DNA of 64,000 nt, from assembly GCA_002813895.1 (NCBI GenBank), contig CP024912.1, forward strand, positions 1,674,001-1,738,000. The letters run 5' to 3'. A program made the translations under genes and the position numbers. Below are positions 1-64,000 of the stretch, one piece after another. The stretch is from Cyanobacterium sp. HL-69 (GTDB lineage Bacteria > Cyanobacteriota > Cyanobacteriia > Cyanobacteriales > Cyanobacteriaceae). The notes under the pieces are model-generated. The model was not told the DNA's origin and searched no databases. It saw nothing but the letters and a program-made list of their open reading frames with translations. Numbering within the stretch: position 1 is the stretch's first letter; each line of letters opens with the position of its first letter.

Positions 1-874
1 TGGTAATAAAAGAAACTACACCGCCGATCGCATCGCTACCGTATAATGCAGAGGCTGGCCCTTTAATAATTTCTACCCTTTTGGTGGTTTCCATATTAAA
101 GTAATCTCTACCCCTACCCACATAATTATCAGGTACTCTGATACCATCAACTTGTAATAATACTCGGTTGCCGTCAATGCCTCGAATATTAAAATCTTGA
201 TTACCAAAACGATTTGATGCTCTGCCGACGGATACCCCAGGCTCATATCTAACCAAGTCTTGGATATTTTGAATTAGTTGTCTTTCTATTTGTTGGGAGT
301 CGATAATGGTAATGGAGTTGGCAGAATCAAGAAGTCTTCGGGCGGTTCGTGTGCCTGTTATGGTGATGGTAATGTCATCTTGGTTAAAAATGTTTTGTGC
401 GGTGTTTATTTGTCCTGTGGTTAGGCTCAAAACTAGGTTGTCGGGGGAGGGTACTATTTCACCGAACGGGGTTTGTTGAGTGCCTGTAACTACCATTCTA
501 ACGGTGTTATCATCAAGGGTGGTCAGGGTAATATTACCAATGTCTGAGCTAACGTCATTTACCTGAAATTGGTTGTCACCGTTAATGTTGAGGGTGGTAT
601 CAACAAAGTCAATGATTACTTGCTCTGATTCGTTCATAATTAGGGGAACGGGGCGGGTGCCGTCTTCGGTTTCGATGGTGATTTCGATTCCTGATGGTTG
701 GGGGTTGATTTGGATACCTGTAATGATGGTTTTGTTATCATTTTGGGCAACAATCAAGGGTTGCTGTTGATTTTTTATGGTTGTTTCTTGGGCTTCTACG
801 GGATTGCCTATGGTAAGAATTGTTAATGATAATAGGGTTGATTTTTTTATTATTTGTCGTCGGGTTTTGTTCAT
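1..874 (-). CDS. TonB-dependent siderophore receptor with AMIN domain (N-terminal part, runs off window)
   Basis: Reading the minus strand from the ATG at 874 gives an open frame to the window edge, about 291 codons, so only the N-terminus is present. It begins with a basic and then hydrophobic signal-like segment ending near VEAQE. An AMIN-like domain follows at about residues 45-120 (GIEITIETEDG, VIIDFVDTTL). The plug domain of outer-membrane TonB receptors comes next, with IRGIDGNRVLLQVDGIR and GPASALYGSDAIGGVV. AMIN fused to a TonB receptor is common in cyanobacterial ferric-siderophore receptors. It lies downstream of the FecE and FecCD genes on the same strand, which supports iron-siderophore import across the outer membrane. 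The exact substrate cannot be told. Confidence 0.88.
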   Translation of the reverse strand, partial: MNKTRRQIIKKSTLLSLTILTIGNPVEAQETTIKNQQQPLIVAQNDNKTIITGIQINPQPSGIEITIETEDGTRPVPLIMNESEQVIIDFVDTTLNINGDNQFQVNDVSSDIGNITLTTLDDNTVRMVVTGTQQTPFGEIVPSPDNLVLSLTTGQINTAQNIFNQDDITITITGTRTARRLLDSANSITIIDSQQIERQLIQNIQDLVRYEPGVSVGRASNRFGNQDFNIRGIDGNRVLLQVDGIRVPDNYVGRGRDYFNMETTKRVEIIKGPASALYGSDAIGGVVSFIT

Positions 875-931
875 TTTTTTGATGAGTTTTTATAAAGTTT
901 TCAAGTTTTATCGTTCTATTTTTTTTTAATA

Positions 932-961
932 GATCCCCCCTAACCCCCCTTAATAAGGGGA
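932..961. repeat. C-rich dispersed hairpin repeat
   Basis: A C-rich stretch is followed by a perfect hairpin at 946-960 (CCCCTT, loop AAT, AAGGGG). It lies between the ABC ATPase gene and the TonB receptor gene. C-rich repeats of this kind are frequent between cyanobacterial genes. It could modulate readthrough from the transporter genes into the receptor gene. Confidence 0.5.
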
Positions 962-1029
962 GAATGAGTGTTAGGTTTTTTAAATTTCTCAACTATGAAA
1001 GATTTTGACTCTCATGGTTTTGGTACTTA

Positions 1030-1848
1030 CTAGGAGGCAAGGGGATTAAGCCCCTTGTTAAAAGGGTTAGCGGCAACAGAGGTACTAAGGGGACAAATTT
1101 GTTTGCCGATGGGGGTATCAATAATGATGGTTTCTACGTCAAAAACGGCGGATATATTTTCGGGGGTTAAGACGGTGTCTATGTCGCCGATTTGATAGAT
1201 TTGTCCTTGTTTGAGGAGGCCAAGGCGATCGCTATAGCGCACCGCAAGGTTAATCTCGTGTAATACTGTTATGATGGTCAAACCTTGTCGATTTAACTGT
1301 TTCAATAGTTCTAATAGTTGCAGTTGATAATGAATATCAAGGTAGGTGGTAGGTTCATCGAGTAATAACACTTGGGGATTTTGGGCAAGGGCAAGGGCTA
1401 AAAAGGCTCTCTGTCTTTCCCCCCCTGATAATTGGCTGACGGGGCGATCGCCATAAGCCATTAATTCGGTTTCTTCGAGGGCTTGATATACCGCCTGTTG
1501 GTCTTCCCCTGTCAAATCCCACTGATACCATGATTGGTGAGGAGTACGCCCCAAACTGACCAATTGACGAACGGTTAAACCTTGGGGAATGGTTTGCTGT
1601 TGGGGTAAGATAGCGATTTTTTTGGCGACGGTTTGGGGAGGGAGGTTATGAATGTCTTTACTATCGAGTAAGATTTTTCCCTGACTAGGTTTGAGGATAC
1701 GACAGATGAGCTTGAGGAGGGTTGACTTTCCTGAGCCGTTAGCACCCACTAAACTAAGCCATTCTCCCCTTTCTAAATCGAGGTCAACGGATTTAATAAT
1801 CGCACTTTTACCGTAACCCCCATATAGGTTATAAGTATTTAAAGGCAT
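1030..1848 (-). CDS. Iron-siderophore ABC transporter ATP-binding protein (FecE/FhuC type)
   Basis: This 272-residue ATPase energises uptake of ferric siderophores, haem or cobalamin-type substrates through the inner membrane. Visible motifs are Walker A GANGSGKST (35-43), a Q-loop around LPQQQ (81-85), signature LSGGERQR (140-147), Walker B LLLDEPT (161-167) and the H-loop histidine in VLHEINLA. Length and motif order match the FecE/FhuC/BtuD group. The permease gene ends 14 bp upstream on the same strand and the TonB receptor gene follows, so the three probably form one uptake operon. No periplasmic binding-protein gene is seen; it may lie beyond the left edge. Confidence 0.93.
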   Translation of the reverse strand: MPLNTYNLYGGYGKSAIIKSVDLDLERGEWLSLVGANGSGKSTLLKLICRILKPSQGKILLDSKDIHNLPPQTVAKKIAILPQQQTIPQGLTVRQLVSLGRTPHQSWYQWDLTGEDQQAVYQALEETELMAYGDRPVSQLSGGERQRAFLALALAQNPQVLLLDEPTTYLDIHYQLQLLELLKQLNRQGLTIITVLHEINLAVRYSDRLGLLKQGQIYQIGDIDTVLTPENISAVFDVETIIIDTPIGKQICPLSTSVAANPFNKGLNPLAS

Positions 1849-1862
1849 GATTGATGATGATG

Positions 1863-2909
1863 TTAAAAAGAGCGTTTATACAGTAGCCAAACAAAAAGGG
1901 GCGAACCGATGAGGGCAGTAACAGCGCCCACGGGCAACTCCACCGCACCGATGCGAGAGAGTAAATCGGCCCAAGACAATACCATCGCCCCCCCTAATGC
2001 AGACATGGGTATCAAAAGGCGATAATCATTACTTTTGAACAAAAAGCGCATGGTATGGGGTACGAGTAAGCCCACAAAACCGATTAGTCCAGCGATGCTT
2101 ACAGCCCCCGCCGCCAAGAGAGTTGCAGTGCCACCGATGAGTAAGCGCGATCGCCCCAAGGGAATCCCCAAACCCACCGCCAAATCATCACCGAGGTTAA
2201 GGACATTGACAAAACGGGCTAATAAACAAGCAAAGGCGATCGCCACTATAATGTAAGGACTAGCAAGGCGTAACTCCGCCCAACCACGCCCATTAAGGCT
2301 ACCCACAATCCAATTAAGAGCCCTTTGAATCCTGCCATCATCCGAGAGTAACAGTAATGTAGTTTGTATCGCCCCAAACAGAGACGAAACCGCCACTCCT
2401 CCCAAAATTAAACGCTCTACGCCGATACCATTTCCCGTCCTTGCCAAGGAATAAACCAAAGCAGTGGTCAACACCGCCCCTAACCAAGAAGCAAGGGGAA
2501 TCATGTACAGAAAAACATTGAAGGTGATTAACACCACCACCACCAACCCCGCCCCAGCGGAAATTCCCAGTAAAAAAGGAGTTGCCAAAGCATTACGTAA
2601 CATCCCCTGTAACAACGCCCCAGAAGTACCTAAAGCCGCCCCCACCACAAAAGCAGCCAATATACGAGGTAATCTTAAATCCCAAATGATTACTTGATTA
2701 ATTTCTTCCCCTTGATGTCTGAGGGCTTGATAGATTTCTGTAAACGTAAGAGAAACTGAACCAGATGATAAAGAAATAAAAAAAGTTAACAGTAGAGCCA
2801 CACAAATAAATATAATTATCAATTGTGTTTTTTTACTATTGTTCTGATTTTTTAAATTTTTTAATGAACGGCTAGTTTCAACAGGTCTCATTTCTGTATC
2901 AACAGTCAT
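1863..2909 (-). CDS. FecCD-family iron-siderophore ABC transporter permease
   Basis: A 348-residue membrane protein of the FecCD/BtuC family, normally with about ten transmembrane helices. After a basic cytoplasmic N-terminus, hydrophobic segments run through the protein. Family-typical stretches include DLRLPRILAAFVVGAALGTSGALLQG near the start, GGVAVSSLFGA in the middle, and GLIGFVGLLVPH near residue 280. It is the first gene of the minus-strand uptake operon and would dimerise in the inner membrane with the ATPase encoded just downstream. A possible Fur site lies about 115-135 bp upstream of its start. Confidence 0.93.
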   Translation of the reverse strand: MTVDTEMRPVETSRSLKNLKNQNNSKKTQLIIIFICVALLLTFFISLSSGSVSLTFTEIYQALRHQGEEINQVIIWDLRLPRILAAFVVGAALGTSGALLQGMLRNALATPFLLGISAGAGLVVVVLITFNVFLYMIPLASWLGAVLTTALVYSLARTGNGIGVERLILGGVAVSSLFGAIQTTLLLLSDDGRIQRALNWIVGSLNGRGWAELRLASPYIIVAIAFACLLARFVNVLNLGDDLAVGLGIPLGRSRLLIGGTATLLAAGAVSIAGLIGFVGLLVPHTMRFLFKSNDYRLLIPMSALGGAMVLSWADLLSRIGAVELPVGAVTALIGSPLFVWLLYKRSF

Positions 2910-3023
2910 GGCAAATTACTGCACTTACTATTATTAAAGGATTATGTAAAAACATAGCATAGGTTTATTGTCACAAACGCTATTAATTTCTTTTCTCATT
3001 TATAACCAATCCTGAAAATTATT

Positions 3024-3042
3024 GCAAATAATAATCAATTGA
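3024..3042. promoter_or_regulatory. Possible Fur box upstream of the siderophore uptake operon
   Basis: The 19 bp at 3024-3042 match the classical Fur consensus GATAATGATAATCATTATC at about 12 of 19 positions, including the central AATAATC core. It lies in the divergent intergenic region between the FecCD permease gene and ychF. Iron-repressed control of the uptake genes would fit the neighbours. The match is only moderate in an AT-rich region, so this is a suggestion. Confidence 0.35.
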
Positions 3043-3176
3043 TATAATAGTCAAATGAGAATAATATATAACAGTTTCATGATGCAGTGAGTCCATCACC
3101 CCATATTTAGTCAATAGTTGATTAATCGATCGCCCTTAGCAGATAATGAATTATTGATCAGTAAAAGAGAAATTAT

Positions 3177-4271
3177 ATGTTAAGAGCAGGAATCGTCGGA
3201 CTTCCCAACGTAGGAAAATCAACCTTATTTAATGCCGTAGTAGCCAATGCCAAAGCCGATGCGGCGAACTTCCCCTTTTGTACCATCGAGCCTAATGTGG
3301 GAGTTGTAGCTGTACCTGATGGGCGTTTAGATGTACTCGCAAAAATATCTAACTCCGCCAAAGTAGTACCTACCCGTATGGAATTTGTGGACATCGCTGG
3401 GTTAGTAAAAGGTGCTAGTAAAGGGGAAGGGTTAGGTAATCAATTCCTTGCTAATATCAGAGAAGTAGATGCCATTATCCATGTGGTCAGATGTTTTGAT
3501 AGTGATGATATTATCCATGTTTCTGGGTCAGTAGATCCAGTGCGTGACATGGAAGTTATCAATTTAGAGTTATCCCTCGCTGATTTAACTCAAGTTGAGC
3601 GCCGAGTAGAAAGACTCAAAAAACAAGCCAAAAGCAACAATAAAGAAGCAGTGGCAGAAATGGAAATATTAGAAAAAATCTTACCCATTCTCAACGAAGG
3701 TAAGGCCGTTAGGGAATTAGAATTTACCCCCGAAGAGGAAGAAATTATCAAGCCCCTTGGTTTGTTAACCTCAAAACCCGTTATCTATGCAGCTAATGTC
3801 AGTGATGAAGATTTAGCCACAGGTAATCAATGGGTAGAAGGAGTGAAAGCAGAGGCTACCAAACAAAATGCCATGGTTGTCATCGTTTCTGCGCAAGTAG
3901 AATCGGAGTTGGTGGAATTAGGGCCAGAGGAAAAGGCGGAATTTTTGGAATCTTTGGGGGTTGAAGAAGGGGGTTTACAGTCTTTGATTAGGGCTACTTA
4001 TGAATTACTCGGATTACGCACCTATCTCACCACTGGGGAAACGGAAACTAGGGCATGGACTATTATTGCGGGAATGAAAGCCCCCCAAGCGGCGGGGGTA
4101 ATCCATTCTGATTTTGAAAGGGGTTTTATCCGTGCTGAAACCGTTGCCTATAATGATTTGGTTAGTTGTGGCAGTATGGGGGCAGCCAAGGAAAAGGGTT
4201 TGGTTAGGGCTGAAGGTAAGGAATATGTAGTGCAAGAAGGAGATGTATTATTATTCCGTTTTAATGTTTAA
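3177..4271 (+). CDS. ychF: Redox-regulated ATPase YchF (Obg-like)
   Basis: A full-length 364-residue YchF/OLA1, a universally conserved P-loop protein that prefers ATP and associates with ribosomes. G1 is GLPNVGKS (8-15) and the G3 region is DIAGLVKGASKGEGLGNQFL. The G4 position reads YAANVSDED rather than a GTPase NKxD, as expected for YchF. The C-terminus carries the TGS-like domain (AWTIIAGMKAPQAAGVIHSDFERGF) and ends FRFNV. It is transcribed alone, divergent from the iron-uptake genes. Confidence 0.96.
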   Translation: MLRAGIVGLPNVGKSTLFNAVVANAKADAANFPFCTIEPNVGVVAVPDGRLDVLAKISNSAKVVPTRMEFVDIAGLVKGASKGEGLGNQFLANIREVDAIIHVVRCFDSDDIIHVSGSVDPVRDMEVINLELSLADLTQVERRVERLKKQAKSNNKEAVAEMEILEKILPILNEGKAVRELEFTPEEEEIIKPLGLLTSKPVIYAANVSDEDLATGNQWVEGVKAEATKQNAMVVIVSAQVESELVELGPEEKAEFLESLGVEEGGLQSLIRATYELLGLRTYLTTGETETRAWTIIAGMKAPQAAGVIHSDFERGFIRAETVAYNDLVSCGSMGAAKEKGLVRAEGKEYVVQEGDVLLFRFNV

Positions 4272-4766
4272 TTTTCTCTCAAACTATTACTTTTTAACAT
4301 TTTTAAAATAGTTATATTTTTATTTTATGGGTAGGGGCGATCGCCCTTACTTTTTTATTATCAATAACAATAGCAACATAATTTTTAATTATTTTTATCT
4401 ATTTACTATTATCCTATACTTAGTCTAGTTGAGTATAAATAATACATAAATGACTAAAAAATATGAAATTGCTTTAACAGGACTTTTAAATAATATTTTT
4501 TGTTATTTCTTTTATTTTATCTTTAAAAAACTTAAATATTGTGATGATAAACAAATACTATTTATCACCGATGACTATAAAAAATAAGAGAAAATCAATA
4601 TTGTGATTACATTTATTAACTAATATAAAAATAACTTATTTAAAAGGTAAAGACAAAACAAAGTTGAGGTAGGGTAAAACGTACAAAAATTAGTAGTAAA
4701 CATATTGATAATTAAAAATATATAAGTCATAATATCTTTTACAACATTAAGAACAAGTTAAGACAA
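4272..4766. other. Intergenic region, 495 bp, no gene seen
   Basis: AT-rich DNA between ychF and the repeat-bearing lipoprotein gene. A HIP1 site embedded in GGGCGATCGCCC near 4336 makes a short palindrome 3' of ychF. I see no convincing ORF or structured RNA in the remainder. Confidence 0.6.
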
Positions 4767-5288
4767 ATGAAAAACAACCGTATTTGGACATTACTAATGA
4801 TTTTGTTATTGGGTGGTGCTTCTGTATCCCTCGCCGCCTGTGGAGATAACACCGAAGTAACTCCTCCTCCTTTAGGGGAAACCGAAGAAACTGAGGAAAC
4901 TGAAACTGACGGAATGGAAACCGAAGAAACTGAGGAAACTGAAACTGACGGAATGGAAACCGAAGAAACTGAGGAAACTGAAACCGACGGAATGGAAACC
5001 GAAGAAACTGAGGAAACTGAAACCGAAGAAGGTGGACAACAGTGATTATGGTTAGTCAAGGATTTACAAACTGGTGATTTAATGTGTTATGCCACCTTAC
5101 AAAACCCTGAAGGTAATGAAATTTATAAAGGAGCGAGTTTTGAAATTTGTGCAGATTCGCAAATCTATATAAATCAAACCGTTAGGCTAAGTTATGAAGT
5201 GGTAAATATCAACGATTGTGAATCTATTGAACCCTGCGGGAAAACTCGTCAAGAGGAAATTATCACAGGGATGGAAATTATTCCATAA
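4767..5288 (+). pseudogene. Repeat-containing lipoprotein gene split by an in-frame TGA
   Basis: The first ORF (4767-5045, 92 aa) has a lipoprotein signal peptide with lipobox LAAC at the mature Cys, then an acidic Thr/Glu repeat stalk, and stops at TGA 5043-5045. The same frame continues without another stop for 80 codons to TAA at 5286-5288. It encodes a cysteine-containing domain (GDLMCYATLQNPEGNE, GASFEICAD, INDCESIEPCGKT). An ATG at 5082 could restart translation, but no good ribosome site is apparent and the domain seems to begin upstream, near LWLVKDLQTGDLMCY. The likely ancestor is one 173-codon secreted lipoprotein with a nonsense change, for example TGG to TGA. Readthrough or a sequencing error is also possible. 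I do not recognise the function. Confidence 0.6.
4878..5024 (+). repeat. 39-bp in-frame tandem repeat, about 3.8 copies
   Basis: Three full copies (4878-4916, 4917-4955, 4956-4994) and a partial fourth encode the 13-residue unit ETEETEETETDGM. Copies differ only by an ACT/ACC synonymous change, so the array is recent or homogenised. It forms an acidic, probably unstructured stalk after the lipid anchor. Copy number could vary by slippage in 13-residue steps without changing frame. Confidence 0.9.
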
Positions 5289-5548
5289 TGGTTACTAATT
5301 AACCATTTCACTCATTTTGAATTTTTGGTGTCAGGAGTTGGGGGAGAAGGAAAAAGTTTATTTTCATCAAGATAAATTTGATTACTTTTACCCGAACTTT
5401 TTTTGTGGAAATTAATAATAGATAATCAATCACCTAACACCCATTATCCATTGCCCATTTTCCCACCTCCCCAGACGACTTGTTTAACACCTCCAAAGTA
5501 GTTAATAATAGGAGATTAGGTTATTAGAAAAAATTTATATTTTAAACA

Positions 5549-7981
5549 ATGCGTATCTCTTTCAAGTGGTTACAAGAATTAGTCGATATTAATATTTCCC
5601 CCGAAGAATTAGCTAAAACCCTCACCATTGCAGGTTTTGAAGTTGAAGACATAGAAGATAGACGCACTTGGGCTGATGGGGTGGTTGTCGGTAAAGTGTT
5701 AGAGTGCGATCGCCACCCAAACGCTGATAAACTAAGTTTATGTCAAATCGACATTGGCGAAGAAACCCCCTCCCAAATCGTCTGCGGTGCGCCCAACATA
5801 AGAAAAGATATATATGTGGCGATCGCCACCCTTGGTACATATTTACCCAACGTAGATTTAAAAATCAAACCAGCCAAACTCAGAGGAGTAGAAAGTAAAG
5901 GTATGGTTTGCTCATTAGCTGAATTAGGATTAAGCAAAGAAAGCGAAGGTATCAAAATCCTTGAAGGAGACTTAACCCTAGGGCAAGACGTGCGCCCCCT
6001 ATTGGGGTTAGATGATGTCATCCTCGACATTACCGCCACCGCCAACCGTGCCGATGCCCTCAGTATGGTAGGTATCGCCAGAGAAGTAGCCGCCCTCACA
6101 GGAGGAGAATTAAAACTGCCCACCACCGAAACTACCACTTCCATTAATCAGACAGATAACCTCACCCTCGATATTCAAGAAACCTCCGCCTGTCCAGCCT
6201 ATATTGGTACAGTCATAGAAAACGTTAAAATTGCCCCTTCCCCCCAATGGTTGCAATGGAGATTAGAAGCATCGGGAGTGCGCCCCATCAATAACGTAGT
6301 TGACGTAACCAACTATATACTATTGGAATGGGGGCAACCCTTACACGCCTTTGACAGGGAAAAACTAACCCAAATTACCAACAGCCAAACCTTAAATATT
6401 GGGGTGCGCTTTGCCCAAGAAAACGAAACCCTCACCACCCTTGACGGACAAAAAAGACAACTCAAAGAGCAAAACCTACTCATCACCGCCAACAATCATC
6501 CCATCGCCCTAGCAGGAGTCATTGGAGGCGAAGAAAGCGAAGTAGATGACAATACCCAAAATATTATCCTAGAAGCAGCCCTTTTCGAACCTGTGCCAAT
6601 CCGCAGAAGTGCCAGAAGTCAATCCATCCGCACTGAAGCCTCCACCCGTTATGAAAGGGGAGTTAACCAAGTACAACTAGAAAAAGCCCTTCACCACGCC
6701 GTAACCCTTATTACTGAGTTAGCCCAAGGTAATCCTACCGCCCAAGCTACTGCTGATAATCGTCGAGGAGACTTTACCAACACCATCCAACTCAGACTTG
6801 AGCGTTTACACCAAGTATTAGGAAAAGTCATTGACGGGGAAGGTTTAACCGACGTTGCGCCCCAAGACGTGGAAAGAATTTTAACCGACTTAGGTTGTCA
6901 GTTGAAAGTAGAAATAGAAAAACCCTTAACATGGCTTGTTACCGTGCCACCTTACCGATACCGTGACTTGGAAAGGGAAATCGATTTAATTGAAGAAGTC
7001 GCAAGGTTATATGGTTATGATCGTTTTACCGATACCTTACCCCCTCAATCTCAAGTGGGTTATTTATCCTCAGAGGTGACAATTCAGCGCCAAATTAGCT
7101 CCGCATTAAGGGGTTTAGGCTTAACAGAATTGGTGCAATATTCCCTCGTCAGCCCCGAAAAAGCCCAAATCAAAATCGCCAATCCTCTTTTTAGTGAATA
7201 TTCCGCCCTCCGTAGCAACCTCATGGACGGCTTAATCAATGCCTTTGAATACAATCTTGCCCAAGGAAATGGTTATTTAAACGCCTTTGAAATTGGACGA
7301 GTTTTTTGGCTTGAAAATGATAATCGGTGTGAAGGGGACGCTCTCGGAGGCATCCTCGGTGGTGATTTATATAGGGATGGTATTTGGGTAAATAGTGGCA
7401 AACCGAAACCCCTATCATGGTACGAAGCCAAGGGAATTTTAGACAGTTTATTTAACAGCCTCAAAGCCCCCATCACCTATCAAGCGGAATCTGATGATGA
7501 GCGTTTGCACCCTGGGCGCACCGCTGGTTTATGGTTACATAAAACTAAAATTGGGGTATTTGGGCAACTTCATCCTCAACTAAGGCAGGACAAAGATTTA
7601 CCTGATAGTGTTTATGTTTTTGAGTTAAAACTTGCTCCTTTGATGGACTATATTAGCCAACGATATTTACAAGTGCCTACTTTTAAGGCTTATTCTACTT
7701 ATCCTAGTGTGGAGCGTGATTTGGCCTTCTTTGCCCCTATGGATTTAACGGTGGCAGAAATTACCAACGCTATGCGCAAGGCAGGGGGTAAAACTCTGGT
7801 GGATGTGAAGTTGTTTGATGAGTATAGGGGGGAAAGTGTGGAGGAAGGTAAGCGCAGTTTGGCGTTTAGTCTGGTTTATAAGTCTCCTGATGGTACTTTG
7901 AAGGATAGTGATGTTGATCCTATTCATAACAAGGTTAGAGATAAGTTAGCGAAGCAATTCCCTGTGGAGTTACGCAGTTAG
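5549..7981 (+). CDS. pheT: Phenylalanyl-tRNA synthetase beta subunit
   Basis: At 810 residues this is the usual bacterial PheT length. It charges tRNA-Phe as an alpha2-beta2 enzyme with PheS, whose gene is not in this window. The N-terminus [14 protein letters not shown], the tRNA-binding/EMAP-like domain ([26 protein letters not shown]), B3/B4 ([16 protein letters not shown]) and B5 ([14 protein letters not shown]) are visible. The C-terminal ferredoxin-fold anticodon-binding domain begins near [16 protein letters not shown]. The gene is convergent with chlI, and a palindromic hairpin lies 62 bp after its stop. Confidence 0.97.
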
Positions 7982-8042
7982 TTTTCTTTTTACTAAGGAA
8001 AGTAGTTGGTTTCGTTACTTTAACTTTCTCAAAAATTTTTAA

Positions 8043-8059
8043 GGTGGGTAATGCCCACC
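8043..8059. repeat. GGTGGGC-type palindromic repeat, copy 1
   Basis: GGTGGGTAATGCCCACC forms a seven-base-pair stem with a three-base loop and one G-T wobble. It lies 62 bp after pheT, between convergent pheT and chlI. The same hairpin recurs at 14665, 25151 and 59738, each time just 3' of a gene, so it may end or protect transcripts. Confidence 0.8.
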
Positions 8060-8131
8060 CTACTAATTATTCATTATTGAAAATGGTTTTTTGTCTCCCC
8101 AATGGAAAGTTGAGGAGGCTTTTTTTATGGT

Positions 8132-9205
8132 TTATTCAACTTCTAAACCGAAAATACGATCAACGGCTTTTTCTACTTTGTAGCCAGAATCAATGGATTC
8201 TAAGGGATCTTTACGTAAACGATGGCGCAGACATAGGGGCATTACACGGCGGATGTCATCTACAGTTACTTCGGTACGTCCTTCAAAAGCGGCGATCGCC
8301 TTTGCTGCCCTATTAGTAACAATGTCTCCCCGTAAACCATCTACATCTAATTCAGAACAAATTTCCGATACTTTTACTCTGATTTCATAATCGATGGTGA
8401 GTTGGGGTAACAGATTTTGAGCATCAACTAACTTTTGTTGTAAAGCCTTTTGATCATCATCATACTTCGCCAAGAAACCTTGAGGATCTTGATCAAATTC
8501 CCCTCTTTGTTCTACAATTTGTACACGAAGGTCTGGATCTTTTACAGTACGAATTTCAGCGTGCATCCCAAAACGATCTAACAATTGAGGACGTAATTCT
8601 CCTTCTTCGGGGTTTCCAGAACCAACCAACACAAAACGGGCGGGGTGACGGATAGAAATACCTTCTCTTTCCACGGTATTCCAACCACTGGCGGCGGAGT
8701 CAAGGAGTACGTCCACTAAGTGATCATCAAGTAAGTTTACCTCATCCACGTAGAGGATACCACGGTTAGCCTTAGCCAAAAGTCCTGGTTCAAAGGCTTT
8801 TACCCCTTCAGAAAGGGCTTTTTCGATGTCGATAGTACCACACACACGATCTTCGGTAGCCCCCAAGGGTAAGTCAATCATAGGCACTTTTTTCTGAACA
8901 GTATCAATTTGTTGATTTTGTTCTAATTTTTCTCTCAACTCCTCTCCCATCATTTCCATGTCTTCAGGATCTGAGTTAAAGGGATCTCCTGCTACCACAG
9001 CAATTTCGGGTAAAAGGTCGGCTAATGCCCTGATAGTGGTGGATTTGCCTGTGCCGCGATCGCCCATAATCATGACCCCACCAATTTTAGGATCGATAAC
9101 ATTGAGCAACAAAGCCAATTTCATCTGCTCTTGTCCGACAATGGCAGTAAAAGGAAATACTAATCTACGATTTTTTTTAGGGGGTGCTTGTAAGGTGGTT
9201 GTCAT
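8132..9205 (-). CDS. chlI: Magnesium chelatase ATPase subunit I
   Basis: A 357-residue AAA+ ATPase. With ChlD and ChlH it drives ATP-dependent insertion of Mg2+ into protoporphyrin IX, the first committed step to chlorophyll. Motifs are Walker A GDRGTGKS (48-55), Walker [28 protein letters not shown], sensor-type [25 protein letters not shown], and [13 protein letters not shown] near the C-terminus. Length and sequence match cyanobacterial ChlI. It is monocistronic here and convergent with pheT. Confidence 0.97.
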
Positions 9206-9553
9206 AGGTTATTAAATTTTATTATTGAGATACTCTAATTTTTATGTATGTAATTTAAGGATAACCTTTCTATGGTATGTGTTTGTTAGATCCGAGTCAA
9301 GAATTAATTACCTCTTAGAATTCAAATCTTAAATCTTAAGTATCATATTTGTGGAGAATACATAAATATACCTTAGAATTTGGCTACCAATTAAGTTGTG
9401 CTGACTAAATCTTAGGGGCTTAAACTGTTGTTGAAAAATACTATTATCAATTATTCACTCTCAATTATCAATTACTTAAACTGCTCTTAACGTTAAATAA
9501 ACTAAGATCCTGACATAATAAAGTTTGACTAATACAAACTAATAAAAAATACC
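9206..9553. other. Divergent intergenic region, 348 bp, no gene seen
   Basis: AT-rich spacer between divergent chlI and the cNMP-fold gene. It must hold both promoters, but I could not place convincing -35/-10 pairs. Degenerate TTATCAATTA-type words occur at about 9445-9475, a filler common in this window. Confidence 0.5.
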
Positions 9554-9925
9554 ATGTTAGAACCAGGAGATCTCGCCAATCTTTTTTTTGAACACTTAGA
9601 AGTTAAAATCATTCCCGCAGGGAGCGTCATTTTTAACGTAGAAGATAAAGGCTCGGTAATGTATGCCCTTTTGAAAGGCGAAGTAAATTTAATAGTCCAT
9701 GACAAAGTAGTGGAAACCATTTTTGAACATGATGTTTTTGGACAGGGGGCATTGGTACAACCTGAGCATACTAGGGCTTCCACGGCTGTAGCCCATACTG
9801 AATGTCAAATTGCCGAGTTAGATAGAGAAAAATTTGTCTTTCTGGTACAAGAAACTCCTTTCTTTGCCCTAGAAGTAATTCGCAGTCTTTCCACTCGTCT
9901 GCGTAAAATAAAAGGTGAAGTTTAG
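9554..9925 (+). CDS. Single-domain cyclic-nucleotide-binding-fold protein
   Basis: A 123-residue protein made of one CAP/CNB-like beta-roll with no helix-turn-helix and no kinase or channel domain. The phosphate-binding cassette reads FGQGALVQPEHTRASTAVA. The Glu usually seen in FGE is a Gln here, although the Arg that contacts phosphate in the family appears to be kept, so binding of cAMP or cGMP is uncertain. The next gene, ackA, starts 9 bp after its stop, so the two are probably co-transcribed. It may sense a ligand or act as a protein-interaction partner connected with acetate metabolism. That link is inference. Confidence 0.82.
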   Translation: MLEPGDLANLFFEHLEVKIIPAGSVIFNVEDKGSVMYALLKGEVNLIVHDKVVETIFEHDVFGQGALVQPEHTRASTAVAHTECQIAELDREKFVFLVQETPFFALEVIRSLSTRLRKIKGEV

Positions 9926-9934
9926 GTTTTAGTT

Positions 9935-11149
9935 ATGAAAATATTAGTTCTCAATGCAGGTTCCAGTAGTCAAAAAAGTTGTCTTTATGAAATCCAACCC
10001 CATACAGATTTATCGACTCCCCTAGAACCTCTTTGGGAGGCTAGTATTGATTGGACGGTAAATGATGAATATGGGTTATTAAAGGTTTTTGCTAATAATC
10101 AAAAGCGCAAAATTGACCTACCTTTAGATAATAAGGGGGAAAGTATTTTGATTATGCTCGAAACCATTACCCACGGACATACCAAGGTTTTGTCCAGTCT
10201 TGAAGAAATTGATATTATCGGTCATCGCATCGTCCATGGGGGACGAAACTATTCTCAGTCTTGTGTCATTACCCCAGAGGTGGAACAAGCCATTCAAGAT
10301 TTAATACCCCTTGCCCCTAATCATCACCCTGCCCACCTAGAGGGCATAAGGGCGATCGCCCGTACCCTCCCCAAAACTCCCCAAGTGGCGGTATTTGACA
10401 CGGCTTTCCATAGTAAAATTCCCCCTGAAGCAAAAGTTTATCCAATCCCCTATGAATTGTACGAAAAGGGCATCCAGCGTTATGGTTTCCATGGTATCTC
10501 CCATGAGTATGTAAGCCAACGAGCGGCCAAAATTTTGGATAAACCATTGGAGGATTTAAGAATTATCTCCTGTCACCTTGGCAATGGTTCATCTATTACT
10601 GCTATCAAAAATGGACACAGTATCGACACGAGCATGGGTTTTACTCCCCTTGAGGGTTTGATGATGGGTACCCGTTGCGGTTCTATTGATCCTGCTATTC
10701 TTCTTCATCTTATGGATGAATATGGTTATGATAAAGAGCAATTAAATCAGTTACTCAATAAGGAATCGGGGTTATTGGGGGTTTCTCAAGTGTCCGCTGA
10801 TGTTCGTAGTATTATCAGTGCGATCGCCAATGGCAACCATCAAGCTCAATTAGCCCTTGATATATTCGTGCATCGGGTACAATCGGTTATCGGCTCTATG
10901 ATTCCTAGTCTTGGGGGTTTAGATGTTCTGGTATTTACCGCAGGAATTGGGGAAAATTCCCCTTTAGTGCGTGAGCAAGTGTGCGCTGGGTTTTCCTTTC
11001 TCAATCTTCAGTTAGACCTTGAGCAAAATAATCTTAAGTGTCTTGATCACAATATCGCCTCTGCTGATTCCTCCGTGGCTGTGGTGGTGGTTAAAACCCA
11101 AGAGGACTGGGCGATCGCCCTTCAAACTCTTCCTTTTTCCCCCTCATAA
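9935..11149 (+). CDS. ackA: Acetate kinase
   Basis: A 404-residue ASKHA-fold kinase interconverting acetate plus ATP with acetyl phosphate plus ADP. Visible signatures are the N-terminal KILVLNAGSSSQK, IIGHRIVHGG, FDTAFH, YGFHGISHEYVS, CHLGNGSSI, DTSMGFTPLEGLMMGTRCG and FTAGIGENSP. It starts 9 bp after the CNB-fold gene. No phosphotransacetylase gene is adjacent. An HIP1 site lies inside the last codons. Confidence 0.96.
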   Translation: MKILVLNAGSSSQKSCLYEIQPHTDLSTPLEPLWEASIDWTVNDEYGLLKVFANNQKRKIDLPLDNKGESILIMLETITHGHTKVLSSLEEIDIIGHRIVHGGRNYSQSCVITPEVEQAIQDLIPLAPNHHPAHLEGIRAIARTLPKTPQVAVFDTAFHSKIPPEAKVYPIPYELYEKGIQRYGFHGISHEYVSQRAAKILDKPLEDLRIISCHLGNGSSITAIKNGHSIDTSMGFTPLEGLMMGTRCGSIDPAILLHLMDEYGYDKEQLNQLLNKESGLLGVSQVSADVRSIISAIANGNHQAQLALDIFVHRVQSVIGSMIPSLGGLDVLVFTAGIGENSPLVREQVCAGFSFLNLQLDLEQNNLKCLDHNIASADSSVAVVVVKTQEDWAIALQTLPFSPS

Positions 11150-11362
11150 ATATTAAAAAATGTTACAAAAATCGACTTTTTTCTTGACTTTTGCCCCCAG
11201 AAAGGAGATGATGAGAATGTCTTTACAATAATGGAAATCTGTCTGTTTATATTTGAAAATGCCAGTATTCCCATTATACAATAAGCATACCACAAACCCT
11301 GCCCCATAAACAACTCCAACCCCTTTTTTTGATAAAACTTTACACATTGATTATTCATTAAA

Positions 11363-12844
11363 TTAATCAATTTGCCGAACAACCGTTAGAGCAGAATAAC
11401 TAACTCCAGCGGTGCCTTCCCCCGGGTAAACACAATCCCCCACCAACCAAAGGTTTTTAATGGGAGTACGGGGGGCAAAACCAAAAGGACCAAAAGTATT
11501 GATGCGTTGTCCCACACCGCCCACCATGCCGTCTTCCCGGGCAGTATATTTAGCAAAAGTTAGAGGGGTGGCTACTTCTTGATGAATGATATGCTCAGGG
11601 CTGAGGTTAAAATATTCCCCTAAACGAGCGATCGCCTTTTGGGTGTATTCTTGTTTTAATTGGTCATAATCAACCTTATTTTTATTCCACCATAGGGCAG
11701 TATCCGTAAAAGAAGAAGCGATAATGGTGCGTTTACCCTGGGGCGCTCGTCCATCGTTAGGTTTACTCACCGACACAAACAAAGAATTCATCTCGCCAAT
11801 TTCGCCCTCATAGTCATACAGAAATTGTAAATGGGGAGGACAATTTTCGGGAATAGCAGATTCATTTACCCCCAAATAAATAACAAAAGCCCCAGAAGCA
11901 GGTTCTAGTTTTTCTACTCTTTTACCATAGCCAGAAGGTAAATTTTCGGTCATTTTTACAAGGTTATTTACTGTCAAATTTCCCACTACATGATCAGCAT
12001 TTTCTGTGAAGATTTCTCCTTTTTTCTTATGCTTAATAGTTACCCCTTTTACTTGACCATTTTCTGTGTGAATTTTTTCCACAAAATAGCCCATTTTTAA
12101 CTCACCACCATATTTTTTGAGGGCAGTTACAAGGCGATCGCTCAGAACCTGCATACTACCATCTAAATGATATAATCCTTGGGGTTCTTGGGACACAGAA
12201 AGGGCCGTGGCAGCATATAATAGAGCCGTTTCCTCCATACCTACCTGAGAATATAACTTAAGTTGTAAATCAAGGAAAGTTTTTAGCCGGCGATCGCCCT
12301 TTAAACCCAATAAATCAAGAACATTAGCCACCGTCATAAAAGTAAAAGGAACCGTAATAAAAGTATCCCATCTCAAAGCCTTAATAAGCTGAGAAAAATC
12401 CCATAAACTGCGAGGAGGTAACACAGGATCTCTACCTTGAAAACGCCAACTAGCATCAAACAAAACCTTAAATAAAGACCAAAATCTTTCACTATCAGGA
12501 AACTGCTTATTTCTCTCTTCCTGCCATTTTTGAGGATTTCTCCACACCATAATCGGCTCCTTTTCATCAGGTAAAAAAACCGCACAGGCAGGATCACAAA
12601 CCGTCATCGAAGGTAACTCCACATCCAACTCCCGAAAAATACGCTCATGGATACCCCCCTTCTCCAATCCAGCCACCTGAGTTGCCCCCACATCAAAAGT
12701 AAAACCCCGACGCTTAAAAGTAGAAGCACACCCGCCTGGCACAATAGCCTGATCATAAATCGTCACATCATAACCCCTTTTAGCCAACAAAGCCCCAGCC
12801 GTTAAACCTCCAATTCCCGCCCCAATGACCACAACTTTTTTCAC
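11363..12844 (-). CDS. crtD: C-3',4' carotenoid desaturase CrtD
   Basis: A 493-residue FAD-dependent enzyme of the phytoene-desaturase/isomerase superfamily. The dinucleotide-binding motif is VVVIGAGIGGLTAGALLAKRG at the N-terminus, followed by PGGCASTFKRRGFTFDVGATQ and VAGLEKGGIH. The C-terminal FAD signature is NLWLVGDCVYPGEGTAGVSYSAL. The DVGATQVAGLE block and the length fit the cyanobacterial CrtD family used in myxoxanthophyll synthesis better than CrtH isomerase, which is the main alternative. The gene is transcribed alone, divergent from ndhI. Confidence 0.82.
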   Translation of the reverse strand: MKKVVVIGAGIGGLTAGALLAKRGYDVTIYDQAIVPGGCASTFKRRGFTFDVGATQVAGLEKGGIHERIFRELDVELPSMTVCDPACAVFLPDEKEPIMVWRNPQKWQEERNKQFPDSERFWSLFKVLFDASWRFQGRDPVLPPRSLWDFSQLIKALRWDTFITVPFTFMTVANVLDLLGLKGDRRLKTFLDLQLKLYSQVGMEETALLYAATALSVSQEPQGLYHLDGSMQVLSDRLVTALKKYGGELKMGYFVEKIHTENGQVKGVTIKHKKKGEIFTENADHVVGNLTVNNLVKMTENLPSGYGKRVEKLEPASGAFVIYLGVNESAIPENCPPHLQFLYDYEGEIGEMNSLFVSVSKPNDGRAPQGKRTIIASSFTDTALWWNKNKVDYDQLKQEYTQKAIARLGEYFNLSPEHIIHQEVATPLTFAKYTAREDGMVGGVGQRINTFGPFGFAPRTPIKNLWLVGDCVYPGEGTAGVSYSALTVVRQID

Positions 12845-13080
12845 AACTTAACCTTTATGCCATAACTTACTTAACATTTCTTAATCTTTATTATAAACCT
12901 TCTCATATTAATAAAAAATAAACACAGAACACTTTTTCTCAAACAAAAACCCTCAAACTCCATCAAAGCCACTCCCAGAGGCTTTAACCCCAAAAGCCTT
13001 TCCAAATTCTGATAACATCTTAAAGTAAACGACTAACGATGAGATAAAATAGACCCAAATAGCACTTATAGCAACGCACT

Positions 13081-13617
13081 ATGTTTAAATTTCTCAAACA
13101 AGTAACCGATTACGCCAAAGGAAGTGTTGAAGCCGCCAAATATATCGGGCAAGGATTCGCCGTAACCTTCGACCACATGAAAAGGCGCCCCGTCACCGTA
13201 CAATATCCCTATGAAAAACTAATCCCCTCCGAAAGATATAGAGGTAGAATTCACTTTGAATTTGATAAATGTATCGCCTGTGAAGTGTGTGTAAGGGTTT
13301 GCCCCATCAACCTTCCCGTAGTAGATTGGGAATTTAACAAAGAAGTCAAGAAAAAAGAATTAAAACACTACAGCATCGACTTCGGTGTGTGTATTTTCTG
13401 CGGTAACTGCGTGGAATATTGCCCCACCAACTGCCTATCCATGACCGAAGAATATGAACTAGCCGCCTATGATCGTCATGACTTAAACTATGATAACGTA
13501 GCCCTTGGACGTTTACCCACCAAAGTAACAGAAGATCCTATGGTAACACCTCTCAGAGAATTAGGATACCTTCCCAAAGGAGTAACCGAACCCCACGACT
13601 TACCCAAAAAAAAGTAA
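13081..13617 (+). CDS. ndhI: NAD(P)H-quinone oxidoreductase subunit I
   Basis: The 178-residue iron-sulfur subunit of photosynthetic complex I (NDH-1) carries electrons toward plastoquinone. Two [4Fe-4S] motifs are visible: C64, C67, C70, C74 in [12 protein letters not shown] and C104, C107, C110, C114 in [12 protein letters not shown]. The C-terminal tail is somewhat shorter than in many cyanobacteria. It heads an I-G-E gene run. The usual upstream partner ndhA is not present; instead there is a 236-bp spacer and divergent crtD. Confidence 0.95.
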
Positions 13618-13681
13618 AAAATAGATAACATCCAGATAAAATTTGACCAACATCCATAAAAAAAAGGAGTAATAAAAAACA

Positions 13682-14287
13682 GTGGAAATATCACAAGGAG
13701 TTCAGTTTGTAACCTTTGCTATCCTTGGGGTAATGATGATAGCATCAGCCCTAGGAGTAGTTTTACTAGAAAATATCGTTTACTCTGCCTTCCTACTCGG
13801 GGGAGTATTTATTAGCATTTCAGGATTATATCTACTCCTCAACGCAGACTTTGTCGCCGCTGCCCAAATTCTGATTTATGTAGGGGCTATTAACGTCTTG
13901 ATTCTTTTTGCCATCATGTTGGTAAACAAAACCGAAAACTTTGCTGAAATCAAAGGTAGATGGATTCGTAAAGTATCCACTGCGGCAGTTTGTGCAGGGC
14001 TTTTTGGCTTACTCAGCACCATGATTTTATCCACCTCTTGGAATATATCAACAATTTCTGCTTCCGTCATCGAAAACACTACCATTGAGCTAGGAAAGCA
14101 CCTTTTTAGTGATTTCTTACTTCCCTTTGAAATTGCGTCAGTATTACTACTCATCGCCATGGTAGGTGCCATTATCCTTGCTAGAAGAGACTTTATCCCC
14201 TCCGCTACCAAAACAGGTGACGGTTTTACCACTTCTTTAACCCTTCCTGAGCAACCCAGAGAATTAGTTTCTGCCGACGATAAATAA
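13682..14287 (+). CDS. ndhG: NAD(P)H-quinone oxidoreductase subunit G
   Basis: A 201-residue membrane subunit of NDH-1 (NuoJ family) with about five hydrophobic helices. Typical family text includes LLENIVYSAFLLGGVFISISGLYLLLNADFVAAAQILIYVGAINVLILFAIMLVN near residues 28-82. The start is a GTG at 13682 after an AAGGAG-like ribosome site, 64 bp after ndhI. It lies between ndhI and ndhE as in other cyanobacteria. Confidence 0.95.
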   Translation: MEISQGVQFVTFAILGVMMIASALGVVLLENIVYSAFLLGGVFISISGLYLLLNADFVAAAQILIYVGAINVLILFAIMLVNKTENFAEIKGRWIRKVSTAAVCAGLFGLLSTMILSTSWNISTISASVIENTTIELGKHLFSDFLLPFEIASVLLLIAMVGAIILARRDFIPSATKTGDGFTTSLTLPEQPRELVSADDK

Positions 14288-14311
14288 AATTATAAGCACC
14301 AATCAACGATT

Positions 14312-14623
14312 ATGGAATTACAATTACAATATTTTTTATTATTAGCCGCCGCCTTGTTTTGTCTTGGTATCTACGGTTTAATTACTAGCCGTAATGCCGT
14401 TAGGGTATTAATGTCCATTGAATTATTACTCAACTCCGTTAACATCAATTTGATGGGTTTTTCTAATTATTTAGATCCTGATAATATTAGAGGTCAAATA
14501 TTTACTATCTTTGTGCTTACCATTGCAGCAGCAGAAGCCGCTGTGGGTTTGGCAATTATTTTGGCTATTTACCGCAACCGTGACACCATTGACATGGAAA
14601 AATTCAATTTACTTAAATGGTAA
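14312..14623 (+). CDS. ndhE: NAD(P)H-quinone oxidoreductase subunit K-like membrane subunit E (NuoK family)
   Basis: A 103-residue, three-helix membrane subunit of NDH-1 and part of its proton-pumping arm. Family signatures are [36 protein letters not shown] and [24 protein letters not shown]. It sits 24 bp after ndhG. The ndh run ends here, and a palindromic hairpin lies 42 bp after the stop, before dndD. Confidence 0.96.
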
Positions 14624-14664
14624 ATATTCGTTGACACAATAGTTATATTGAATGTCATTATTAT

Positions 14665-14681
14665 GGTGGGCATTGCCCACC
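14665..14681. repeat. GGTGGGC-type palindromic repeat, copy 2
   Basis: GGTGGGCATTGCCCACC, a perfect seven-bp stem with loop ATT. It lies 42 bp after ndhE and 18 bp before the dndD start. A longer in-frame ORF start at 14648 would translate this hairpin as protein, which argues for the dndD start at 14699. Confidence 0.85.
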
Positions 14682-14698
14682 TTCACTATTATCACAGA

Positions 14699-16678
14699 AT
14701 GATTTTTAAAGAATTAATCTTAGAGAATTTTGGTCCTTATCAAGGCAAAAATATTATTAATCTTACCCCTGACACTGAGCAAAATGGCGCTTCAATAATT
14801 TTGATTGGTGGTATGAATGGGGGAGGAAAGACAACCATAATTGATAGTATTAAATTAGCTTTGTATGGACGTAGGGCAGAATGTTCTACTCGTAAAAATT
14901 TGAGTTATAACGATTTTTTATTAGAGTCCATTAATCGTGGGGCAAACATAACTGAGGTAACCAGAGTTGAGTTAACTTTTGAACATTTTATTAATGAGCA
15001 ATGGATTGAGTTAAAAATTATTCGTCATTGGCAAAGTAATGTTAGGGATGGAAAGGATAATTTAATCATTATTGAAGGAGAATTTCCTGACCTCAATTTG
15101 ACGGAAAATTGGGATGAATATATAGAGGATATTTTACCGTTAGGGATTTCTAATTTGTTTCTTTTTGATGGCGAACAAGTGAAGGAATTAGCAGAGCAAG
15201 ATATTCCTAATCCTTCGGTAGTAGATGCCATGAGAGCTTTATTGGGCTTAGAATTAGCAGATAAATTAGCCAATGATTTACAAATTTTAGTTAGCCGTAA
15301 AAGAAAGAGTTTAGAAAGTACGAAAGAACAAAAAGAGTTATTAAATATTGAAGAGGAGTTAAAATTTTTAGAAAAGGATAAAAAAAGTGTTTTACAAGAA
15401 TTAAAAATAGCTGAAAAGGAGTTAAAAACGGCTTCAAAAAATTATCGATTAGCTTCTGAGAGTCTTCGGACTGAGGGAGGAAAAATAGCTGAGAAAAAAT
15501 ATGAACTTAAGCAGAAAATTGATTCTTTATCTCAAGAAATAGAAATAATTAGAGAACAATTAAGTAATGTTTTTACTCAATATTTACCTTTGGGATTAAT
15601 TAAATCTCATTTAAATTCTGTAAGGGTTCAATTAGCACAAGAGGTGAGGGTTAGTAAAATTCAAAATTCCTATGATATTCTCAGAAAAAAAGATCAAAAG
15701 TTATTGGAGTTTTTAACTACTTTATCTATTGATGATATTAATTATCAAAAAATAAATGGTTTTTTAGAGTCACAAAATGATAGTTTGGGGCAGGAAATCA
15801 ATAATATTGATGTTTATTTAAATGGACAGGAAAAGGAGTTAAATTATTTAGATAATATTCTTAGTTATTCTTTGCCAAGGGAAGAAGAGAAGGCGAAAGA
15901 ATATGTTGAAAAGTTAACAATGTTGGAGGAAGAATTAATTAATGTTGAGGTGATGGCTCTTAATGTGGAAGTATCTAAAGACTATCAAAGATTGGAGAAG
16001 GATTATCAACAAAAAGAGCAAAGGGTAGTGGAGTGTAAGGCGGAGGTGACAAGGTTACAAAAAACTTTGGAATCCATGGAGCGAGATATACAGTCTAAGT
16101 TGAAAAAGTTGGGAAAATATAGCGATCGCACCATAGAAGATTTACAGGCAGATCATTTATTAAATGCGATGCCAAAGGTAGAAAAGACCTTAATGCTTTT
16201 TAAGGAAAAACTTACTCTTAGGAAGTTAAACAAGTTAGAAAATGAAGTAACCAGTTGTTTTCGTTATCTTTTACATAAGTCTAATTTCGTCGGTAAAATA
16301 ATTATTAATACTGACAATTTTGTACTTAATTTGTATGATAATTTAGGTAATTTAATTACTAAAAATAGATTATCAGCTGGAGAAAAACAGCTATTGGCGA
16401 TCGCCCTTTTATGGGGATTAGCAAGGGTATCAGGCAGACAACTGCCCATCGTCATCGATACCCCCCTCGGCAGACTAGATTCCTCTCACCGCCATAATTT
16501 GCTAGAGCGTTATTTTCCTACCGCTTCCCATCAAGTAATTTTACTCTCTACCGATACCGAAATCGGCGAAGCAGAATTAGAGCAACTGCATCAGCAAAAT
16601 GTCATTGCAAAAGAATATTTACTAGACTACAATTCAGCAAAAAATCAAACTACTATAAAATCAGGCTATTTTTGTTAA
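14699..16678 (+). CDS. dndD: DndD-like SMC-family ATPase (DNA phosphorothioation), isolated
   Basis: About 659 residues from the ATG at 14699, matching DndD length. The start is chosen because MIFKELILENFGPYQGK is the usual N-terminus and the upstream codons fall in a palindromic repeat. Walker A is GGMNGGGKTT (37-46), followed by IDSIKLALYG and LFLFDGEQV. Residues about 200-500 are long coiled coil. The C-terminal half-site is LSAGEKQLLAIALLWGL, IVIDTPLGRLD and VILLSTDTEI. DndD works with DndB, C and E in sulfur modification of DNA. None of those, nor DndFGH, is adjacent, and the gene follows ndhE. It may serve a distant dnd cluster, be a relic, or be a related RecF/SMC-type protein. Confidence 0.8.
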   Translation: MIFKELILENFGPYQGKNIINLTPDTEQNGASIILIGGMNGGGKTTIIDSIKLALYGRRAECSTRKNLSYNDFLLESINRGANITEVTRVELTFEHFINEQWIELKIIRHWQSNVRDGKDNLIIIEGEFPDLNLTENWDEYIEDILPLGISNLFLFDGEQVKELAEQDIPNPSVVDAMRALLGLELADKLANDLQILVSRKRKSLESTKEQKELLNIEEELKFLEKDKKSVLQELKIAEKELKTASKNYRLASESLRTEGGKIAEKKYELKQKIDSLSQEIEIIREQLSNVFTQYLPLGLIKSHLNSVRVQLAQEVRVSKIQNSYDILRKKDQKLLEFLTTLSIDDINYQKINGFLESQNDSLGQEINNIDVYLNGQEKELNYLDNILSYSLPREEEKAKEYVEKLTMLEEELINVEVMALNVEVSKDYQRLEKDYQQKEQRVVECKAEVTRLQKTLESMERDIQSKLKKLGKYSDRTIEDLQADHLLNAMPKVEKTLMLFKEKLTLRKLNKLENEVTSCFRYLLHKSNFVGKIIINTDNFVLNLYDNLGNLITKNRLSAGEKQLLAIALLWGLARVSGRQLPIVIDTPLGRLDSSHRHNLLERYFPTASHQVILLSTDTEIGEAELEQLHQQNVIAKEYLLDYNSAKNQTTIKSGYFC

Positions 16679-16895
16679 ATAGGAGTAAAACTATTTACTA
16701 CTTTTAAACATTGCACCACGGATATGAGCAATATCGTATGTTACCAATTATCAACTTCTTGTCAATTCCCTTGTAAATGCTAAAGTATAATAAATCGTTA
16801 AAAACAAGAATTAAACTGATATAGTTTAAATCACATTAATTAGTCAGCGCCCCCAGGGCAAATAGCGAGAATCACAACTGGAGAAAAAATCAACA

Positions 16896-19067
16896 ATGGG
16901 AAGAGTCGTTGGTATAGACTTAGGTACAACAAACTCGGTAGTAGCTGTAATGGAAGGTGGCAAACCGTTAGTAATTCCTAATTCTGAAGGTAGCCGCACT
17001 ACTCCTTCTGTGGTGGGATTTAATAAGGATGGAGAGTTGGTGGTAGGGCAGATGGCTAGGCGCCAAGCGGTTTTAAACCCCCAAAATACCTATTATGGTA
17101 TCAAGCGTTTTATGGGGCGTAAATATGGAGAATTAACAGAGCAATCAAAACGGGTACCCTATACCATTCGCCGTGATGAGGTTGATAATATCAAAATTCG
17201 TTGTCCCCGTATAAAGAAAGAATTTGCCCCAGAGGAAGTTTCGGCGATGATTTTGCGTAAATTAGCACAGGAGGCAGAAAGATATTTAGGGGAGGAAGTA
17301 ACGGGCGCTGTAATTACTGTACCTGCTTATTTTAATGATGCCCAACGTCAAGCCACAAAAGACGCTGGAAAGATTGCGGGATTGGATGTATTAAGGATTG
17401 TAAACGAGCCTACGGCGGCATCTCTGGCCTATGGTTTGGAGAAAAAAGGTAGTGAAAAGATACTGGTTTTTGACTTGGGGGGTGGTACTTTTGATGTTTC
17501 TATCCTTGAAGTGGGGGATGGGGTTTTGGAAGTCCGTGCCACCAGCGGTGATACTCAGTTGGGGGGTAATGATTTTGATAATAAGATTGTTAATTACCTT
17601 GCAGAGCGGTTTTTGGAGGAGGAAGGAGTTGATTTAAGGCGCGATCGCACTTCACTCCAGAGATTAACAGAAGCCGCTGAAAAAGCCAAAATTGAACTAT
17701 CAGGGGTAAGTAACACCGAGATTAATTTACCCTTTATCACCGCCACCGAAGATGGCCCCAAACATATCGAAACTAACCTCAGCAGAGCCAAATTTGAAGA
17801 GATTTGCGGAGAATTAGTATCCCGTTTACGGCGCCCCATCCAACGAGCCTTAAAAGACGCAGGATTAAGCCCTATTCAAATCGATGAAGTAGTATTAGTA
17901 GGAGGCTCAACCCGTATTCCCTTGGTACAAGAATTAGTACGGAGCTTTATCGACATCGAACCTAACCAAAATGTTAACCCTGATGAGGTTGTAGCCGTTG
18001 GAGCAGCCGTTCAAGCAGGAATTTTGGGCGGAGAAGTCAAAGATATATTACTCCTTGATGTAACTCCCTTATCCATCGGTGTGGAAACCATTGGAGGAGT
18101 AACCAAAAAACTATTACCCCGTAACACCACCATCCCCGTAAGACGTTCCGATGTTTTTTCCACCTCAGAAAATAACCAAACCTCTGTGGAAATTCATGTG
18201 GTGCAAGGGGAAAGGGAAATGGCAGAAGATAACAAATCCCTTGGACGTTTTAAACTGACGGGGATTCCCCCAGCCCCTCGGGGAGTACCTCAAATACAAG
18301 TCGCCTTTGACATTGACGCTAACGGTATCCTGCAAGTTATGGCAAGGGATAAAACCACAGGTAGAGAGCAAAGCGTAGTAATTCAAGGGGCTTCCACCCT
18401 TTCTCAGGTGGAAGTTACCACCATGATGCAAGAAGCGGAAGCCTTTGCCAGAGAAGATAGAGAAAGACGGGAAAGAGTCGAAAAACGTAATCGAGCCAAG
18501 GCTTTGACCGATCAAGCCCAGAGAAGGTTACGGGAAGTTACCCTCGATTTTGGCAGTCAGTTTACTAGCCCCTATCGTCGGGATGTGGAGTCTTTATGTC
18601 GGGAAATTTTGGATAGTTTAGAACAAAATGACGATCGCAAATTAGACCGTACCCAAGCGGACTTACAAGATGTATTATATGAGTTAAACCGAGAGGTAAG
18701 ACTGCAATACAATGACGAAGAGGAAGGCTTCTTTGAATCCATCAAGAAAACCTTTATCGGTGATGATGAGGACGAATTATATAATCCTCGAGATTCCAGA
18801 AATATTTATCGTCAAACTGATTCTACCCTTTATGGTGGCAGAATGTCCTCTGGTTATGACCGTGGTTATGGTGGTAACAGTGTTAATGACTATGATTATG
18901 GGGCAGGGCTTTCCTCTCCTCCCAGTCGTCGCCCTCCTTCACGCCCCGCACCTCCTCCTAGCCGAAGGGGAGGATATGATGATTATCCCGAAGATAGAAA
19001 TTATCGCACCAATCGCAAACGTGACATCCCCTACGAGAATGACTGGGATGATGATGAATGGTTTTAA
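16896..19067 (+). CDS. dnaK: Hsp70 chaperone DnaK with extended C-terminal tail
   Basis: A 723-residue Hsp70. The ATPase domain opens with [11 protein letters not shown] and includes [14 protein letters not shown] and [13 protein letters not shown]. The substrate-binding domain starts near [14 protein letters not shown]. Beyond the lid comes an unusual tail of about 100 residues, first acidic ([22 protein letters not shown]) and then Tyr/Gly/Pro/Arg-rich, ending DWDDDEWF. It lacks the EEVD/DnaK2-type ending. Length and tail resemble the cyanobacterial DnaK1/DnaK3 paralogues, the latter linked to thylakoid membranes; I cannot tell which. No CIRCE element is apparent upstream. Confidence 0.93.
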
Positions 19068-19100
19068 ATAATTGATAATGGATAATTGATAATGGATAAT
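19068..19100. repeat. 14-bp tandem repeat overlapping the dnaK 3' flank
   Basis: Two perfect copies of ATAATTGATAATGG (19068-19081, 19082-19095) and the start of a third. The array begins just after the dnaK stop. Similar TAATTGATAAT words occur elsewhere between genes in this window. Confidence 0.75.
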
Positions 19101-19187
19101 GAAAGACTAGGGGAATGGGGAATAGTGAAAATTTGTTTTTAATTGCTTATTCTCTTTTCCTTGATTTCAAAGATATTAAAAAAAACT

Positions 19188-19760
19188 ATGGCATATTATT
19201 GGTACAAAGCGTTTCATATTATTGGGATTGTAGTTTGGTTTGCTGGACTATTTTATATAGTGCGTTTGTTTGTTTACCATGCAGAAGCGAGGCAAGAAAG
19301 CGAACCGGCGCAAACTATTTTGACAAAGCAGTATGAGATAATGGAGAAGCGTCTCTACAACATTATTACTACCCCTGGGATGATTTTAACGGTAGCCATG
19401 GCAGTGGGGTTGATTTCCACTGAGCCAGAGGTGTTAAAATCGGGATGGTTACACGCTAAATTTTTGTTTGTGGGCTTACTCCTCATCTACCATTTTTGGT
19501 GTGGGCGTATCATGAGAAAGTTGGAAAAGAATGAAAATTCTTGGACGGGGCAACAATTTCGAGCTTTTAATGAAGCACCCACAATTCTTTTATTAGTTAT
19601 TGTTTTATTAGCTATATTTAAAAATAATTTACCCCTTGATTTAACTACATGGTTAGTGGCAGGTTTGGTAATTTTAATGGCGGCAAGTATTCAATTATAT
19701 GCAAAAAAACGTCGTCAAAATAAAGAAAAATTAGCCCAAGAATTGGCTCAGGAAAATTAG
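19188..19760 (+). CDS. hemJ: Protoporphyrinogen oxidase HemJ
   Basis: A 190-residue four-helix membrane protein starting at MAYYWYKAFHIIG. An earlier ATG at 19143 would add 15 residues that are not family-like, so 19188 is preferred. Typical HemJ text includes KAFHIIGIVVWFAGLFYIVRLFVYHAEA, MEKRLYNIITTPGMILT and GWLHAKFLFVGLLLIYH. HemJ oxidises protoporphyrinogen IX to protoporphyrin IX, shared by haem and chlorophyll synthesis. It is convergent with the decarboxylase gene. Confidence 0.92.
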   Translation: MAYYWYKAFHIIGIVVWFAGLFYIVRLFVYHAEARQESEPAQTILTKQYEIMEKRLYNIITTPGMILTVAMAVGLISTEPEVLKSGWLHAKFLFVGLLLIYHFWCGRIMRKLEKNENSWTGQQFRAFNEAPTILLLVIVLLAIFKNNLPLDLTTWLVAGLVILMAASIQLYAKKRRQNKEKLAQELAQEN

Positions 19761-19803
19761 ATTTTATTAGGGTGATTTGTTTCTTTTATTATTTAATATA
19801 AAG

Positions 19804-19835
19804 TGCAATCGCGAAGTGGCTCTGCGAGATCGCCC
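19804..19835. repeat. Imperfect palindromic repeat between convergent genes
   Basis: A 32-bp GC-rich imperfect palindrome flanked by near-HIP1 arms (GCAATCGCGAAG and TGCGAGATCGCCC). It lies 44 bp after hemJ and 15 bp from the end of the decarboxylase gene. Dispersed GC-rich palindromes with such arms are known from cyanobacteria. It could act as a bidirectional terminator. Confidence 0.55.
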
Positions 19836-19849
19836 TTATTTATTTTCCT

Positions 19850-21289
19850 TTAATTAATTACCTTGATTGTATTTAAACTACTATCTATTGCTCCTGTAAT
19901 AGTCGCCCCAGAAATAACAACTTTTTTAAGATAATCTAAGGCTTCTATGGTAATTTTTTCCCCCGCCATTAGAATAGGGATACCAGGAGGGTAAGCCGAA
20001 ATTGTTTCTGCACTAATTTGATTTAAACTATCCTCTAAACCAACAACTTTTTTCTCTGCCCAATAGGCTTGACGGGGAGAAATAGAGAATTGAGAATCAA
20101 AATGAAAATAGCCATAATTATAAGATATTTCAGAGACCTCTTGATAAAAATTAGTAAGTTTTTTAAAACCATTAATTAATAAATTAATATCAGTATCGTC
20201 ATTACCAATAGAAATAATAAAAGTTAAATTTTTTAGAGATGGTAACTCACAAGTAACGCCTAATTTTTCATGAAGAATTTCATCTGCCACATAACCAGCT
20301 ATGCCCAATTTACTAACATTAATCGTCAATCTAGTAATATCTAAATCATCAAAATAAGGGGTCGCTTTTTCAAAATCAAGCACCTGAAAATAATCTAAAT
20401 TTCTAATAGCTTTCTTTGCCATGGTTGCCAGATAAATAGTTTTATCTAATAACTCCCTTCCTTCCTCCGCCATCTGGGTAGTGGCAGACTCCAAAGAAGC
20501 TAATAAAAGATAACTAGGACTAGAAGACTGTAATAATTGTAATGCGTTACTAATGCCATCAGGGTTAACTAAATCCCCCTGTAAATGAACCATGGAAGCC
20601 TGAGTTAAAGCCCCCAAAACTTTATGGGTAGATTGAATAACAACATCAGCACCGCCATCTAGGGCGCAAGTTGGTAGTTGAGGATGAAAAGCAAAATGGG
20701 CGCCGTGGGCTTCATCTACTAGCAAGGGAATACTATAACTATGGGCAACCTTAGCGATTTCTATTATGTTGCTACAGATACCATGGTAGGTAGGGGAAAC
20801 AATCATTACGGCTTTGACATCTGTATTTTGTTGTAAAGCTAGTTCGATTTGTTGGGAAGATAATCCATAACAAATATCAAAATTTTCATCATATTTCGGA
20901 TTAATAAAAATAGGAATTGCTCCTGATAAAACTAACCCATAAATTACTGATTGATGAACATTTCTAGGTAAAATAATTTTATCTCCTTCTCGGCAAGTTG
21001 CCAAAATGGAGGCGATAATTCCACAGGTTGAACCATTAGTTAAAAACCATGTTTTTTTTGCGCCAAAAGTATGGGATGCAAATTTTTGGGCTTCTTTTAT
21101 CACTCCTTCCGGGGCGAAAAGATTATCTAATTCTGGTAATTCTGGTAAGTCGGCTTTAAATACTAATTCCCCAAAGGCTTCTTTTAATTTTTTACTAACT
21201 CCCTTTCCTTGTTTATGTCCAGGGGCATAAAAGGGAGCATGATGTTTTTCTAAGGATTTTTTGAGTTGATTTAAAAGGGGATTATTCAT
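19850..21289 (-). CDS. Orn/Lys/Arg decarboxylase-family PLP enzyme
   Basis: A 479-residue fold-I PLP enzyme of the short form of the major ornithine/lysine/arginine decarboxylases. N-terminal APFYAPGHKQG, the cofactor-stacking region TNGSTCGI, DEAHGAHF (192-199) and the lysine that should bind PLP in QSTHKVLGALTQ (K223) are visible. The substrate (lysine, arginine or ornithine) cannot be told. It may take part in polyamine synthesis. It begins 3 bp after the stop of the upstream PLP enzyme, so they are probably one transcript. Confidence 0.9.
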   Translation of the reverse strand: MNNPLLNQLKKSLEKHHAPFYAPGHKQGKGVSKKLKEAFGELVFKADLPELPELDNLFAPEGVIKEAQKFASHTFGAKKTWFLTNGSTCGIIASILATCREGDKIILPRNVHQSVIYGLVLSGAIPIFINPKYDENFDICYGLSSQQIELALQQNTDVKAVMIVSPTYHGICSNIIEIAKVAHSYSIPLLVDEAHGAHFAFHPQLPTCALDGGADVVIQSTHKVLGALTQASMVHLQGDLVNPDGISNALQLLQSSSPSYLLLASLESATTQMAEEGRELLDKTIYLATMAKKAIRNLDYFQVLDFEKATPYFDDLDITRLTINVSKLGIAGYVADEILHEKLGVTCELPSLKNLTFIISIGNDDTDINLLINGFKKLTNFYQEVSEISYNYGYFHFDSQFSISPRQAYWAEKKVVGLEDSLNQISAETISAYPPGIPILMAGEKITIEALDYLKKVVISGATITGAIDSSLNTIKVIN

Positions 21290-21292
21290 TGA

Positions 21293-22519
21293 TTACCCCA
21301 TTATCTCTTGTAGTGCGTGTTCAAGGGCGATCGCACTGTGAGTCCAATGGGTACCGCCCTGGCAGAAAGCAATGTAGGGTTCTCGTAAAGGACCATCGGC
21401 GGACAATTCGGACGTACTACCATCAATAAAAGTACCCCCAGCCATAATCAAATTACTCTCGTATCCTGGCATGGGCGCAGGTACAGGATCAAGATAGGAA
21501 CCCACGGGGGAATACCTCTGAATAGCACGGCAAAAGGCAATGAGGGCTTCAGGATTACCAAACTTAACCGCTTGAATAATATCTCGTCGGGGGGCAAAAG
21601 GAAAAGGATTCACCTCATAACCCAACTCAGCAAACACCATGGCAATTAGATGGGTACTTTTTATGGCCTCCCCCACCATTTGCGGTGCTAAAAATAACCC
21701 TTGAAAAAGAAGACGATTTTGGTCAAAAGTAGCTCCTCCACTACTGCCAATTCCCGGCGCCGTGAGACGACAACAGGCTTTTTCTACTAAATCTTCTCGC
21801 CCTGCAATGTAACCCCCTGCGGTTACGATGGTACCCCCCGGGTTTTTTATCAGCGAACCTGCCATCAAATCTACCCCCACCGCTGTGGGTTCAAGGGTTT
21901 CGATAAATTCCCCATAACAGTTATCCACAAAACAAACCGTATCAGGATTTTGAGCCTTAACTATGGTTACAATCCTTTCAATGTCTGCTACCGAAAGACT
22001 TTTACGCCAAGAATAACCACAGGAGCGCTGGATTAACACTAATTTTGTTTCTGGTTTTACCGCCGTTTGTAAACCTTCCCAATCAATTTCCCCAGAGGGA
22101 GTTAAATCTAATTCACGATACTTGATGCCCAATTCCCTAAGGCTTCCTTGCCCTTCTCCCCGAATGCCGATAACTTCCTCTAGGGTGTCGTAAGGATGTC
22201 CTGCCACCGCCAACATTTCATCAGCGGGGCGTAACACTCCATACAAGCAAGAGGCGATCGCATGGGTCCCCGATACTATTTGCACTCTTACGGCACTACT
22301 ATTCGCCCCCACAACCCTCGCAAAAACCTGATCTAATACCTCTCTCCCAAGGTCATCATGACCATAACCACTTACACTACTAAAATGATGGACTCCTACT
22401 TTGTATTCCTGAAAAGCGTTCAAAACCTTATGAAGATTATGCTTTATCTGTTGGTCAATTTGAGCAAAGGTAGGGGCTAATTTTTCGATGGCGGTGGCTA
22501 TTAATTGAGATGGATTCAT
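21293..22519 (-). CDS. Methionine gamma-lyase-like PLP enzyme (aluminium-resistance family)
   Basis: A 408-residue fold-I PLP enzyme of the Met_gamma_lyase/aluminium-resistance family. Recognisable text includes HHFSSVSGYGHDDLGRE, VRVQIVSGTHAIA, CFVDNCYGEF, and GSLIKNPGGT with the probable PLP lysine K225. Its C-terminus GGTHWTHSAIALEHAL is family-typical. The physiological reaction is poorly defined in this family. The decarboxylase gene follows after 3 bp on the same strand. Confidence 0.9.
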   Translation of the reverse strand: MNPSQLIATAIEKLAPTFAQIDQQIKHNLHKVLNAFQEYKVGVHHFSSVSGYGHDDLGREVLDQVFARVVGANSSAVRVQIVSGTHAIASCLYGVLRPADEMLAVAGHPYDTLEEVIGIRGEGQGSLRELGIKYRELDLTPSGEIDWEGLQTAVKPETKLVLIQRSCGYSWRKSLSVADIERIVTIVKAQNPDTVCFVDNCYGEFIETLEPTAVGVDLMAGSLIKNPGGTIVTAGGYIAGREDLVEKACCRLTAPGIGSSGGATFDQNRLLFQGLFLAPQMVGEAIKSTHLIAMVFAELGYEVNPFPFAPRRDIIQAVKFGNPEALIAFCRAIQRYSPVGSYLDPVPAPMPGYESNLIMAGGTFIDGSTSELSADGPLREPYIAFCQGGTHWTHSAIALEHALQEIMG

Positions 22520-22698
22520 TTGGGTAGGTTATAGGTTAAAAAGTGTTTTGGTTAAGGTTGGCAACGGGGAATGGGCCATAGGGAATAGTGTGAACTTCAC
22601 TTTGATTTAAGATAGCTGTTACAAAATTTTAGATTTTTTGGCACTCAATCACTGTATTTTAAAAAATGAATATAAATACTCATAAAATACAAAACGCC

Positions 22699-23541
22699 AT
22701 GTTAAAGAAAATTTTATACGCTGACTCTGGAAATGGTCACACCCAAGAAATGTTAAAGACTTTGCAAGATATTCCTGCTTTTCAAAATTGTGACCTAACC
22801 ATTTTACACGTTGTTTCCCCCCAAACCAGCGCCGATGCCCTAGAGACTAAATGGGAAGAAGGGGGAAAAATTCTCTCAGACATAGTCAAAAATGTTAACA
22901 TTGACCCTACCAAGGTTTCAACTATTCTTAGACAGGGTGAACCCAAGGACGTTGTTTGTCAGGTAGCCCAGGAAATTGATGCGGACTTGATTTTGATGGG
23001 TTCTCGGGGTTTAAAAAGGTTAGAATCTTTCTTGGAAAACTCTGTTAGTCAGTATGTATTTCAACTGAGCGATCGCCCCATGCTCTTGGTAAAAGATGAT
23101 ATATATATACGTAAAGTAAAAAGGGTAATGCTGGCCCTCGATAAATCCGAAGCCGCCCAATACGCCCTTGAGTTAACCATTAATATGCTCAAAGACTATC
23201 GGGAAGCGGAATTGTACTTAGTGAGGGTTAACCCTGATTTAGATGCCAATGTTGACCTATCCACCGCAGACATGGAACAAAATCCCGTCCTTGCCTCTGC
23301 CCTTGCCCAAGCCAAAAGAATGGGGATTAGTACCCGTTGCATCGTTACTGGGGGTAAACCGGGTAAAAAAATTTGTCAGTTAGCCGAAGATAAAAACATT
23401 GATTTATTATTATTAGGCTCTCCTGATCGTCGTCCTTCCATTGCCAAAAGTTTGGTAGATTTAGATCGTTTACTGGGTTCTTCTCTTTCTGATTATATAC
23501 GGGTAAATGCCAACTGCCCTGTTTTATTAGTGAGAAAATAG
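22699..23541 (+). CDS. Tandem universal stress protein
   Basis: About 280 residues with two UspA domains. The first begins LKKILYADSGNG and ends GSRGLKRLESFLENSVSQYVF...RPMLLVKDD. The second begins VKRVMLALDKSEAAQYAL and ends GSSLSDYIRVNANCPVLLVRK. An ATG at 22666 would add 11 residues; 22699 is chosen because the domain begins directly there. The second-domain loop GSPDRRPSIAKSLVDLDRLLGSSLSDY is a variant of the usual ATP-binding Gly-rich motif. The role is probably a stress- or nucleotide-responsive regulator; partner unknown. Confidence 0.88.
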   Translation: MLKKILYADSGNGHTQEMLKTLQDIPAFQNCDLTILHVVSPQTSADALETKWEEGGKILSDIVKNVNIDPTKVSTILRQGEPKDVVCQVAQEIDADLILMGSRGLKRLESFLENSVSQYVFQLSDRPMLLVKDDIYIRKVKRVMLALDKSEAAQYALELTINMLKDYREAELYLVRVNPDLDANVDLSTADMEQNPVLASALAQAKRMGISTRCIVTGGKPGKKICQLAEDKNIDLLLLGSPDRRPSIAKSLVDLDRLLGSSLSDYIRVNANCPVLLVRK

Positions 23542-23630
23542 GTGTTAGACGTTAGAGGACGTATCATGTTACGTCCTTAAATGTGTTAGGTATTGGTTAG
23601 ATTATCAATTCTCCATTATCAATTATTATC

Positions 23631-24230
23631 ATGTCCATAGGCGATCGTTTTAATCAAATTAGAGGAAAAACTAGATTTGTTGTCTCCCGAATTTTCATCC
23701 ATTTACAGGGGGAAGAAATCGCCCCTTTGTTGGGGGTATTAAATGAAAATGCCCGTAATGCGGTGGATGCGGATGGAGATTTGGAGGTGATGGGGGAATG
23801 TTTGGTCAATGTTTGCCAAAGTCTGCTTCAATATCAAAACTATTGGAATAGTGCTTCCAATGAAGGGGATGTGGTTTGGAATGAAGGAGAAGCGGGGGAT
23901 TATGTAGAAGAATTATTCACCGATTCAGCCAATCGTTATCTGGCACAACCCGATATTAATCCGATGGTAGGGGAAAACGAACCTTTATCCCTGCCCATAA
24001 CCGATAACTTACTTGTTATGATCACAGTAGCTTTTGAAGGGGAATCCCCTGAGATTGAAACGGATTTGGCGGAATATGAGGCCCTCAGTGAAGGTTTAAA
24101 AGCTCTTATTAGTCTTAATTATAAAGGTGGTTATCGTGCGATCGCACTTCATTTTTCCCCCGCTCGACTAGGAGAAATCCTCACCGAAGAGCAAACCATT
24201 CTCAACTTCCCTGAGTTAATACCTCTATAA
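23631..24230 (+). CDS. Conserved cyanobacterial protein, possibly DUF1517-like
   Basis: A 199-residue soluble acidic protein with no signal peptide or membrane segment. It has an N-terminal helical region (GDRFNQIRGKTRFVVSRIFIHLQGEE) and a C-terminal half that reads as alternating strands and helices (LLVMITVAFEGESPE, YRAIALHFSPARLGEILTEEQTI). I do not recognise a catalytic motif. The DUF1517 link is from memory of the overall shape and is weak. It is followed after 33 bp by a lipoprotein gene. Confidence 0.75.
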   Translation: MSIGDRFNQIRGKTRFVVSRIFIHLQGEEIAPLLGVLNENARNAVDADGDLEVMGECLVNVCQSLLQYQNYWNSASNEGDVVWNEGEAGDYVEELFTDSANRYLAQPDINPMVGENEPLSLPITDNLLVMITVAFEGESPEIETDLAEYEALSEGLKALISLNYKGGYRAIALHFSPARLGEILTEEQTILNFPELIPL

Positions 24231-24263
24231 AAAAAGTATCAGTTTAAAAAAATAAAAATCATA

Positions 24264-25142
24264 ATGTTTAAGAAATTACTAGCCATATGTTTAGTCATCA
24301 CCCTCGGTTTTACCACCGTTGCCTGTGGCTCAAACAACGTTAGAAGTAACAATACCAACTTTACTAATAATACGGCTCAAACCATTAATAATATCCCCAG
24401 TGGACAATATCCCGTCCAACAAGCCACCTTTAACGATGTAGATGGGGAATATAACCTAATGCTATTAAATACCCCCTCTGGTAGTCGTCCTAACTTCATG
24501 ACTACCGACTTACAGATGGCAAGGTTAACCGATGAAGAAATAGAAGCAGGTAAACAAACCTACGTAGAGATTAACGGTAGTGATGCAGTGATGCACCTCA
24601 CCGAAGATTTCCGCATTGAATACATCCACAACGAAACGGAAACCGTTACCAACCCAGACACGGGCAGACAAGAAACCGTTATCGTCAGACAGCAATCTAG
24701 TTTCTGGAGTCCTTTTGCGGGCGCATTGGCAGGACAAGCTATTGGTAATATGTTATTCCGTCCCCAATACTATGTTCCCCCCGTATATCAACCAGGGGTA
24801 ACTTTAACGGGTTTTGGTGGTTATGGTAGTAGCTATAGTCAAGCAGTGGACAGCTATCGCAGTAATCACAATACTGTACCCCCAGTAGAAAGAAATCGTC
24901 AATCGGTACGCACCACCGGCACCATTAGAAATAGTCAAACAGGGGCAGTAAGAGGTAGTACCCTAAGCGGTACAAGAGCCACAGGCTCTGGAGTGGGTTC
25001 TAGTAACCTCCGCAATAGTGGCACATCCAACAGCACCACCAGACAGAGAAATAATAGTAGTTTTGGTACTAATACAAGAAGAACCCCTGTTCGTCGTACT
25101 CCTACCCGCCGTAGTAGCGGTTTTGGTCGTCGTCGTCGTTAA
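24264..25142 (+). CDS. Predicted lipoprotein with Arg/Ser/Thr-rich tail
   Basis: A 292-residue protein with a lipoprotein signal peptide; the lipobox is TTVAC and the mature Cys is followed by GSNN. The middle part contains EYIHNETETVTNPDTGR and a hydrophobic turn SPFAGALAGQAIGNMLFRPQYYVPP. The last 100 residues are low-complexity, with many Ser, Thr, Gly, Asn and Arg, ending RRTPTRRSSGFGRRRR. The basic tail could bind anionic envelope polymers, but that is inference. A palindromic hairpin begins 9 bp after the stop. Confidence 0.82.
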   Translation: MFKKLLAICLVITLGFTTVACGSNNVRSNNTNFTNNTAQTINNIPSGQYPVQQATFNDVDGEYNLMLLNTPSGSRPNFMTTDLQMARLTDEEIEAGKQTYVEINGSDAVMHLTEDFRIEYIHNETETVTNPDTGRQETVIVRQQSSFWSPFAGALAGQAIGNMLFRPQYYVPPVYQPGVTLTGFGGYGSSYSQAVDSYRSNHNTVPPVERNRQSVRTTGTIRNSQTGAVRGSTLSGTRATGSGVGSSNLRNSGTSNSTTRQRNNSSFGTNTRRTPVRRTPTRRSSGFGRRRR

Positions 25143-25150
25143 TTAAGTAG

Positions 25151-25167
25151 GGTGGGCATTGCCCACC
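25151..25167. repeat. GGTGGGC-type palindromic repeat, copy 3
   Basis: GGTGGGCATTGCCCACC, identical to the copy at 14665, starting 9 bp after the lipoprotein gene. A TTTATTT stretch follows on the plus strand, so it could work as an intrinsic terminator here. Confidence 0.85.
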
Positions 25168-25293
25168 TTTATTTATGCCCCTATCACCCCATAAAAACTA
25201 TCTAAGTGTTACACCTGTAAAGACAAAGATTTTATCCAGAGCAGATTAAAATAGTAGCTACAACTTTTAATCATCGATTATCACTTTGCGAAA

Positions 25294-27528
25294 ATGGGTA
25301 AAAAACCACCATCCCCAGCGACAATAGATAGAATGGTAACGGGAGTTTTACAAACTATCCAAGCTCAGTTTAGTTTACCAATTCTCAAACAAGGTGCGAT
25401 CGTACCAAAAATAAAACTTAAAAATGGAAGTAATGGAAAAACCCATGAATATCCCCTTTTAGGGGAACGTTACATCATTGGTAGAAATAAAAATAGTTGT
25501 GACATTATTCTTCGTAATCCTATCATCAGTCAAATTCACTGTGCCGTTGAAAAGGACAAAACAACCAACAGATTTAAAGTAAAAGACTTACAATCTACCA
25601 ATGGAATTTACCTAGGCAAAAGACGTTATCAATCTGTTACCCTACGTCATAATGATGTGATAACCCTTGGTCCTCCAGAATTAGAAGATGTCATAGAATT
25701 ATATTTTGATAAACCTCCCTCTAAATTATCGTTAATTCTTCGCTATGGATTATTTACCCTTGCAGGTTTTTTGATTCTTCTGTGTGCCATTGTCGCCATA
25801 GCATGGTCAAGATATACTGTTTATCCGATGCCCCAAGGTAATACTGGTGCCACGGTGGTTTATGGAGAAGATGGCGTGACACCCCTTGCCCCCCGCATTT
25901 CTTCCCCCCATCGAGAGTTAGAAAAATTGAATGATTTTTCTTCCTATTTGCCACAGGCGTTAATTGCTTCGGAGGATTCTCGTTACTATTGGCATTTTGG
26001 GGTTGATCCTTTGGGGATTTTACGAGCTATCTTGATTAATAGGGGAGATAGTGGGGCTAGACAGGGGGCTAGTACCATTACTCAGCAGTTAGCCCGTAGC
26101 TTATACCCTGAAGTGGGACGAGAAAATACCATCGCACGAAAGGTGCGAGAAATGGTGGTGGCGACTAAGCTAGAGGCGGTATATAGTAAAGATCAGATTA
26201 TGAAGGGTTATCTCAATCGAGTTTATTTGGGCATAAATCTTTATGGTTTTGAGGATGCTGCCAGATTTTATTTTGGCAAGTCGGCGCGGGATGTTTCCAT
26301 TGAGGAGGCGGCGGCGTTGGTGGCGATTTTACCTGCCCCCAATGCTTATAACCCAGTGCAGGATTATGATACGGCTTTAGGATTGCGTAATCGTGTCATC
26401 AGTCGTATGCTCTCTTTGGGTATGATAACAGAGGATGAAGCGAATGGAGCGAGAAGATCTCGTATTGAGATAACCCCTGAAGCGAGGGAGACTTTATCAA
26501 ATACCATTGCCCCCTATTTTTATAGTTATGTGTTTGATGAGGTGCGGATGTTATTGGGGGCGGATTTGTTGCAGGAGGGGGATTTTATCATTGAAACGGG
26601 GTTAAGTTTGAAGTATCAAAGGGAGGCAGAAAACTCCCTTAAGGATTATATTAATACTAATGGATCTCGTTTTGGTTTTGACCAAGGTGCGATCGCAACT
26701 ATCAACAGCAGCACAGGGGAAATTGTTGCCCTAGTGGGGGGAAAAGATTTTCAAGAAAGCCAATTTAATCGGGCAACCCAAGCCCAGCGACAAGCCGCCT
26801 CCACCTTTAAACTATTCCCCTACACCGCCGCCCTCGAAGCGGGTATATCCCCTAATAAAACCTATTCCTGCGCTGCTTTACAATGGCAAGGGGTACAATT
26901 TCGCCCCTGCAATAACTTTTCTGGCCCCATCGATATGTTTCAGGGCATGGCACTCTCAGAAAATGCCGTGGCATTACGCATAGCCCAAGATGTGGGCTTA
27001 AATAAAGTGGTAGCCACTGCCAAAAAAATGGGCATCAATTCCCCCCTAAATCCCGTACCCGGTTTAGCCCTAGGGCAAAGTGAAGTCAACGTTTTAGAAA
27101 TGACAGGGGCTTACGCCACCATCCCCAATCAAGGAATATGGAATCGTCCCCACGCCATCAAAGTCATTCGAGACGGCAGAGACTGCGAAAACGTAGATGA
27201 ATATAACACCTGTAGGGAAGTATATCGTTTTAATCAAGGGGGCTATGAAACCAAACAAGCCATAACCCCCCAAGTCGCCCAAACCGTCCATCAAATGTTA
27301 CAAAGAGTAGTGACTTCTGGCACAGGCAGAAGTGCCAGTCTTGGTAGAGGGGAAGGCGGTAAAACAGGCACGAATTCTGGGGGTATTGATTTATGGTTTA
27401 TCGGTTATAGTCCCCAAGATGATTTAACCACAGGAATATGGCTAGGTAATGATAATAACTCTTCTACTAGGGGAAGCAGTGGACAAGCAGCTTCTTTGTG
27501 GGGTAGCTATATGAAAAAGTTACTTTGA
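25294..27528 (+). CDS. Class A penicillin-binding protein with N-terminal FHA domain
   Basis: A 744-residue bifunctional peptidoglycan synthase. A cytoplasmic FHA domain comes first (GRNKNSCD at 63-70, STNGIYLGKRR at 101-111), then one transmembrane helix at about 150-170. The GT51 glycosyltransferase has catalytic Glu in ASEDSRYYWH (E227) and QGASTITQQLARSL. The transpeptidase has STFK (503-506), SEN (555-557) and KTGT (690-693), so all active-site motifs are intact. FHA domains bind phosphothreonine, so this protein may be recruited or controlled by Ser/Thr kinases. The FHA fusion is known in cyanobacteria but unusual elsewhere. Confidence 0.94.
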   Translation: MGKKPPSPATIDRMVTGVLQTIQAQFSLPILKQGAIVPKIKLKNGSNGKTHEYPLLGERYIIGRNKNSCDIILRNPIISQIHCAVEKDKTTNRFKVKDLQSTNGIYLGKRRYQSVTLRHNDVITLGPPELEDVIELYFDKPPSKLSLILRYGLFTLAGFLILLCAIVAIAWSRYTVYPMPQGNTGATVVYGEDGVTPLAPRISSPHRELEKLNDFSSYLPQALIASEDSRYYWHFGVDPLGILRAILINRGDSGARQGASTITQQLARSLYPEVGRENTIARKVREMVVATKLEAVYSKDQIMKGYLNRVYLGINLYGFEDAARFYFGKSARDVSIEEAAALVAILPAPNAYNPVQDYDTALGLRNRVISRMLSLGMITEDEANGARRSRIEITPEARETLSNTIAPYFYSYVFDEVRMLLGADLLQEGDFIIETGLSLKYQREAENSLKDYINTNGSRFGFDQGAIATINSSTGEIVALVGGKDFQESQFNRATQAQRQAASTFKLFPYTAALEAGISPNKTYSCAALQWQGVQFRPCNNFSGPIDMFQGMALSENAVALRIAQDVGLNKVVATAKKMGINSPLNPVPGLALGQSEVNVLEMTGAYATIPNQGIWNRPHAIKVIRDGRDCENVDEYNTCREVYRFNQGGYETKQAITPQVAQTVHQMLQRVVTSGTGRSASLGRGEGGKTGTNSGGIDLWFIGYSPQDDLTTGIWLGNDNNSSTRGSSGQAASLWGSYMKKLL

Positions 27529-27552
27529 GCAAAGTGTTTATTTTCTCGTCAC

Positions 27553-30051
27553 CTAAGTTAACATTTCACTGCCAATTAATTTTTTATAACGCCTTGCTAA
27601 TTCATTTTTTAAACTAGAATCGTCCTCCATATACTTATCTTGTAACAGAATCTTTTCCGCCGCATCCCTTGCCAATACTAACACCTCTTGATCTTCTACT
27701 AAACTAGCAAGGGCAAAGTCTGGTAAACCCGATTGACGAGAGCCTAAAACCTCCCCCGGCCCCCTCAACCTTAAATCCATCTCCGAGATAAAAAAGCCAT
27801 CCTGAGACTGTTCCAACACTTTTAACCGTTGTAACCCATCGGGGGATTTACTACCGCTGATGAGTAAACAATGGGATTTGTGACTGCCACGGCCTACCCT
27901 ACCCCGTAACTGGTGAAGTTGGGATAACCCAAAACGTTCGGCATTTTCGATGAGCATAACGGTGGCATTGGGTACGTCAACCCCTACCTCGATGACGGTG
28001 GTGGAGACAATTATCTGAGTTTCGTTATCCCGAAAAGCGGTGAGGGCAGCTTCCTTTTCCTCGGAGGACATTCGCCCATGGAGTAAGCCCACATTGAAGT
28101 TAGTGAAGATTTTCTCGCTAAATTTTTGATGTTCGACTACCGCTGCTTTGACATCGAGTTTTTCTGATTCTTCAATCATGGGAAAGATAACATAAGCCTG
28201 TCTCCCTTGGGCTACTTCCCTTTTGATTAACTCATAGGCCTGGGTGCGCTGTTTTCCTGCTAAGACTGAGGTTTGAATGGGTTGACGCCCGGGGGGTAGC
28301 TCATCAATTTGACTTACGTCTAAGTCACCGTGGAGGGTGAGGGCGAGGGTACGGGGAATGGGGGTGGCTGTCATGGTAAGGACATGGGGGGCTTTGCCTT
28401 TGGCTAACAGACGGGCGCGTTGTTGTACCCCGAAGCGATGCTGTTCGTCGATTACCACTAAACCGAGATTACGGAATTTGACAGGATCTTGAATTAGGGC
28501 ATGAGTGCCGATTAAAAGGGGCAATTCTCCGCTTTGCAGTTGGGAATGGATTTCCCTCCGTTTGGCGGTTTTGGTTGATCCTGTGAGCAATTCTACGGGC
28601 AAATGGAGTAGGTTAAACCACTGTACTATCTTGCGGTAATGTTGTTCTGCTAATACTTCCGTGGGCGCCATGAGGGCGGCTTGATACCCCGATTGGAGGG
28701 CGGCAAGGATGGCAAATACGGCGACGATGGTTTTTCCTGAGCCCACATCTCCTTGCACTAGGCGATTCATGGGGGAGGATGATTCTAAGTCGGTTTCGAT
28801 TTCGTTGATTACCCTTTGTTGGGCATCGGTTAGCTGGAAGGGGAGTAATTGGTTAAATTCTTCAATGAGTTTTCCTTGGGGGATGAAGGGGGAGGCTTGG
28901 CGGTTTTGCCTATCTTGTTTTCTCCTTTCTAAAAAGCCTAGTTGCAGGTAGAAAAATTCATCAAAGATTAGTCTTCTTCTGGCTTCTGTCAGTTGTTTTT
29001 GGTTGTCTGGATAATGGATATGGGCGATCGCCTTTTGCAGATTAACTAAGCTATACCGTCTTTTAAGATTAACAGGTAGAGGATCATCAATTTCCGAAAG
29101 AGTTGGTAAACACTCCACCACCGCCTTACGAATCAAATCCGCTGCCACTCCTTCCGTGAGAGGATATACAGGTAATAACCGACCAATTTTCAGAGAATTG
29201 ATACTGCCTCCCCCAGAGTCCAAAACCTCAAACTCAGGATTATCAAGGGTAATGCCATACTTGTTTTGCTTCACCAATCCAGAAGCCGCAATCAATGCCC
29301 CCATGGCATAAGAGCGTTTCATCTTCTCCTGCCATCCCCTACTACTAAAATAATTTCCCGCAAAAAAACGACTGATTTTTAAGTCTCCTGTCTTATCCCG
29401 AATAACAAGACTCAGAATAGTTAATTTTTTATTTTTAGGACTACTAAAACAAGAACATTTTTTCACCGTACCAATCACGGTAACTGTTTCCCCTGCCTCC
29501 AAATCCTTAATGGCAATCTTATTACCATAATCAATATGTTCCCGAGGATAATAAAATAAAACATCCCTAACTCTATAAATACCAAGTTTTTCTAACAACT
29601 TATTTTGCCGATTATTAACACATTTCAAGTTAATAACAGGACTATCTAAAGTAATCTTCTCAACAGTTTCTTTCACCTTGGAAGTAACAGCAACAGTTTC
29701 CACCTTAGAGGGAAAAGGTATTATATTATCCTCTTTAATAGCCCCTTTCCTTTTAGCTTCTTCCTTTTGTTTTTCCTTTACTTCATCAATAAATCCTTCC
29801 ACATAAGCAATCAAATCTTTTTTTTCTTGTAAAGTTAACTGAGGATATTCCGTAAACTCCTTGGCTACCTTTTGCCACTTAAAAGCAATCATTAAATTTA
29901 ACACAGGGGGAATGCCCCCAAAACTAAGACAGAGAAATTCATGGAAACGATATTGATTCCCCTGTAAGTTTTGATAGCCATATTCTTTTTCTACCGACAA
30001 CGCCTTTTCAATTCTCTCCCAGTCAGGGGATTTTCTGCCCTCTCCACTCAT
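27553..30051 (-). CDS. recG: ATP-dependent DNA helicase RecG
   Basis: An 832-residue branch-migration helicase that remodels stalled forks and Holliday junctions. A cyanobacterial-type N-terminal extension of about 130 residues precedes the wedge/OB region (about 140-290). Helicase motifs are GDVGSGKT (434-441), DEQH (535-538), TATPIPRTLALTLHGDLDVSQIDE and QLRGRVGRG. The C-terminus carries FISEMDLRLRGPGEVLGSRQSGLPDF. It converges with the penicillin-binding-protein gene. Confidence 0.97.
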   Translation of the reverse strand: MSGEGRKSPDWERIEKALSVEKEYGYQNLQGNQYRFHEFLCLSFGGIPPVLNLMIAFKWQKVAKEFTEYPQLTLQEKKDLIAYVEGFIDEVKEKQKEEAKRKGAIKEDNIIPFPSKVETVAVTSKVKETVEKITLDSPVINLKCVNNRQNKLLEKLGIYRVRDVLFYYPREHIDYGNKIAIKDLEAGETVTVIGTVKKCSCFSSPKNKKLTILSLVIRDKTGDLKISRFFAGNYFSSRGWQEKMKRSYAMGALIAASGLVKQNKYGITLDNPEFEVLDSGGGSINSLKIGRLLPVYPLTEGVAADLIRKAVVECLPTLSEIDDPLPVNLKRRYSLVNLQKAIAHIHYPDNQKQLTEARRRLIFDEFFYLQLGFLERRKQDRQNRQASPFIPQGKLIEEFNQLLPFQLTDAQQRVINEIETDLESSSPMNRLVQGDVGSGKTIVAVFAILAALQSGYQAALMAPTEVLAEQHYRKIVQWFNLLHLPVELLTGSTKTAKRREIHSQLQSGELPLLIGTHALIQDPVKFRNLGLVVIDEQHRFGVQQRARLLAKGKAPHVLTMTATPIPRTLALTLHGDLDVSQIDELPPGRQPIQTSVLAGKQRTQAYELIKREVAQGRQAYVIFPMIEESEKLDVKAAVVEHQKFSEKIFTNFNVGLLHGRMSSEEKEAALTAFRDNETQIIVSTTVIEVGVDVPNATVMLIENAERFGLSQLHQLRGRVGRGSHKSHCLLISGSKSPDGLQRLKVLEQSQDGFFISEMDLRLRGPGEVLGSRQSGLPDFALASLVEDQEVLVLARDAAEKILLQDKYMEDDSSLKNELARRYKKLIGSEMLT

Positions 30052-30342
30052 TACGATTCCCTAGTCTCAACCCGAAACTTTACGTTTTCTAGGATAACTG
30101 ATTGTTGCGTTAGAAAAATCATCAAGCATTTAAATAGTAATTTATTAGAGTTGGTGTTCAATATTTAATTATTAGTGCGATCGCCCTTACTAAAACAGTA
30201 TTCTTTTAAGCTGAAATACTACGTAATCTGCCACACTGCATGAACTTATTTTTGATCAAACAAAAAAATTGTAAGGAAAAATGGCTGTTTCGTTTTTTTG
30301 AAGATCGGCTACTATATGTTTATTGATATTGCCGAAATTCCC

Positions 30343-31332
30343 ATGGAAAAATTAGGAATCTATACTTTAGCTAACGATGTGGTCTTTGATCAACTTGTTG
30401 CCTTATTGAATAGTATCGAAAAAAATGTTAGTCCCGATATTCCAATATGTGTTATTCCTTTTGATAACAATCTTGAGAAGGTAAAACAGGAAATACAATC
30501 AAGAGATAATGTCAATCTATTTGATAACCAAGAATCCATAAGGCGCTGGGAAAATTTTGCCACCGAAATATGGTCAAAACATCCAAAAGCAAATCACACT
30601 AAGCAGTTTTGGGGAAAAGGACATCATCACCGTTTCGCTGCCTTTGATGGGGCGTTTGATAAGTTTGTTTTTTATGATGCTGACAGCTTGGCGATGAAAC
30701 CGTTGAATAAGATGTTTGACAAGTTAAATAATTATGACTTTGTCTTTGATGATTGGGAACATCGTAAACCTATAGAAACATCGGCTTTAAATATACCCTT
30801 AATTGAAAAAACTGGTATTTTTAACGAGGATCAAATTAGACCTAAATTACATTGTTCTAGTTTATTCGGCTCGAAAAAAGGAATTTTCAATGAGGAGGAA
30901 TTATCGAAACTCAAATATCGATTAATTAATGATAAAGAAATTACTTGGATTCCCCGTTGGTGGGATGATGCTTTTTTGTTCAATTATTTAACTCTAAGGT
31001 GCGATCGCCCTTTATACAATTTTACATTAAGTGAAGATGCCCAAGATCGCACGGGTAACTGTGCTGATGCTGATCCTTTTGTCAATGTGGATAATGTGTT
31101 GTACAACGAGCAGGGGTTAAAACCTATCCATCGTATTCATTATATGAATTATTCTTCCGCAGACTTTGCTCGTTTAACGCAGGGATATGATACGAATATT
31201 CGTTATCAAGAAGAATTTTTATACTATCGTTTTTTGAAAAATCCTGAACAAAAACCAAAGGAGTTAAAGAAACGTAGCCTATGGCAAAAAGTAGCAAACA
31301 AAGTAAATTTAATAAAGAAAAAATTTGCTTGA
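30343..31332 (+). CDS. Glycosyltransferase-like protein (Npun_R2821/R2822-type)
   Basis: About 330 residues from ATG 30343; a TTG at 30298 and an ATG at 30316 are in frame upstream, but LGIYTLANDVVFDQLVALLNSIE is where family similarity begins. A GT-A style fold is suggested by VFYDADSLAMKPL (a DxD-type metal motif), FVFDDWEHRKP and the later PRWWDDAFLFNYLT. It probably transfers a sugar in surface-glycan synthesis. It is the first gene of the plus-strand island. Acceptor and donor are unknown. Confidence 0.8.
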   Translation: MEKLGIYTLANDVVFDQLVALLNSIEKNVSPDIPICVIPFDNNLEKVKQEIQSRDNVNLFDNQESIRRWENFATEIWSKHPKANHTKQFWGKGHHHRFAAFDGAFDKFVFYDADSLAMKPLNKMFDKLNNYDFVFDDWEHRKPIETSALNIPLIEKTGIFNEDQIRPKLHCSSLFGSKKGIFNEEELSKLKYRLINDKEITWIPRWWDDAFLFNYLTLRCDRPLYNFTLSEDAQDRTGNCADADPFVNVDNVLYNEQGLKPIHRIHYMNYSSADFARLTQGYDTNIRYQEEFLYYRFLKNPEQKPKELKKRSLWQKVANKVNLIKKKFA

Positions 31333-31453
31333 ATAAATAACTATACAAAAAAGTTAATATAATGGGTATTAATTAATTTTCTAAAAATTTAAATCTTAAA
31401 CAATAACTCTACAAACATAAACAATTATTTACTTTAGAATAGGTATTCTCAAC

Positions 31454-32878
31454 ATGAAACAATTAATTATCGGGATAGATGGAGGAGATCAAGACATTTT
31501 TTCTCAAGTTTCCATGCCTCATCTACATCAATTATTTAAAGATTGTTATACCCTGAAATTGACAGAAGACTTATTAAGTAGAGGTTGGGCAGAAATACTG
31601 TCAGGGAAATATGCCCGTGAGACAGGGGCTTTCTATATGAAACCCAAATTAGATAAAACTCATGATTTGATCTTACGCTTTAGTTTAAAAGATTTGCTAA
31701 ATAATCCTGAAGTTCTTCCAATTTGGGCAATACCAGCTAAACAGAATAAAAAAGTTGGCATGATGAATGTCCCCACCACATTTCCCGCACAACCAGTAGA
31801 AGGTTTCTTTGTATCTGGTGCAGGGGGAGGCGTTAACAAGGTAGAAGGAATACCAGAAGATTTATGTTATCCCAATTCATTAGCCAAAGAATTAGAAGAA
31901 TTAGGTTATGTCATTGATATTCGGGTTGGAACTGCCGGAATCAAAGATATTCAACTATTATTTGATAAGGTCAATGAGATGCAAGAAAAACGAGTAGAAG
32001 CATTTATTCGTCTGTGCAAGAAACAGCAACCCGACTTTGGCTTTATTGCCACAAGAGCTACAACTGATATACAGTATCTAGCTATGAGTGAACTCCAGTC
32101 TTATTTTGCTTATCGACGTGGTGAACTTACAGATGAAGAAGCAAATAAACACGCTATCTGGTTCGAAAATTTTGAGAAGCACTACAACCTCTTGGATCAG
32201 CTACTTAAACGGTTAATTGAAGAACTGAGTCCTGAACACTTTATTATCACGTCAGATCATGGAGCCGTACCTTATAAATATAAAGCTAACTTTAATGCTT
32301 TTTTACAAAATTATGGCTATCAACAAGAAAAATTAGTAATCAAAGGGACGTTAAATTCTCTAATTAACTCCTTCAGACGCAAAAAGTCTTTTCAACCAGT
32401 TTACAGAACACAATGGGAGAAAACGAAAGCCTTTACTGGTTGGTATGATCCCAGAATTTTTATTAATGATTCTCGTCGCTTCAATGGTCCTGTGAAGGAA
32501 GATGAAATTGACCAAATGGTAGCTCAAATTTGTGGTGACTTTAATAAAACGCCAGAAGCCAAAGAATACTATATGGAGGCTAAACCTTATCGTAAATTGT
32601 ATCCTGATGCTAAATATAACCACTATTTACCTGATATTAAAATTCACTGTCCTACGACAATTTTTCCCGCTCCTGATGAAGGACCCTTCATAAGACCAAA
32701 TGAAGATTATGCTCCATTACCAAACTTAGATAATGTCAAAGGGGGAATGCACTCAGGCCAAAAAGGAGAACATCCACTTTTTTGTTGCGATCGAAAGACT
32801 GCGACCCTGATACAGGAAGAAGATATTAGAGATTTAACTTTAATTTATAAATTGACAGAACGCATATTTAATTCATAG
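31454..32878 (+). CDS. Alkaline-phosphatase-superfamily phosphodiesterase/phosphatase-like protein
   Basis: A 474-residue protein opening LIIGIDGGDQDIF, with the first metal-binding Asp, and carrying the later metal motif FIITSDHGAVPY. Ser or Thr in LLSRGWAEILSGKYARETG is the likely nucleophile. This is the type I phosphodiesterase/nucleotide-pyrophosphatase branch of the superfamily. There is no signal peptide, so it appears cytoplasmic. Within a glycan island it might hydrolyse a phosphate or sulfate ester, or move a phospho-group; the actual role is unknown. The next gene starts 9 bp after its stop. Confidence 0.85.
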   Translation: MKQLIIGIDGGDQDIFSQVSMPHLHQLFKDCYTLKLTEDLLSRGWAEILSGKYARETGAFYMKPKLDKTHDLILRFSLKDLLNNPEVLPIWAIPAKQNKKVGMMNVPTTFPAQPVEGFFVSGAGGGVNKVEGIPEDLCYPNSLAKELEELGYVIDIRVGTAGIKDIQLLFDKVNEMQEKRVEAFIRLCKKQQPDFGFIATRATTDIQYLAMSELQSYFAYRRGELTDEEANKHAIWFENFEKHYNLLDQLLKRLIEELSPEHFIITSDHGAVPYKYKANFNAFLQNYGYQQEKLVIKGTLNSLINSFRRKKSFQPVYRTQWEKTKAFTGWYDPRIFINDSRRFNGPVKEDEIDQMVAQICGDFNKTPEAKEYYMEAKPYRKLYPDAKYNHYLPDIKIHCPTTIFPAPDEGPFIRPNEDYAPLPNLDNVKGGMHSGQKGEHPLFCCDRKTATLIQEEDIRDLTLIYKLTERIFNS

Positions 32879-32887
32879 AGAGTAAAA

Positions 32888-33706
32888 ATGATTTTGAAAA
32901 CTTATATTATTTGTTTCGTAGGAAGAAGTGGAAGTACTTTATTAGCTCGAAGTTTAGCTGAGTTGGGCTACGTCGGTAATCCTATTGAATTTTTTCATTG
33001 GAGGAGAATTCCTCAATTAGCAAAGAGTGATTCTCAAATCTTCAAAGATTATCTTGATGAAATTAGAAACCAAGGAACAACTTCTAATGGCGTTTGTGGA
33101 ATTAAGCTCCAGTGGGGACAATTGCAAACCTTGACGAGTATGGCACGGACACATTTATCTTTAAATGGAAAAAAAGACGTAGAAATAATCTCTCTACTAT
33201 TTCCCAACCCCTATTACATATACATTGAAAGGAATAATTTATTAAAACAAGCAATATCTTTGGAACTTGCTCAACAAACAGGAGTTTTTACCAAATTCTC
33301 GGATACAAATTCTAAACAAATAGAAACATCACTTAGTCAACAACTGTCTAATAATCAGTTGTTGATTTTTAAACCTTTAAATATATTTAATCATAAAAAA
33401 AATATTAATATTACAAATCAAAAATGGCAAAATTTTTTTGAATTAGAAGACATAAATTATTATAAAGTTGTCTATGAAGATTTCTCTCAATCAATACCAC
33501 AAACAATTATTAATGTAATTAAATTTCTAGAGATTGAACCTTTACCATCTGAAGATCAAATTAAAATCCCACTTAAGCGATTATCTAACGAAATTAATGA
33601 TCAATGGTTTAAATACTATAATTATATTCCTGAAATTTTCCTTAAGTTGGGTGATTTAATAAACAAAAAATTTGGAAGCATAGCTAAAAAATTAATAAGA
33701 AGATAA
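32888..33706 (+). CDS. Stf0-type sulfotransferase
   Basis: A 272-residue PAPS-dependent sulfotransferase-like protein. The N-terminal TYIICFVGRSGSTLLARSLAELGYVGNP carries the 5'-phosphosulfate-binding loop (GRSGST). PIEFFH and GVCGIKLQWGQLQTL are typical of the Stf0 family that sulfates trehalose and other sugars. The C-terminus is Lys-rich and AT-biased. It lies 9 bp after the phosphodiesterase-like gene, which suggests shared transcription. A small-sugar or glycan acceptor is likely. Confidence 0.83.
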   Translation: MILKTYIICFVGRSGSTLLARSLAELGYVGNPIEFFHWRRIPQLAKSDSQIFKDYLDEIRNQGTTSNGVCGIKLQWGQLQTLTSMARTHLSLNGKKDVEIISLLFPNPYYIYIERNNLLKQAISLELAQQTGVFTKFSDTNSKQIETSLSQQLSNNQLLIFKPLNIFNHKKNINITNQKWQNFFELEDINYYKVVYEDFSQSIPQTIINVIKFLEIEPLPSEDQIKIPLKRLSNEINDQWFKYYNYIPEIFLKLGDLINKKFGSIAKKLIRR

Positions 33707-33775
33707 ACAAGCGTAAGAAAAATTATTAAAATTTAAAATAAAGACTTTGTATCAAAAAATAAACAAAATTTTACC

Positions 33776-34954
33776 GTGAAAATTGGAATTATTACATATC
33801 ACTTTTTATATAATTTCGGTGCCAATTTGCAAATCTTGGCAACTATCAAATATTTAGAGAAACTTGGTCATCAAGTATGTGTGCTTAATTATCGCCCCCC
33901 TGAATTAGTAGAAAAATATCGAAAAACCGTTGCATCAATACAAGCTGAAGCACATCAACAATTTTGCGATTTATATTTGCCAGAATCACCCGTTTGCGAA
34001 AATCAAGAAGCTCTTATTAAATTTGCCACTGAAGCCAAATTTGATGTAATTATTTCAGGAAGTGATGCTGTATTAAGACTATGGCAAAAAAATGTTCGAG
34101 AAGATACGAGATTTCCGAATCCTTTTTGGTTAACTTGGACAGAACAAGTTGGGGTAAAACGAAAGGGAGTTTTAGCAGCTAGTAGTATGGGTACCAATTA
34201 TTTAACTTTTCCCAAAGAGGTAAGAAGTGGTATTAGAGAAGCTCTCAAGAAAATGAACTATATAACTATTAGAGATAGGTGGACAAAAACGTTACTTTCT
34301 CTCATTAGTTACAATCAATATTCCCTGAAACTTTGTCCAGACCCTGTAATAATGTTAAATGAAGTTTTTGCTATCCCCGAACAATATTCTCAAGAAGCAG
34401 TTGCAAAAAGAAAGGAATATATTCTATTAAGCATCTATAAAGATACCGTGTCGAAGCAGTGGATTAAAGATTTTATTGAAACCGCTCATAACAAAGGACT
34501 TGAAGTGTATAGTCTACCTCTACCTGAATATGAAGTACAGGGAAATTTTGATAAAATTATTGGATTTCCCCTATCACCTTTAGAGTGGTATGCTTGGATT
34601 CAGAATGCGGCAGCTTATGTCGGAGTTCGTTTTCATCCCATTGTTTGTGCTTTAACGAATCAAGTACCATTTGTGGCACTGGATCAGTATGAATGGGGTA
34701 TCAAAAGACGTAGAGATAGAATCTTAACTAAACCTTTAAGACCATTACTCCGTTTTTCGAGTAAAACTTATGACGTTTGTTGGAGTGCTAAGCTTACAAA
34801 ATATTGTTTAAATCCCGTTCAATATAATCAATTATCTCCAGCTCAGATATTAGATTTAGCAACCGAATCAATAAATTTGCAAAGCAATCAATCATTCATC
34901 GCAGACTCTCAAGAAAGTTTTATTAAAACGATCAATAAAATTTTACTAAGATAA
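33776..34954 (+). CDS. Polysaccharide pyruvyl transferase-family protein
   Basis: A 392-residue protein starting at GTG 33776 (KIGIITYHFLYNFGANLQILATIKYLEKLGH). The N-terminal Gly/Asn-rich turn and the internal FDVIISGSDAVLRLW, KLCPDPVIML and YVGVRFHPIVCALTNQVPFVALDQY match the CsaB/WcaK/EpsI pyruvyl-transferase family. These add ketal pyruvate from PEP to sugars; some relatives have other activities. It lies between two sulfotransferase genes, which suggests both anionic groups may be placed on the same glycan. Confidence 0.83.
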   Translation: MKIGIITYHFLYNFGANLQILATIKYLEKLGHQVCVLNYRPPELVEKYRKTVASIQAEAHQQFCDLYLPESPVCENQEALIKFATEAKFDVIISGSDAVLRLWQKNVREDTRFPNPFWLTWTEQVGVKRKGVLAASSMGTNYLTFPKEVRSGIREALKKMNYITIRDRWTKTLLSLISYNQYSLKLCPDPVIMLNEVFAIPEQYSQEAVAKRKEYILLSIYKDTVSKQWIKDFIETAHNKGLEVYSLPLPEYEVQGNFDKIIGFPLSPLEWYAWIQNAAAYVGVRFHPIVCALTNQVPFVALDQYEWGIKRRRDRILTKPLRPLLRFSSKTYDVCWSAKLTKYCLNPVQYNQLSPAQILDLATESINLQSNQSFIADSQESFIKTINKILLR

Positions 34955-34970
34955 CCAACAAAATTAATTC

Positions 34971-35660
34971 ATGTTAGTCAGTCATCGTTATAAATTCATT
35001 TACACCAAAACTGTCAAAACTGCAGGAACATCAGTTGAATCTTATTTTGAGCCTTATTGTATGAAAGAAGGTGAATGGTCTTTTGCTCACAGCCGAGACG
35101 AATATACTTCTGAAACAGGAATAATTGGTTATAGAGGAAATCAAATACCTGATGATTGTGTTTATTATAACCATATGCCAGCGCAGAAAATAAAAAATCT
35201 TTTGGGAGAAGATATTTGGAATTCTTATTTTAAGTTTTGTGTAGTTAGAAATCCTTTTTCTAAAGCTGCTTCTTATTATTATTTTCGAGGAAGAAAAGAG
35301 TTACTTACTGGCAAAAAAGGGCTTTTAAAAAGACTTTTATATCCTACGGAAAAACTTAAATTTTTAGAGTATTTGAAAAAAATTAAGCCCGTTATAGACA
35401 GAGATAAATATTTAATTAATGATAAATTTTGTTTGGATGATGTGATCTATCAAGAGGAATTGAATAGAGATATAGAAAGAATTTGTCATAAACTTTCAAT
35501 TCCTTTTGAACCTAAAAGAATACAGTTTTTAAAAAAAGAAGAGAAACAAAAAAAATTAAGTTTGCAGGAACTTTATTCATATGAAGCCAAGGCAATTATT
35601 AAACAAGTATATGCTTTTGAGTTAGACTATTTTAACTATTCATTTCCTCATAATAAATGA
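34971..35660 (+). CDS. Sulfotransferase family 2-like protein
   Basis: A 229-residue protein beginning MLVSHRYKFIYTKTVKTAGTSVESYF. KTVKTAGTS is the PAPS 5'-phosphosulfate loop of carbohydrate sulfotransferases, and FCVVRNPFSKAASYYYFR is the 3'-phosphate motif. YNHMPAQKIKNLL is also family-like. It differs from the Stf0 and family 3 proteins nearby. It starts 16 bp after the pyruvyl-transferase gene and ends 18 bp before a glycosyltransferase. Confidence 0.85.
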   Translation: MLVSHRYKFIYTKTVKTAGTSVESYFEPYCMKEGEWSFAHSRDEYTSETGIIGYRGNQIPDDCVYYNHMPAQKIKNLLGEDIWNSYFKFCVVRNPFSKAASYYYFRGRKELLTGKKGLLKRLLYPTEKLKFLEYLKKIKPVIDRDKYLINDKFCLDDVIYQEELNRDIERICHKLSIPFEPKRIQFLKKEEKQKKLSLQELYSYEAKAIIKQVYAFELDYFNYSFPHNK

Positions 35661-35678
35661 TTACACAAAGTTTATGTT

Positions 35679-36593
35679 ATGAATAATCCTCTAGTTTCAG
35701 TAATGATAACCAGTTATAATCAAAAAGATATTTTACCTAGAGCCATAGATAGTGTGTTATCTCAAACTTACAAAAATCTTCAGATAGTTATTGCAGATGA
35801 TGGTTCTACTGACGCTTCACAGGATTTAATTAATCAATATTATCAAAGGTTTCCTGATCAAATTAAACCTATACTATCTCCCAAAAATCAAGGTATTCCT
35901 AAAAATAAAAATATGGGCTTTCGAGCCTGTGACGGGGATTTTATTACTTATTTGGATGGAGATGACTTCTACTATCCTGAGAAGATAGAACGAGAAATAA
36001 AAGTTTTTAAGTTAGAACCATCTTTCGGTGTTGTCTTTTCTAACTTTGCTTTTGTGAATCAAAACTGCTCAACTTCCAAATATTGGAAAAGAGAGGATAT
36101 TTTTGTACCCCAAGGAGATATTTTTATAGATGTTTTCTCTCGGAATTTTCCTTTTTGGACTCTTTACCGTAACGAGTTGATTAGAAAAGAACTTCTTGAA
36201 AAAATTAATTATTATGATGAAAATTTAATTGCCTATGAAGATTGGGATTCCAGAATTAGACTGAGTAAAATCGCTAAGATTGGCTATTCTGACTATGTTG
36301 GTGCAGCTTATGTTGATGATCCAAAAGGCATTTCCAAAACAGAAAAGCGCCAGCGTCTTCTTCAAGAGATGAGATACGTTATGACAAAAAATTCACGTCT
36401 ATTGAATGATTTAAAATTATTTGAGAAAATTAAAGTATTAAGAACATTAGAAATAGCAATTCTTGAGAGGGAAATTTCTTGTTCCCCATCTTTAGAGAAA
36501 TTATTTTTGACTTTTAAATATGTTGCTATTACTGGTAATTTAAAGTTTTTTCTGAATTTAATAAAACAAAAAATAAAGTCAATTATGGACTAA
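35679..36593 (+). CDS. GT2 family glycosyltransferase
   Basis: A 304-residue GT-A fold enzyme. The N-terminus PLVSVMITSYNQKDILPRAIDSVLSQTYKNLQIVIADDGSTD is classic GT2, with the nucleotide-binding Asp in ADDGSTD and the metal-binding DxD in ITYLDGDDFYYPEKIE. It has no membrane helix, so it acts at the cytosolic face. The sugar specificity is not deducible. It is part of the closely spaced plus-strand run. Confidence 0.9.
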   Translation: MNNPLVSVMITSYNQKDILPRAIDSVLSQTYKNLQIVIADDGSTDASQDLINQYYQRFPDQIKPILSPKNQGIPKNKNMGFRACDGDFITYLDGDDFYYPEKIEREIKVFKLEPSFGVVFSNFAFVNQNCSTSKYWKREDIFVPQGDIFIDVFSRNFPFWTLYRNELIRKELLEKINYYDENLIAYEDWDSRIRLSKIAKIGYSDYVGAAYVDDPKGISKTEKRQRLLQEMRYVMTKNSRLLNDLKLFEKIKVLRTLEIAILEREISCSPSLEKLFLTFKYVAITGNLKFFLNLIKQKIKSIMD

Positions 36594-36636
36594 TATTAAA
36601 TTGCAAAAGAATACAATAACAAGATTTTAGAAGAAA

Positions 36637-37650
36637 ATGTCATCAAATTTTGACGAAAAAAACTTAATTTTCCTGATTTCTCAGCCACGTGCTGGTTCAA
36701 CGATGCTGCAAAAAATTTTGGGTTCTCATCCCGAAATATACACAGTTTCTGAACCATGGCTATTACTTCATCCTGTTTATGCCTTAAGAGATAGTGGATA
36801 TGAGGCAGAATATGATGCCAAACTGGCAAAAACTGCCTTGGATAGTTTCTTAAACTTATTCCCTGATCAAAAACAAGTTTATTTAGAAACTATTTCTGAA
36901 GTTTATGGAAAACTGTATCAAAAAGCTTTAGATCAAACAGATAAAAAATATTTTCTTGACAAAACTCCGAGATACTATCATATTATTCCTGAACTAGCTA
37001 AAATTTTTCCCGAAGCAAAGTTTATTATCTTATTAAGAAATCCTCTTGCTGTTTTAAGTTCAATTATTAGCACTTGGATTGTTCCTCATCCAGATCGTTG
37101 GTTTTATCTTGAGAATCATAAAGATGATCTTTTTAAAGCTCCTGAATTACTGTTGCAAGGTATAAATTTGTTACAAGATAGATGTCTAGTTGTTCATTAT
37201 GAAAAGTTTTTAGAGAATCCCGATATTCAGACTAGATCAATTTGTGATAAGTTAAACATCCCTTTTCATCAAAAGATGTTGGTAAATGACAAAACTAATT
37301 CTGCTCAATGGATTTTTGGGGATAAAAAAGATCCTTATAAAACTTCTCAACCGAATGCTAAAAATATTGTTACTTGGCAAAATAACATTAACTCTCCTCA
37401 AATTTTAAAATCATTGAATGACTACTTAGATTTTCTTGGTGAGGAGATACTAACCAAAATGGGTTATTCATATCAAGAGTTATGGCAATCCCTACAAACC
37501 TATCATTCTGATTATCGTTTTTTATCGTGGACTACCTTGCCTTTAGAATATATAGTAAATAAACCGAAAACTTATACAAGTAATAAATATAGATTCTATA
37601 AAATAAAGCTAATTAATAAACTAGAGAAAAAAGGTATTTTAAATTTTTAA
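36637..37650 (+). CDS. Sulfotransferase family 3-like protein
   Basis: A 337-residue sulfotransferase. LIFLISQPRAGSTMLQKILGSHPEI carries the 5'-phosphosulfate loop (QPRAGST), and FIILLRNPLAVLSSIIS the 3'-phosphate motif. The middle holds KYFLDKTPRYYHIIPELAKIFP, typical of this family. It is the third distinct sulfotransferase within 5 kb. Some relatives sulfate glycans and others proteins. Confidence 0.87.
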   Translation: MSSNFDEKNLIFLISQPRAGSTMLQKILGSHPEIYTVSEPWLLLHPVYALRDSGYEAEYDAKLAKTALDSFLNLFPDQKQVYLETISEVYGKLYQKALDQTDKKYFLDKTPRYYHIIPELAKIFPEAKFIILLRNPLAVLSSIISTWIVPHPDRWFYLENHKDDLFKAPELLLQGINLLQDRCLVVHYEKFLENPDIQTRSICDKLNIPFHQKMLVNDKTNSAQWIFGDKKDPYKTSQPNAKNIVTWQNNINSPQILKSLNDYLDFLGEEILTKMGYSYQELWQSLQTYHSDYRFLSWTTLPLEYIVNKPKTYTSNKYRFYKIKLINKLEKKGILNF

Positions 37651-37748
37651 AAGAGTGATGATAAATATTTTTATTAACATTAATAAAAATTGCTCAAAAA
37701 GAACTATCAAGAAAATTAAACCGCAAATCAATTATTACAACAAAATTT

Positions 37749-38651
37749 ATGATGAACAGACAACAACTTCCTACAATATCTATTGTTACCCCTTCTTTTA
37801 ATCAAGGGAACTTCTTAGAAGCGACTATCGAAAGTATACTATCGCAGAAATATCCGAACCTAGAATACATTATCATAGATGGTGGTTCAACAGATGACAG
37901 TGTAGAGATAATTAAAAAATATGAAAAATATCTTCATTTCTGGTGTAGCGAACCGGACAAGGGACAATATGATGCTATTAACAAAGGATTTACCCATGCT
38001 AACGGTGAAATTATGGCTTGGCTGAATAGTGATGATATGTATTTTCCTTGGACATTAAAAACAGTGGGGAGTATCATGTCAGAATTACCAGAAGTGGAAT
38101 GGTTAACGACCTTTCTACCAGGAACATGGGATTATCAAGGATTTTCCAGAGGTTTTCAACGCATCAGTGGTTATTCAAAAAGTGCTTTTCTTGATGGTTG
38201 TTATCTTCCTATTCACAATTATTTTTTAGGATGGATACAACAAGAGTCAACGTTTTGGAGAAGAAGTTTATGGGAAAAAGCAGGAGGTTATATTTCTACA
38301 GATCTTGATCTAGCTAGTGATTTTGAATTGTGGTCAAGGTTTTTTTCTCAAGCTGAATTATATGGGACAATTTCGCCGTTAGGTGGATTTAGAAAACAAG
38401 CCAATCAAAAAACTTCTCAAATGACTAAATATATGAGTGAAGCAAAAAAATCATTAATAGAATATCAAGAATTATTCCATTGGCGACCAAATAAATTTCT
38501 TACCTTTTTACAAGAAAAAAAACTATATCGAATACCTAAGCTAAATAAAATTATTAAAGATAATTATGGTTATGTAGGGAAAAAAGTTATTAGAAAAGAT
38601 GAAAATTTATCCAGTGGTTATTGGCAAGTTCAAGAATATAAATTTATGTAG
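37749..38651 (+). CDS. GT2 family glycosyltransferase
   Basis: A 300-residue GT2 enzyme with PTISIVTPSFNQGNFLEATIESILSQ, YIIIDGGSTDDSVEIIKKY and the metal-binding turn IMAWLNSDDMYFPW. WIQQESTFWRRSLWEKAGG is the usual acceptor-side motif. It is related to the GT2 encoded at 39709-40620 (shared YIIIDGGSTD and WLNSDD blocks), though the two differ enough to use different substrates. The damaged GT4 gene starts 6 bp after its stop. Confidence 0.9.
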   Translation: MMNRQQLPTISIVTPSFNQGNFLEATIESILSQKYPNLEYIIIDGGSTDDSVEIIKKYEKYLHFWCSEPDKGQYDAINKGFTHANGEIMAWLNSDDMYFPWTLKTVGSIMSELPEVEWLTTFLPGTWDYQGFSRGFQRISGYSKSAFLDGCYLPIHNYFLGWIQQESTFWRRSLWEKAGGYISTDLDLASDFELWSRFFSQAELYGTISPLGGFRKQANQKTSQMTKYMSEAKKSLIEYQELFHWRPNKFLTFLQEKKLYRIPKLNKIIKDNYGYVGKKVIRKDENLSSGYWQVQEYKFM

Positions 38652-38657
38652 TTTTTT

Positions 38658-39575
38658 ATGAACATTTTACAAATCAATCAGTCTGATATTTATTCTTGGT
38701 GGTACTAGGACCGCATCTTATAGTTTACATCAAGGACTATTAGAGGCAAACATTGACTCGAAATTATTGGTCGGCAACGTCCAAAAAGAAGATAAATTAG
38801 TTCAAAAAGTTCCCCGTCAAGGAAAAATTGACACTCAACTATATCGAATTACCAGTAGGTTAGGGTTAAATTATATACATCTACTCAGTACCTACAATAT
38901 TCTCAAACATCCCTTTTATAAAGAAGCAGATGTCCTTAATTTTCATAACCTACATACAGGTTACTTTAACTATCTAGCTGTTTCTGCCTTCACCAAAAAT
39001 AAACCTGCCGTTTATACCCTCCATGATATGTGGAGTTTTACTGGACATTGTGCTTATAGTTACGACTGCAATAAATGGCAAACAGGTTGCGGAAAATGTC
39101 CCTATCCTGATACCTACCCAAAAATTAAACGAGACAATACCAAATGGGAATGGAAATTAAAAAATTGGGTTTATGAAAATTCTAACCTAACCATTGTCAC
39201 CCCTAGCAATTGGTTAGCTGAAGAAGCTAAAAAAAGTATGTTGAATCGCTTTAATGTTCAATGTATTCCCAATGGTATCAATACAAAAACTTATCGGCAT
39301 TGCTGATTTTGAGTATGATTGGTATTGAGTACGAGTCACTAAATTATTCAATGGCTGTTATTTATAATTGCTAGATTTTTATTCTCATACCTTGATTCAG
39401 CAACGCCTTGATAAAGAAAAATGCCGTCAAATTTTAGGAATACCCCAAGGCAAAAAAGTATTAATGTTTGCTGCACAGAGTCTCACAGAAACTCGTACTT
39501 TTAATAATGGGGTCTGGTGCTGGTAATTTTAGTAAAACCCTTGACATTGAAACTGTCAGTTTAGGTTACTTAATA
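38658..39575 (+). pseudogene. Decayed GT4 family glycosyltransferase
   Basis: Fragments of one GT4 enzyme lie in three frames. MNILQINQSDIYS (from 38658) shifts by +1 near 38697 into GGTRTASYSLHQGLLEANIDSK, which runs open through AVYTLHDMWSFTGHCAYS and NGINTKTY to a stop at about 39305. A 112-bp insertion follows. The frame then resumes as LDKEKCRQILGIPQGKKVLMFAAQSLTETR. Sequence coding GSGAGNFSKTLDIETVSLGY, which belongs further along a GT4 protein, joins almost directly, implying a deletion. The C-terminal catalytic half is missing. This gene is dead. Confidence 0.8.
39296..39407. mobile_element. 112-bp inverted-repeat (MITE-like) insertion
   Basis: The GT4 reading frame is interrupted by 112 bp bounded by imperfect inverted ends beginning GGCATTGCTGA on the left and, on the complementary strand, GGCGTTGCTGA on the right. 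Over 23 bp the two ends agree at about 17 positions. There is no coding capacity. The flanking sequence joins back to give a plausible GT4 protein, which supports an insertion. A target duplication could not be fixed. Confidence 0.55.
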
Positions 39576-39708
39576 TAATATCCTTTCGGTGGTCCCAATA
39601 CTTCGGAGCTAACGGGAAACTGTCTAATAATTCTCAATAGCAACTGACGAATTATTTGTTTTATACGGTTTATATTTTTTCTCATTATTGATCTCATAAA
39701 AGTTGATA

Positions 39709-40620
39709 TTATTTTGATAATAAATTTTTACATTTCAGAGCAAACATAAATAAATAAGAACTACTTAACCAATAAAATTTGGCGTATACCTTTTCCCATG
39801 AAGGTAAATTTTGCCAATGTTTATTAAAAACTGCCATATTTTCCTTGGCAAAACTACCCCAACCCTGACCAGATTTGCAATCAGAATGTAAACGAAAATA
39901 GGCAAATTCTTGGGGAATAAAGTGAAATTTATAATGACCATACAACATAACCCTTAACCAATAATCATAGTCCATAGACAAATTGAGTTCTTCATCTAGC
40001 AAACCTGTTTTTGTAAAAACTTCTTTATGCCAGAATGTTCCTTGTTGTGGAGGCATAACCGTTGGTAATCCTTTCATACCTGATTGCTGATGGAATAAGA
40101 GATTATAACGGGAAAATACGGGGGATAAGCCATGAAAAGTATTTATATTACTTAAAAACACCTTCCCAGTAACCACAAAGCGTTTTTTCTGAGGATTAAT
40201 TTCTTGAGCAACTCTGCTTAATACTCCCTGAAAATAATAATCATCAGAATTAAGCCAAGCAATTATATCACCAGTTGCTTTTTGAAAACCTTTGTTAATG
40301 CCATTACTTTGACCTCCATCTTTTTCACTTACCCAATAAGCCAACCATGGGGAATATTTTTTGATAATTTCCACAGAGTTATCGGTACTACCACCATCAA
40401 TGATAATATATTCAAGATTGGGATAACCTTGAAGTAACACTGAGCGGATGGTTTCCTCTAAGTATTCCCCTTGATTATAAGAAGGAGTCACAATAGTAAT
40501 TTTTGGCCAGTCACGACCATCCGGCATCTTATTCTCTACTGGAGGAGTTTCTTCCGTCCAAGGCCAACCCTGGTTATTTTCAGGTGGTGCGGGTAATACT
40601 GCTAATTTGGCGGTTAACAT
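39709..40620 (-). CDS. GT2 family glycosyltransferase
   Basis: A 303-residue GT2 enzyme with ITIVTPSYNQGEYLEETIRSVLLQ, YIIIDGGSTDNSVEIIKKY, GGQSNGINKGF and the DxD-type IIAWLNSDDYYFQG. The N-terminus carries about 40 Pro/Glu-rich residues ahead of the fold. It is the only minus-strand gene of the island and faces the remains of the GT4 gene. Its GC content seems a little higher than that of the plus-strand neighbours. Confidence 0.9.
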   Translation of the reverse strand: MLTAKLAVLPAPPENNQGWPWTEETPPVENKMPDGRDWPKITIVTPSYNQGEYLEETIRSVLLQGYPNLEYIIIDGGSTDNSVEIIKKYSPWLAYWVSEKDGGQSNGINKGFQKATGDIIAWLNSDDYYFQGVLSRVAQEINPQKKRFVVTGKVFLSNINTFHGLSPVFSRYNLLFHQQSGMKGLPTVMPPQQGTFWHKEVFTKTGLLDEELNLSMDYDYWLRVMLYGHYKFHFIPQEFAYFRLHSDCKSGQGWGSFAKENMAVFNKHWQNLPSWEKVYAKFYWLSSSYLFMFALKCKNLLSK

Positions 40621-40938
40621 CTTAATATTGCTTTGGTTCTATTGTTTATCAATTGATGGAATAGACTATGTATTTATAGAGAAAGATAATAGTGTTATCT
40701 ACACATACTCGATCAAATGATTGATTTACCGAATCCTATCATATATTTATAGGACTTAGATAAATACAATATTAAAGTTATTATCGGTTTTCCTTGCTCA
40801 CCCTAACTTCTTTCAGAGAGTAGCAAAAAAGATTTGTCGCTCAAATTGTGAAAAAATGTTGAGTATTATAAACTTTAATGACTAATATTGAGAGCGATCG
40901 CATCTATCCTTATGTAGAGAAATAGTGGGACCATTAAA
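40621..40938. other. Intergenic region, 318 bp, no gene seen
   Basis: AT-rich spacer between the GT2 gene and the SRP RNA gene. HIP1 reappears here (near 40895) after a gap of almost 10 kb. I see no ORF or clear terminator. Confidence 0.5.
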
Positions 40939-41032
40939 GACCCGAATCTTACGCCCATTTCAAGCATCCCGTATTGCTGCTACCTTCCGGTCCTGACAAG
41001 GTTTGAGCGTCGAAACTGCATAAGTCCGAGTC
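40939..41032 (-). ncRNA. ffs: Signal recognition particle RNA (4.5S type)
   Basis: The minus strand contains TCAGGACCGGAAGGTAGCAG, the highly conserved apical loop and Ffh-binding site of bacterial SRP RNA. Flanking arms pair: GACTCG at the 5' end (41032-41027) with CGGGTC at the 3' end (40944-40939), and further helices between. This gives an RNA of about 94 nt, normal for the short bacterial form. With Ffh it targets membrane proteins to the translocon. A good promoter lies directly upstream. Confidence 0.93.
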
Positions 41033-41039
41033 ATTTATT

Positions 41040-41069
41040 ACTATAACCCATTCTGGAGATAAATTTCAA
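41040..41069 (-). promoter_or_regulatory. Sigma-70-type promoter for ffs
   Basis: On the minus strand TTGAAA (41069-41064) is followed after 17-18 bp by TTATAG/TATAGT (41046-41040). The inferred RNA 5' end lies 7-8 nt further on. Spacing and position fit a strong constitutive promoter for the SRP RNA. Confidence 0.65.
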
Positions 41070-41195
41070 GGTTTTTTTTGATAACGCTAAACACGCTTAG
41101 TTTAAAAAGTCAAGGCTTGTTATAAAACTTTAGATAAGCAAAAAATTTTGTTAACATTTTGTAATAGTTACTTAAATCAATAATTTCTGCAAAAT

Positions 41196-42593
41196 ATGAT
41201 AAAATCTACCCTTGAAAAAGCAAAAGCCCCTGTTGTTTTACCCGTGGGGGGTGAAGACGAAAATAATTTTAATTATCAAGAGGTTTGGTATCCTGTTTTT
41301 TTTGTGGAGGATTTGGATAAAAATATACCCAATTCTTTTACTCTTTTAGAAGAGGATATTGTGATTTGGTGGGAGGAAAAAACTACTCAATGGCGAGTGT
41401 TTGCGGACAAATGCCCCCATCGTTTAGCGCCTTTAACAGAGGGAAGAATTAATGAAGAGGGTTTGTTGGAATGCCCCTATCATGGTTGGGCTTTTTCTGG
41501 GGGAGGAGATTGTGAGGTGATACCCCAACAACAGGAAAATCAACGGGCGCATACCTCTTCTCGTGCCTGTGTGAGGTCTTATCCTTGTAAGATTGAGCAG
41601 GATTTATTGTTTGTGTATGCTGGTAATGCTAATAATGCGGATAAAACTCCTATACCCATAGTAGATCCTTTGGAGGAAGATAAGGATAAGTGGTTAGTGT
41701 TAAATACTTTTCGGGATATTCCTTATTCTGCCCTCACTTTATTGGAGAATGTTTTAGATTCTAGTCATATACCCTACACTCATCATGGTTCTGTAGGCGA
41801 TCGCACCAACGTTTCTACAGTAGAATTAGAAATTATCAGCAGTAATAGGCAAGGATTTAGAGGAGTATGGCAAGAAGGGCCAAGAAAAGGGAAACTAGGC
41901 ACCCAATACACTACCTTTGTCGCCCCCAATTTAATGTGGCATGACTTAACCTCCAAACAATTTGGACGCACCATGACGGTGGTTTATGCTACCCCCATTA
42001 GTAAAGGAAAATGTCGTTTATTTGCCCGTTTTCCCTTCCAATTTTCCTCTAAAATACCTCAATTTTTTATTAAGTTGACTCCCCGTTGGTATTCCCACCT
42101 GAATCAAAATGCGATTCTTGAAGATGATCAAATTTTCCTCCATTACCAAGAGCGATATTTAGAAAAATTAAGAGGTAGTGAAAAGTACGAAAAAGCCTGT
42201 TATTTGCCTACCAAAGCTGATTTATATGTAACAGAATTTAGACAGTGGATAAATAAATTTAATGCGGAGTTATTTCCCCATCAAACTTTACCCCCAACTC
42301 CTGCCCATGATGTGTTATTGGAGCGTTATCATTCCCACACAGAAAATTGTTCTAGTTGTCGTCAAGCCTTAAAATATATCAAAAAAATACGTCAAACTTT
42401 ATTAGTTTTTAGCGCCATTATTTGGTCACTAATTCCTTTGATAACCCTTAAAGTCGCTAGTATATCTCCATTAATTATTTATTCTATTGTCACAGTTAAT
42501 TTAATCAGCATTTTATTATACTTTTACTTAGGAAAAATTGAGCAAAAATTCTATCTAGGACAAACAATAGCTCCAAGAAATGTGAAAAAGTAA
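41196..42593 (+). CDS. Pheophorbide a oxygenase-like Rieske non-haem iron oxygenase
   Basis: A 465-residue protein with a Rieske [2Fe-2S] centre (C73-H75 in CPHRLAPL, C93-H96 in CPYHGWAF). The mononuclear iron region is ENVLDSSHIPYTHHGS (about 184-199). Toward the C-terminus comes HTENCSSCRQAL, the CxxC typical of the PaO/Tic55/PTC52 group, then two hydrophobic helices that could anchor it to thylakoids. Plant relatives open the chlorophyll ring or hydroxylate chlorophyll catabolites; the cyanobacterial substrate is uncertain. It is monocistronic. Confidence 0.88.
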   Translation: MIKSTLEKAKAPVVLPVGGEDENNFNYQEVWYPVFFVEDLDKNIPNSFTLLEEDIVIWWEEKTTQWRVFADKCPHRLAPLTEGRINEEGLLECPYHGWAFSGGGDCEVIPQQQENQRAHTSSRACVRSYPCKIEQDLLFVYAGNANNADKTPIPIVDPLEEDKDKWLVLNTFRDIPYSALTLLENVLDSSHIPYTHHGSVGDRTNVSTVELEIISSNRQGFRGVWQEGPRKGKLGTQYTTFVAPNLMWHDLTSKQFGRTMTVVYATPISKGKCRLFARFPFQFSSKIPQFFIKLTPRWYSHLNQNAILEDDQIFLHYQERYLEKLRGSEKYEKACYLPTKADLYVTEFRQWINKFNAELFPHQTLPPTPAHDVLLERYHSHTENCSSCRQALKYIKKIRQTLLVFSAIIWSLIPLITLKVASISPLIIYSIVTVNLISILLYFYLGKIEQKFYLGQTIAPRNVKK

Positions 42594-42784
42594 TTGTTTT
42601 AGATCTCAAAAATTGTTAATACGAAAATGAAAAATAAAGAAATCAATAGATAATTATTTTTTATTTTTGATAATCCATTGTAATCATAACTATATCCCAA
42701 GAAAAATTTTAACAATAACTAACATTCGCTAAAATTAAATGTCAGCAAAAAAAATCTGACGCCAACTACCAAGGGAGGAACTAG

Positions 42785-44185
42785 GTGAGTGATAATATAA
42801 TCATTAATAAACAAGATTCTCGTCACGAATTAAGAGAATTACTCAATTCGCAACTAAGATTAATGTTGGATAAAAATAATCTTGAAGGGGCGAAATCGTT
42901 ACTAATACCCGTGCAACCAGTTGATATTGCCGAAGCTATTGGGGATTTACCTGAAACCCAAAAACTAATCGCCTTTCGGCTTCTCAATAAAACAGAATCT
43001 ATCGATGTTTATGAGCATTTAGACTACAACAGTCAAGAGTCGTTAATTCAAGAATTTAAGCGTCAAGAAGTCTTAGATATTGTTGATAAAATGTCCCCTG
43101 ATGACAGGGCGAAACTGTTTGATGAATTACCCGCCGTGGTGGTTAGTAGAATTTTAGAGCAACTTAGCCCAGAGGAAAGACAAACAACTAATTTGCTATT
43201 GGGTTATGGGGAAGATACCGCTGGGCGGATGATGACTCCTGAGTATATCGCCCTCAAGGAAGATTTTACTGTGGCACAAACCCTTGAGAAGATTCGCTCG
43301 GAGGCTAGGGCTTCGGAGTTGATATATTATATGTATGTGACGGATGCTTCTCGTCATCTCTTGGGCATTGTTTCCCTACGGGATTTGGTAGTAAGTTCCC
43401 CTGATGATACCCTTGATAAGGTGCTAACTAAAGACATTGTATATGTTAATACGGATATGGATCAAGAGGAGGTAGCCAGACTGATTCAACGGTATGACTT
43501 TTTGGCGGTGCCTGTGGTGGATAAGGAGTTGCGTTTGGTGGGTATCGTCACTGTGGATGATGTGATTGATATTATTGAAAGGGAGGCAACGGAGGATATT
43601 TATGCCCTAGGGGCGGTGCAGTCAGATGGAGATAATAGTTATTTTAAAACGAATTTGTTTGTGGTGGCGAGAAGAAGAGTTGTATGGTTGTTGGTGTTAT
43701 TGTTAACCAATACGGTGACAGGGGCTATCATTGGGGCGCAGGAAGATATACTGGGTAGAGTGACGGTTTTGGCAGCATTTATTCCTCTTTTAATTGGCAC
43801 GGGGGGAAACATTGGTACTCAATCTTCTACGGTGGTAATTAGGGGGTTAAGCACTGATAAGGTGAATGATTATGGCCCGAAAAAAATTATTTTTAGGGAG
43901 GCCATTGCTGGTTTAATATTAGGTTTAATATTAGGTTTATTGGCTACTATTTGGGCTTATTTTTTGCCACAAACAAACCAAAATTTGATGGTATGTGTAA
44001 CGGTGGGATTTAGTTTAGTGGCGATCGCAATTTTAGCTTCTGTGGCAGGTTCGGCATTACCCTTTTTGTTTCGCTCTTTTGGATTAGATCCTGCTTTGAT
44101 GTCTGCACCCTTTATTACCACTGCTGTAGATGTTTTGGGGGTGTTGATTTATTTTACTATCGCCCGTATTTTATTACCATTTTAG
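42785..44185 (+). CDS. mgtE: Magnesium transporter MgtE
   Basis: A 466-residue Mg2+ channel. The start is GTG 42785, supported by the ribosome site GGGAGGAA just upstream. The cytosolic N-domain (residues about 20-130, with LIQEFKRQEVLDIVDKMSPDDRAKLFDELP) precedes two CBS domains (about 140-265, MTPEYIALKEDFTV, FLAVPVVD) that close the pore when Mg2+ is high. Five membrane helices follow, with the pore signature GTGGNIGTQSST. The next gene starts 10 bp after its stop, so they are probably co-transcribed. Confidence 0.95.
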   Translation: MSDNIIINKQDSRHELRELLNSQLRLMLDKNNLEGAKSLLIPVQPVDIAEAIGDLPETQKLIAFRLLNKTESIDVYEHLDYNSQESLIQEFKRQEVLDIVDKMSPDDRAKLFDELPAVVVSRILEQLSPEERQTTNLLLGYGEDTAGRMMTPEYIALKEDFTVAQTLEKIRSEARASELIYYMYVTDASRHLLGIVSLRDLVVSSPDDTLDKVLTKDIVYVNTDMDQEEVARLIQRYDFLAVPVVDKELRLVGIVTVDDVIDIIEREATEDIYALGAVQSDGDNSYFKTNLFVVARRRVVWLLVLLLTNTVTGAIIGAQEDILGRVTVLAAFIPLLIGTGGNIGTQSSTVVIRGLSTDKVNDYGPKKIIFREAIAGLILGLILGLLATIWAYFLPQTNQNLMVCVTVGFSLVAIAILASVAGSALPFLFRSFGLDPALMSAPFITTAVDVLGVLIYFTIARILLPF

Positions 44186-44195
44186 GAGAGAGGCA

Positions 44196-45716
44196 ATGAT
44201 TTTTAAGAATTTTACTTGGTGGGAGATTGGGGAATATATTAGCACTCTAATTTTATTAATTTTACTTATTATTAATAATCCTTGGCAGGGTAATTTTGTA
44301 GTTATATTTTTCGTTGCAGTTATTCTAATTCTTAATATAATTAATCGTAAATCATTAGAGTACAGAAACAAAAAAAGAATAGCAGCTGCTCTTAATATTC
44401 AACTAAAAAGATTCTCAGAACAAATTGCAGAAGTTAGTAATAGAGTTAATATTTTAGGTAGTAAAATATCCGTCAATCAGCCGCCCTTATCTAGTTCAAA
44501 AATGGGGTTATCAGAAAATGAAGTAATTGCCTCTTTGCAAAAAGACATCGCCACCATTAATCAGTCGGTGACAAGTATGATTGATTATGTAAATAAAAGT
44601 GACTTACTAGAAAGAGTAGCTATCATTGAACAAAAATTACCCTATATCGATGCTTCAAATTATAGTGGTAGTGCAAAAAATGACGATGGCATAAAGTTAC
44701 CTAGTCCTGAAATTATTCATCAAAAGTTACCAGAATATAATTATGATTCACCTCCTCGACTTGCTTGGAAATGTATTCATGTTATGGAAGCCCATAGTCA
44801 ATCAGTTACTGATGTAAGTGTCACCTTTGATAAAAAATATTTAGTTAGTGTTTCTTGGGATCAATATTTAAAATTATGGTCTTTGGAAGATGGTTTAGAA
44901 GTAGATGCAATTCAAGGCTCTGAACAGGGTTTATTAGCGGTATCGACCCACCAAACTAACTATTTAAATCATGGTATAGCCACAGGAAGTTTAGATCAAG
45001 ACGTTAAAATTTGGTCTTTGGAAAAAAAGGGAAAAAAAGAATTAAAATTTAAGTTAGAACATACTTTAACCGAGCATACAGGTTCAATTCATGGCTTAGA
45101 AATTGCTCCAGAAAATAACTGTTTAATTAGTGGTAGTTATGACCAAACTTTGAAAAAATGGGATTTAATAAAAGGGGATTTAATTGATAGTTGTTATGAT
45201 GATAATGGGGCTATAAATGCGATCGCCCTTAATGATAAAATCGGTATCATGGTAAGCGGTGGTGGAGATGGTACTATTTCTGTGTGGGAAATCAACAGTA
45301 ATCGTAAACTAGCGGTTTTGGTGGATAACTTAATATCCTTAGAATCCATCGCCATTAGTACATCAGGGGAATATGTGGCGGCAGGTTGTGCCAATGGAGA
45401 CATCAAAATTTGGTATCTACCCCCTTCCATTTTTAGCCTTTTCCAAGAAGTTTCCCCCTCCCTCCAACTCCAAGGGCATCATGGGCAAGTGATGGATTTA
45501 GCTTTTCATCCCGATGACCAATTATTATATACTGTGGGAGTAGATGGGCTTTTGAAAATTTGGTACTGTGCCACTGGTAAGGAATTAGGACATCTAAAAA
45601 TTAGCGAAGATAATCGCATTTTTTCCCTTGCCCTCAGTGATGACGGAGAAATTTTGGTGGCAGGAGGAGTTGATGGTACTATCAAAATTTGGCAACAAAC
45701 TAAAACAATTAACTAG
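44196..45716 (+). CDS. Membrane-anchored coiled-coil WD40 repeat protein
   Basis: A 506-residue protein. Two hydrophobic segments at about 12-30 and 34-50 anchor it, and residues about 55-155 are helical or coiled coil. About seven WD40 blades follow from about residue 190 (HSQSVTDVSVTFDKKYLVSVSWDQYLKLW, HTGSIHGLEIAPENNCLISGSYDQTLKKW, and HHGQVMDLAFHPDDQLLYTVG near the end). It would form a cytosolic propeller for protein assembly at a membrane. Its position 10 bp after mgtE hints at a link to the transporter, but this is inference. Confidence 0.87.
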   Translation: MIFKNFTWWEIGEYISTLILLILLIINNPWQGNFVVIFFVAVILILNIINRKSLEYRNKKRIAAALNIQLKRFSEQIAEVSNRVNILGSKISVNQPPLSSSKMGLSENEVIASLQKDIATINQSVTSMIDYVNKSDLLERVAIIEQKLPYIDASNYSGSAKNDDGIKLPSPEIIHQKLPEYNYDSPPRLAWKCIHVMEAHSQSVTDVSVTFDKKYLVSVSWDQYLKLWSLEDGLEVDAIQGSEQGLLAVSTHQTNYLNHGIATGSLDQDVKIWSLEKKGKKELKFKLEHTLTEHTGSIHGLEIAPENNCLISGSYDQTLKKWDLIKGDLIDSCYDDNGAINAIALNDKIGIMVSGGGDGTISVWEINSNRKLAVLVDNLISLESIAISTSGEYVAAGCANGDIKIWYLPPSIFSLFQEVSPSLQLQGHHGQVMDLAFHPDDQLLYTVGVDGLLKIWYCATGKELGHLKISEDNRIFSLALSDDGEILVAGGVDGTIKIWQQTKTIN

Positions 45717-45769
45717 GGTTTGCGTAAAAAGTGGAGTAGTGAGGGTAATTGAGAATGAAGAATTAAGAA

Positions 45770-45890
45770 TAATATTCACTATCTCAGTTTATTCAACGCA
45801 CCATATTTACTTATTACTCATTGCCTAATTACTCATCCCTCATAACCTAATACCCAGTACCTACCACCTAACACCCATTAAGATATAATA
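45770..45890. repeat. Degenerate ACC/TAC-rich short-word repeat
   Basis: Between the WD40 and DUF4330 genes the DNA repeats short related words such as CATTGCCTAATTAC, ACCTAATACCCAGTACC and ACCTAACACCCATTA. Similar words occur at about 5430-5460 and 46500-46533. This looks like the short tandemly repeated filler known between cyanobacterial genes. Confidence 0.5.
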
Positions 45891-45920
45891 CTTGAAGTTT
45901 TACGGTGTAAAGAAAATATT

Positions 45921-46463
45921 ATGAAAATCATCGATGGTAAAGGTCGTTTATTTGGGAAGGTTAACATTCTTGACCTAGGGGCGATCGCAGTTATACTATT
46001 AGTAATAGTGGGTATCTTTATTGTACCAAGCCCATCAGGCTCTGTGGCTCAAGTAACAGGGGGTGGCAATAGAGTAGAAAAAGTAGAAGTCAGCCTTATT
46101 GTGAGGGGTTTAAACACTACCAACTCCGATGATACCCTTGCGGAATTGAATGATGATGCCGAAGTAAATGTTATCGTCAGAAATGAACCTGCGGGGAAAT
46201 TAAAAATTGAATCAGTGCGAGAATTACCCAACTATGTGGCAGCCACTCAACCCGATGGTAGCGTAACAGCACAACTAGATCCACGCCCCATCGTCAAAAA
46301 TAGCATTGATATGATTTTAACCATGACAGGCAACGGACAACTCACCAACGATGGATATGTCATTGCTAACCAAAAAGTAAAGATTGGCACAGTCTTAGAA
46401 TTAGATAACCCCCGCTACAACTTCCGAGGCACGGTAATAGATGTTACTAATGCTGACGATTAA
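45921..46463 (+). CDS. DUF4330 domain-containing membrane protein
   Basis: A 180-residue protein with N-terminal MKIIDGKGRLFGKVNILDLGAIAVILLVIVGIF, that is, a short conserved lead, then one membrane helix at about 18-36. The rest is a beta-rich soluble domain (VEVSLIVRGLNTT, VRNEPAGKLKIESVREL, VLELDNPRYNFRGTVIDV). These features match the DUF4330 family of cyanobacteria. Function unknown; the soluble part is likely outside the cytoplasm. Confidence 0.85.
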   Translation: MKIIDGKGRLFGKVNILDLGAIAVILLVIVGIFIVPSPSGSVAQVTGGGNRVEKVEVSLIVRGLNTTNSDDTLAELNDDAEVNVIVRNEPAGKLKIESVRELPNYVAATQPDGSVTAQLDPRPIVKNSIDMILTMTGNGQLTNDGYVIANQKVKIGTVLELDNPRYNFRGTVIDVTNADD

Positions 46464-46529
46464 TGGAAAAGATGATATTTCGGTTTAGGTGGGCAATGGA
46501 CAATTAGTTACCCATTACCTATCACCTAA

Positions 46530-47273
46530 TTAGATGGTAGCTTTTACCTCAGAGGTGTCTAGGGCTTCCACTAGACTGCGTACCACAGCCATCATGGCTA
46601 CTTCGTCATTAAGTTTGTTTACCGCAGAGCCTACCCCCACTCCAGAAGCACCAGTGGCGATCGCCATGGGTACAGTGACATCAGATAAACCAGAGGCACA
46701 CAATACAGGAATTTTTACCGCTTTAGAGATGGCATGGGCGGCGGCAAGGGTAGGACTGGCTTTTTCGATTAATCCTAAAATACCACTATGATTGGGTTTA
46801 GAACTTGTACCCCCTTCAGTTTGAATTATATCAGCACCTTCAGCTTCTAATGCTTGAGCTAATTCCACTTGCTCATGGAGGGGAAGGGTATGGGGTACAG
46901 TAACGGAAAGAAGAACATTGGGTAATAAAGCTCGGGTTTGACGGGTGAGGTTTAAAACATCCTCGGCACTGAAGTTGATTCCCTGAGCATAAAAACTATC
47001 AAAGTTTCCGATTTCGATTAAGTCTGCCCCTGCTTCTACGGCGCTGACAAATAACTGAGGCTCAACGGCACTAACGCATACAGGGATATTAATAGATTCT
47101 TTTACCGCTTTGATAATTTCTACATCAGCAGCAATGTCCACAAAAGTCGCTCCCCCTAATTCAGCGGCTTTACACACTGCCTTTACATTGGCTAAATCAA
47201 AGTTGTTTAAACCACTAATTACTTTAAGGGCTTTTTTCTGGGCGATCGCATTTATTAAATTCTTAAGACTCAT
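46530..47273 (-). CDS. ycf23: Ycf23/DUF561 family protein
   Basis: A 247-residue TIM-barrel-like protein matching the cyanobacterial and plastid Ycf23 (DUF561) family. Characteristic text includes ALKVISGLNNFDLANVKAVCKAAELGGATFVDIA, EAGADLIEIGNFDSFY, EGADIIQTEGGTSS and ASGLSDVTVPMAIATGASGVGVGSAVN. The fold is like nitronate monooxygenase or ThiG-type barrels, but the reaction is not known. It is transcribed alone and convergent with the DUF4330 gene. Confidence 0.9.
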   Translation of the reverse strand: MSLKNLINAIAQKKALKVISGLNNFDLANVKAVCKAAELGGATFVDIAADVEIIKAVKESINIPVCVSAVEPQLFVSAVEAGADLIEIGNFDSFYAQGINFSAEDVLNLTRQTRALLPNVLLSVTVPHTLPLHEQVELAQALEAEGADIIQTEGGTSSKPNHSGILGLIEKASPTLAAAHAISKAVKIPVLCASGLSDVTVPMAIATGASGVGVGSAVNKLNDEVAMMAVVRSLVEALDTSEVKATI

Positions 47274-47351
47274 ACATATACCATGGTAGTGTTTAAGAAA
47301 TTAATTATATCAGAATAAAGAAATTTGTTCTTTGGTAAGGTTCGTGGAAAT

Positions 47352-47543
47352 TTAGAACTTTTCTAACCAATCGCAAATACGATCTAATTGTTCAATGGTA
47401 ACTAAACCGTATTGCCATAATACCATGGGCATAAACTCAGTATTTTGTTCCACTGAACGCTGGGCGACAGCAATGGATTCGGGAGAAAGATTGATTTCTT
47501 CGCTAAGAAATTCTATGAAATTAGAGTAAATGATTGGTGGCAT
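47352..47543 (-). CDS. DUF2949 family small protein
   Basis: A 63-residue acidic helical protein (FIEFLSEEINLSPESIAVAQRSVEQNTEFMPMVLWQYGLVTIEQLDRICDWLEKF). The pattern of an amphipathic helix followed by MVLWQYGLVTLEQLD is typical of the cyanobacterial DUF2949 family. The function is unknown. It lies 78 bp upstream of ycf23 on the same strand. Confidence 0.85.
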   Translation of the reverse strand: MPPIIYSNFIEFLSEEINLSPESIAVAQRSVEQNTEFMPMVLWQYGLVTIEQLDRICDWLEKF

Positions 47544-48231
47544 AATTGATTTTTTTTATATTCTTTAAATGTGTTAAAAATGATCGTAAAAAATGATAAT
47601 TTCTATTATTATTTTCATTAATAAAGTAGATAAACTTTTCCCCATAAAACCTAAATGGCAAACTTTTATAGGTGTTATTAATATTTTATTGATATTGCTT
47701 GTCTTACTCTTCAATGGGTTATAGACAAGGAAATTTTATAGTAAACCTCACTCCAGTATCTCGTTAGATAACTAACTAAATTGATGAACAACATCCTAAC
47801 AAATTAAACAATTGATTCCTTGATTTTTAACTATGATTTAACAATCCCAATTTTTAAAAAGTCAAGTTTGGTATTTTTATTTTGTTAGTAGTTAATTTCT
47901 TTTCAAGTTGTGATATTGATAGGTACTGTTATAGTTACTTAATATCTGACGACAATTAATAGTCTAAATTAATTAGACTTTAGGATAAATCCAATTATCT
48001 TTGTTTGATTATTTTAGTCACAAAACTTATCAATGGATGACTATAGTTTTGATTTTCAGGGTTTATTGTAAATAAACACTGATTTTAGTTCATTTAACTT
48101 AATCAATAGATAAATCAATGGGGTTTATGACTAGCTAATTTAATAGACTTAATCAATTATCTTTGGCAGATATTTTTTTATATCCAACTTTTGAAGCTAT
48201 ATTATAGTTTATTTTTTTGATTTTGTGTAGT
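47544..48231. other. Intergenic region, 688 bp, no gene recognised
   Basis: The longest gene-free stretch in the window, strongly AT-rich. Words such as TTAATCAAT and GATAAATCAATGG recur around 48100-48165. I see no ORF of note, no tRNA and no conserved RNA motif. An unannotated small RNA cannot be excluded. Confidence 0.5.
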
Positions 48232-48783
48232 CTATTTTACATTATTTTCTAAAAACTGGATAGAAATGCGATCGCCCTGTTGAATATTCAACTCATCTGC
48301 TCTCCCCCCAGCCAACTCCAAAACCTGATCAACTATAGCTTCTGGACCATAAATGGGGCATGGCTCACTCTCACAGGGAGGAACATTTGCCTCCACCGAT
48401 ACCACTTCACCCCCATAAAGAAAAATCATATCAAGGGGCATACTAACATTTTTCATCCAAAAACTAGCCCGACGGGGAAACTCAAAAGGAAATAACATCC
48501 CTCGATGGGGGGCAATAGAATCACGGTACATCAAACCTTGAGCTTGTTGTGAAGATGTTTTTGCCACCTCCAAATCGATTTGTTCACCATTAATGATAGT
48601 ATTAGCCGTGATAGGCAATTCAGGAATAATATGGGGTTTTTCTACTGCAACCTCTGGAGAATCAGCTTTTGAACTATCTAATTCACACCCCATTAAAGGG
48701 AAAGATAGCAAAACAAAATAACCAAAAGAATAAATTAACAACCCATATTTTTTATTAAAAAAATTCAAGGATTTTCTAAGCAT
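48232..48783 (-). CDS. DUF192 family lipoprotein
   Basis: A 183-residue protein with a signal peptide and lipobox PLMGC. The mature part is a DUF192 domain: LEVAKTSSQQAQGLMYRDSIAPHRGMLFPF, RRASFWMKNVSMPLDMIFL and VVSVEANVPPCESEPCPIYGP. DUF192 proteins are small beta-barrel proteins of unknown biochemical role, found in or near the envelope. It is not obviously part of an operon. Confidence 0.9.
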   Translation of the reverse strand: MLRKSLNFFNKKYGLLIYSFGYFVLLSFPLMGCELDSSKADSPEVAVEKPHIIPELPITANTIINGEQIDLEVAKTSSQQAQGLMYRDSIAPHRGMLFPFEFPRRASFWMKNVSMPLDMIFLYGGEVVSVEANVPPCESEPCPIYGPEAIVDQVLELAGGRADELNIQQGDRISIQFLENNVK

Positions 48784-48956
48784 AAAAAAGAATAATCAAT
48801 AATTGCATCAAAATAAAATTAAGCATATATACTTAATCAACTTTTAAAATCAGAAGGTATTAGAACTTAAACACCATCAAGATTGTTATAGTTTTAATTA
48901 ATAACTTAAAACAATGTTACAATACTTAATCATTTTCAGCAAATACTCATAAAATC

Positions 48957-49712
48957 ATGGCATTACCTAACCTTAATCATATCGGGGAAGCAACAATTAA
49001 TAAGATAGCGACAAAGGCTTTTGAAACTCAGGTGACACAAGCAAGGGAATTGAGTGTTAATGTGAAAGTCAGTCGTCAAAATCTTCGTAAAGGCATTCTC
49101 GAATCCTTGGAAATTAATGGACAAGGGTTAATAATGAAAAGGGGCTTGAGTTTAGAGCAAATGAATATTAGTCTCCATGAGATTGGAGTTAACCCCCTCA
49201 AGGCATTGATGGGCAATGTACAGTTAACCAAACCCAGTGAAGGTAATGCTTGTATTATTCTCTCTGAAAAAGATATTTGTACGGCGTTAAATATCGGCTA
49301 TCTCAACGGCATCGCTTCTCAATATGATGTTTCTGTGGATAATCATCCTGTACATATTAAGTTTGAGAATGTTAATTGTCGCATTTTATCTGACCATCGC
49401 ATCATGGTTGAGGCTAAAGTATTGGTAAAGGAAACAAATACCATGGAGAGGGTATGTATATTATTTAAACCTATTATTTGTGATCAGGGTAATGGTGTTT
49501 TGCTGGATGATTTGGAATATGTAGAGGGTAAGGGTTTATCTTCTATAATCATTGATGCTTTCATTTCTCAGATTTGTGATGTTTTTAATTTAGACCATTT
49601 TGTTATTGATGGTATTTCTTTACAGGTGAATAATCTTGATTTTTCTGAGGGTATGTTGCGTTTATCGGCTTTAGCTGGAATTACCCATTTTCCCATGGGT
49701 AGTAATGGATGA
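48957..49712 (+). CDS. DUF2993 (LmeA-like) family protein
   Basis: A 251-residue protein with no signal peptide. Features of DUF2993 are NKIATKAFETQVTQARELSVNVK near the start, ILESLEINGQGLIMKRGL, LTKPSEGNACIILSEKDICTALN, and the C-terminal VNNLDFSEGMLRLSALAGI. Mycobacterial LmeA relatives bind lipids; the cyanobacterial function is unknown. It stands alone between two divergent minus-strand genes. Confidence 0.82.
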   Translation: MALPNLNHIGEATINKIATKAFETQVTQARELSVNVKVSRQNLRKGILESLEINGQGLIMKRGLSLEQMNISLHEIGVNPLKALMGNVQLTKPSEGNACIILSEKDICTALNIGYLNGIASQYDVSVDNHPVHIKFENVNCRILSDHRIMVEAKVLVKETNTMERVCILFKPIICDQGNGVLLDDLEYVEGKGLSSIIIDAFISQICDVFNLDHFVIDGISLQVNNLDFSEGMLRLSALAGITHFPMGSNG

Positions 49713-49857
49713 TACTAAATTTTGTTTTAATAAGGTACTAATTATTTGGGGAACGAGGAACAGTTTATAATTATATATTAATAAGCTAATCCTCTCTATT
49801 TCATCAGGTTAATGAATGGGTATGTTATCTAATAAGGATTTGCTATGGTTCAATATT

Positions 49858-50640
49858 TTATGGTTGTTTAAGCAAACTTAATTCATAAAAATAAAGAGCA
49901 ACGGGCTTATTAAATGCTAGAAAATAATCTGGATCTTGGGGTGATAAATAGACAGCAGTATATTGCTTTGCTGTAATATAATTGGGGTCAATTAATTCAT
50001 ATTTGGTAGTAGTTTCCACTAGATTAATATAAATATTGTTAGGGCGACGAAAAAATTGTCTGGTAATTTCACTGGTGATAAACTGTTTTTTATTAATAGT
50101 TTGTTGTTGTCTGCCTATGACGGTGGAAATTAGTTCATTTTCTTCACTAAATTTGGTAATTTGTTCAGTGGAGTTTTGTTGATTAATGATGACATTTTTA
50201 ACATTTTCCTCTCCTAAATAAGCCTGTGCGATCGCCCTTGCATTAAAACCACGATCTGCTATGATTACTTGATTATTATTAATTGTTGTGGGCAAAAACT
50301 TGTTTGAATTACTATTAATAATAGTAGGGATAAACTTTACATTAAAATTTATATTTTGGTCAATATATTGAGCATTTTGTGAAAAACCAGGGGTTTCAAA
50401 TTTAGGAGCAAGGGGTGCTATTTGCTCTTTTAAAATATTACTAACTTGCCAATTTCCTTCAAACCAACGGGGATAAATTAATTCTTTTTCTGGAGATGGT
50501 AAAGATATTTGATTATTCCAATTAGGATAACTATTGATTCTTTGTTCTAAGTTTTCGGCAAGAACTGGATTAATATAAATTAGGAAAAAAACTAAAGTTA
50601 AAGAAATTAATATAGAAATTATTTTGACAAATGGGAGCAT
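49858..50640 (-). CDS. Exported protein, DUF6816-like
   Basis: A 260-residue protein with an N-terminal signal sequence (hydrophobic about 6-24, cleavage likely after NPVLAEN-type AxA). YPRWFEGNWQVSN and FVKFIP-type strands recall the lipocalin-like DUF6816 family of cyanobacteria and plastid lumen. Other conserved-looking parts are DRGFNARAIAQAYLG and QFFRRPNNIYINLVETTTKYEL. Function unknown; probably periplasmic or thylakoid-lumenal. Confidence 0.75.
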   Translation of the reverse strand: MLPFVKIISILISLTLVFFLIYINPVLAENLEQRINSYPNWNNQISLPSPEKELIYPRWFEGNWQVSNILKEQIAPLAPKFETPGFSQNAQYIDQNINFNVKFIPTIINSNSNKFLPTTINNNQVIIADRGFNARAIAQAYLGEENVKNVIINQQNSTEQITKFSEENELISTVIGRQQQTINKKQFITSEITRQFFRRPNNIYINLVETTTKYELIDPNYITAKQYTAVYLSPQDPDYFLAFNKPVALYFYELSLLKQP

Positions 50641-50829
50641 TATTTCTTTTTTTAGGTATGATAATGTGAGCTATAAACTATAGATTATAAATTAATTCTG
50701 ACGATGTACTATCAACAAAATTAATTTAATTGTTAATTAGACATTGATTCAGATATTTCTTCTATCGTCTCATCTCTTTTGACCATAAAATATTGTAAAA
50801 TTTACTGTATCTTAGTCATAATTAAACTT

Positions 50830-51501
50830 ATGAGTAAAATATTAATTGTCGAAAATGAGCAGAAACTAACTAAGTTTTTGCAAGAAGGATTAAAGTATCA
50901 AGGTTATGAGGTGATGATTGCCGAGGATGGGCTAGTTGGTTTAACCATGGCAAGGGAATCTCGCCCTGACTTGATTGTTATTGATTGCATTTTACCAGGG
51001 TTATCAGGGTTAGAAGTTTGTCGCCGTTTACGTTTAGCAGGGGATAAGGTGCCTATTATTCTCTTGACGGCACAGGATGAGATTAACGACAGGGTAGCAG
51101 GATTGGACGCAGGGGCGGATGATTATGTATTGAAACCCTTTACCATGGAAGATTTGTTGAGTAGGTTAAAGGCTAGTTTACGACGTAGTGGGGAAGAAGA
51201 TCCAGATTTATTGCATTTTGTTGACCTTAGCTTAAATCGTCGCACTAGGGAAATTAAAAGGGGCGATCGCACCATAGACTTAACCGCAACGGAGTATGAT
51301 TTACTAGAGTACCTTATCTCTAATGCAGGGGAGGTTTTAACCCGTGACCAAATTTTGCAGAGGGTATGGGGATATGACTTTGGGGGCGACTCCAACATCA
51401 TTGAAGTATATGTGCGCTATCTTCGCTTAAAATTAGAAGCCAATAAAGAAAAAAGATTGATTCAAACCGTCAGGGGTGTTGGTTATGTTCTCAAGGAATA
51501 G
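50830..51501 (+). CDS. OmpR/PhoB-type response regulator
   Basis: A 223-residue regulator from ATG 50830; an in-frame ATG at 50779 would add 17 residues with no receiver similarity. The receiver domain has the phospho-acceptor Asp in VIDCILPG (D52), Thr in LLTAQDE and Lys in LKPF (K102). The acidic pocket near the N-terminus reads VENE, so the second of the usual two acidic residues is Asn (N9). The C-terminal winged helix includes LTATEYDLLEYL and DSNIIEVYVRYLRLKL. No histidine kinase gene is adjacent, so this is an orphan regulator. Confidence 0.9.
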   Translation: MSKILIVENEQKLTKFLQEGLKYQGYEVMIAEDGLVGLTMARESRPDLIVIDCILPGLSGLEVCRRLRLAGDKVPIILLTAQDEINDRVAGLDAGADDYVLKPFTMEDLLSRLKASLRRSGEEDPDLLHFVDLSLNRRTREIKRGDRTIDLTATEYDLLEYLISNAGEVLTRDQILQRVWGYDFGGDSNIIEVYVRYLRLKLEANKEKRLIQTVRGVGYVLKE

Positions 51502-51597
51502 GAAAAAATTGACAATAAATCATTGACCATTAACAATAAAAGAAGAAGAGATAATTAAAAATTACTTCTATTAAAGACACTCCCAAAACTGTTAAAT

Positions 51598-52914
51598 ATG
51601 AATAAACAACCTAAAATAATTGTATTAGACGATGACCCTACAGGTTCTCAAACCGTCCATAGTTGCTTATTATTAATGCAGTGGGATGTAGATACCCTTC
51701 GAGATGGTTTACGGGATGAATGTCCTATTTTCTTTATCCTCACCAACACAAGGGCTTTAAACCCTCAAGAAGCCTCCCGTACTACCCAAGAAGTATGTCG
51801 TAATCTCAAAAGTGCGATCGCCCTTGAAGCCATAGAAGACTACGTCATTGTAAGTCGCTCAGATTCAACCCTCAGAGGACATTACCCCATAGAAACCGAC
51901 ACCATCGCCCAAGAATTAGGAGACTTTGACGCCCATTTTCTCATTCCAGCTTTTTTTGAAGGGGGTAGAATCACTCGCAACAGTACCCATTATCTAATCA
52001 TTGATGGAGTAGAAACCCCCGTCCACCAAACAGAATTTGCCCAAGACTCAGTATTTGGTTATAGCTACAGCTATTTACCTGATTATGTCAGCGAGAAAAC
52101 CGACGGTAAAATTAAACCAGAAGAAGTACAATGCTTTGTATTAGAAGACATTAGAAAAGGCACCCAAGAAAGACTCAGAAAATTAAATAACAATCAATGT
52201 TGTGCCGTCGATGCCGAAACACAATCCGACTTAGATAAATTCGCCCAAGACTTACTCGCCGTTGCCAGAGAAGGCAAAAAATTTCTTTTCCGTAGTGCCG
52301 CCAGTATTCTAACTTCCCTTGCAGGAGTAGGCAAACAGCCCGTCCAAGCCGAAAATATGGGTAAATATAAACCCACCAATAACACTGGAGTTATTTTAGT
52401 CGGTTCCCATGTCAAAAAAACCACCCAACAACTAAATCAATTATTACAACAACCCGAAATTGCAGGTATTGAAATTGACGTAGTATTACTGCGAGATAAC
52501 CCCGACTCCCGACAGGAAATCATCACCCAAGCCCTAGCCAAAGTAAGCCAAGCCCTCTCAAACAGTAAAACCCCTGCTATTTATACCAGTAGAGAAGAAT
52601 TAACCTTTGCAGACATAGCCACCCGTCTCGAATTTGGGAAACAAGTATCGAGTCTTTTAATGGAAATTGTCAAAGGATTACCCCAAGATATTGGCTTTTT
52701 GATTAGTAAAGGGGGTATCACCTCCAACGATGTTTTGAGCGATGGTTTAAGCCTGAAGGAAGCCAGACTACTAGGGCAAATCCTGCCAGGATGCTCAGTT
52801 ATTACCACCCCTGCCAATCATCATTTATTCCCTAATCTGCCTGTGGTTTTATTCCCCGGAAATGTGGGTGACAAGGACGGTTTAGTTACCGCTTATCAAC
52901 GTTTAAATAGTTGA
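51598..52914 (+). CDS. Four-carbon acid sugar kinase family protein (DUF1537)
   Basis: A 438-residue protein beginning IIVLDDDPTGSQTVHSCLLL, the substrate-binding start of the DUF1537/OtnK kinases. Other family blocks are FILTNTRALNPQEA, VIVSRSDSTLRGHYPIE, VLVGSH-like ILVGSHVKKTTQQL and GFLISKGGITSNDVL. The family phosphorylates threonate, erythronate and related acids, but the cyanobacterial substrate is not known. Its stop lies 4 bp from the pth stop in convergent orientation. Confidence 0.87.
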   Translation: MNKQPKIIVLDDDPTGSQTVHSCLLLMQWDVDTLRDGLRDECPIFFILTNTRALNPQEASRTTQEVCRNLKSAIALEAIEDYVIVSRSDSTLRGHYPIETDTIAQELGDFDAHFLIPAFFEGGRITRNSTHYLIIDGVETPVHQTEFAQDSVFGYSYSYLPDYVSEKTDGKIKPEEVQCFVLEDIRKGTQERLRKLNNNQCCAVDAETQSDLDKFAQDLLAVAREGKKFLFRSAASILTSLAGVGKQPVQAENMGKYKPTNNTGVILVGSHVKKTTQQLNQLLQQPEIAGIEIDVVLLRDNPDSRQEIITQALAKVSQALSNSKTPAIYTSREELTFADIATRLEFGKQVSSLLMEIVKGLPQDIGFLISKGGITSNDVLSDGLSLKEARLLGQILPGCSVITTPANHHLFPNLPVVLFPGNVGDKDGLVTAYQRLNS

Positions 52915-52918
52915 TGGT

Positions 52919-53515
52919 TTAATTATACAAACTCATCGCCTTCTCAATACCATCTTTTAAACTAAGCTCGATCGCACTTTGAGTAACATCCATCAAATCT
53001 TGTACAATGGGGGCTTCACTGGAGGAAAACTTTCCTAAAACATGACCGATAGTTTCTTTTTTGCCCTCGGATTTGCCAATGCCGATGCGACAACGGGGAA
53101 ACTTTTGACCCCCTACATGACTTATAATCGATTTCATGCCATTATGACCCCCCGCCGAACCAGAAAGCCTTAATCGGATTTTGCCTAGGGGAATATCCAT
53201 GTCATCATAAACAATCAAAAGGTCATCAAGACTCAACTTATACCAATCAATTACCGCCCTCACTGATTGCCCAGAGCGATTCATATAGGTTAACGGTTTT
53301 AACAGCCTTACTTTTTGACGATGGGGGGCTATACCTTCACAAAAAAGAGCGTTAAATTTACTATTTTTTTGCCAACTAAAACCCCATTTATCTGCTAAAT
53401 AATCAACTATTTCAAAACCAATATTATGTCTAGTTTTGTCATATTTTGACTCAGGATTTCCTAAACCCACAATTAAGCTAGAAATAACTATTTTTTTTTG
53501 TTTTTCTTCTTTCAT
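52919..53515 (-). CDS. pth: Peptidyl-tRNA hydrolase
   Basis: A 198-residue enzyme that recycles peptidyl-tRNA dropped from ribosomes. GLGNPESKYDKTRHNIGF contains N20 and the catalytic H30; other conserved parts are PLTYMNRSGQSV, DDLLIVYDDMDIPLGKIRLR and GSAGGHNGMKSI. The catalytic Asp is in YDDMD. Length is normal. It is downstream of an unrecognised cyanobacterial gene on the same strand, with 64 bp between them. Confidence 0.96.
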   Translation of the reverse strand: MKEEKQKKIVISSLIVGLGNPESKYDKTRHNIGFEIVDYLADKWGFSWQKNSKFNALFCEGIAPHRQKVRLLKPLTYMNRSGQSVRAVIDWYKLSLDDLLIVYDDMDIPLGKIRLRLSGSAGGHNGMKSIISHVGGQKFPRCRIGIGKSEGKKETIGHVLGKFSSSEAPIVQDLMDVTQSAIELSLKDGIEKAMSLYN

Positions 53516-53579
53516 GAATCTGGTTATTTTTAATTATTTCATTAATTCTCTTAATATTTAAAAAATATTTCCCATTCCC

Positions 53580-54464
53580 TCAGTTTTCCTCACTCCAACA
53601 ACTACGCCACTGAGATTCTGCCTGTGCGATCGCATATAACCTTGTAATACGTTGATAGCGTTTTTGTAAAGCGTTTAACTTATTGATAATAGCAACGATT
53701 TTAGTGCGATCGGCACTTAACCCTGTATCACCAAATTCAATCTCCCCCAACCGTAAACACATAGCCACCACAGGAGTAATATCCTTAATTTCCTTACTAG
53801 AAATATCCTCCTTTTCCACCACCAAACTAAGAAGATTAGGAGCATCAGCAATACCCTTAGAATTATCCCTATTTTTCAGAGCCATCTCCAAAACCTTAGC
53901 AGGAATTTGAGCAGGAAGAATATTATACTCCTTCAACAAATCATTTCCCCGAGAAGAAATTTCCGTCAACACCTCCCCCAAAGAATCCTCAATTTCATCA
54001 TAAAAATGTAAAACATCATCAGGATTTAAAACATCAGAAAAAAGATTAACCCCAGAAGAAATCTCAGCACTTAAACCCTCAATACCAGCTTGTAAACTAT
54101 TAACCTCCGACGGCACCTCCTGCGGAATAACCCCCGTCAAACTCTGAGGAAAATCCACAAAAAGATTATTATCTGGCACATCTATCTCCACCAAATAATT
54201 AGATAACTTGACCAAAAAATCCTTACCTAATCCCTTAATTCCCCCCTGTAAATCAACCTTTTGTTGATAACTCAAAGCCAAAAAACTATCAGGATACTTT
54301 TGAGTACATATCTGATAACTAGCCAACACCAACTGCTTAGCCACCACGGGAGTAAAATGTTTAATATAGTCCTCATATAAACTGTACAACTCCTTGCCCA
54401 GTAACCGAACTTCCGTATCCAATACCGTCAAATCACCACGTAACTGCTTGATTGACTTGGCCAT
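53580..54464 (-). CDS. Conserved cyanobacterial protein of unknown function
   Basis: A 294-residue soluble, mainly helical protein without signal or membrane segments. It begins MAKSIKQLRGDLTVLDTEVRLLGKELYSLYEDYI, a likely coiled coil, and later has HFYDEIEDSLGEVLTEISSRGNDLLKEYNI and LNALQKRYQRITRLYAIAQAESQWRSCW at the end. I do not recognise the family. It is the third gene of the rpsB-tsf strand, followed by pth. Confidence 0.75.
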   Translation of the reverse strand: MAKSIKQLRGDLTVLDTEVRLLGKELYSLYEDYIKHFTPVVAKQLVLASYQICTQKYPDSFLALSYQQKVDLQGGIKGLGKDFLVKLSNYLVEIDVPDNNLFVDFPQSLTGVIPQEVPSEVNSLQAGIEGLSAEISSGVNLFSDVLNPDDVLHFYDEIEDSLGEVLTEISSRGNDLLKEYNILPAQIPAKVLEMALKNRDNSKGIADAPNLLSLVVEKEDISSKEIKDITPVVAMCLRLGEIEFGDTGLSADRTKIVAIINKLNALQKRYQRITRLYAIAQAESQWRSCWSEEN

Positions 54465-54497
54465 TACTCTACATCCATAAACAACAACACATAATCA

Positions 54498-54546
54498 AAA
54501 TCCCCCTTCCTCCCCAAAAGGGAGTAGCCATCAGGCAAAGGGGGAA
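54498..54546. repeat. C-rich nested hairpin repeat between tsf and the next gene
   Basis: An inner hairpin CTCCC-(CAAAA)-GGGAG at 54508-54522 is nested in a wider pair of CCCCC and GGGGG tracts. It lies 3' of tsf on its strand and may weaken readthrough into the following gene. It resembles the C-rich repeat near 946. Confidence 0.45.
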
Positions 54547-54580
54547 AGATTCACAAATCTAACAAATGCAAGGGAAAAAT

Positions 54581-55243
54581 CTACACAACGCCGCCAGTTT
54601 GAGCAGCAACCTCTTCAGCAAAATTAGTCTCTTCCTTCTCGATACCTTCACCTAAAATGAAACGAGAGAAACGACGAACTTGGATATTTTCACCAATTTT
54701 AGCAACTTGTTGAGTAATCAACTCCTCTACAGTAACACTTTGATCCCTTACATAGGGTTGAGAAAGTAAACACATTTCGCCAAGGCGTTTTTGGATTCTA
54801 CCCTCAACAATTTTTTCCTTGATATTGTCTGGCTTATTACCCAAATCATCACGGCCCATTTCAATGGCTTTTTCCTCATCCACAATCTCTTGAGGAATAT
54901 CAGAAATCTTAACATATTCCACATTAGGACAAGCCGCAATCTGCATAGCAATGTTTTTGGCAAGGGCTTGGAAATCTTCCCTTCTAGCTACGAAATCAGT
55001 TTCACAGTTTACTTCTACAATTACCCCAATGCGTCCACCAGTGTGGATATAGCTTTCCACGATACCTTCAGCGGCAACTCTACCAGCTTTTTTCTCGGCG
55101 GAGGTAATACCTTTTTGACGTAACCATTCCATCGCCTTTGCGATGTCGCCATCACTTTCCTTGAGGGCTTTTTTGCAGTCCATCATCCCTGCATTGGTTT
55201 TATCTCTAAGCTCTTTTACTTGCTTTGCTGATATTTCTGCCAT
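54581..55243 (-). CDS. tsf: Translation elongation factor Ts
   Basis: A 220-residue nucleotide-exchange factor for EF-Tu, of the short cyanobacterial form. The N-terminal UBA-like part is [42 protein letters not shown]. The core has [17 protein letters not shown] and the C-terminus [26 protein letters not shown]. It follows rpsB, as in most bacteria, with a 226-bp spacer. Confidence 0.97.
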
Positions 55244-55469
55244 AATTAATTACTTTAGTTTGTATTAAATTTTAAAAATTATCTTAAATAATCATTACAT
55301 AAATCGAGTCCCATGCTCTTAGTTTTTCTGGAAACAGGATTTATCATTTCACCATACAACGGAAATCAAAAACAAATTTTACTCACCGCCAAAAGTATCT
55401 AGGTTATAGACACAATTAACAGTAAGTAAAAGTTACATTGTCAACGGCTAAGTTGTCAATTAAGAGAAA

Positions 55470-56279
55470 TTACTCCTCTTCGCCACCAGCATCTTCGGTG
55501 TCAGAGTAATCATCATCTTCATAATCTTGGTCTTCAGCAGATTCTATGGTTTCTACAGACTCAAGAAACTCATCCACAGTGCCTTCAGCCACAGCTTTAC
55601 CATAGCGCCCTTCATAGATAGCATCAGCTAATTTACCAATGATTAGCTTAATGGAACGAATAGCGTCATCATTAGCAGGAATAGGTAAATCAACCAACTC
55701 AGGGTTACAGTTAGTATCCAACATAGATACCACAGGTAAATTAAGTTTTTGACATTCTTTGATGGCGTTATGCTCACGACGAATATCGACAATGATAACA
55801 AGGTCAGGAATTCTGTTCATGTCCTTGATACCACCGAGGTACTTTCTGAGTTTGGTTAACTCACGACGTAATACCGAAGCCTCTTTTTTAGGTCTTCTGT
55901 CTAATGCACCACTTTCCTCGAGGGCTTCTAAGTCTTTGAGGTGAGCAACACGGGCTTTGATGGTTTCCCAGTTAGTTAGCATCCCCCCCAACCAACGTTG
56001 GTTAATGTAGAATGCACCACAACGGGCTGCTTCTTGGGCAATGATACCAGCAGCTTGGCGTTTGGTACCTACAAATAAAACTTTTTTACCGCTTTCGGCA
56101 GCTTTTTTGACGTAGTTATAAGCCTCGTCCATTAATTGGGCGGTTTGTACTAGGTCAATGATATGAACCCCATTTCTAGCGGTGTAGATGTACTGAGACA
56201 TCTTGGGATTCCAACGGCGCGTTTGGTGTCCGAAGTGAACACCAGAATCTAATAGCTCTTTTAAGCTAACTACTGGCAT
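55470..56279 (-). CDS. rpsB: 30S ribosomal protein S2
   Basis: A 269-residue S2. It begins [27 protein letters not shown] and has [36 protein letters not shown] and [26 protein letters not shown]. The C-terminus is extended and acidic ([21 protein letters not shown]), a tail seen in several cyanobacterial S2 proteins. An AAAGGAGA ribosome site precedes the start. The decayed IS701-like element ends about 184 bp upstream, so the rpsB promoter region is close to its left end. Confidence 0.97.
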
Positions 56280-56513
56280 TTGATTTTCTCCTTTATTCGG
56301 GTTTATCCTCTATCTAGGCGATTAAAATTTCTCTGTCAGAAACACCCGACATCCTAGATATGTGAATTTTTTACAACTTTTCTAGTTTAGCTCAATTACA
56401 GCTTTTTTTCCATACCTCAGCATAAAATCAGATGGGCATTGTTTTCCCATAATCAATCCATTGAATATCCCTCTTTTGTCACTTTCCGAAATAACTAATC
56501 GGAAAAAATGAAT

Positions 56514-57610
56514 TTATCCACTGAGAAAATGAATCATACAATTATTGCTGTGGTTCAGTAAATGATTAAACCCTATCCATAATAAATCGCTCTCCATTAT
56601 TCTTAACCAAGGTAACATTGTGCAAAAGATGAGCATTGGTTTAACCATAATTCGATAGTTAATCAATGTATTTTTCCAACTACTAAAATCACGCCAATCT
56701 TCTGTGATGAAGATTTTCTTATCTTGAGTCTCTACTATTTTTTTTTGATTAATTAAGTCTGTAATAGGTTTAGTTTTTAAGCTAATCATCCAGTAAACAC
56801 TATTAATAATTTCCCACCATTTTTCTATATCTTCTCCCTTGGTTAAACGATAATCTGTCCAGCCTAATTCTTGTTTACACTGCCGAAATCCATACTCTAC
56901 CCATGTACGTTGACCATATAAATTTCCCATGGTTTTTTTCTGTTGAGTTCTCGTTTTTTGGATGTTAGTCATTACAAAACTAGTGCTGTTTTCTGGCATA
57001 GTTTCTGTGTTAGTAGTAATTTGCCAATAAGTTATTTCTCTTCTGAGACCATAAATAATTTCTCTAATGTATCTATCTTCTTTTTTACCATCACTAAAGG
57101 GAAAGTAATATTTCTATAAAGACCATAAACATTTACTGATACTATACCTTGATCTATTTTCCCTAAGCTTCCCAAATATTGTCGAGAAGTATAATCTGTG
57201 TTATTTCCTTATCTTGGTGCGCGTTCCCTTGCGTCTTTCGCCGACGCGGGGTCGCACCGCTTTTTACGATCTCCTGTTTCATCAATGATTACTGTAATCG
57301 GTGTATCAATCAGTATACTTAAAATATATTTTAAACGTACTTTTTCCAAGTCTGATGAATTCCAATTAGATTTTGTCAAAAAATGATGTAAACCTTGAGA
57401 GGAAACATTAACAATTTTACTTATTTCTGGCAAAGATTTTCTTTTGAGTGTTGAAATTAATCCTAAGTGTAAATATTTAAAATATTCATAATTACGCACA
57501 TCGGAAAATAAAGAACGATAAAACGAACAATAGTTATCAATCAGAGGAACTGTTTCTGTGGGATTTCGAGGTAAGTGTTGCCTGATTTGTTCAGCTATAT
57601 CCATTGCCAT
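56514..57610 (-). pseudogene. IS701-family transposase, interrupted and internally deleted
   Basis: The N-terminal part from 57610 (MAMDIAEQIRQHLPRNPTETVPL) continues to the first catalytic region, IIDETGDRKK. A 51-bp hairpin insertion at 57209-57259 then brings a TAA. After it the frame reads NNTDYTSRQYLGSLGKIDQGIVSVNVYGLYRNITFPL. About 100 residues, including the second catalytic Asp region, are missing. Frames rejoin at SDGKKEDRYIREIIYG, and the protein ends with NLYGQRTWVEYGFRQCKQELGW, which carries the catalytic Glu region. At least two separate lesions mean it cannot be active. Confidence 0.82.
57209..57259. repeat. 51-bp GC-rich hairpin inserted in the IS701-like transposase
   Basis: Removing these 51 bp restores the IS701 reading (GDRKK followed by GNNTDY). 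The insert is far more GC-rich than its surroundings and folds on itself: GGTGCG pairs with CGCACC, an inner CCC with GGG, and GCGTC with GACGC around a GGCGAAA loop. It contains no ORF and puts a TAA in frame with the transposase. It looks like a small dispersed palindromic element that moved into an already resident IS. Confidence 0.75.
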
Positions 57611-57720
57611 AATTGCGTTTCATTTTTACTATCTTTTTATTTTGCCACTTTTTCTCTCGGAAAGTGACAAAAGAGGGATATTCTTTATTATGTGGATGTT
57701 TCAGTTTTAAGGTTACCTAA

Positions 57721-58609
57721 GAACCTGTTTGAAAAGTCTTGATGTAGAATATGTCAGTGAAAAACTGACAAAAAAAAGAAATGACAAGACTATCATACGA
57801 TACTGACCTCACTGATTACCAGTGGGAAATTTTAAAATCATTAATTCCTCCGGCTAAAACTGGGGGCAGAAATAGCTCTGTGAATATTAGAGAGGTACTT
57901 AATGCCATCTTTTATCTTCTTGCCAATGGAATAAAATGGAGGGCAATGGCTCACGACTTTCCCAAATGACAAACGGTTTACACTTATTTTCGAGGTTGGG
58001 AATCTTATGGTACATGGCGTGGAATTAATCAGCAACTATGGGAACAAGTACGAATAGAAGCGGGAACAAACCCAAAACCTAGTGCCGGTAGTATTGATAG
58101 TCAGTCGGTAAAAACCGCAATGGGTGGAGAAGAAATCGGCTTTGATGGTGGAAAGAAAGTCAAGGGTAGAAAAAGAACGATTTTGGTTGATACCATGGGT
58201 TTGGTACTAGATTTATGTGTTCATGGTGCAAAACGTTCAGATCATCAAGGAATGAAATTGTTAGCCCAAAACACTTCGCAGTTTTGGGCATGTTTAAAAA
58301 TAATTTGGGTGGATAGTACTTTTGCAGGGAAAGAATTTATCGCCAAGATACAGAGAGAATTTGGCTGGAAATTAGAGCATGTAAAAAAGACAGATGAAGA
58401 ACCAGGTTTCACGGTGATACCCAAAAGATGGGTAGTAGAGAGGACATATTCATGGTTTGGTCATTATCGAAGATTGAGTAAAGATTATGAATTTTTACCA
58501 ACTACCAGTGAAATGATGATTTTTGCCAGTATGATTCATATTATGCTGAGAAGATTTGAGCGTCAATCTCAAAATATCTAACCCACTTCTGAACTTTTCA
58601 AACAGCTTC
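57721..58609 (+). mobile_element. IS5-family insertion sequence (889 bp)
   Basis: Terminal inverted repeats GAACCTGTTTGAAAAGT (57721-57737) and its complement at 58593-58609 agree at 16 of 17 positions. TAA occurs directly outside both ends (57718-57720 and 58610-58612), a 3-bp target duplication of the TNA type seen in part of the IS5 family. The single transposase frame has one in-frame TGA. It sits 37 bp from the IS701-like remnant. Confidence 0.88.
57781..58581 (+). pseudogene. IS5-family transposase with one in-frame TGA
   Basis: One frame of 266 codons begins MTRLSYDTDLTDYQWEILKSLIPP and ends with the HIMLRRFERQSQNI region. TGA at 57967-57969 falls between HDFPK and QTVYTYFRGW, where relatives have Trp (FPKWQTVYTYF), so TGG to TGA is likely. 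Otherwise the protein looks intact. The DDE residues are present in IDSQSVKT, IWVDSTFAG and VVERTYSWFGHYRRLSKDYE. Without readthrough the product would be 62 residues. A restart at ATG 58120 would leave out the first catalytic Asp. Confidence 0.85.
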
Positions 58610-58941
58610 TAAGAAAACTGTTCCGAAAGAGTTAACAAAAATGCAAGTTCTGTTGATGATTGAACAGCATGGGGTGTATTCGAGGGAATAAAAATAAACA
58701 CTCCTGGTTTCAATGAAATCTCTTTACCCGCTAGGGTTAGTATTCCTTCCCCTTCAATCACGTTGACTGTCGCATTGCGAGGGTTGGTATGTTCGGCGAT
58801 TTTCTTCCCCGATGAGAGACACATTAAAGTATATCGACAGTTTCCATCTTCTAATAGAATCTTACTTTTGATTCCTGTTGTAGGATATTCAATTATTTCT
58901 TTCCAATGAATGGTAGTATTCTCGTTTGACATTATCATCAT
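58609..58941 (-). CDS. Cupin-domain protein
   Basis: A 110-residue single cupin barrel. CRYTLMCLSSGKKIAEHTNPRNATVNVIEGEGILTLAGKEI is cupin motif 1, with one metal His (EHTN) and the Glu of VIEGEG. GVFIFIPSNTPHAVQSSTELAFLLTLSEQ is motif 2, with PxxxPH. An AAAGGAG ribosome site lies 7 nt before the ATG. The stop codon TAG uses two bases of the IS5 target duplication and one base of the IS end; the uninterrupted site would also have read TAG, so the protein is complete. It follows an unrecognised gene after 25 bp on the same strand. Confidence 0.88.
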   Translation of the reverse strand: MMIMSNENTTIHWKEIIEYPTTGIKSKILLEDGNCRYTLMCLSSGKKIAEHTNPRNATVNVIEGEGILTLAGKEISLKPGVFIFIPSNTPHAVQSSTELAFLLTLSEQFS

Positions 58942-58966
58942 GGGATTACTCCTTTATTTGGGTAAA

Positions 58967-59437
58967 TTATGGAAATACAATTTTGGAAATTGGTGGGTGT
59001 CCAAGGAAAATATAAGCTGCTGGTTTTAGTACGCTTTCGGAATAAATAATTTTCTGAATATTTAGACTTTTTACCCTTTTAGCCGTAGCATTGTAAGCTA
59101 TTATTTCCCCTTCTAAACTAAAATCACTATGGGTAATATAATGATCGTGATCATGCACTGCTTGAAAGATAAAGCTATAAATTGGATTAAGTTCCAATGA
59201 GATGTCATAATTTTCCGCTGATACCCACAAATGATTTTGCTTAATATCATCAAACATTTCACTGGTGTTAGCGTAATGCTTGTACCATGAAAATTCTATA
59301 TTTAGAGGTGTCGTCTGAAACTCATTCCAGAGCCAATCACACAATTGAGCAATCATCACATCAGAAATTTCGGCAGGTTCACTTTCTAAATAGAGTGCAG
59401 CAAGATTTTTAACTTTAGATACTTCTGAGAGTTTCAT
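58967..59437 (-). CDS. Unrecognised 156-residue protein with HDHDH motif
   Basis: A soluble protein with no signal peptide. The most striking part is FIFQAVHDHDHYITHSDFSLEGEIIAYNATAKRVKSL, rich in His and Asp and suggestive of metal binding; a conserved Glu follows in LEGE. Upstream is LWNEFQTTPLNIEFSWYKHYANTSEMFDDI and the C-terminus is FLGHPPISKIVFP. I do not recognise the family. The cupin gene lies 25 bp downstream, so the two are probably expressed together. Confidence 0.75.
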   Translation of the reverse strand: MKLSEVSKVKNLAALYLESEPAEISDVMIAQLCDWLWNEFQTTPLNIEFSWYKHYANTSEMFDDIKQNHLWVSAENYDISLELNPIYSFIFQAVHDHDHYITHSDFSLEGEIIAYNATAKRVKSLNIQKIIYSESVLKPAAYIFLGHPPISKIVFP

Positions 59438-59507
59438 ATTCTTATTTTATCTTTTCTTTGATCCTCTACTTATTCAATACTTCAACTTTGTCAGATGATA
59501 GGTTTAT

Positions 59508-59690
59508 TTAACGTTTGAGTTGATTGAATACGATATAAAAAGTAATGAAAGGTTGAAATAGATTAACCAACCAGTCTTGATAACTGTTGGATAATGATTC
59601 TAGTAATAATGCAGGTGTTTTTTTGCCAACAATTAAATCCGTTTCAGAAAGATTATTTACCTGATGGTTAATTAATTTTTTGACTGACAT
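59508..59690 (-). CDS. Possible 60-residue small protein
   Basis: MSVKKLINHQVNNLSETDLIVGKK then TPALLLESLSNSYQDWLVNLFQPFITFYIVFNQLKR. The N-terminus is polar and the C-terminus amphipathic or hydrophobic. No clear ribosome site is seen. It is 70 bp upstream of the HDHDH gene on the same strand and may belong to the same transcript. The chance of a random ORF in this AT-rich DNA is real. Confidence 0.4.
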   Translation of the reverse strand: MSVKKLINHQVNNLSETDLIVGKKTPALLLESLSNSYQDWLVNLFQPFITFYIVFNQLKR

Positions 59691-59737
59691 TTTTGATTAA
59701 TTATTTATAACTAATACTATTTTAGTGGATGAAAAAA

Positions 59738-59754
59738 GGTGAGCATTGCCCACC
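59738..59754. repeat. GGTGGGC-type palindromic repeat, copy 4
   Basis: GGTGAGCATTGCCCACC, one base off the copies at 14665 and 25151. It lies 55 bp beyond the apcE stop, on the 3' side of apcE as it is transcribed. An A-run precedes it on the plus strand, so the minus-strand transcript would have a U-run after the hairpin and could terminate here. Confidence 0.8.
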
Positions 59755-59769
59755 TTTGATTTTCTCTAG

Positions 59770-59790
59770 CTCCCTTCATAAAGAAGGGAG
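59770..59790 (-). terminator. Hairpin 3' of apcE
   Basis: CTCCCTT (59770-59776) and AAGGGAG (59784-59790) form a seven-bp stem with a seven-base loop 19 bp after the apcE stop. It lacks a clear U-run and is followed by the GGTGGGC palindrome, so the two hairpins together may end or protect the apcE mRNA. Confidence 0.45.
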
Positions 59791-59808
59791 AATTTAGCTG
59801 AAGATGAT

Positions 59809-62562
<2,754 letters not shown>

Positions 62563-62740
62563 TTATTTTAAAACTTTGTTTTTTAATCAATTCGTTCTAT
62601 TTAGATTAAATCTTTTTGGGCTTTCTTAGGAGTTTTATTAAGTTTTGTTTCATTTTTTACCTACTCGAAGCAATACTAGATAAGGGAATGGGCAATTAAA
62701 TTGATTTTTATTTCACCCCATCACTTCATCTCCCTTGCTC

Positions 62741-63136
62741 CTAATCCCTCATTCCGTACTTAGAGGTATAAGTTTCTAGTCTTTTACCGAATAGCTGATA
62801 ACGATTATCTCGAATGATGGCGTAAAGGCGGTCGCCCGTATCCTTAGCAAAAGGTAAACCCTGATATATATTGACAAACCAACTCCCAGAAGGCAAGATT
62901 CGGGCAATCTCCTCGGCTGCATCGCTTCCCTGCCACCGTTGGTTATTTTCCTTATCAATCAAAATCATGCCCTTTTCACAATCACAGGCACTCACTTCCA
63001 TCGAATCAAGAACTTCCTCATTCTGCATAGGAGTATATACAAAAGACTTTCCCTGATCAAAACTCTCTAATAATTGCACTAAATTAACACAGAGGTTGCA
63101 GTTGCCGTCATAGATGACATGGTATTTCATAGCCAT
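62741..63136 (-). CDS. DCC-family (DUF393) thiol-disulfide oxidoreductase-like protein
   Basis: A 131-residue small protein with the family motif YDGNCNLC (C13 and C16) directly at the N-terminus. FVYTPMQNEEVLDS and GMILIDKENNQRWQGSDAAEEIARIL are also family-like. The CxxC suggests a redox role, but reactions of DCC proteins are not well defined. A second ATG two codons in is an alternative start. It is divergent from the aldo/keto reductase gene. Confidence 0.88.
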   Translation of the reverse strand: MAMKYHVIYDGNCNLCVNLVQLLESFDQGKSFVYTPMQNEEVLDSMEVSACDCEKGMILIDKENNQRWQGSDAAEEIARILPSGSWFVNIYQGLPFAKDTGDRLYAIIRDNRYQLFGKRLETYTSKYGMRD

Positions 63137-63187
63137 TTGTTATAATTTTTTATATATTGCAATAAAACTTAATATAACTAATTATCT

Positions 63188-64000
63188 ATGACTACTGACA
63201 ACATTACCCAAACCAGAAAACTAGGCAATACGGACATAGAAGTATCAGCCCTCGGCATTGGTACATGGGCGTGGGGAGACTCCTTTTTCTGGGATTATGG
63301 CAAAACCTATGGTAAAAGCCAAATTGAAGAAGCATTTAAGGCAACGGTGGCGGGGGGAGTAACTTTTTTTGATACTGCGGAGGTATATGGCAGTGGTAAA
63401 TCCGAGCAACTTTTGGGGGAATTTTGTAAGGCTACAGACCAAAAAATTGACATTGCTACCAAATACGCCCCCCTACCTTGGCGGTTATTCGGTGGTTGTG
63501 TAGCTGATGCCCTTACCCAAAGTCTCAAAAACCTACAAATGGATTATATCCCCCTATATCAAGTCCATTGGCCTTTTATGCTCATGAGTCAAGATACCCT
63601 CATGAATGCCTTGGCAGATGAAGTGGAAAAAGGTAGAATAGGGGCGATCGGAGTTAGTAACTATTCCTCTGAAGAAATGAAAAAGGCAAAAGATATTCTT
63701 GCCAAAAGAAATATCCCCCTCGCCGTTAACCAAGTAAAGTATTCCCTCGTTACCCGCAAAATTGAAGCCAAAGGCATCCTCAAAACCGCCCAAGAATTAG
63801 GTATTACCCTTCTTGCCTATAGCCCCCTAGCCCAAGGTTTACTAACAGGAAAATATAACCTTGATAATACTACTAAGCCAGAAGGTGCAAGGAAAATGGA
63901 CTCTCGTTTTAGTTCCAGCGGTTTAAGCAAAATTGCCCCCGTACTCGAACTTTTAAAACAACTGGGAGAAAAATATCAGAAAACCCCTGCCCAAGTATCC
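63188..64000 (+). CDS. Aldo/keto reductase (N-terminal part, runs off window)
   Basis: An open frame from ATG 63188 to the window end, 271 codons, lacking the C-terminus. KLGNTDIEVSALGIGTWAWGD opens the barrel. The catalytic tetrad appears as D62 and Y67 in FFDTAEVYGSG, K92 in ATKYAP and H127 in YQVHWP. IGAIGVSNYSSEEM and ITLLAYSPLAQGLLTGKY are typical too. NADPH-dependent reduction of an aldehyde or ketone is expected; the substrate is unknown. Confidence 0.93.
   Translation, partial: MTTDNITQTRKLGNTDIEVSALGIGTWAWGDSFFWDYGKTYGKSQIEEAFKATVAGGVTFFDTAEVYGSGKSEQLLGEFCKATDQKIDIATKYAPLPWRLFGGCVADALTQSLKNLQMDYIPLYQVHWPFMLMSQDTLMNALADEVEKGRIGAIGVSNYSSEEMKKAKDILAKRNIPLAVNQVKYSLVTRKIEAKGILKTAQELGITLLAYSPLAQGLLTGKYNLDNTTKPEGARKMDSRFSSSGLSKIAPVLELLKQLGEKYQKTPAQVS

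Follow-up and report, generated by a model that had tools for sequence, protein, structure and literature searches.

The window analysed here is a stretch of 64,000 nucleotides from Cyanobacterium sp. HL-69, and the locus of interest lies within it, between a recG-like gene and a gene for a Rieske-type oxygenase. All of the genes that an earlier sequence-only reading had named at 30343–40620 are present and score above the curated cut-offs of their families, and the profile scores confirm that three sulfotransferase families (Stf0, type 2 and type 3) are found in this island. A GT4 glycosyltransferase pseudogene, located between GT2b and the minus-strand GT2, was missing from that earlier list. 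The features are given below, with their identity to the sister genomes G003 (C. stanieri PCC 7202, whose allele is L102) and G004.

27553–30051, minus strand: recG-like helicase gene, conserved left flank; 95% identical in G003 and G004
30343–31332, plus strand: Npun_R2821/Npun_R2822 family protein (NF045582, 396.2 bits, cut-off 250)
31278–38712: HL-69 cassette of 7.4 kb; the C. stanieri allele shows no DNA homology to it here
31454–32878, plus strand: AP-superfamily protein with altered active-site positions (PF01663 Phosphodiest, 55.4 bits, cut-off 23)
32888–33706, plus strand: Stf0-type sulfotransferase (PF09037, 120.9 bits, cut-off 22)
33776–34954, plus strand: PF04230 PS_pyruv_trans family protein (107.6 bits, cut-off 25.3)
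34971–35660, plus strand: ST2, Sulfotransfer_2-type sulfotransferase (PF03567, 25.2 bits, cut-off 22, marginal)
35679–36593, plus strand: GT2a, GT2 glycosyltransferase (PF00535, 113.1 bits)
36637–37650, plus strand: ST3, Sulfotransfer_3-type sulfotransferase (PF13469, 106 bits, cut-off 27)
37749–38651, plus strand: GT2b, GT2 glycosyltransferase (PF00535, 85.8 bits)
38658–39573, plus strand: GT4 glycosyltransferase pseudogene, with an early stop and out-of-frame pieces
39296–39407: ∼112-bp MITE-like dispersed repeat, inside the GT4 gene
39709–40620, minus strand: GT2c, GT2 glycosyltransferase of the shared frame (PF00535, 101.6 bits); 93% identical in G003
41196–42593, plus strand: Rieske-type oxygenase (named by eye), conserved right flank; 90% in L102, 89% in L103

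The leftmost gene, the recG-like one, is found in the same interval in L102 and L103. The Npun_R2821/Npun_R2822 protein is 87% identical in G003, and the DNA homology spans 30310–31277, which places it in the shared frame. It is likely a GT-A type transferase, as judged from a DxD motif identified by eye; a literature search for Npun_R2821 found nothing.

Comparison with the C. stanieri allele by blastn places the breakpoints of the cassette at 31277 and 38713. The flanks and frame (the recG, Npun, GT4, GT2 and Rieske genes) are common to HL-69 and C. stanieri, and are 87–95% identical, but the middle differs: in C. stanieri it holds an FkbM-type methyltransferase together with a PF04230 protein different from that of HL-69, whereas in HL-69 it is the cassette. 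The C. stanieri allele also possesses an epimerase and an intact GT4 gene, and no sulfotransferase was recognised in it; HL-69 differs in all three respects, and lacks one further gene of the sister allele. In G004, the same flanks enclose other content, and the sister genomes hold glycosyltransferases at this locus. A search of 39 other relatives, with at most seven first-look candidates scored per genome, returned only short matches to the cassette (≤274 bp), mostly of GT2 type and two in ST2. The G+C content of the cassette is 0.313, against a minimum of 0.347 for 185 overlapping segments of equal length from the rest of the window. The preferable reading of the island is that of a single allele at a variable glycan locus, whose HL-69 cassette was probably acquired horizontally. 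HL-69 comes from the magnesium-sulfate Hot Lake, and C. stanieri is its soda-lake sister.

The GT4 gene is intact in the C. stanieri allele (405 amino acids, L102:12234-13451). The HL-69 copy matches it at 91% DNA identity, in pieces and with two deletions. The ∼112-bp repeat inside it possesses imperfect inverted ends and is absent from the C. stanieri allele; two further copies are found on G000:C3 (95% and 94%), and others in G001, G002, G014 and G034. Since this neighbouring gene is dead, the locus may be decaying.

All three sulfotransferases retain the 5′- and 3′-PAPS motifs in alignments with their homologues (nine for ST2), and look catalytically competent on this basis; absence of the PAPS-binding residues had been proposed as grounds for abandoning the sulfated-glycan idea. 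In searches of PDB sequences, the Stf0 protein aligns to 1tex, and ST3 to 4gox, a polyketide synthase sulfotransferase, as well as to tyrosine sulfotransferases, while ST2 gave a chance-level match only. The Stf0 protein shares its Pfam family and the PAPS motifs with trehalose 2-sulfotransferase, but differs in scoring below the NCBIfam equivalog cut-off (NF047724, 90.8 bits, cut-off 400). Similarly, ST3 scores 96.4 bits against the nodulation sulfotransferase NoeE (NF052394), below the equivalog cut-off of 500. NoeE sulfates a lipo-oligosaccharide. Neither ST3 nor ST2 has a match in phage records at E ≤ 1e-5.

The cassette protein described as pyruvyl-transferase-like does belong to PF04230, but reaches 34.6 bits against CsaB (TIGR03609), for an equivalog cut-off of 213.1; pyruvylation is therefore unsupported. 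The one described as phosphodiesterase-like does match PF01663, and in an alignment with eight homologues it retains the N-terminal Asp and the DH of the DHG motif. However, the nucleophile column is Leu (Thr/Ser in seven of the eight homologues, with a Ser one residue on in the AP protein), and three columns presumed to bind metal are also changed. In the D-x-x-x-H motif, the Asp column is Thr (Asp in six of eight, with an Asp one residue on) and the His column is Tyr (His in all eight, with no His nearby), and the C-terminal His column is Gln (His in all eight, with a His three residues before). This alignment is weak, with 19–22% identity over the aligned columns, and shifts are possible. 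As aligned, the nucleophile and two metal-binding His positions differ from those of the homologues, so phosphodiester hydrolysis is unsupported. A single-sequence structure model of the AP protein is uninformative (mean pLDDT 32.7), and PDB sequence searches with the AP and PF04230 proteins gave no match at E ≤ 0.1. Scans for close relatives of the AP protein in the species-genome collection and viral contigs, from which records of its own or near genomes may be left out, found none.

The seven cassette ORFs are intact, packed and in one direction, with gaps of 9, 69, 16, 18, 43 and 98 bp from the AP gene to GT2b, and 121 bp between the Npun and AP genes. Scans for promoters (49 promoter-like sites, 50.2 expected) and terminators (4 terminator-like sites, 5.3 expected) are at chance level, which leaves the spacing as the one argument for a single transcript. 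The sequence-only reading had listed no polysaccharide exporter, and indeed none was found among the 30 ORFs scanned (10 in the island and 20 others) out of the 51 of at least 120 amino acids in the window; the sole ABC pair among these (1030–2909) has a FecCD permease. No polymerase and no priming enzyme or transferase was recognised in the island or cassette. Elsewhere in the genome, an OPX protein, a PCP-like protein and cyanoexosortase B are encoded at C1:290.5-296 kb (the first two at 290.5-294 kb), and there are two Wzy_C genes, at 553 and 885 kb.

I then considered whether these genes occur together in other organisms. None of the other genomes sampled yielded the whole set together, so that the co-occurrence expected by the earlier reading largely fails for the set, while parts of it recur. 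The AP protein has matches in its own genome and three others among 388 (23–26% identity), and the PF04230 protein in its own genome and two others among 358 (30%). ST2 has matches in 45 other genomes, and neighbourhoods were examined from 11; Stf0 has matches in 12, with neighbourhoods examined from seven. Around the four nearest ST2 relatives (46–53%) and the six Stf0 relatives for which the gene was recovered, blastp detects no other island gene in the stretches fetched. Within these stretches, the ten lie outside glycan clusters and are mostly lone genes; in one Stf0-relative stretch, another sulfotransferase match, a weak one, lies at a distance of 7.8 kb. For ST3, the closest relative found (49%) is on a Planktothrix plasmid, in a neighbourhood annotated with amidinotransferase, carbamoyltransferase, dioxygenase and ABC transporter genes, which looks like a small-molecule gene cluster.

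The part that does recur is the GT2a–ST3 pair. The best match of GT2a among the fetched loci is a GT2 adjoining an ST3 homologue in a Nitrospira japonica MAG (L135, DYJL01000020.1), where the two genes are in the same order and are followed by another GT2. A conserved GT2a–ST3–GT2b triple was considered and rejected, as the best match of GT2b is the C. stanieri GT2c; only the GT2a–ST3 pair was kept as specific. Sulfotransferases of several types are also clustered in other cyanobacteria and on a plasmid of Sagittula; in L114, L115 and that plasmid, genes for export or polymerisation accompany them.

Taken together, I consider it reasonably probable that the cassette provides sulfation and extra sugars for a glycan exported in trans, within a variable cell-surface glycan locus. 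I infer the acceptor, the order of steps, the export in trans and a sulfated product as follows. The frame common to HL-69 and C. stanieri (the Npun-type transferase, GT4 and GT2c, between recG and the Rieske gene) would be supplemented by cassette enzymes, for which the cytoplasm is the probable site of action and a lipid-linked oligosaccharide the probable substrate. Sugars would be added by GT2a and GT2b, the three PAPS-dependent sulfotransferases would O-sulfate different positions, and the PF04230 protein might attach another group. Flipping, polymerisation and export of the product would then fall to machinery encoded elsewhere, for example Wzy_C and the PCP/OPX proteins beside cyanoexosortase B. 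Several observations go against this explanation, namely the exporter-less cassette, the lone ST2 and Stf0 relatives, the small-molecule-like setting of the ST3 relative, the altered AP site and the dead GT4 gene. No HL-69 glycan chemistry was found in the literature examined.

The first three of these observations, together with the sub-threshold match of ST3 to NoeE, would agree with a small sulfated glycolipid or secondary metabolite, in which two or three glycosyltransferases make a low-molecular-weight glycoside that needs no Wzx/Wzy export. The glycosyltransferases at this locus in sister genomes argue against it, as does the presence of Wzy, Wzx-like or ABC export genes beside multi-family sulfotransferase sets elsewhere, and I regard it as rather unlikely. 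The last two, with the loss of the sister-allele epimerase and the further gene, could instead indicate that the island is debris of cassette exchange and makes nothing. However, the broken GT4 belongs to the old frame and not to the cassette, whose intact ORFs, short gaps and PAPS motifs speak against decay, making this quite improbable. Finally, the proposal of the sequence-only reading, a self-contained, undescribed pathway for a sulfated and pyruvylated glycan, is very improbable: the dense co-directional packing, the three sulfotransferase families and the comparable clusters elsewhere stand in its favour, but its self-containment, co-occurrence as a set, pyruvate and phosphodiester hydrolysis are unsupported, given that no exporter was recognised, that the sampled genomes did not show the genes as a set, and given the CsaB score and the altered AP positions.

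A bolder version of the preferred reading, export of a cassette-modified glycan in trans, would see the cassette as a transferable sulfation module that re-programmes an older glycan locus. HL-69 would have gained a multiply sulfated surface polymer in magnesium sulfate brine, the old glycan would be off (its GT4 broken, with the MITE-like element inside), and the AP-fold protein would have a non-hydrolytic role; this is speculative, and I consider it unlikely. Bacterial sulfated-polysaccharide biosynthesis is poorly known, and the locus offers an allele comparison within one genus, between a magnesium sulfate lake strain with three sulfotransferases and a soda-lake sister with none recognised there. 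The freshwater strain IPPAS B-1200 (95.8% ANI; PMC5805888) is a possible addition to it.

Among known systems, the Nitrospira cluster shows that GT2a–ST3 is a glycosyltransferase–sulfotransferase pair recurring across phyla, there within an ABC-type cluster (ABC2_membrane, Wzt) with two further genes over the sulfotransferase cut-off, whereas the island has no ABC exporter. The exopolysaccharide cluster of the Sagittula stellata E-37 plasmid (NZ_CP155733.1) has several annotated sulfotransferase types among glycosyltransferases, including relatives of ST3 (28%) and ST2 (33% over part). Unlike the island, it includes tyrosine autokinase, sugar transferase, O-antigen ligase and ABC transporter genes, and neither an AP protein nor a pyruvyl transferase is annotated in the stretch seen, whereas the island has AP and PF04230 proteins.

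The available text of PMC13125312 presents xss, the synechan system, as the first elucidated cyanobacterial sulfated-polysaccharide system. As far as the available text of PMC8205485 goes, the xss cluster of Synechocystis sp. PCC 6803 includes Wzx, Wzy, PCP, regulators and two sulfotransferases, its OPX gene lies away from the cluster, and the sulfotransferases of other cyanobacteria are mostly in partial clusters. The HL-69 island differs in its three sulfotransferases and extra PF04230 and AP proteins, and in that neither its own ORFs nor the 20 further ones scanned in the window include Wzx, Wzy, PCP or an ABC exporter. It resembles xss in combining sulfotransferases of distinct subfamilies with several glycosyltransferases, with an OPX gene elsewhere in the genome. 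The arrangement is new, while the kind of system, with sulfation of a surface polymer as its probable function, is a known one.

The window lies on the largest piece, C1 (3,155,247 bp), of the strain's own assembly, which totals 3,296,945 bases in three contigs (window, G000:C1:1674001-1738000). Cyanobacterium sp. HL-69 comes from the magnesium sulfate-dominated Hot Lake, and has a chromosome of 3,155,247 bp and two plasmids of 86,432 and 55,266 bp (PMC5805888). A paper on Hot Lake consortia (PMC3985010) deals, in the part of its text available, with other cyanobacteria, and the HL-69 locus is absent from that part. The island (window 30343-40620) contains nine intact ORFs and a broken one, in the order Npun_R2821-type (Npun), AP-superfamily (AP), Stf0 sulfotransferase, PF04230 protein, Sulfotransfer_2-type sulfotransferase (ST2), glycosyltransferase GT2a, Sulfotransfer_3-type sulfotransferase (ST3), GT2b, GT4 pseudogene and GT2c. 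The sequence-only reading had listed these correctly, leaving out the GT4 pseudogene. The last of them is on the minus strand:

GT2c, minus strand: the island's last gene

I compared the locus with that of C. stanieri PCC 7202 (genome of 3,163,381 bp; PMC5805888). The flanking recG and Rieske proteins are 95% and 90% identical, respectively. In C. stanieri the interval between them includes counterparts of Npun (87%), GT2c (93%) and GT4, the last intact and 94% identical to the window's fragment, along with an FkbM-type methyltransferase, a PF04230 protein, an epimerase and one further ORF. The PF04230 proteins of the two strains do not match at E 1e-5, and DNA comparison revealed no window counterpart of the epimerase or of the further ORF. 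Nucleotide homology runs through Npun up to window 31277, is then lost, and returns at 38713 inside GT4, with a non-homologous middle of 7,435 bp in HL-69 (hereafter the cassette, which holds the genes AP to GT2b) versus about 2.3 kb in C. stanieri. A further relative, G004, has the flanks in common with the window and, going by how its sequence starts, the epimerase in common with C. stanieri; its interval otherwise carries different genes, including a GT2 and murB. The locus is variable between the three genomes. Close by, a WD40-repeat gene (window 44196-45716) is probably frameshifted in C. stanieri, because it is matched there by two overlapping shorter ORFs (L102:4123-5642).

A DNA search with window 30300-40640 across 40 genomes, including its own, matched several relatives over the Npun, GT4 and GT2c stretches. 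Cassette matches were only short (longest 274 bp at 69%) and mostly GT2-type, with at most seven first-look candidates scored per genome, so that weaker matches may be missed; two fell within ST2 (73 bp in G013; 263 bp at 66% in G031), and a few lay elsewhere in the cassette. In four other genera (G008, G017, G027, G032), a GT4 match is found near a GT2c-like one that is inverted relative to the window. The cassette has a G+C content of 0.313, and none of 185 overlapping windows of the same size elsewhere in the 64 kb falls below 0.347; the chromosome mean is 37.8% (PMC5805888).

To judge from its sequence, the GT4 gene is dead: its reading frame shifts early, it carries an insertion (about 39296-39407), and two stretches present in C. 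stanieri are deleted. The inserted DNA, some 112 bp long, is a dispersed repeat, of which contig C3 of this genome carries two full copies (95% and 94%), while C1 and C2 give short matches. Relatives have it as well, with one copy in G001 (91%), seven in G002 (72-78%), and others in G014 and G034. Its ends form imperfect inverted repeats (17/25, the best among 900 placements tried), and I call it a putative MITE-like element.

I then considered whether the island genes occur together elsewhere. AP was found in 4 of 388 genomes at E <= 1e-6 (own included; the three others at 23-26% identity) and in 6 of 60 relatives at E <= 1e-3 (own included; five others at 24-30%). Close-relative scans of species genomes and viral contigs returned no AP relative, and 19 plasmid records, haloarchaeal going by their names, did at 22.6-29.0%. 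At E <= 1e-10, and counting the own genome, the PF04230 protein occurs in 3 of 358 genomes (two others, 30%) and Stf0 in 13 of 358 (12 others, 27-40%). Seven of these 12 Stf0 regions were fetched, and in the six usable ones (L136-L141; no ORF was obtained for the L142 gene) blastp found none of the other island genes, though L136 shows an additional weak sulfotransferase match at a distance of 7.8 kb. ST2 is present in 46 of 388 genomes, own included, at E <= 1e-5. No second sulfotransferase was found around four of the other ST2 genes, at 46-53% (L105-L108; stretches of 6 to 20 kb), and at least two separate sulfotransferase genes occur in 3 of 11 fetched ST2 regions (L111, L114 and L115, among L105-L115); the three pieces in L112 are two parts of one broken ST2 and a third, putative sulfotransferase piece. 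Npun is found in 159 of 388 genomes, own included (148 above cut-off). It forms a tandem pair at 27 of the 30 returned loci, and no locus of the 30 has another island gene within about 1.5 kb of it. ST3 has a single relative in the species-genome scan (39%) and 26 in plasmid records (best 49%). The co-occurrence that the sequence-only reading proposed as a check was thus not seen for the complete set in the genomes sampled, and parts of the island turn up in different company.

That reading would also have been refuted by missing PAPS-binding residues, and this refutation fails, since the motifs of all three sulfotransferases match those of their homologues. Stf0, aligned with the solved structure 1tex, retains the RSGST motif (5/6 homologues; Asn in L140) and the later R...QA.S motif (6/6). 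ST3, aligned with a polyketide synthase sulfotransferase domain (4gox) and tyrosine sulfotransferases, shares PR.GST and RNP....S with 2/2 homologues. A PDB sequence search gave no useful match for ST2, which carries the motifs of its homologues: RNP...S in 9/9, and a KT..TS core of the first motif in 8/9, with Gly replaced in L106 and L107 and further divergence in L115. These stretches presumably bind the PAPS phosphates.

Two other members of the island are less clear-cut. Pyruvyl transfer by the PF04230 protein is not established, as it scores 34.6 bits on CsaB against a cut-off of 213.1. The AP protein is above its Pfam cut-off, and may be inactive or have another activity. In a weak alignment with eight homologues (19-22% identity over aligned columns; one-residue shifts possible), Leu takes the place of the nucleophile (Thr or Ser in 7/8; Ser one residue on). 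In D-x-x-x-H, Thr replaces Asp (Asp in 6/8; Asp one residue on) and Tyr replaces His (His in 8/8), and Gln stands in the C-terminal His column (His three residues earlier); the N-terminal Asp is retained, as is the DH of DHG.

I consider it probable that the island serves to sulfate and elongate a lipid-linked oligosaccharide exported in trans: the cassette enzymes would sulfate and extend it, and machinery encoded elsewhere would then export it. Such export is possible judging by the gene content of the genome, which encodes two Wzy_C proteins and a single OPX protein (PF02563). The latter adjoins a tyrosine-autokinase/PCP-like protein (under curated cut-offs), beside cyanoexosortase B (392 bits, cut-off 300) and its associated protein (193.4 bits, cut-off 65), a candidate exopolysaccharide export system:

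C1:290.5-296 kb (L117:6513-11961): OPX, PCP-like, cyanoexosortase B, associated protein

The genome has other sulfotransferases. A 2876-aa protein (L051:1194-9824, C1 about 827-836 kb) combines AMP-binding, ACP, ketosynthase, acyltransferase, KR, Sulfotransfer_3 and alpha/beta hydrolase domains, a set I take to be that of olefin synthases, and has a different role. Two Sulfotransfer_1/3 genes lie on opposite strands (L048:10635-12507, C1 about 2394.6-2396.5 kb); in their vicinity are a partial Npun_R2821 copy (2391825) and, by eye, transposase-like fragments. A further Sulfotransfer_3 match above cut-off (L050:8277-9191, C1 about 2045.3-2046.2 kb) adjoins a divergently oriented 247-aa protein with no family match at the thresholds used, glycosyltransferase-like by eye.

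The main rival, a small sulfated glycoside or glycolipid as the product, is rather unlikely, and draws on the closest ST3 relative found (49%). This sits on a Planktothrix agardhii NIES-204 plasmid (L145, AP017992.1) among genes annotated as amidinotransferase, carbamoyltransferase, sterol desaturase-like and dioxygenases, in what looks like a natural-product cluster. A decaying locus, for which the broken GT4 speaks and against which the retained sulfotransferase motifs do, is more doubtful still, and a self-contained new pathway, as the sequence-only reading had it, is the least credible of the three.

Sulfation and elongation of an exported oligosaccharide can be set beside several clusters with multiple sulfotransferases. 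L114 has two genes above the type 3 cut-off, one under it and one of type 2, together with Wzy_C, Polysacc_synt_3 (Wzx-like) and GT4 genes; L115 has types 1, 4 and 2 together, and its region also encodes an ABC transporter (blastp) and, by eye, a PCP-like protein. Four annotated sulfotransferase genes belong to an EPS cluster on a Sagittula stellata plasmid, where genes for an autokinase, a sugar transferase, an O-antigen ligase and an ABC transporter also occur; a Pseudosulfitobacter plasmid has several alongside sugar-nucleotide genes. A Nitrospira japonica MAG (L135, DYJL01000020.1) encodes ABC2_membrane and Wzt proteins, three genes above a sulfotransferase cut-off and a GT2-ST3-GT2 run, whose first GT2 is GT2a's best match among the fetched loci (3e-44; next 8e-23) and whose last is not GT2b's; this ABC-type glycan cluster hints at sulfated glycans beyond cyanobacteria and marine bacteria. 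Searches by strain, lake and sulfotransferase or polysaccharide clusters (mostly titles and abstract starts) found no description of the HL-69 allele. The kind of system is already known. In the parts available of two papers, cyanobacterial systems in general combine sulfotransferases with Wzx/Wzy or ABC pathways (PMC13125312), and Maeda et al. place most cyanobacterial sulfotransferase genes in clusters of this kind, of varying completeness, and state that high-salinity species make mostly sulfated polysaccharides (PMC8205485).
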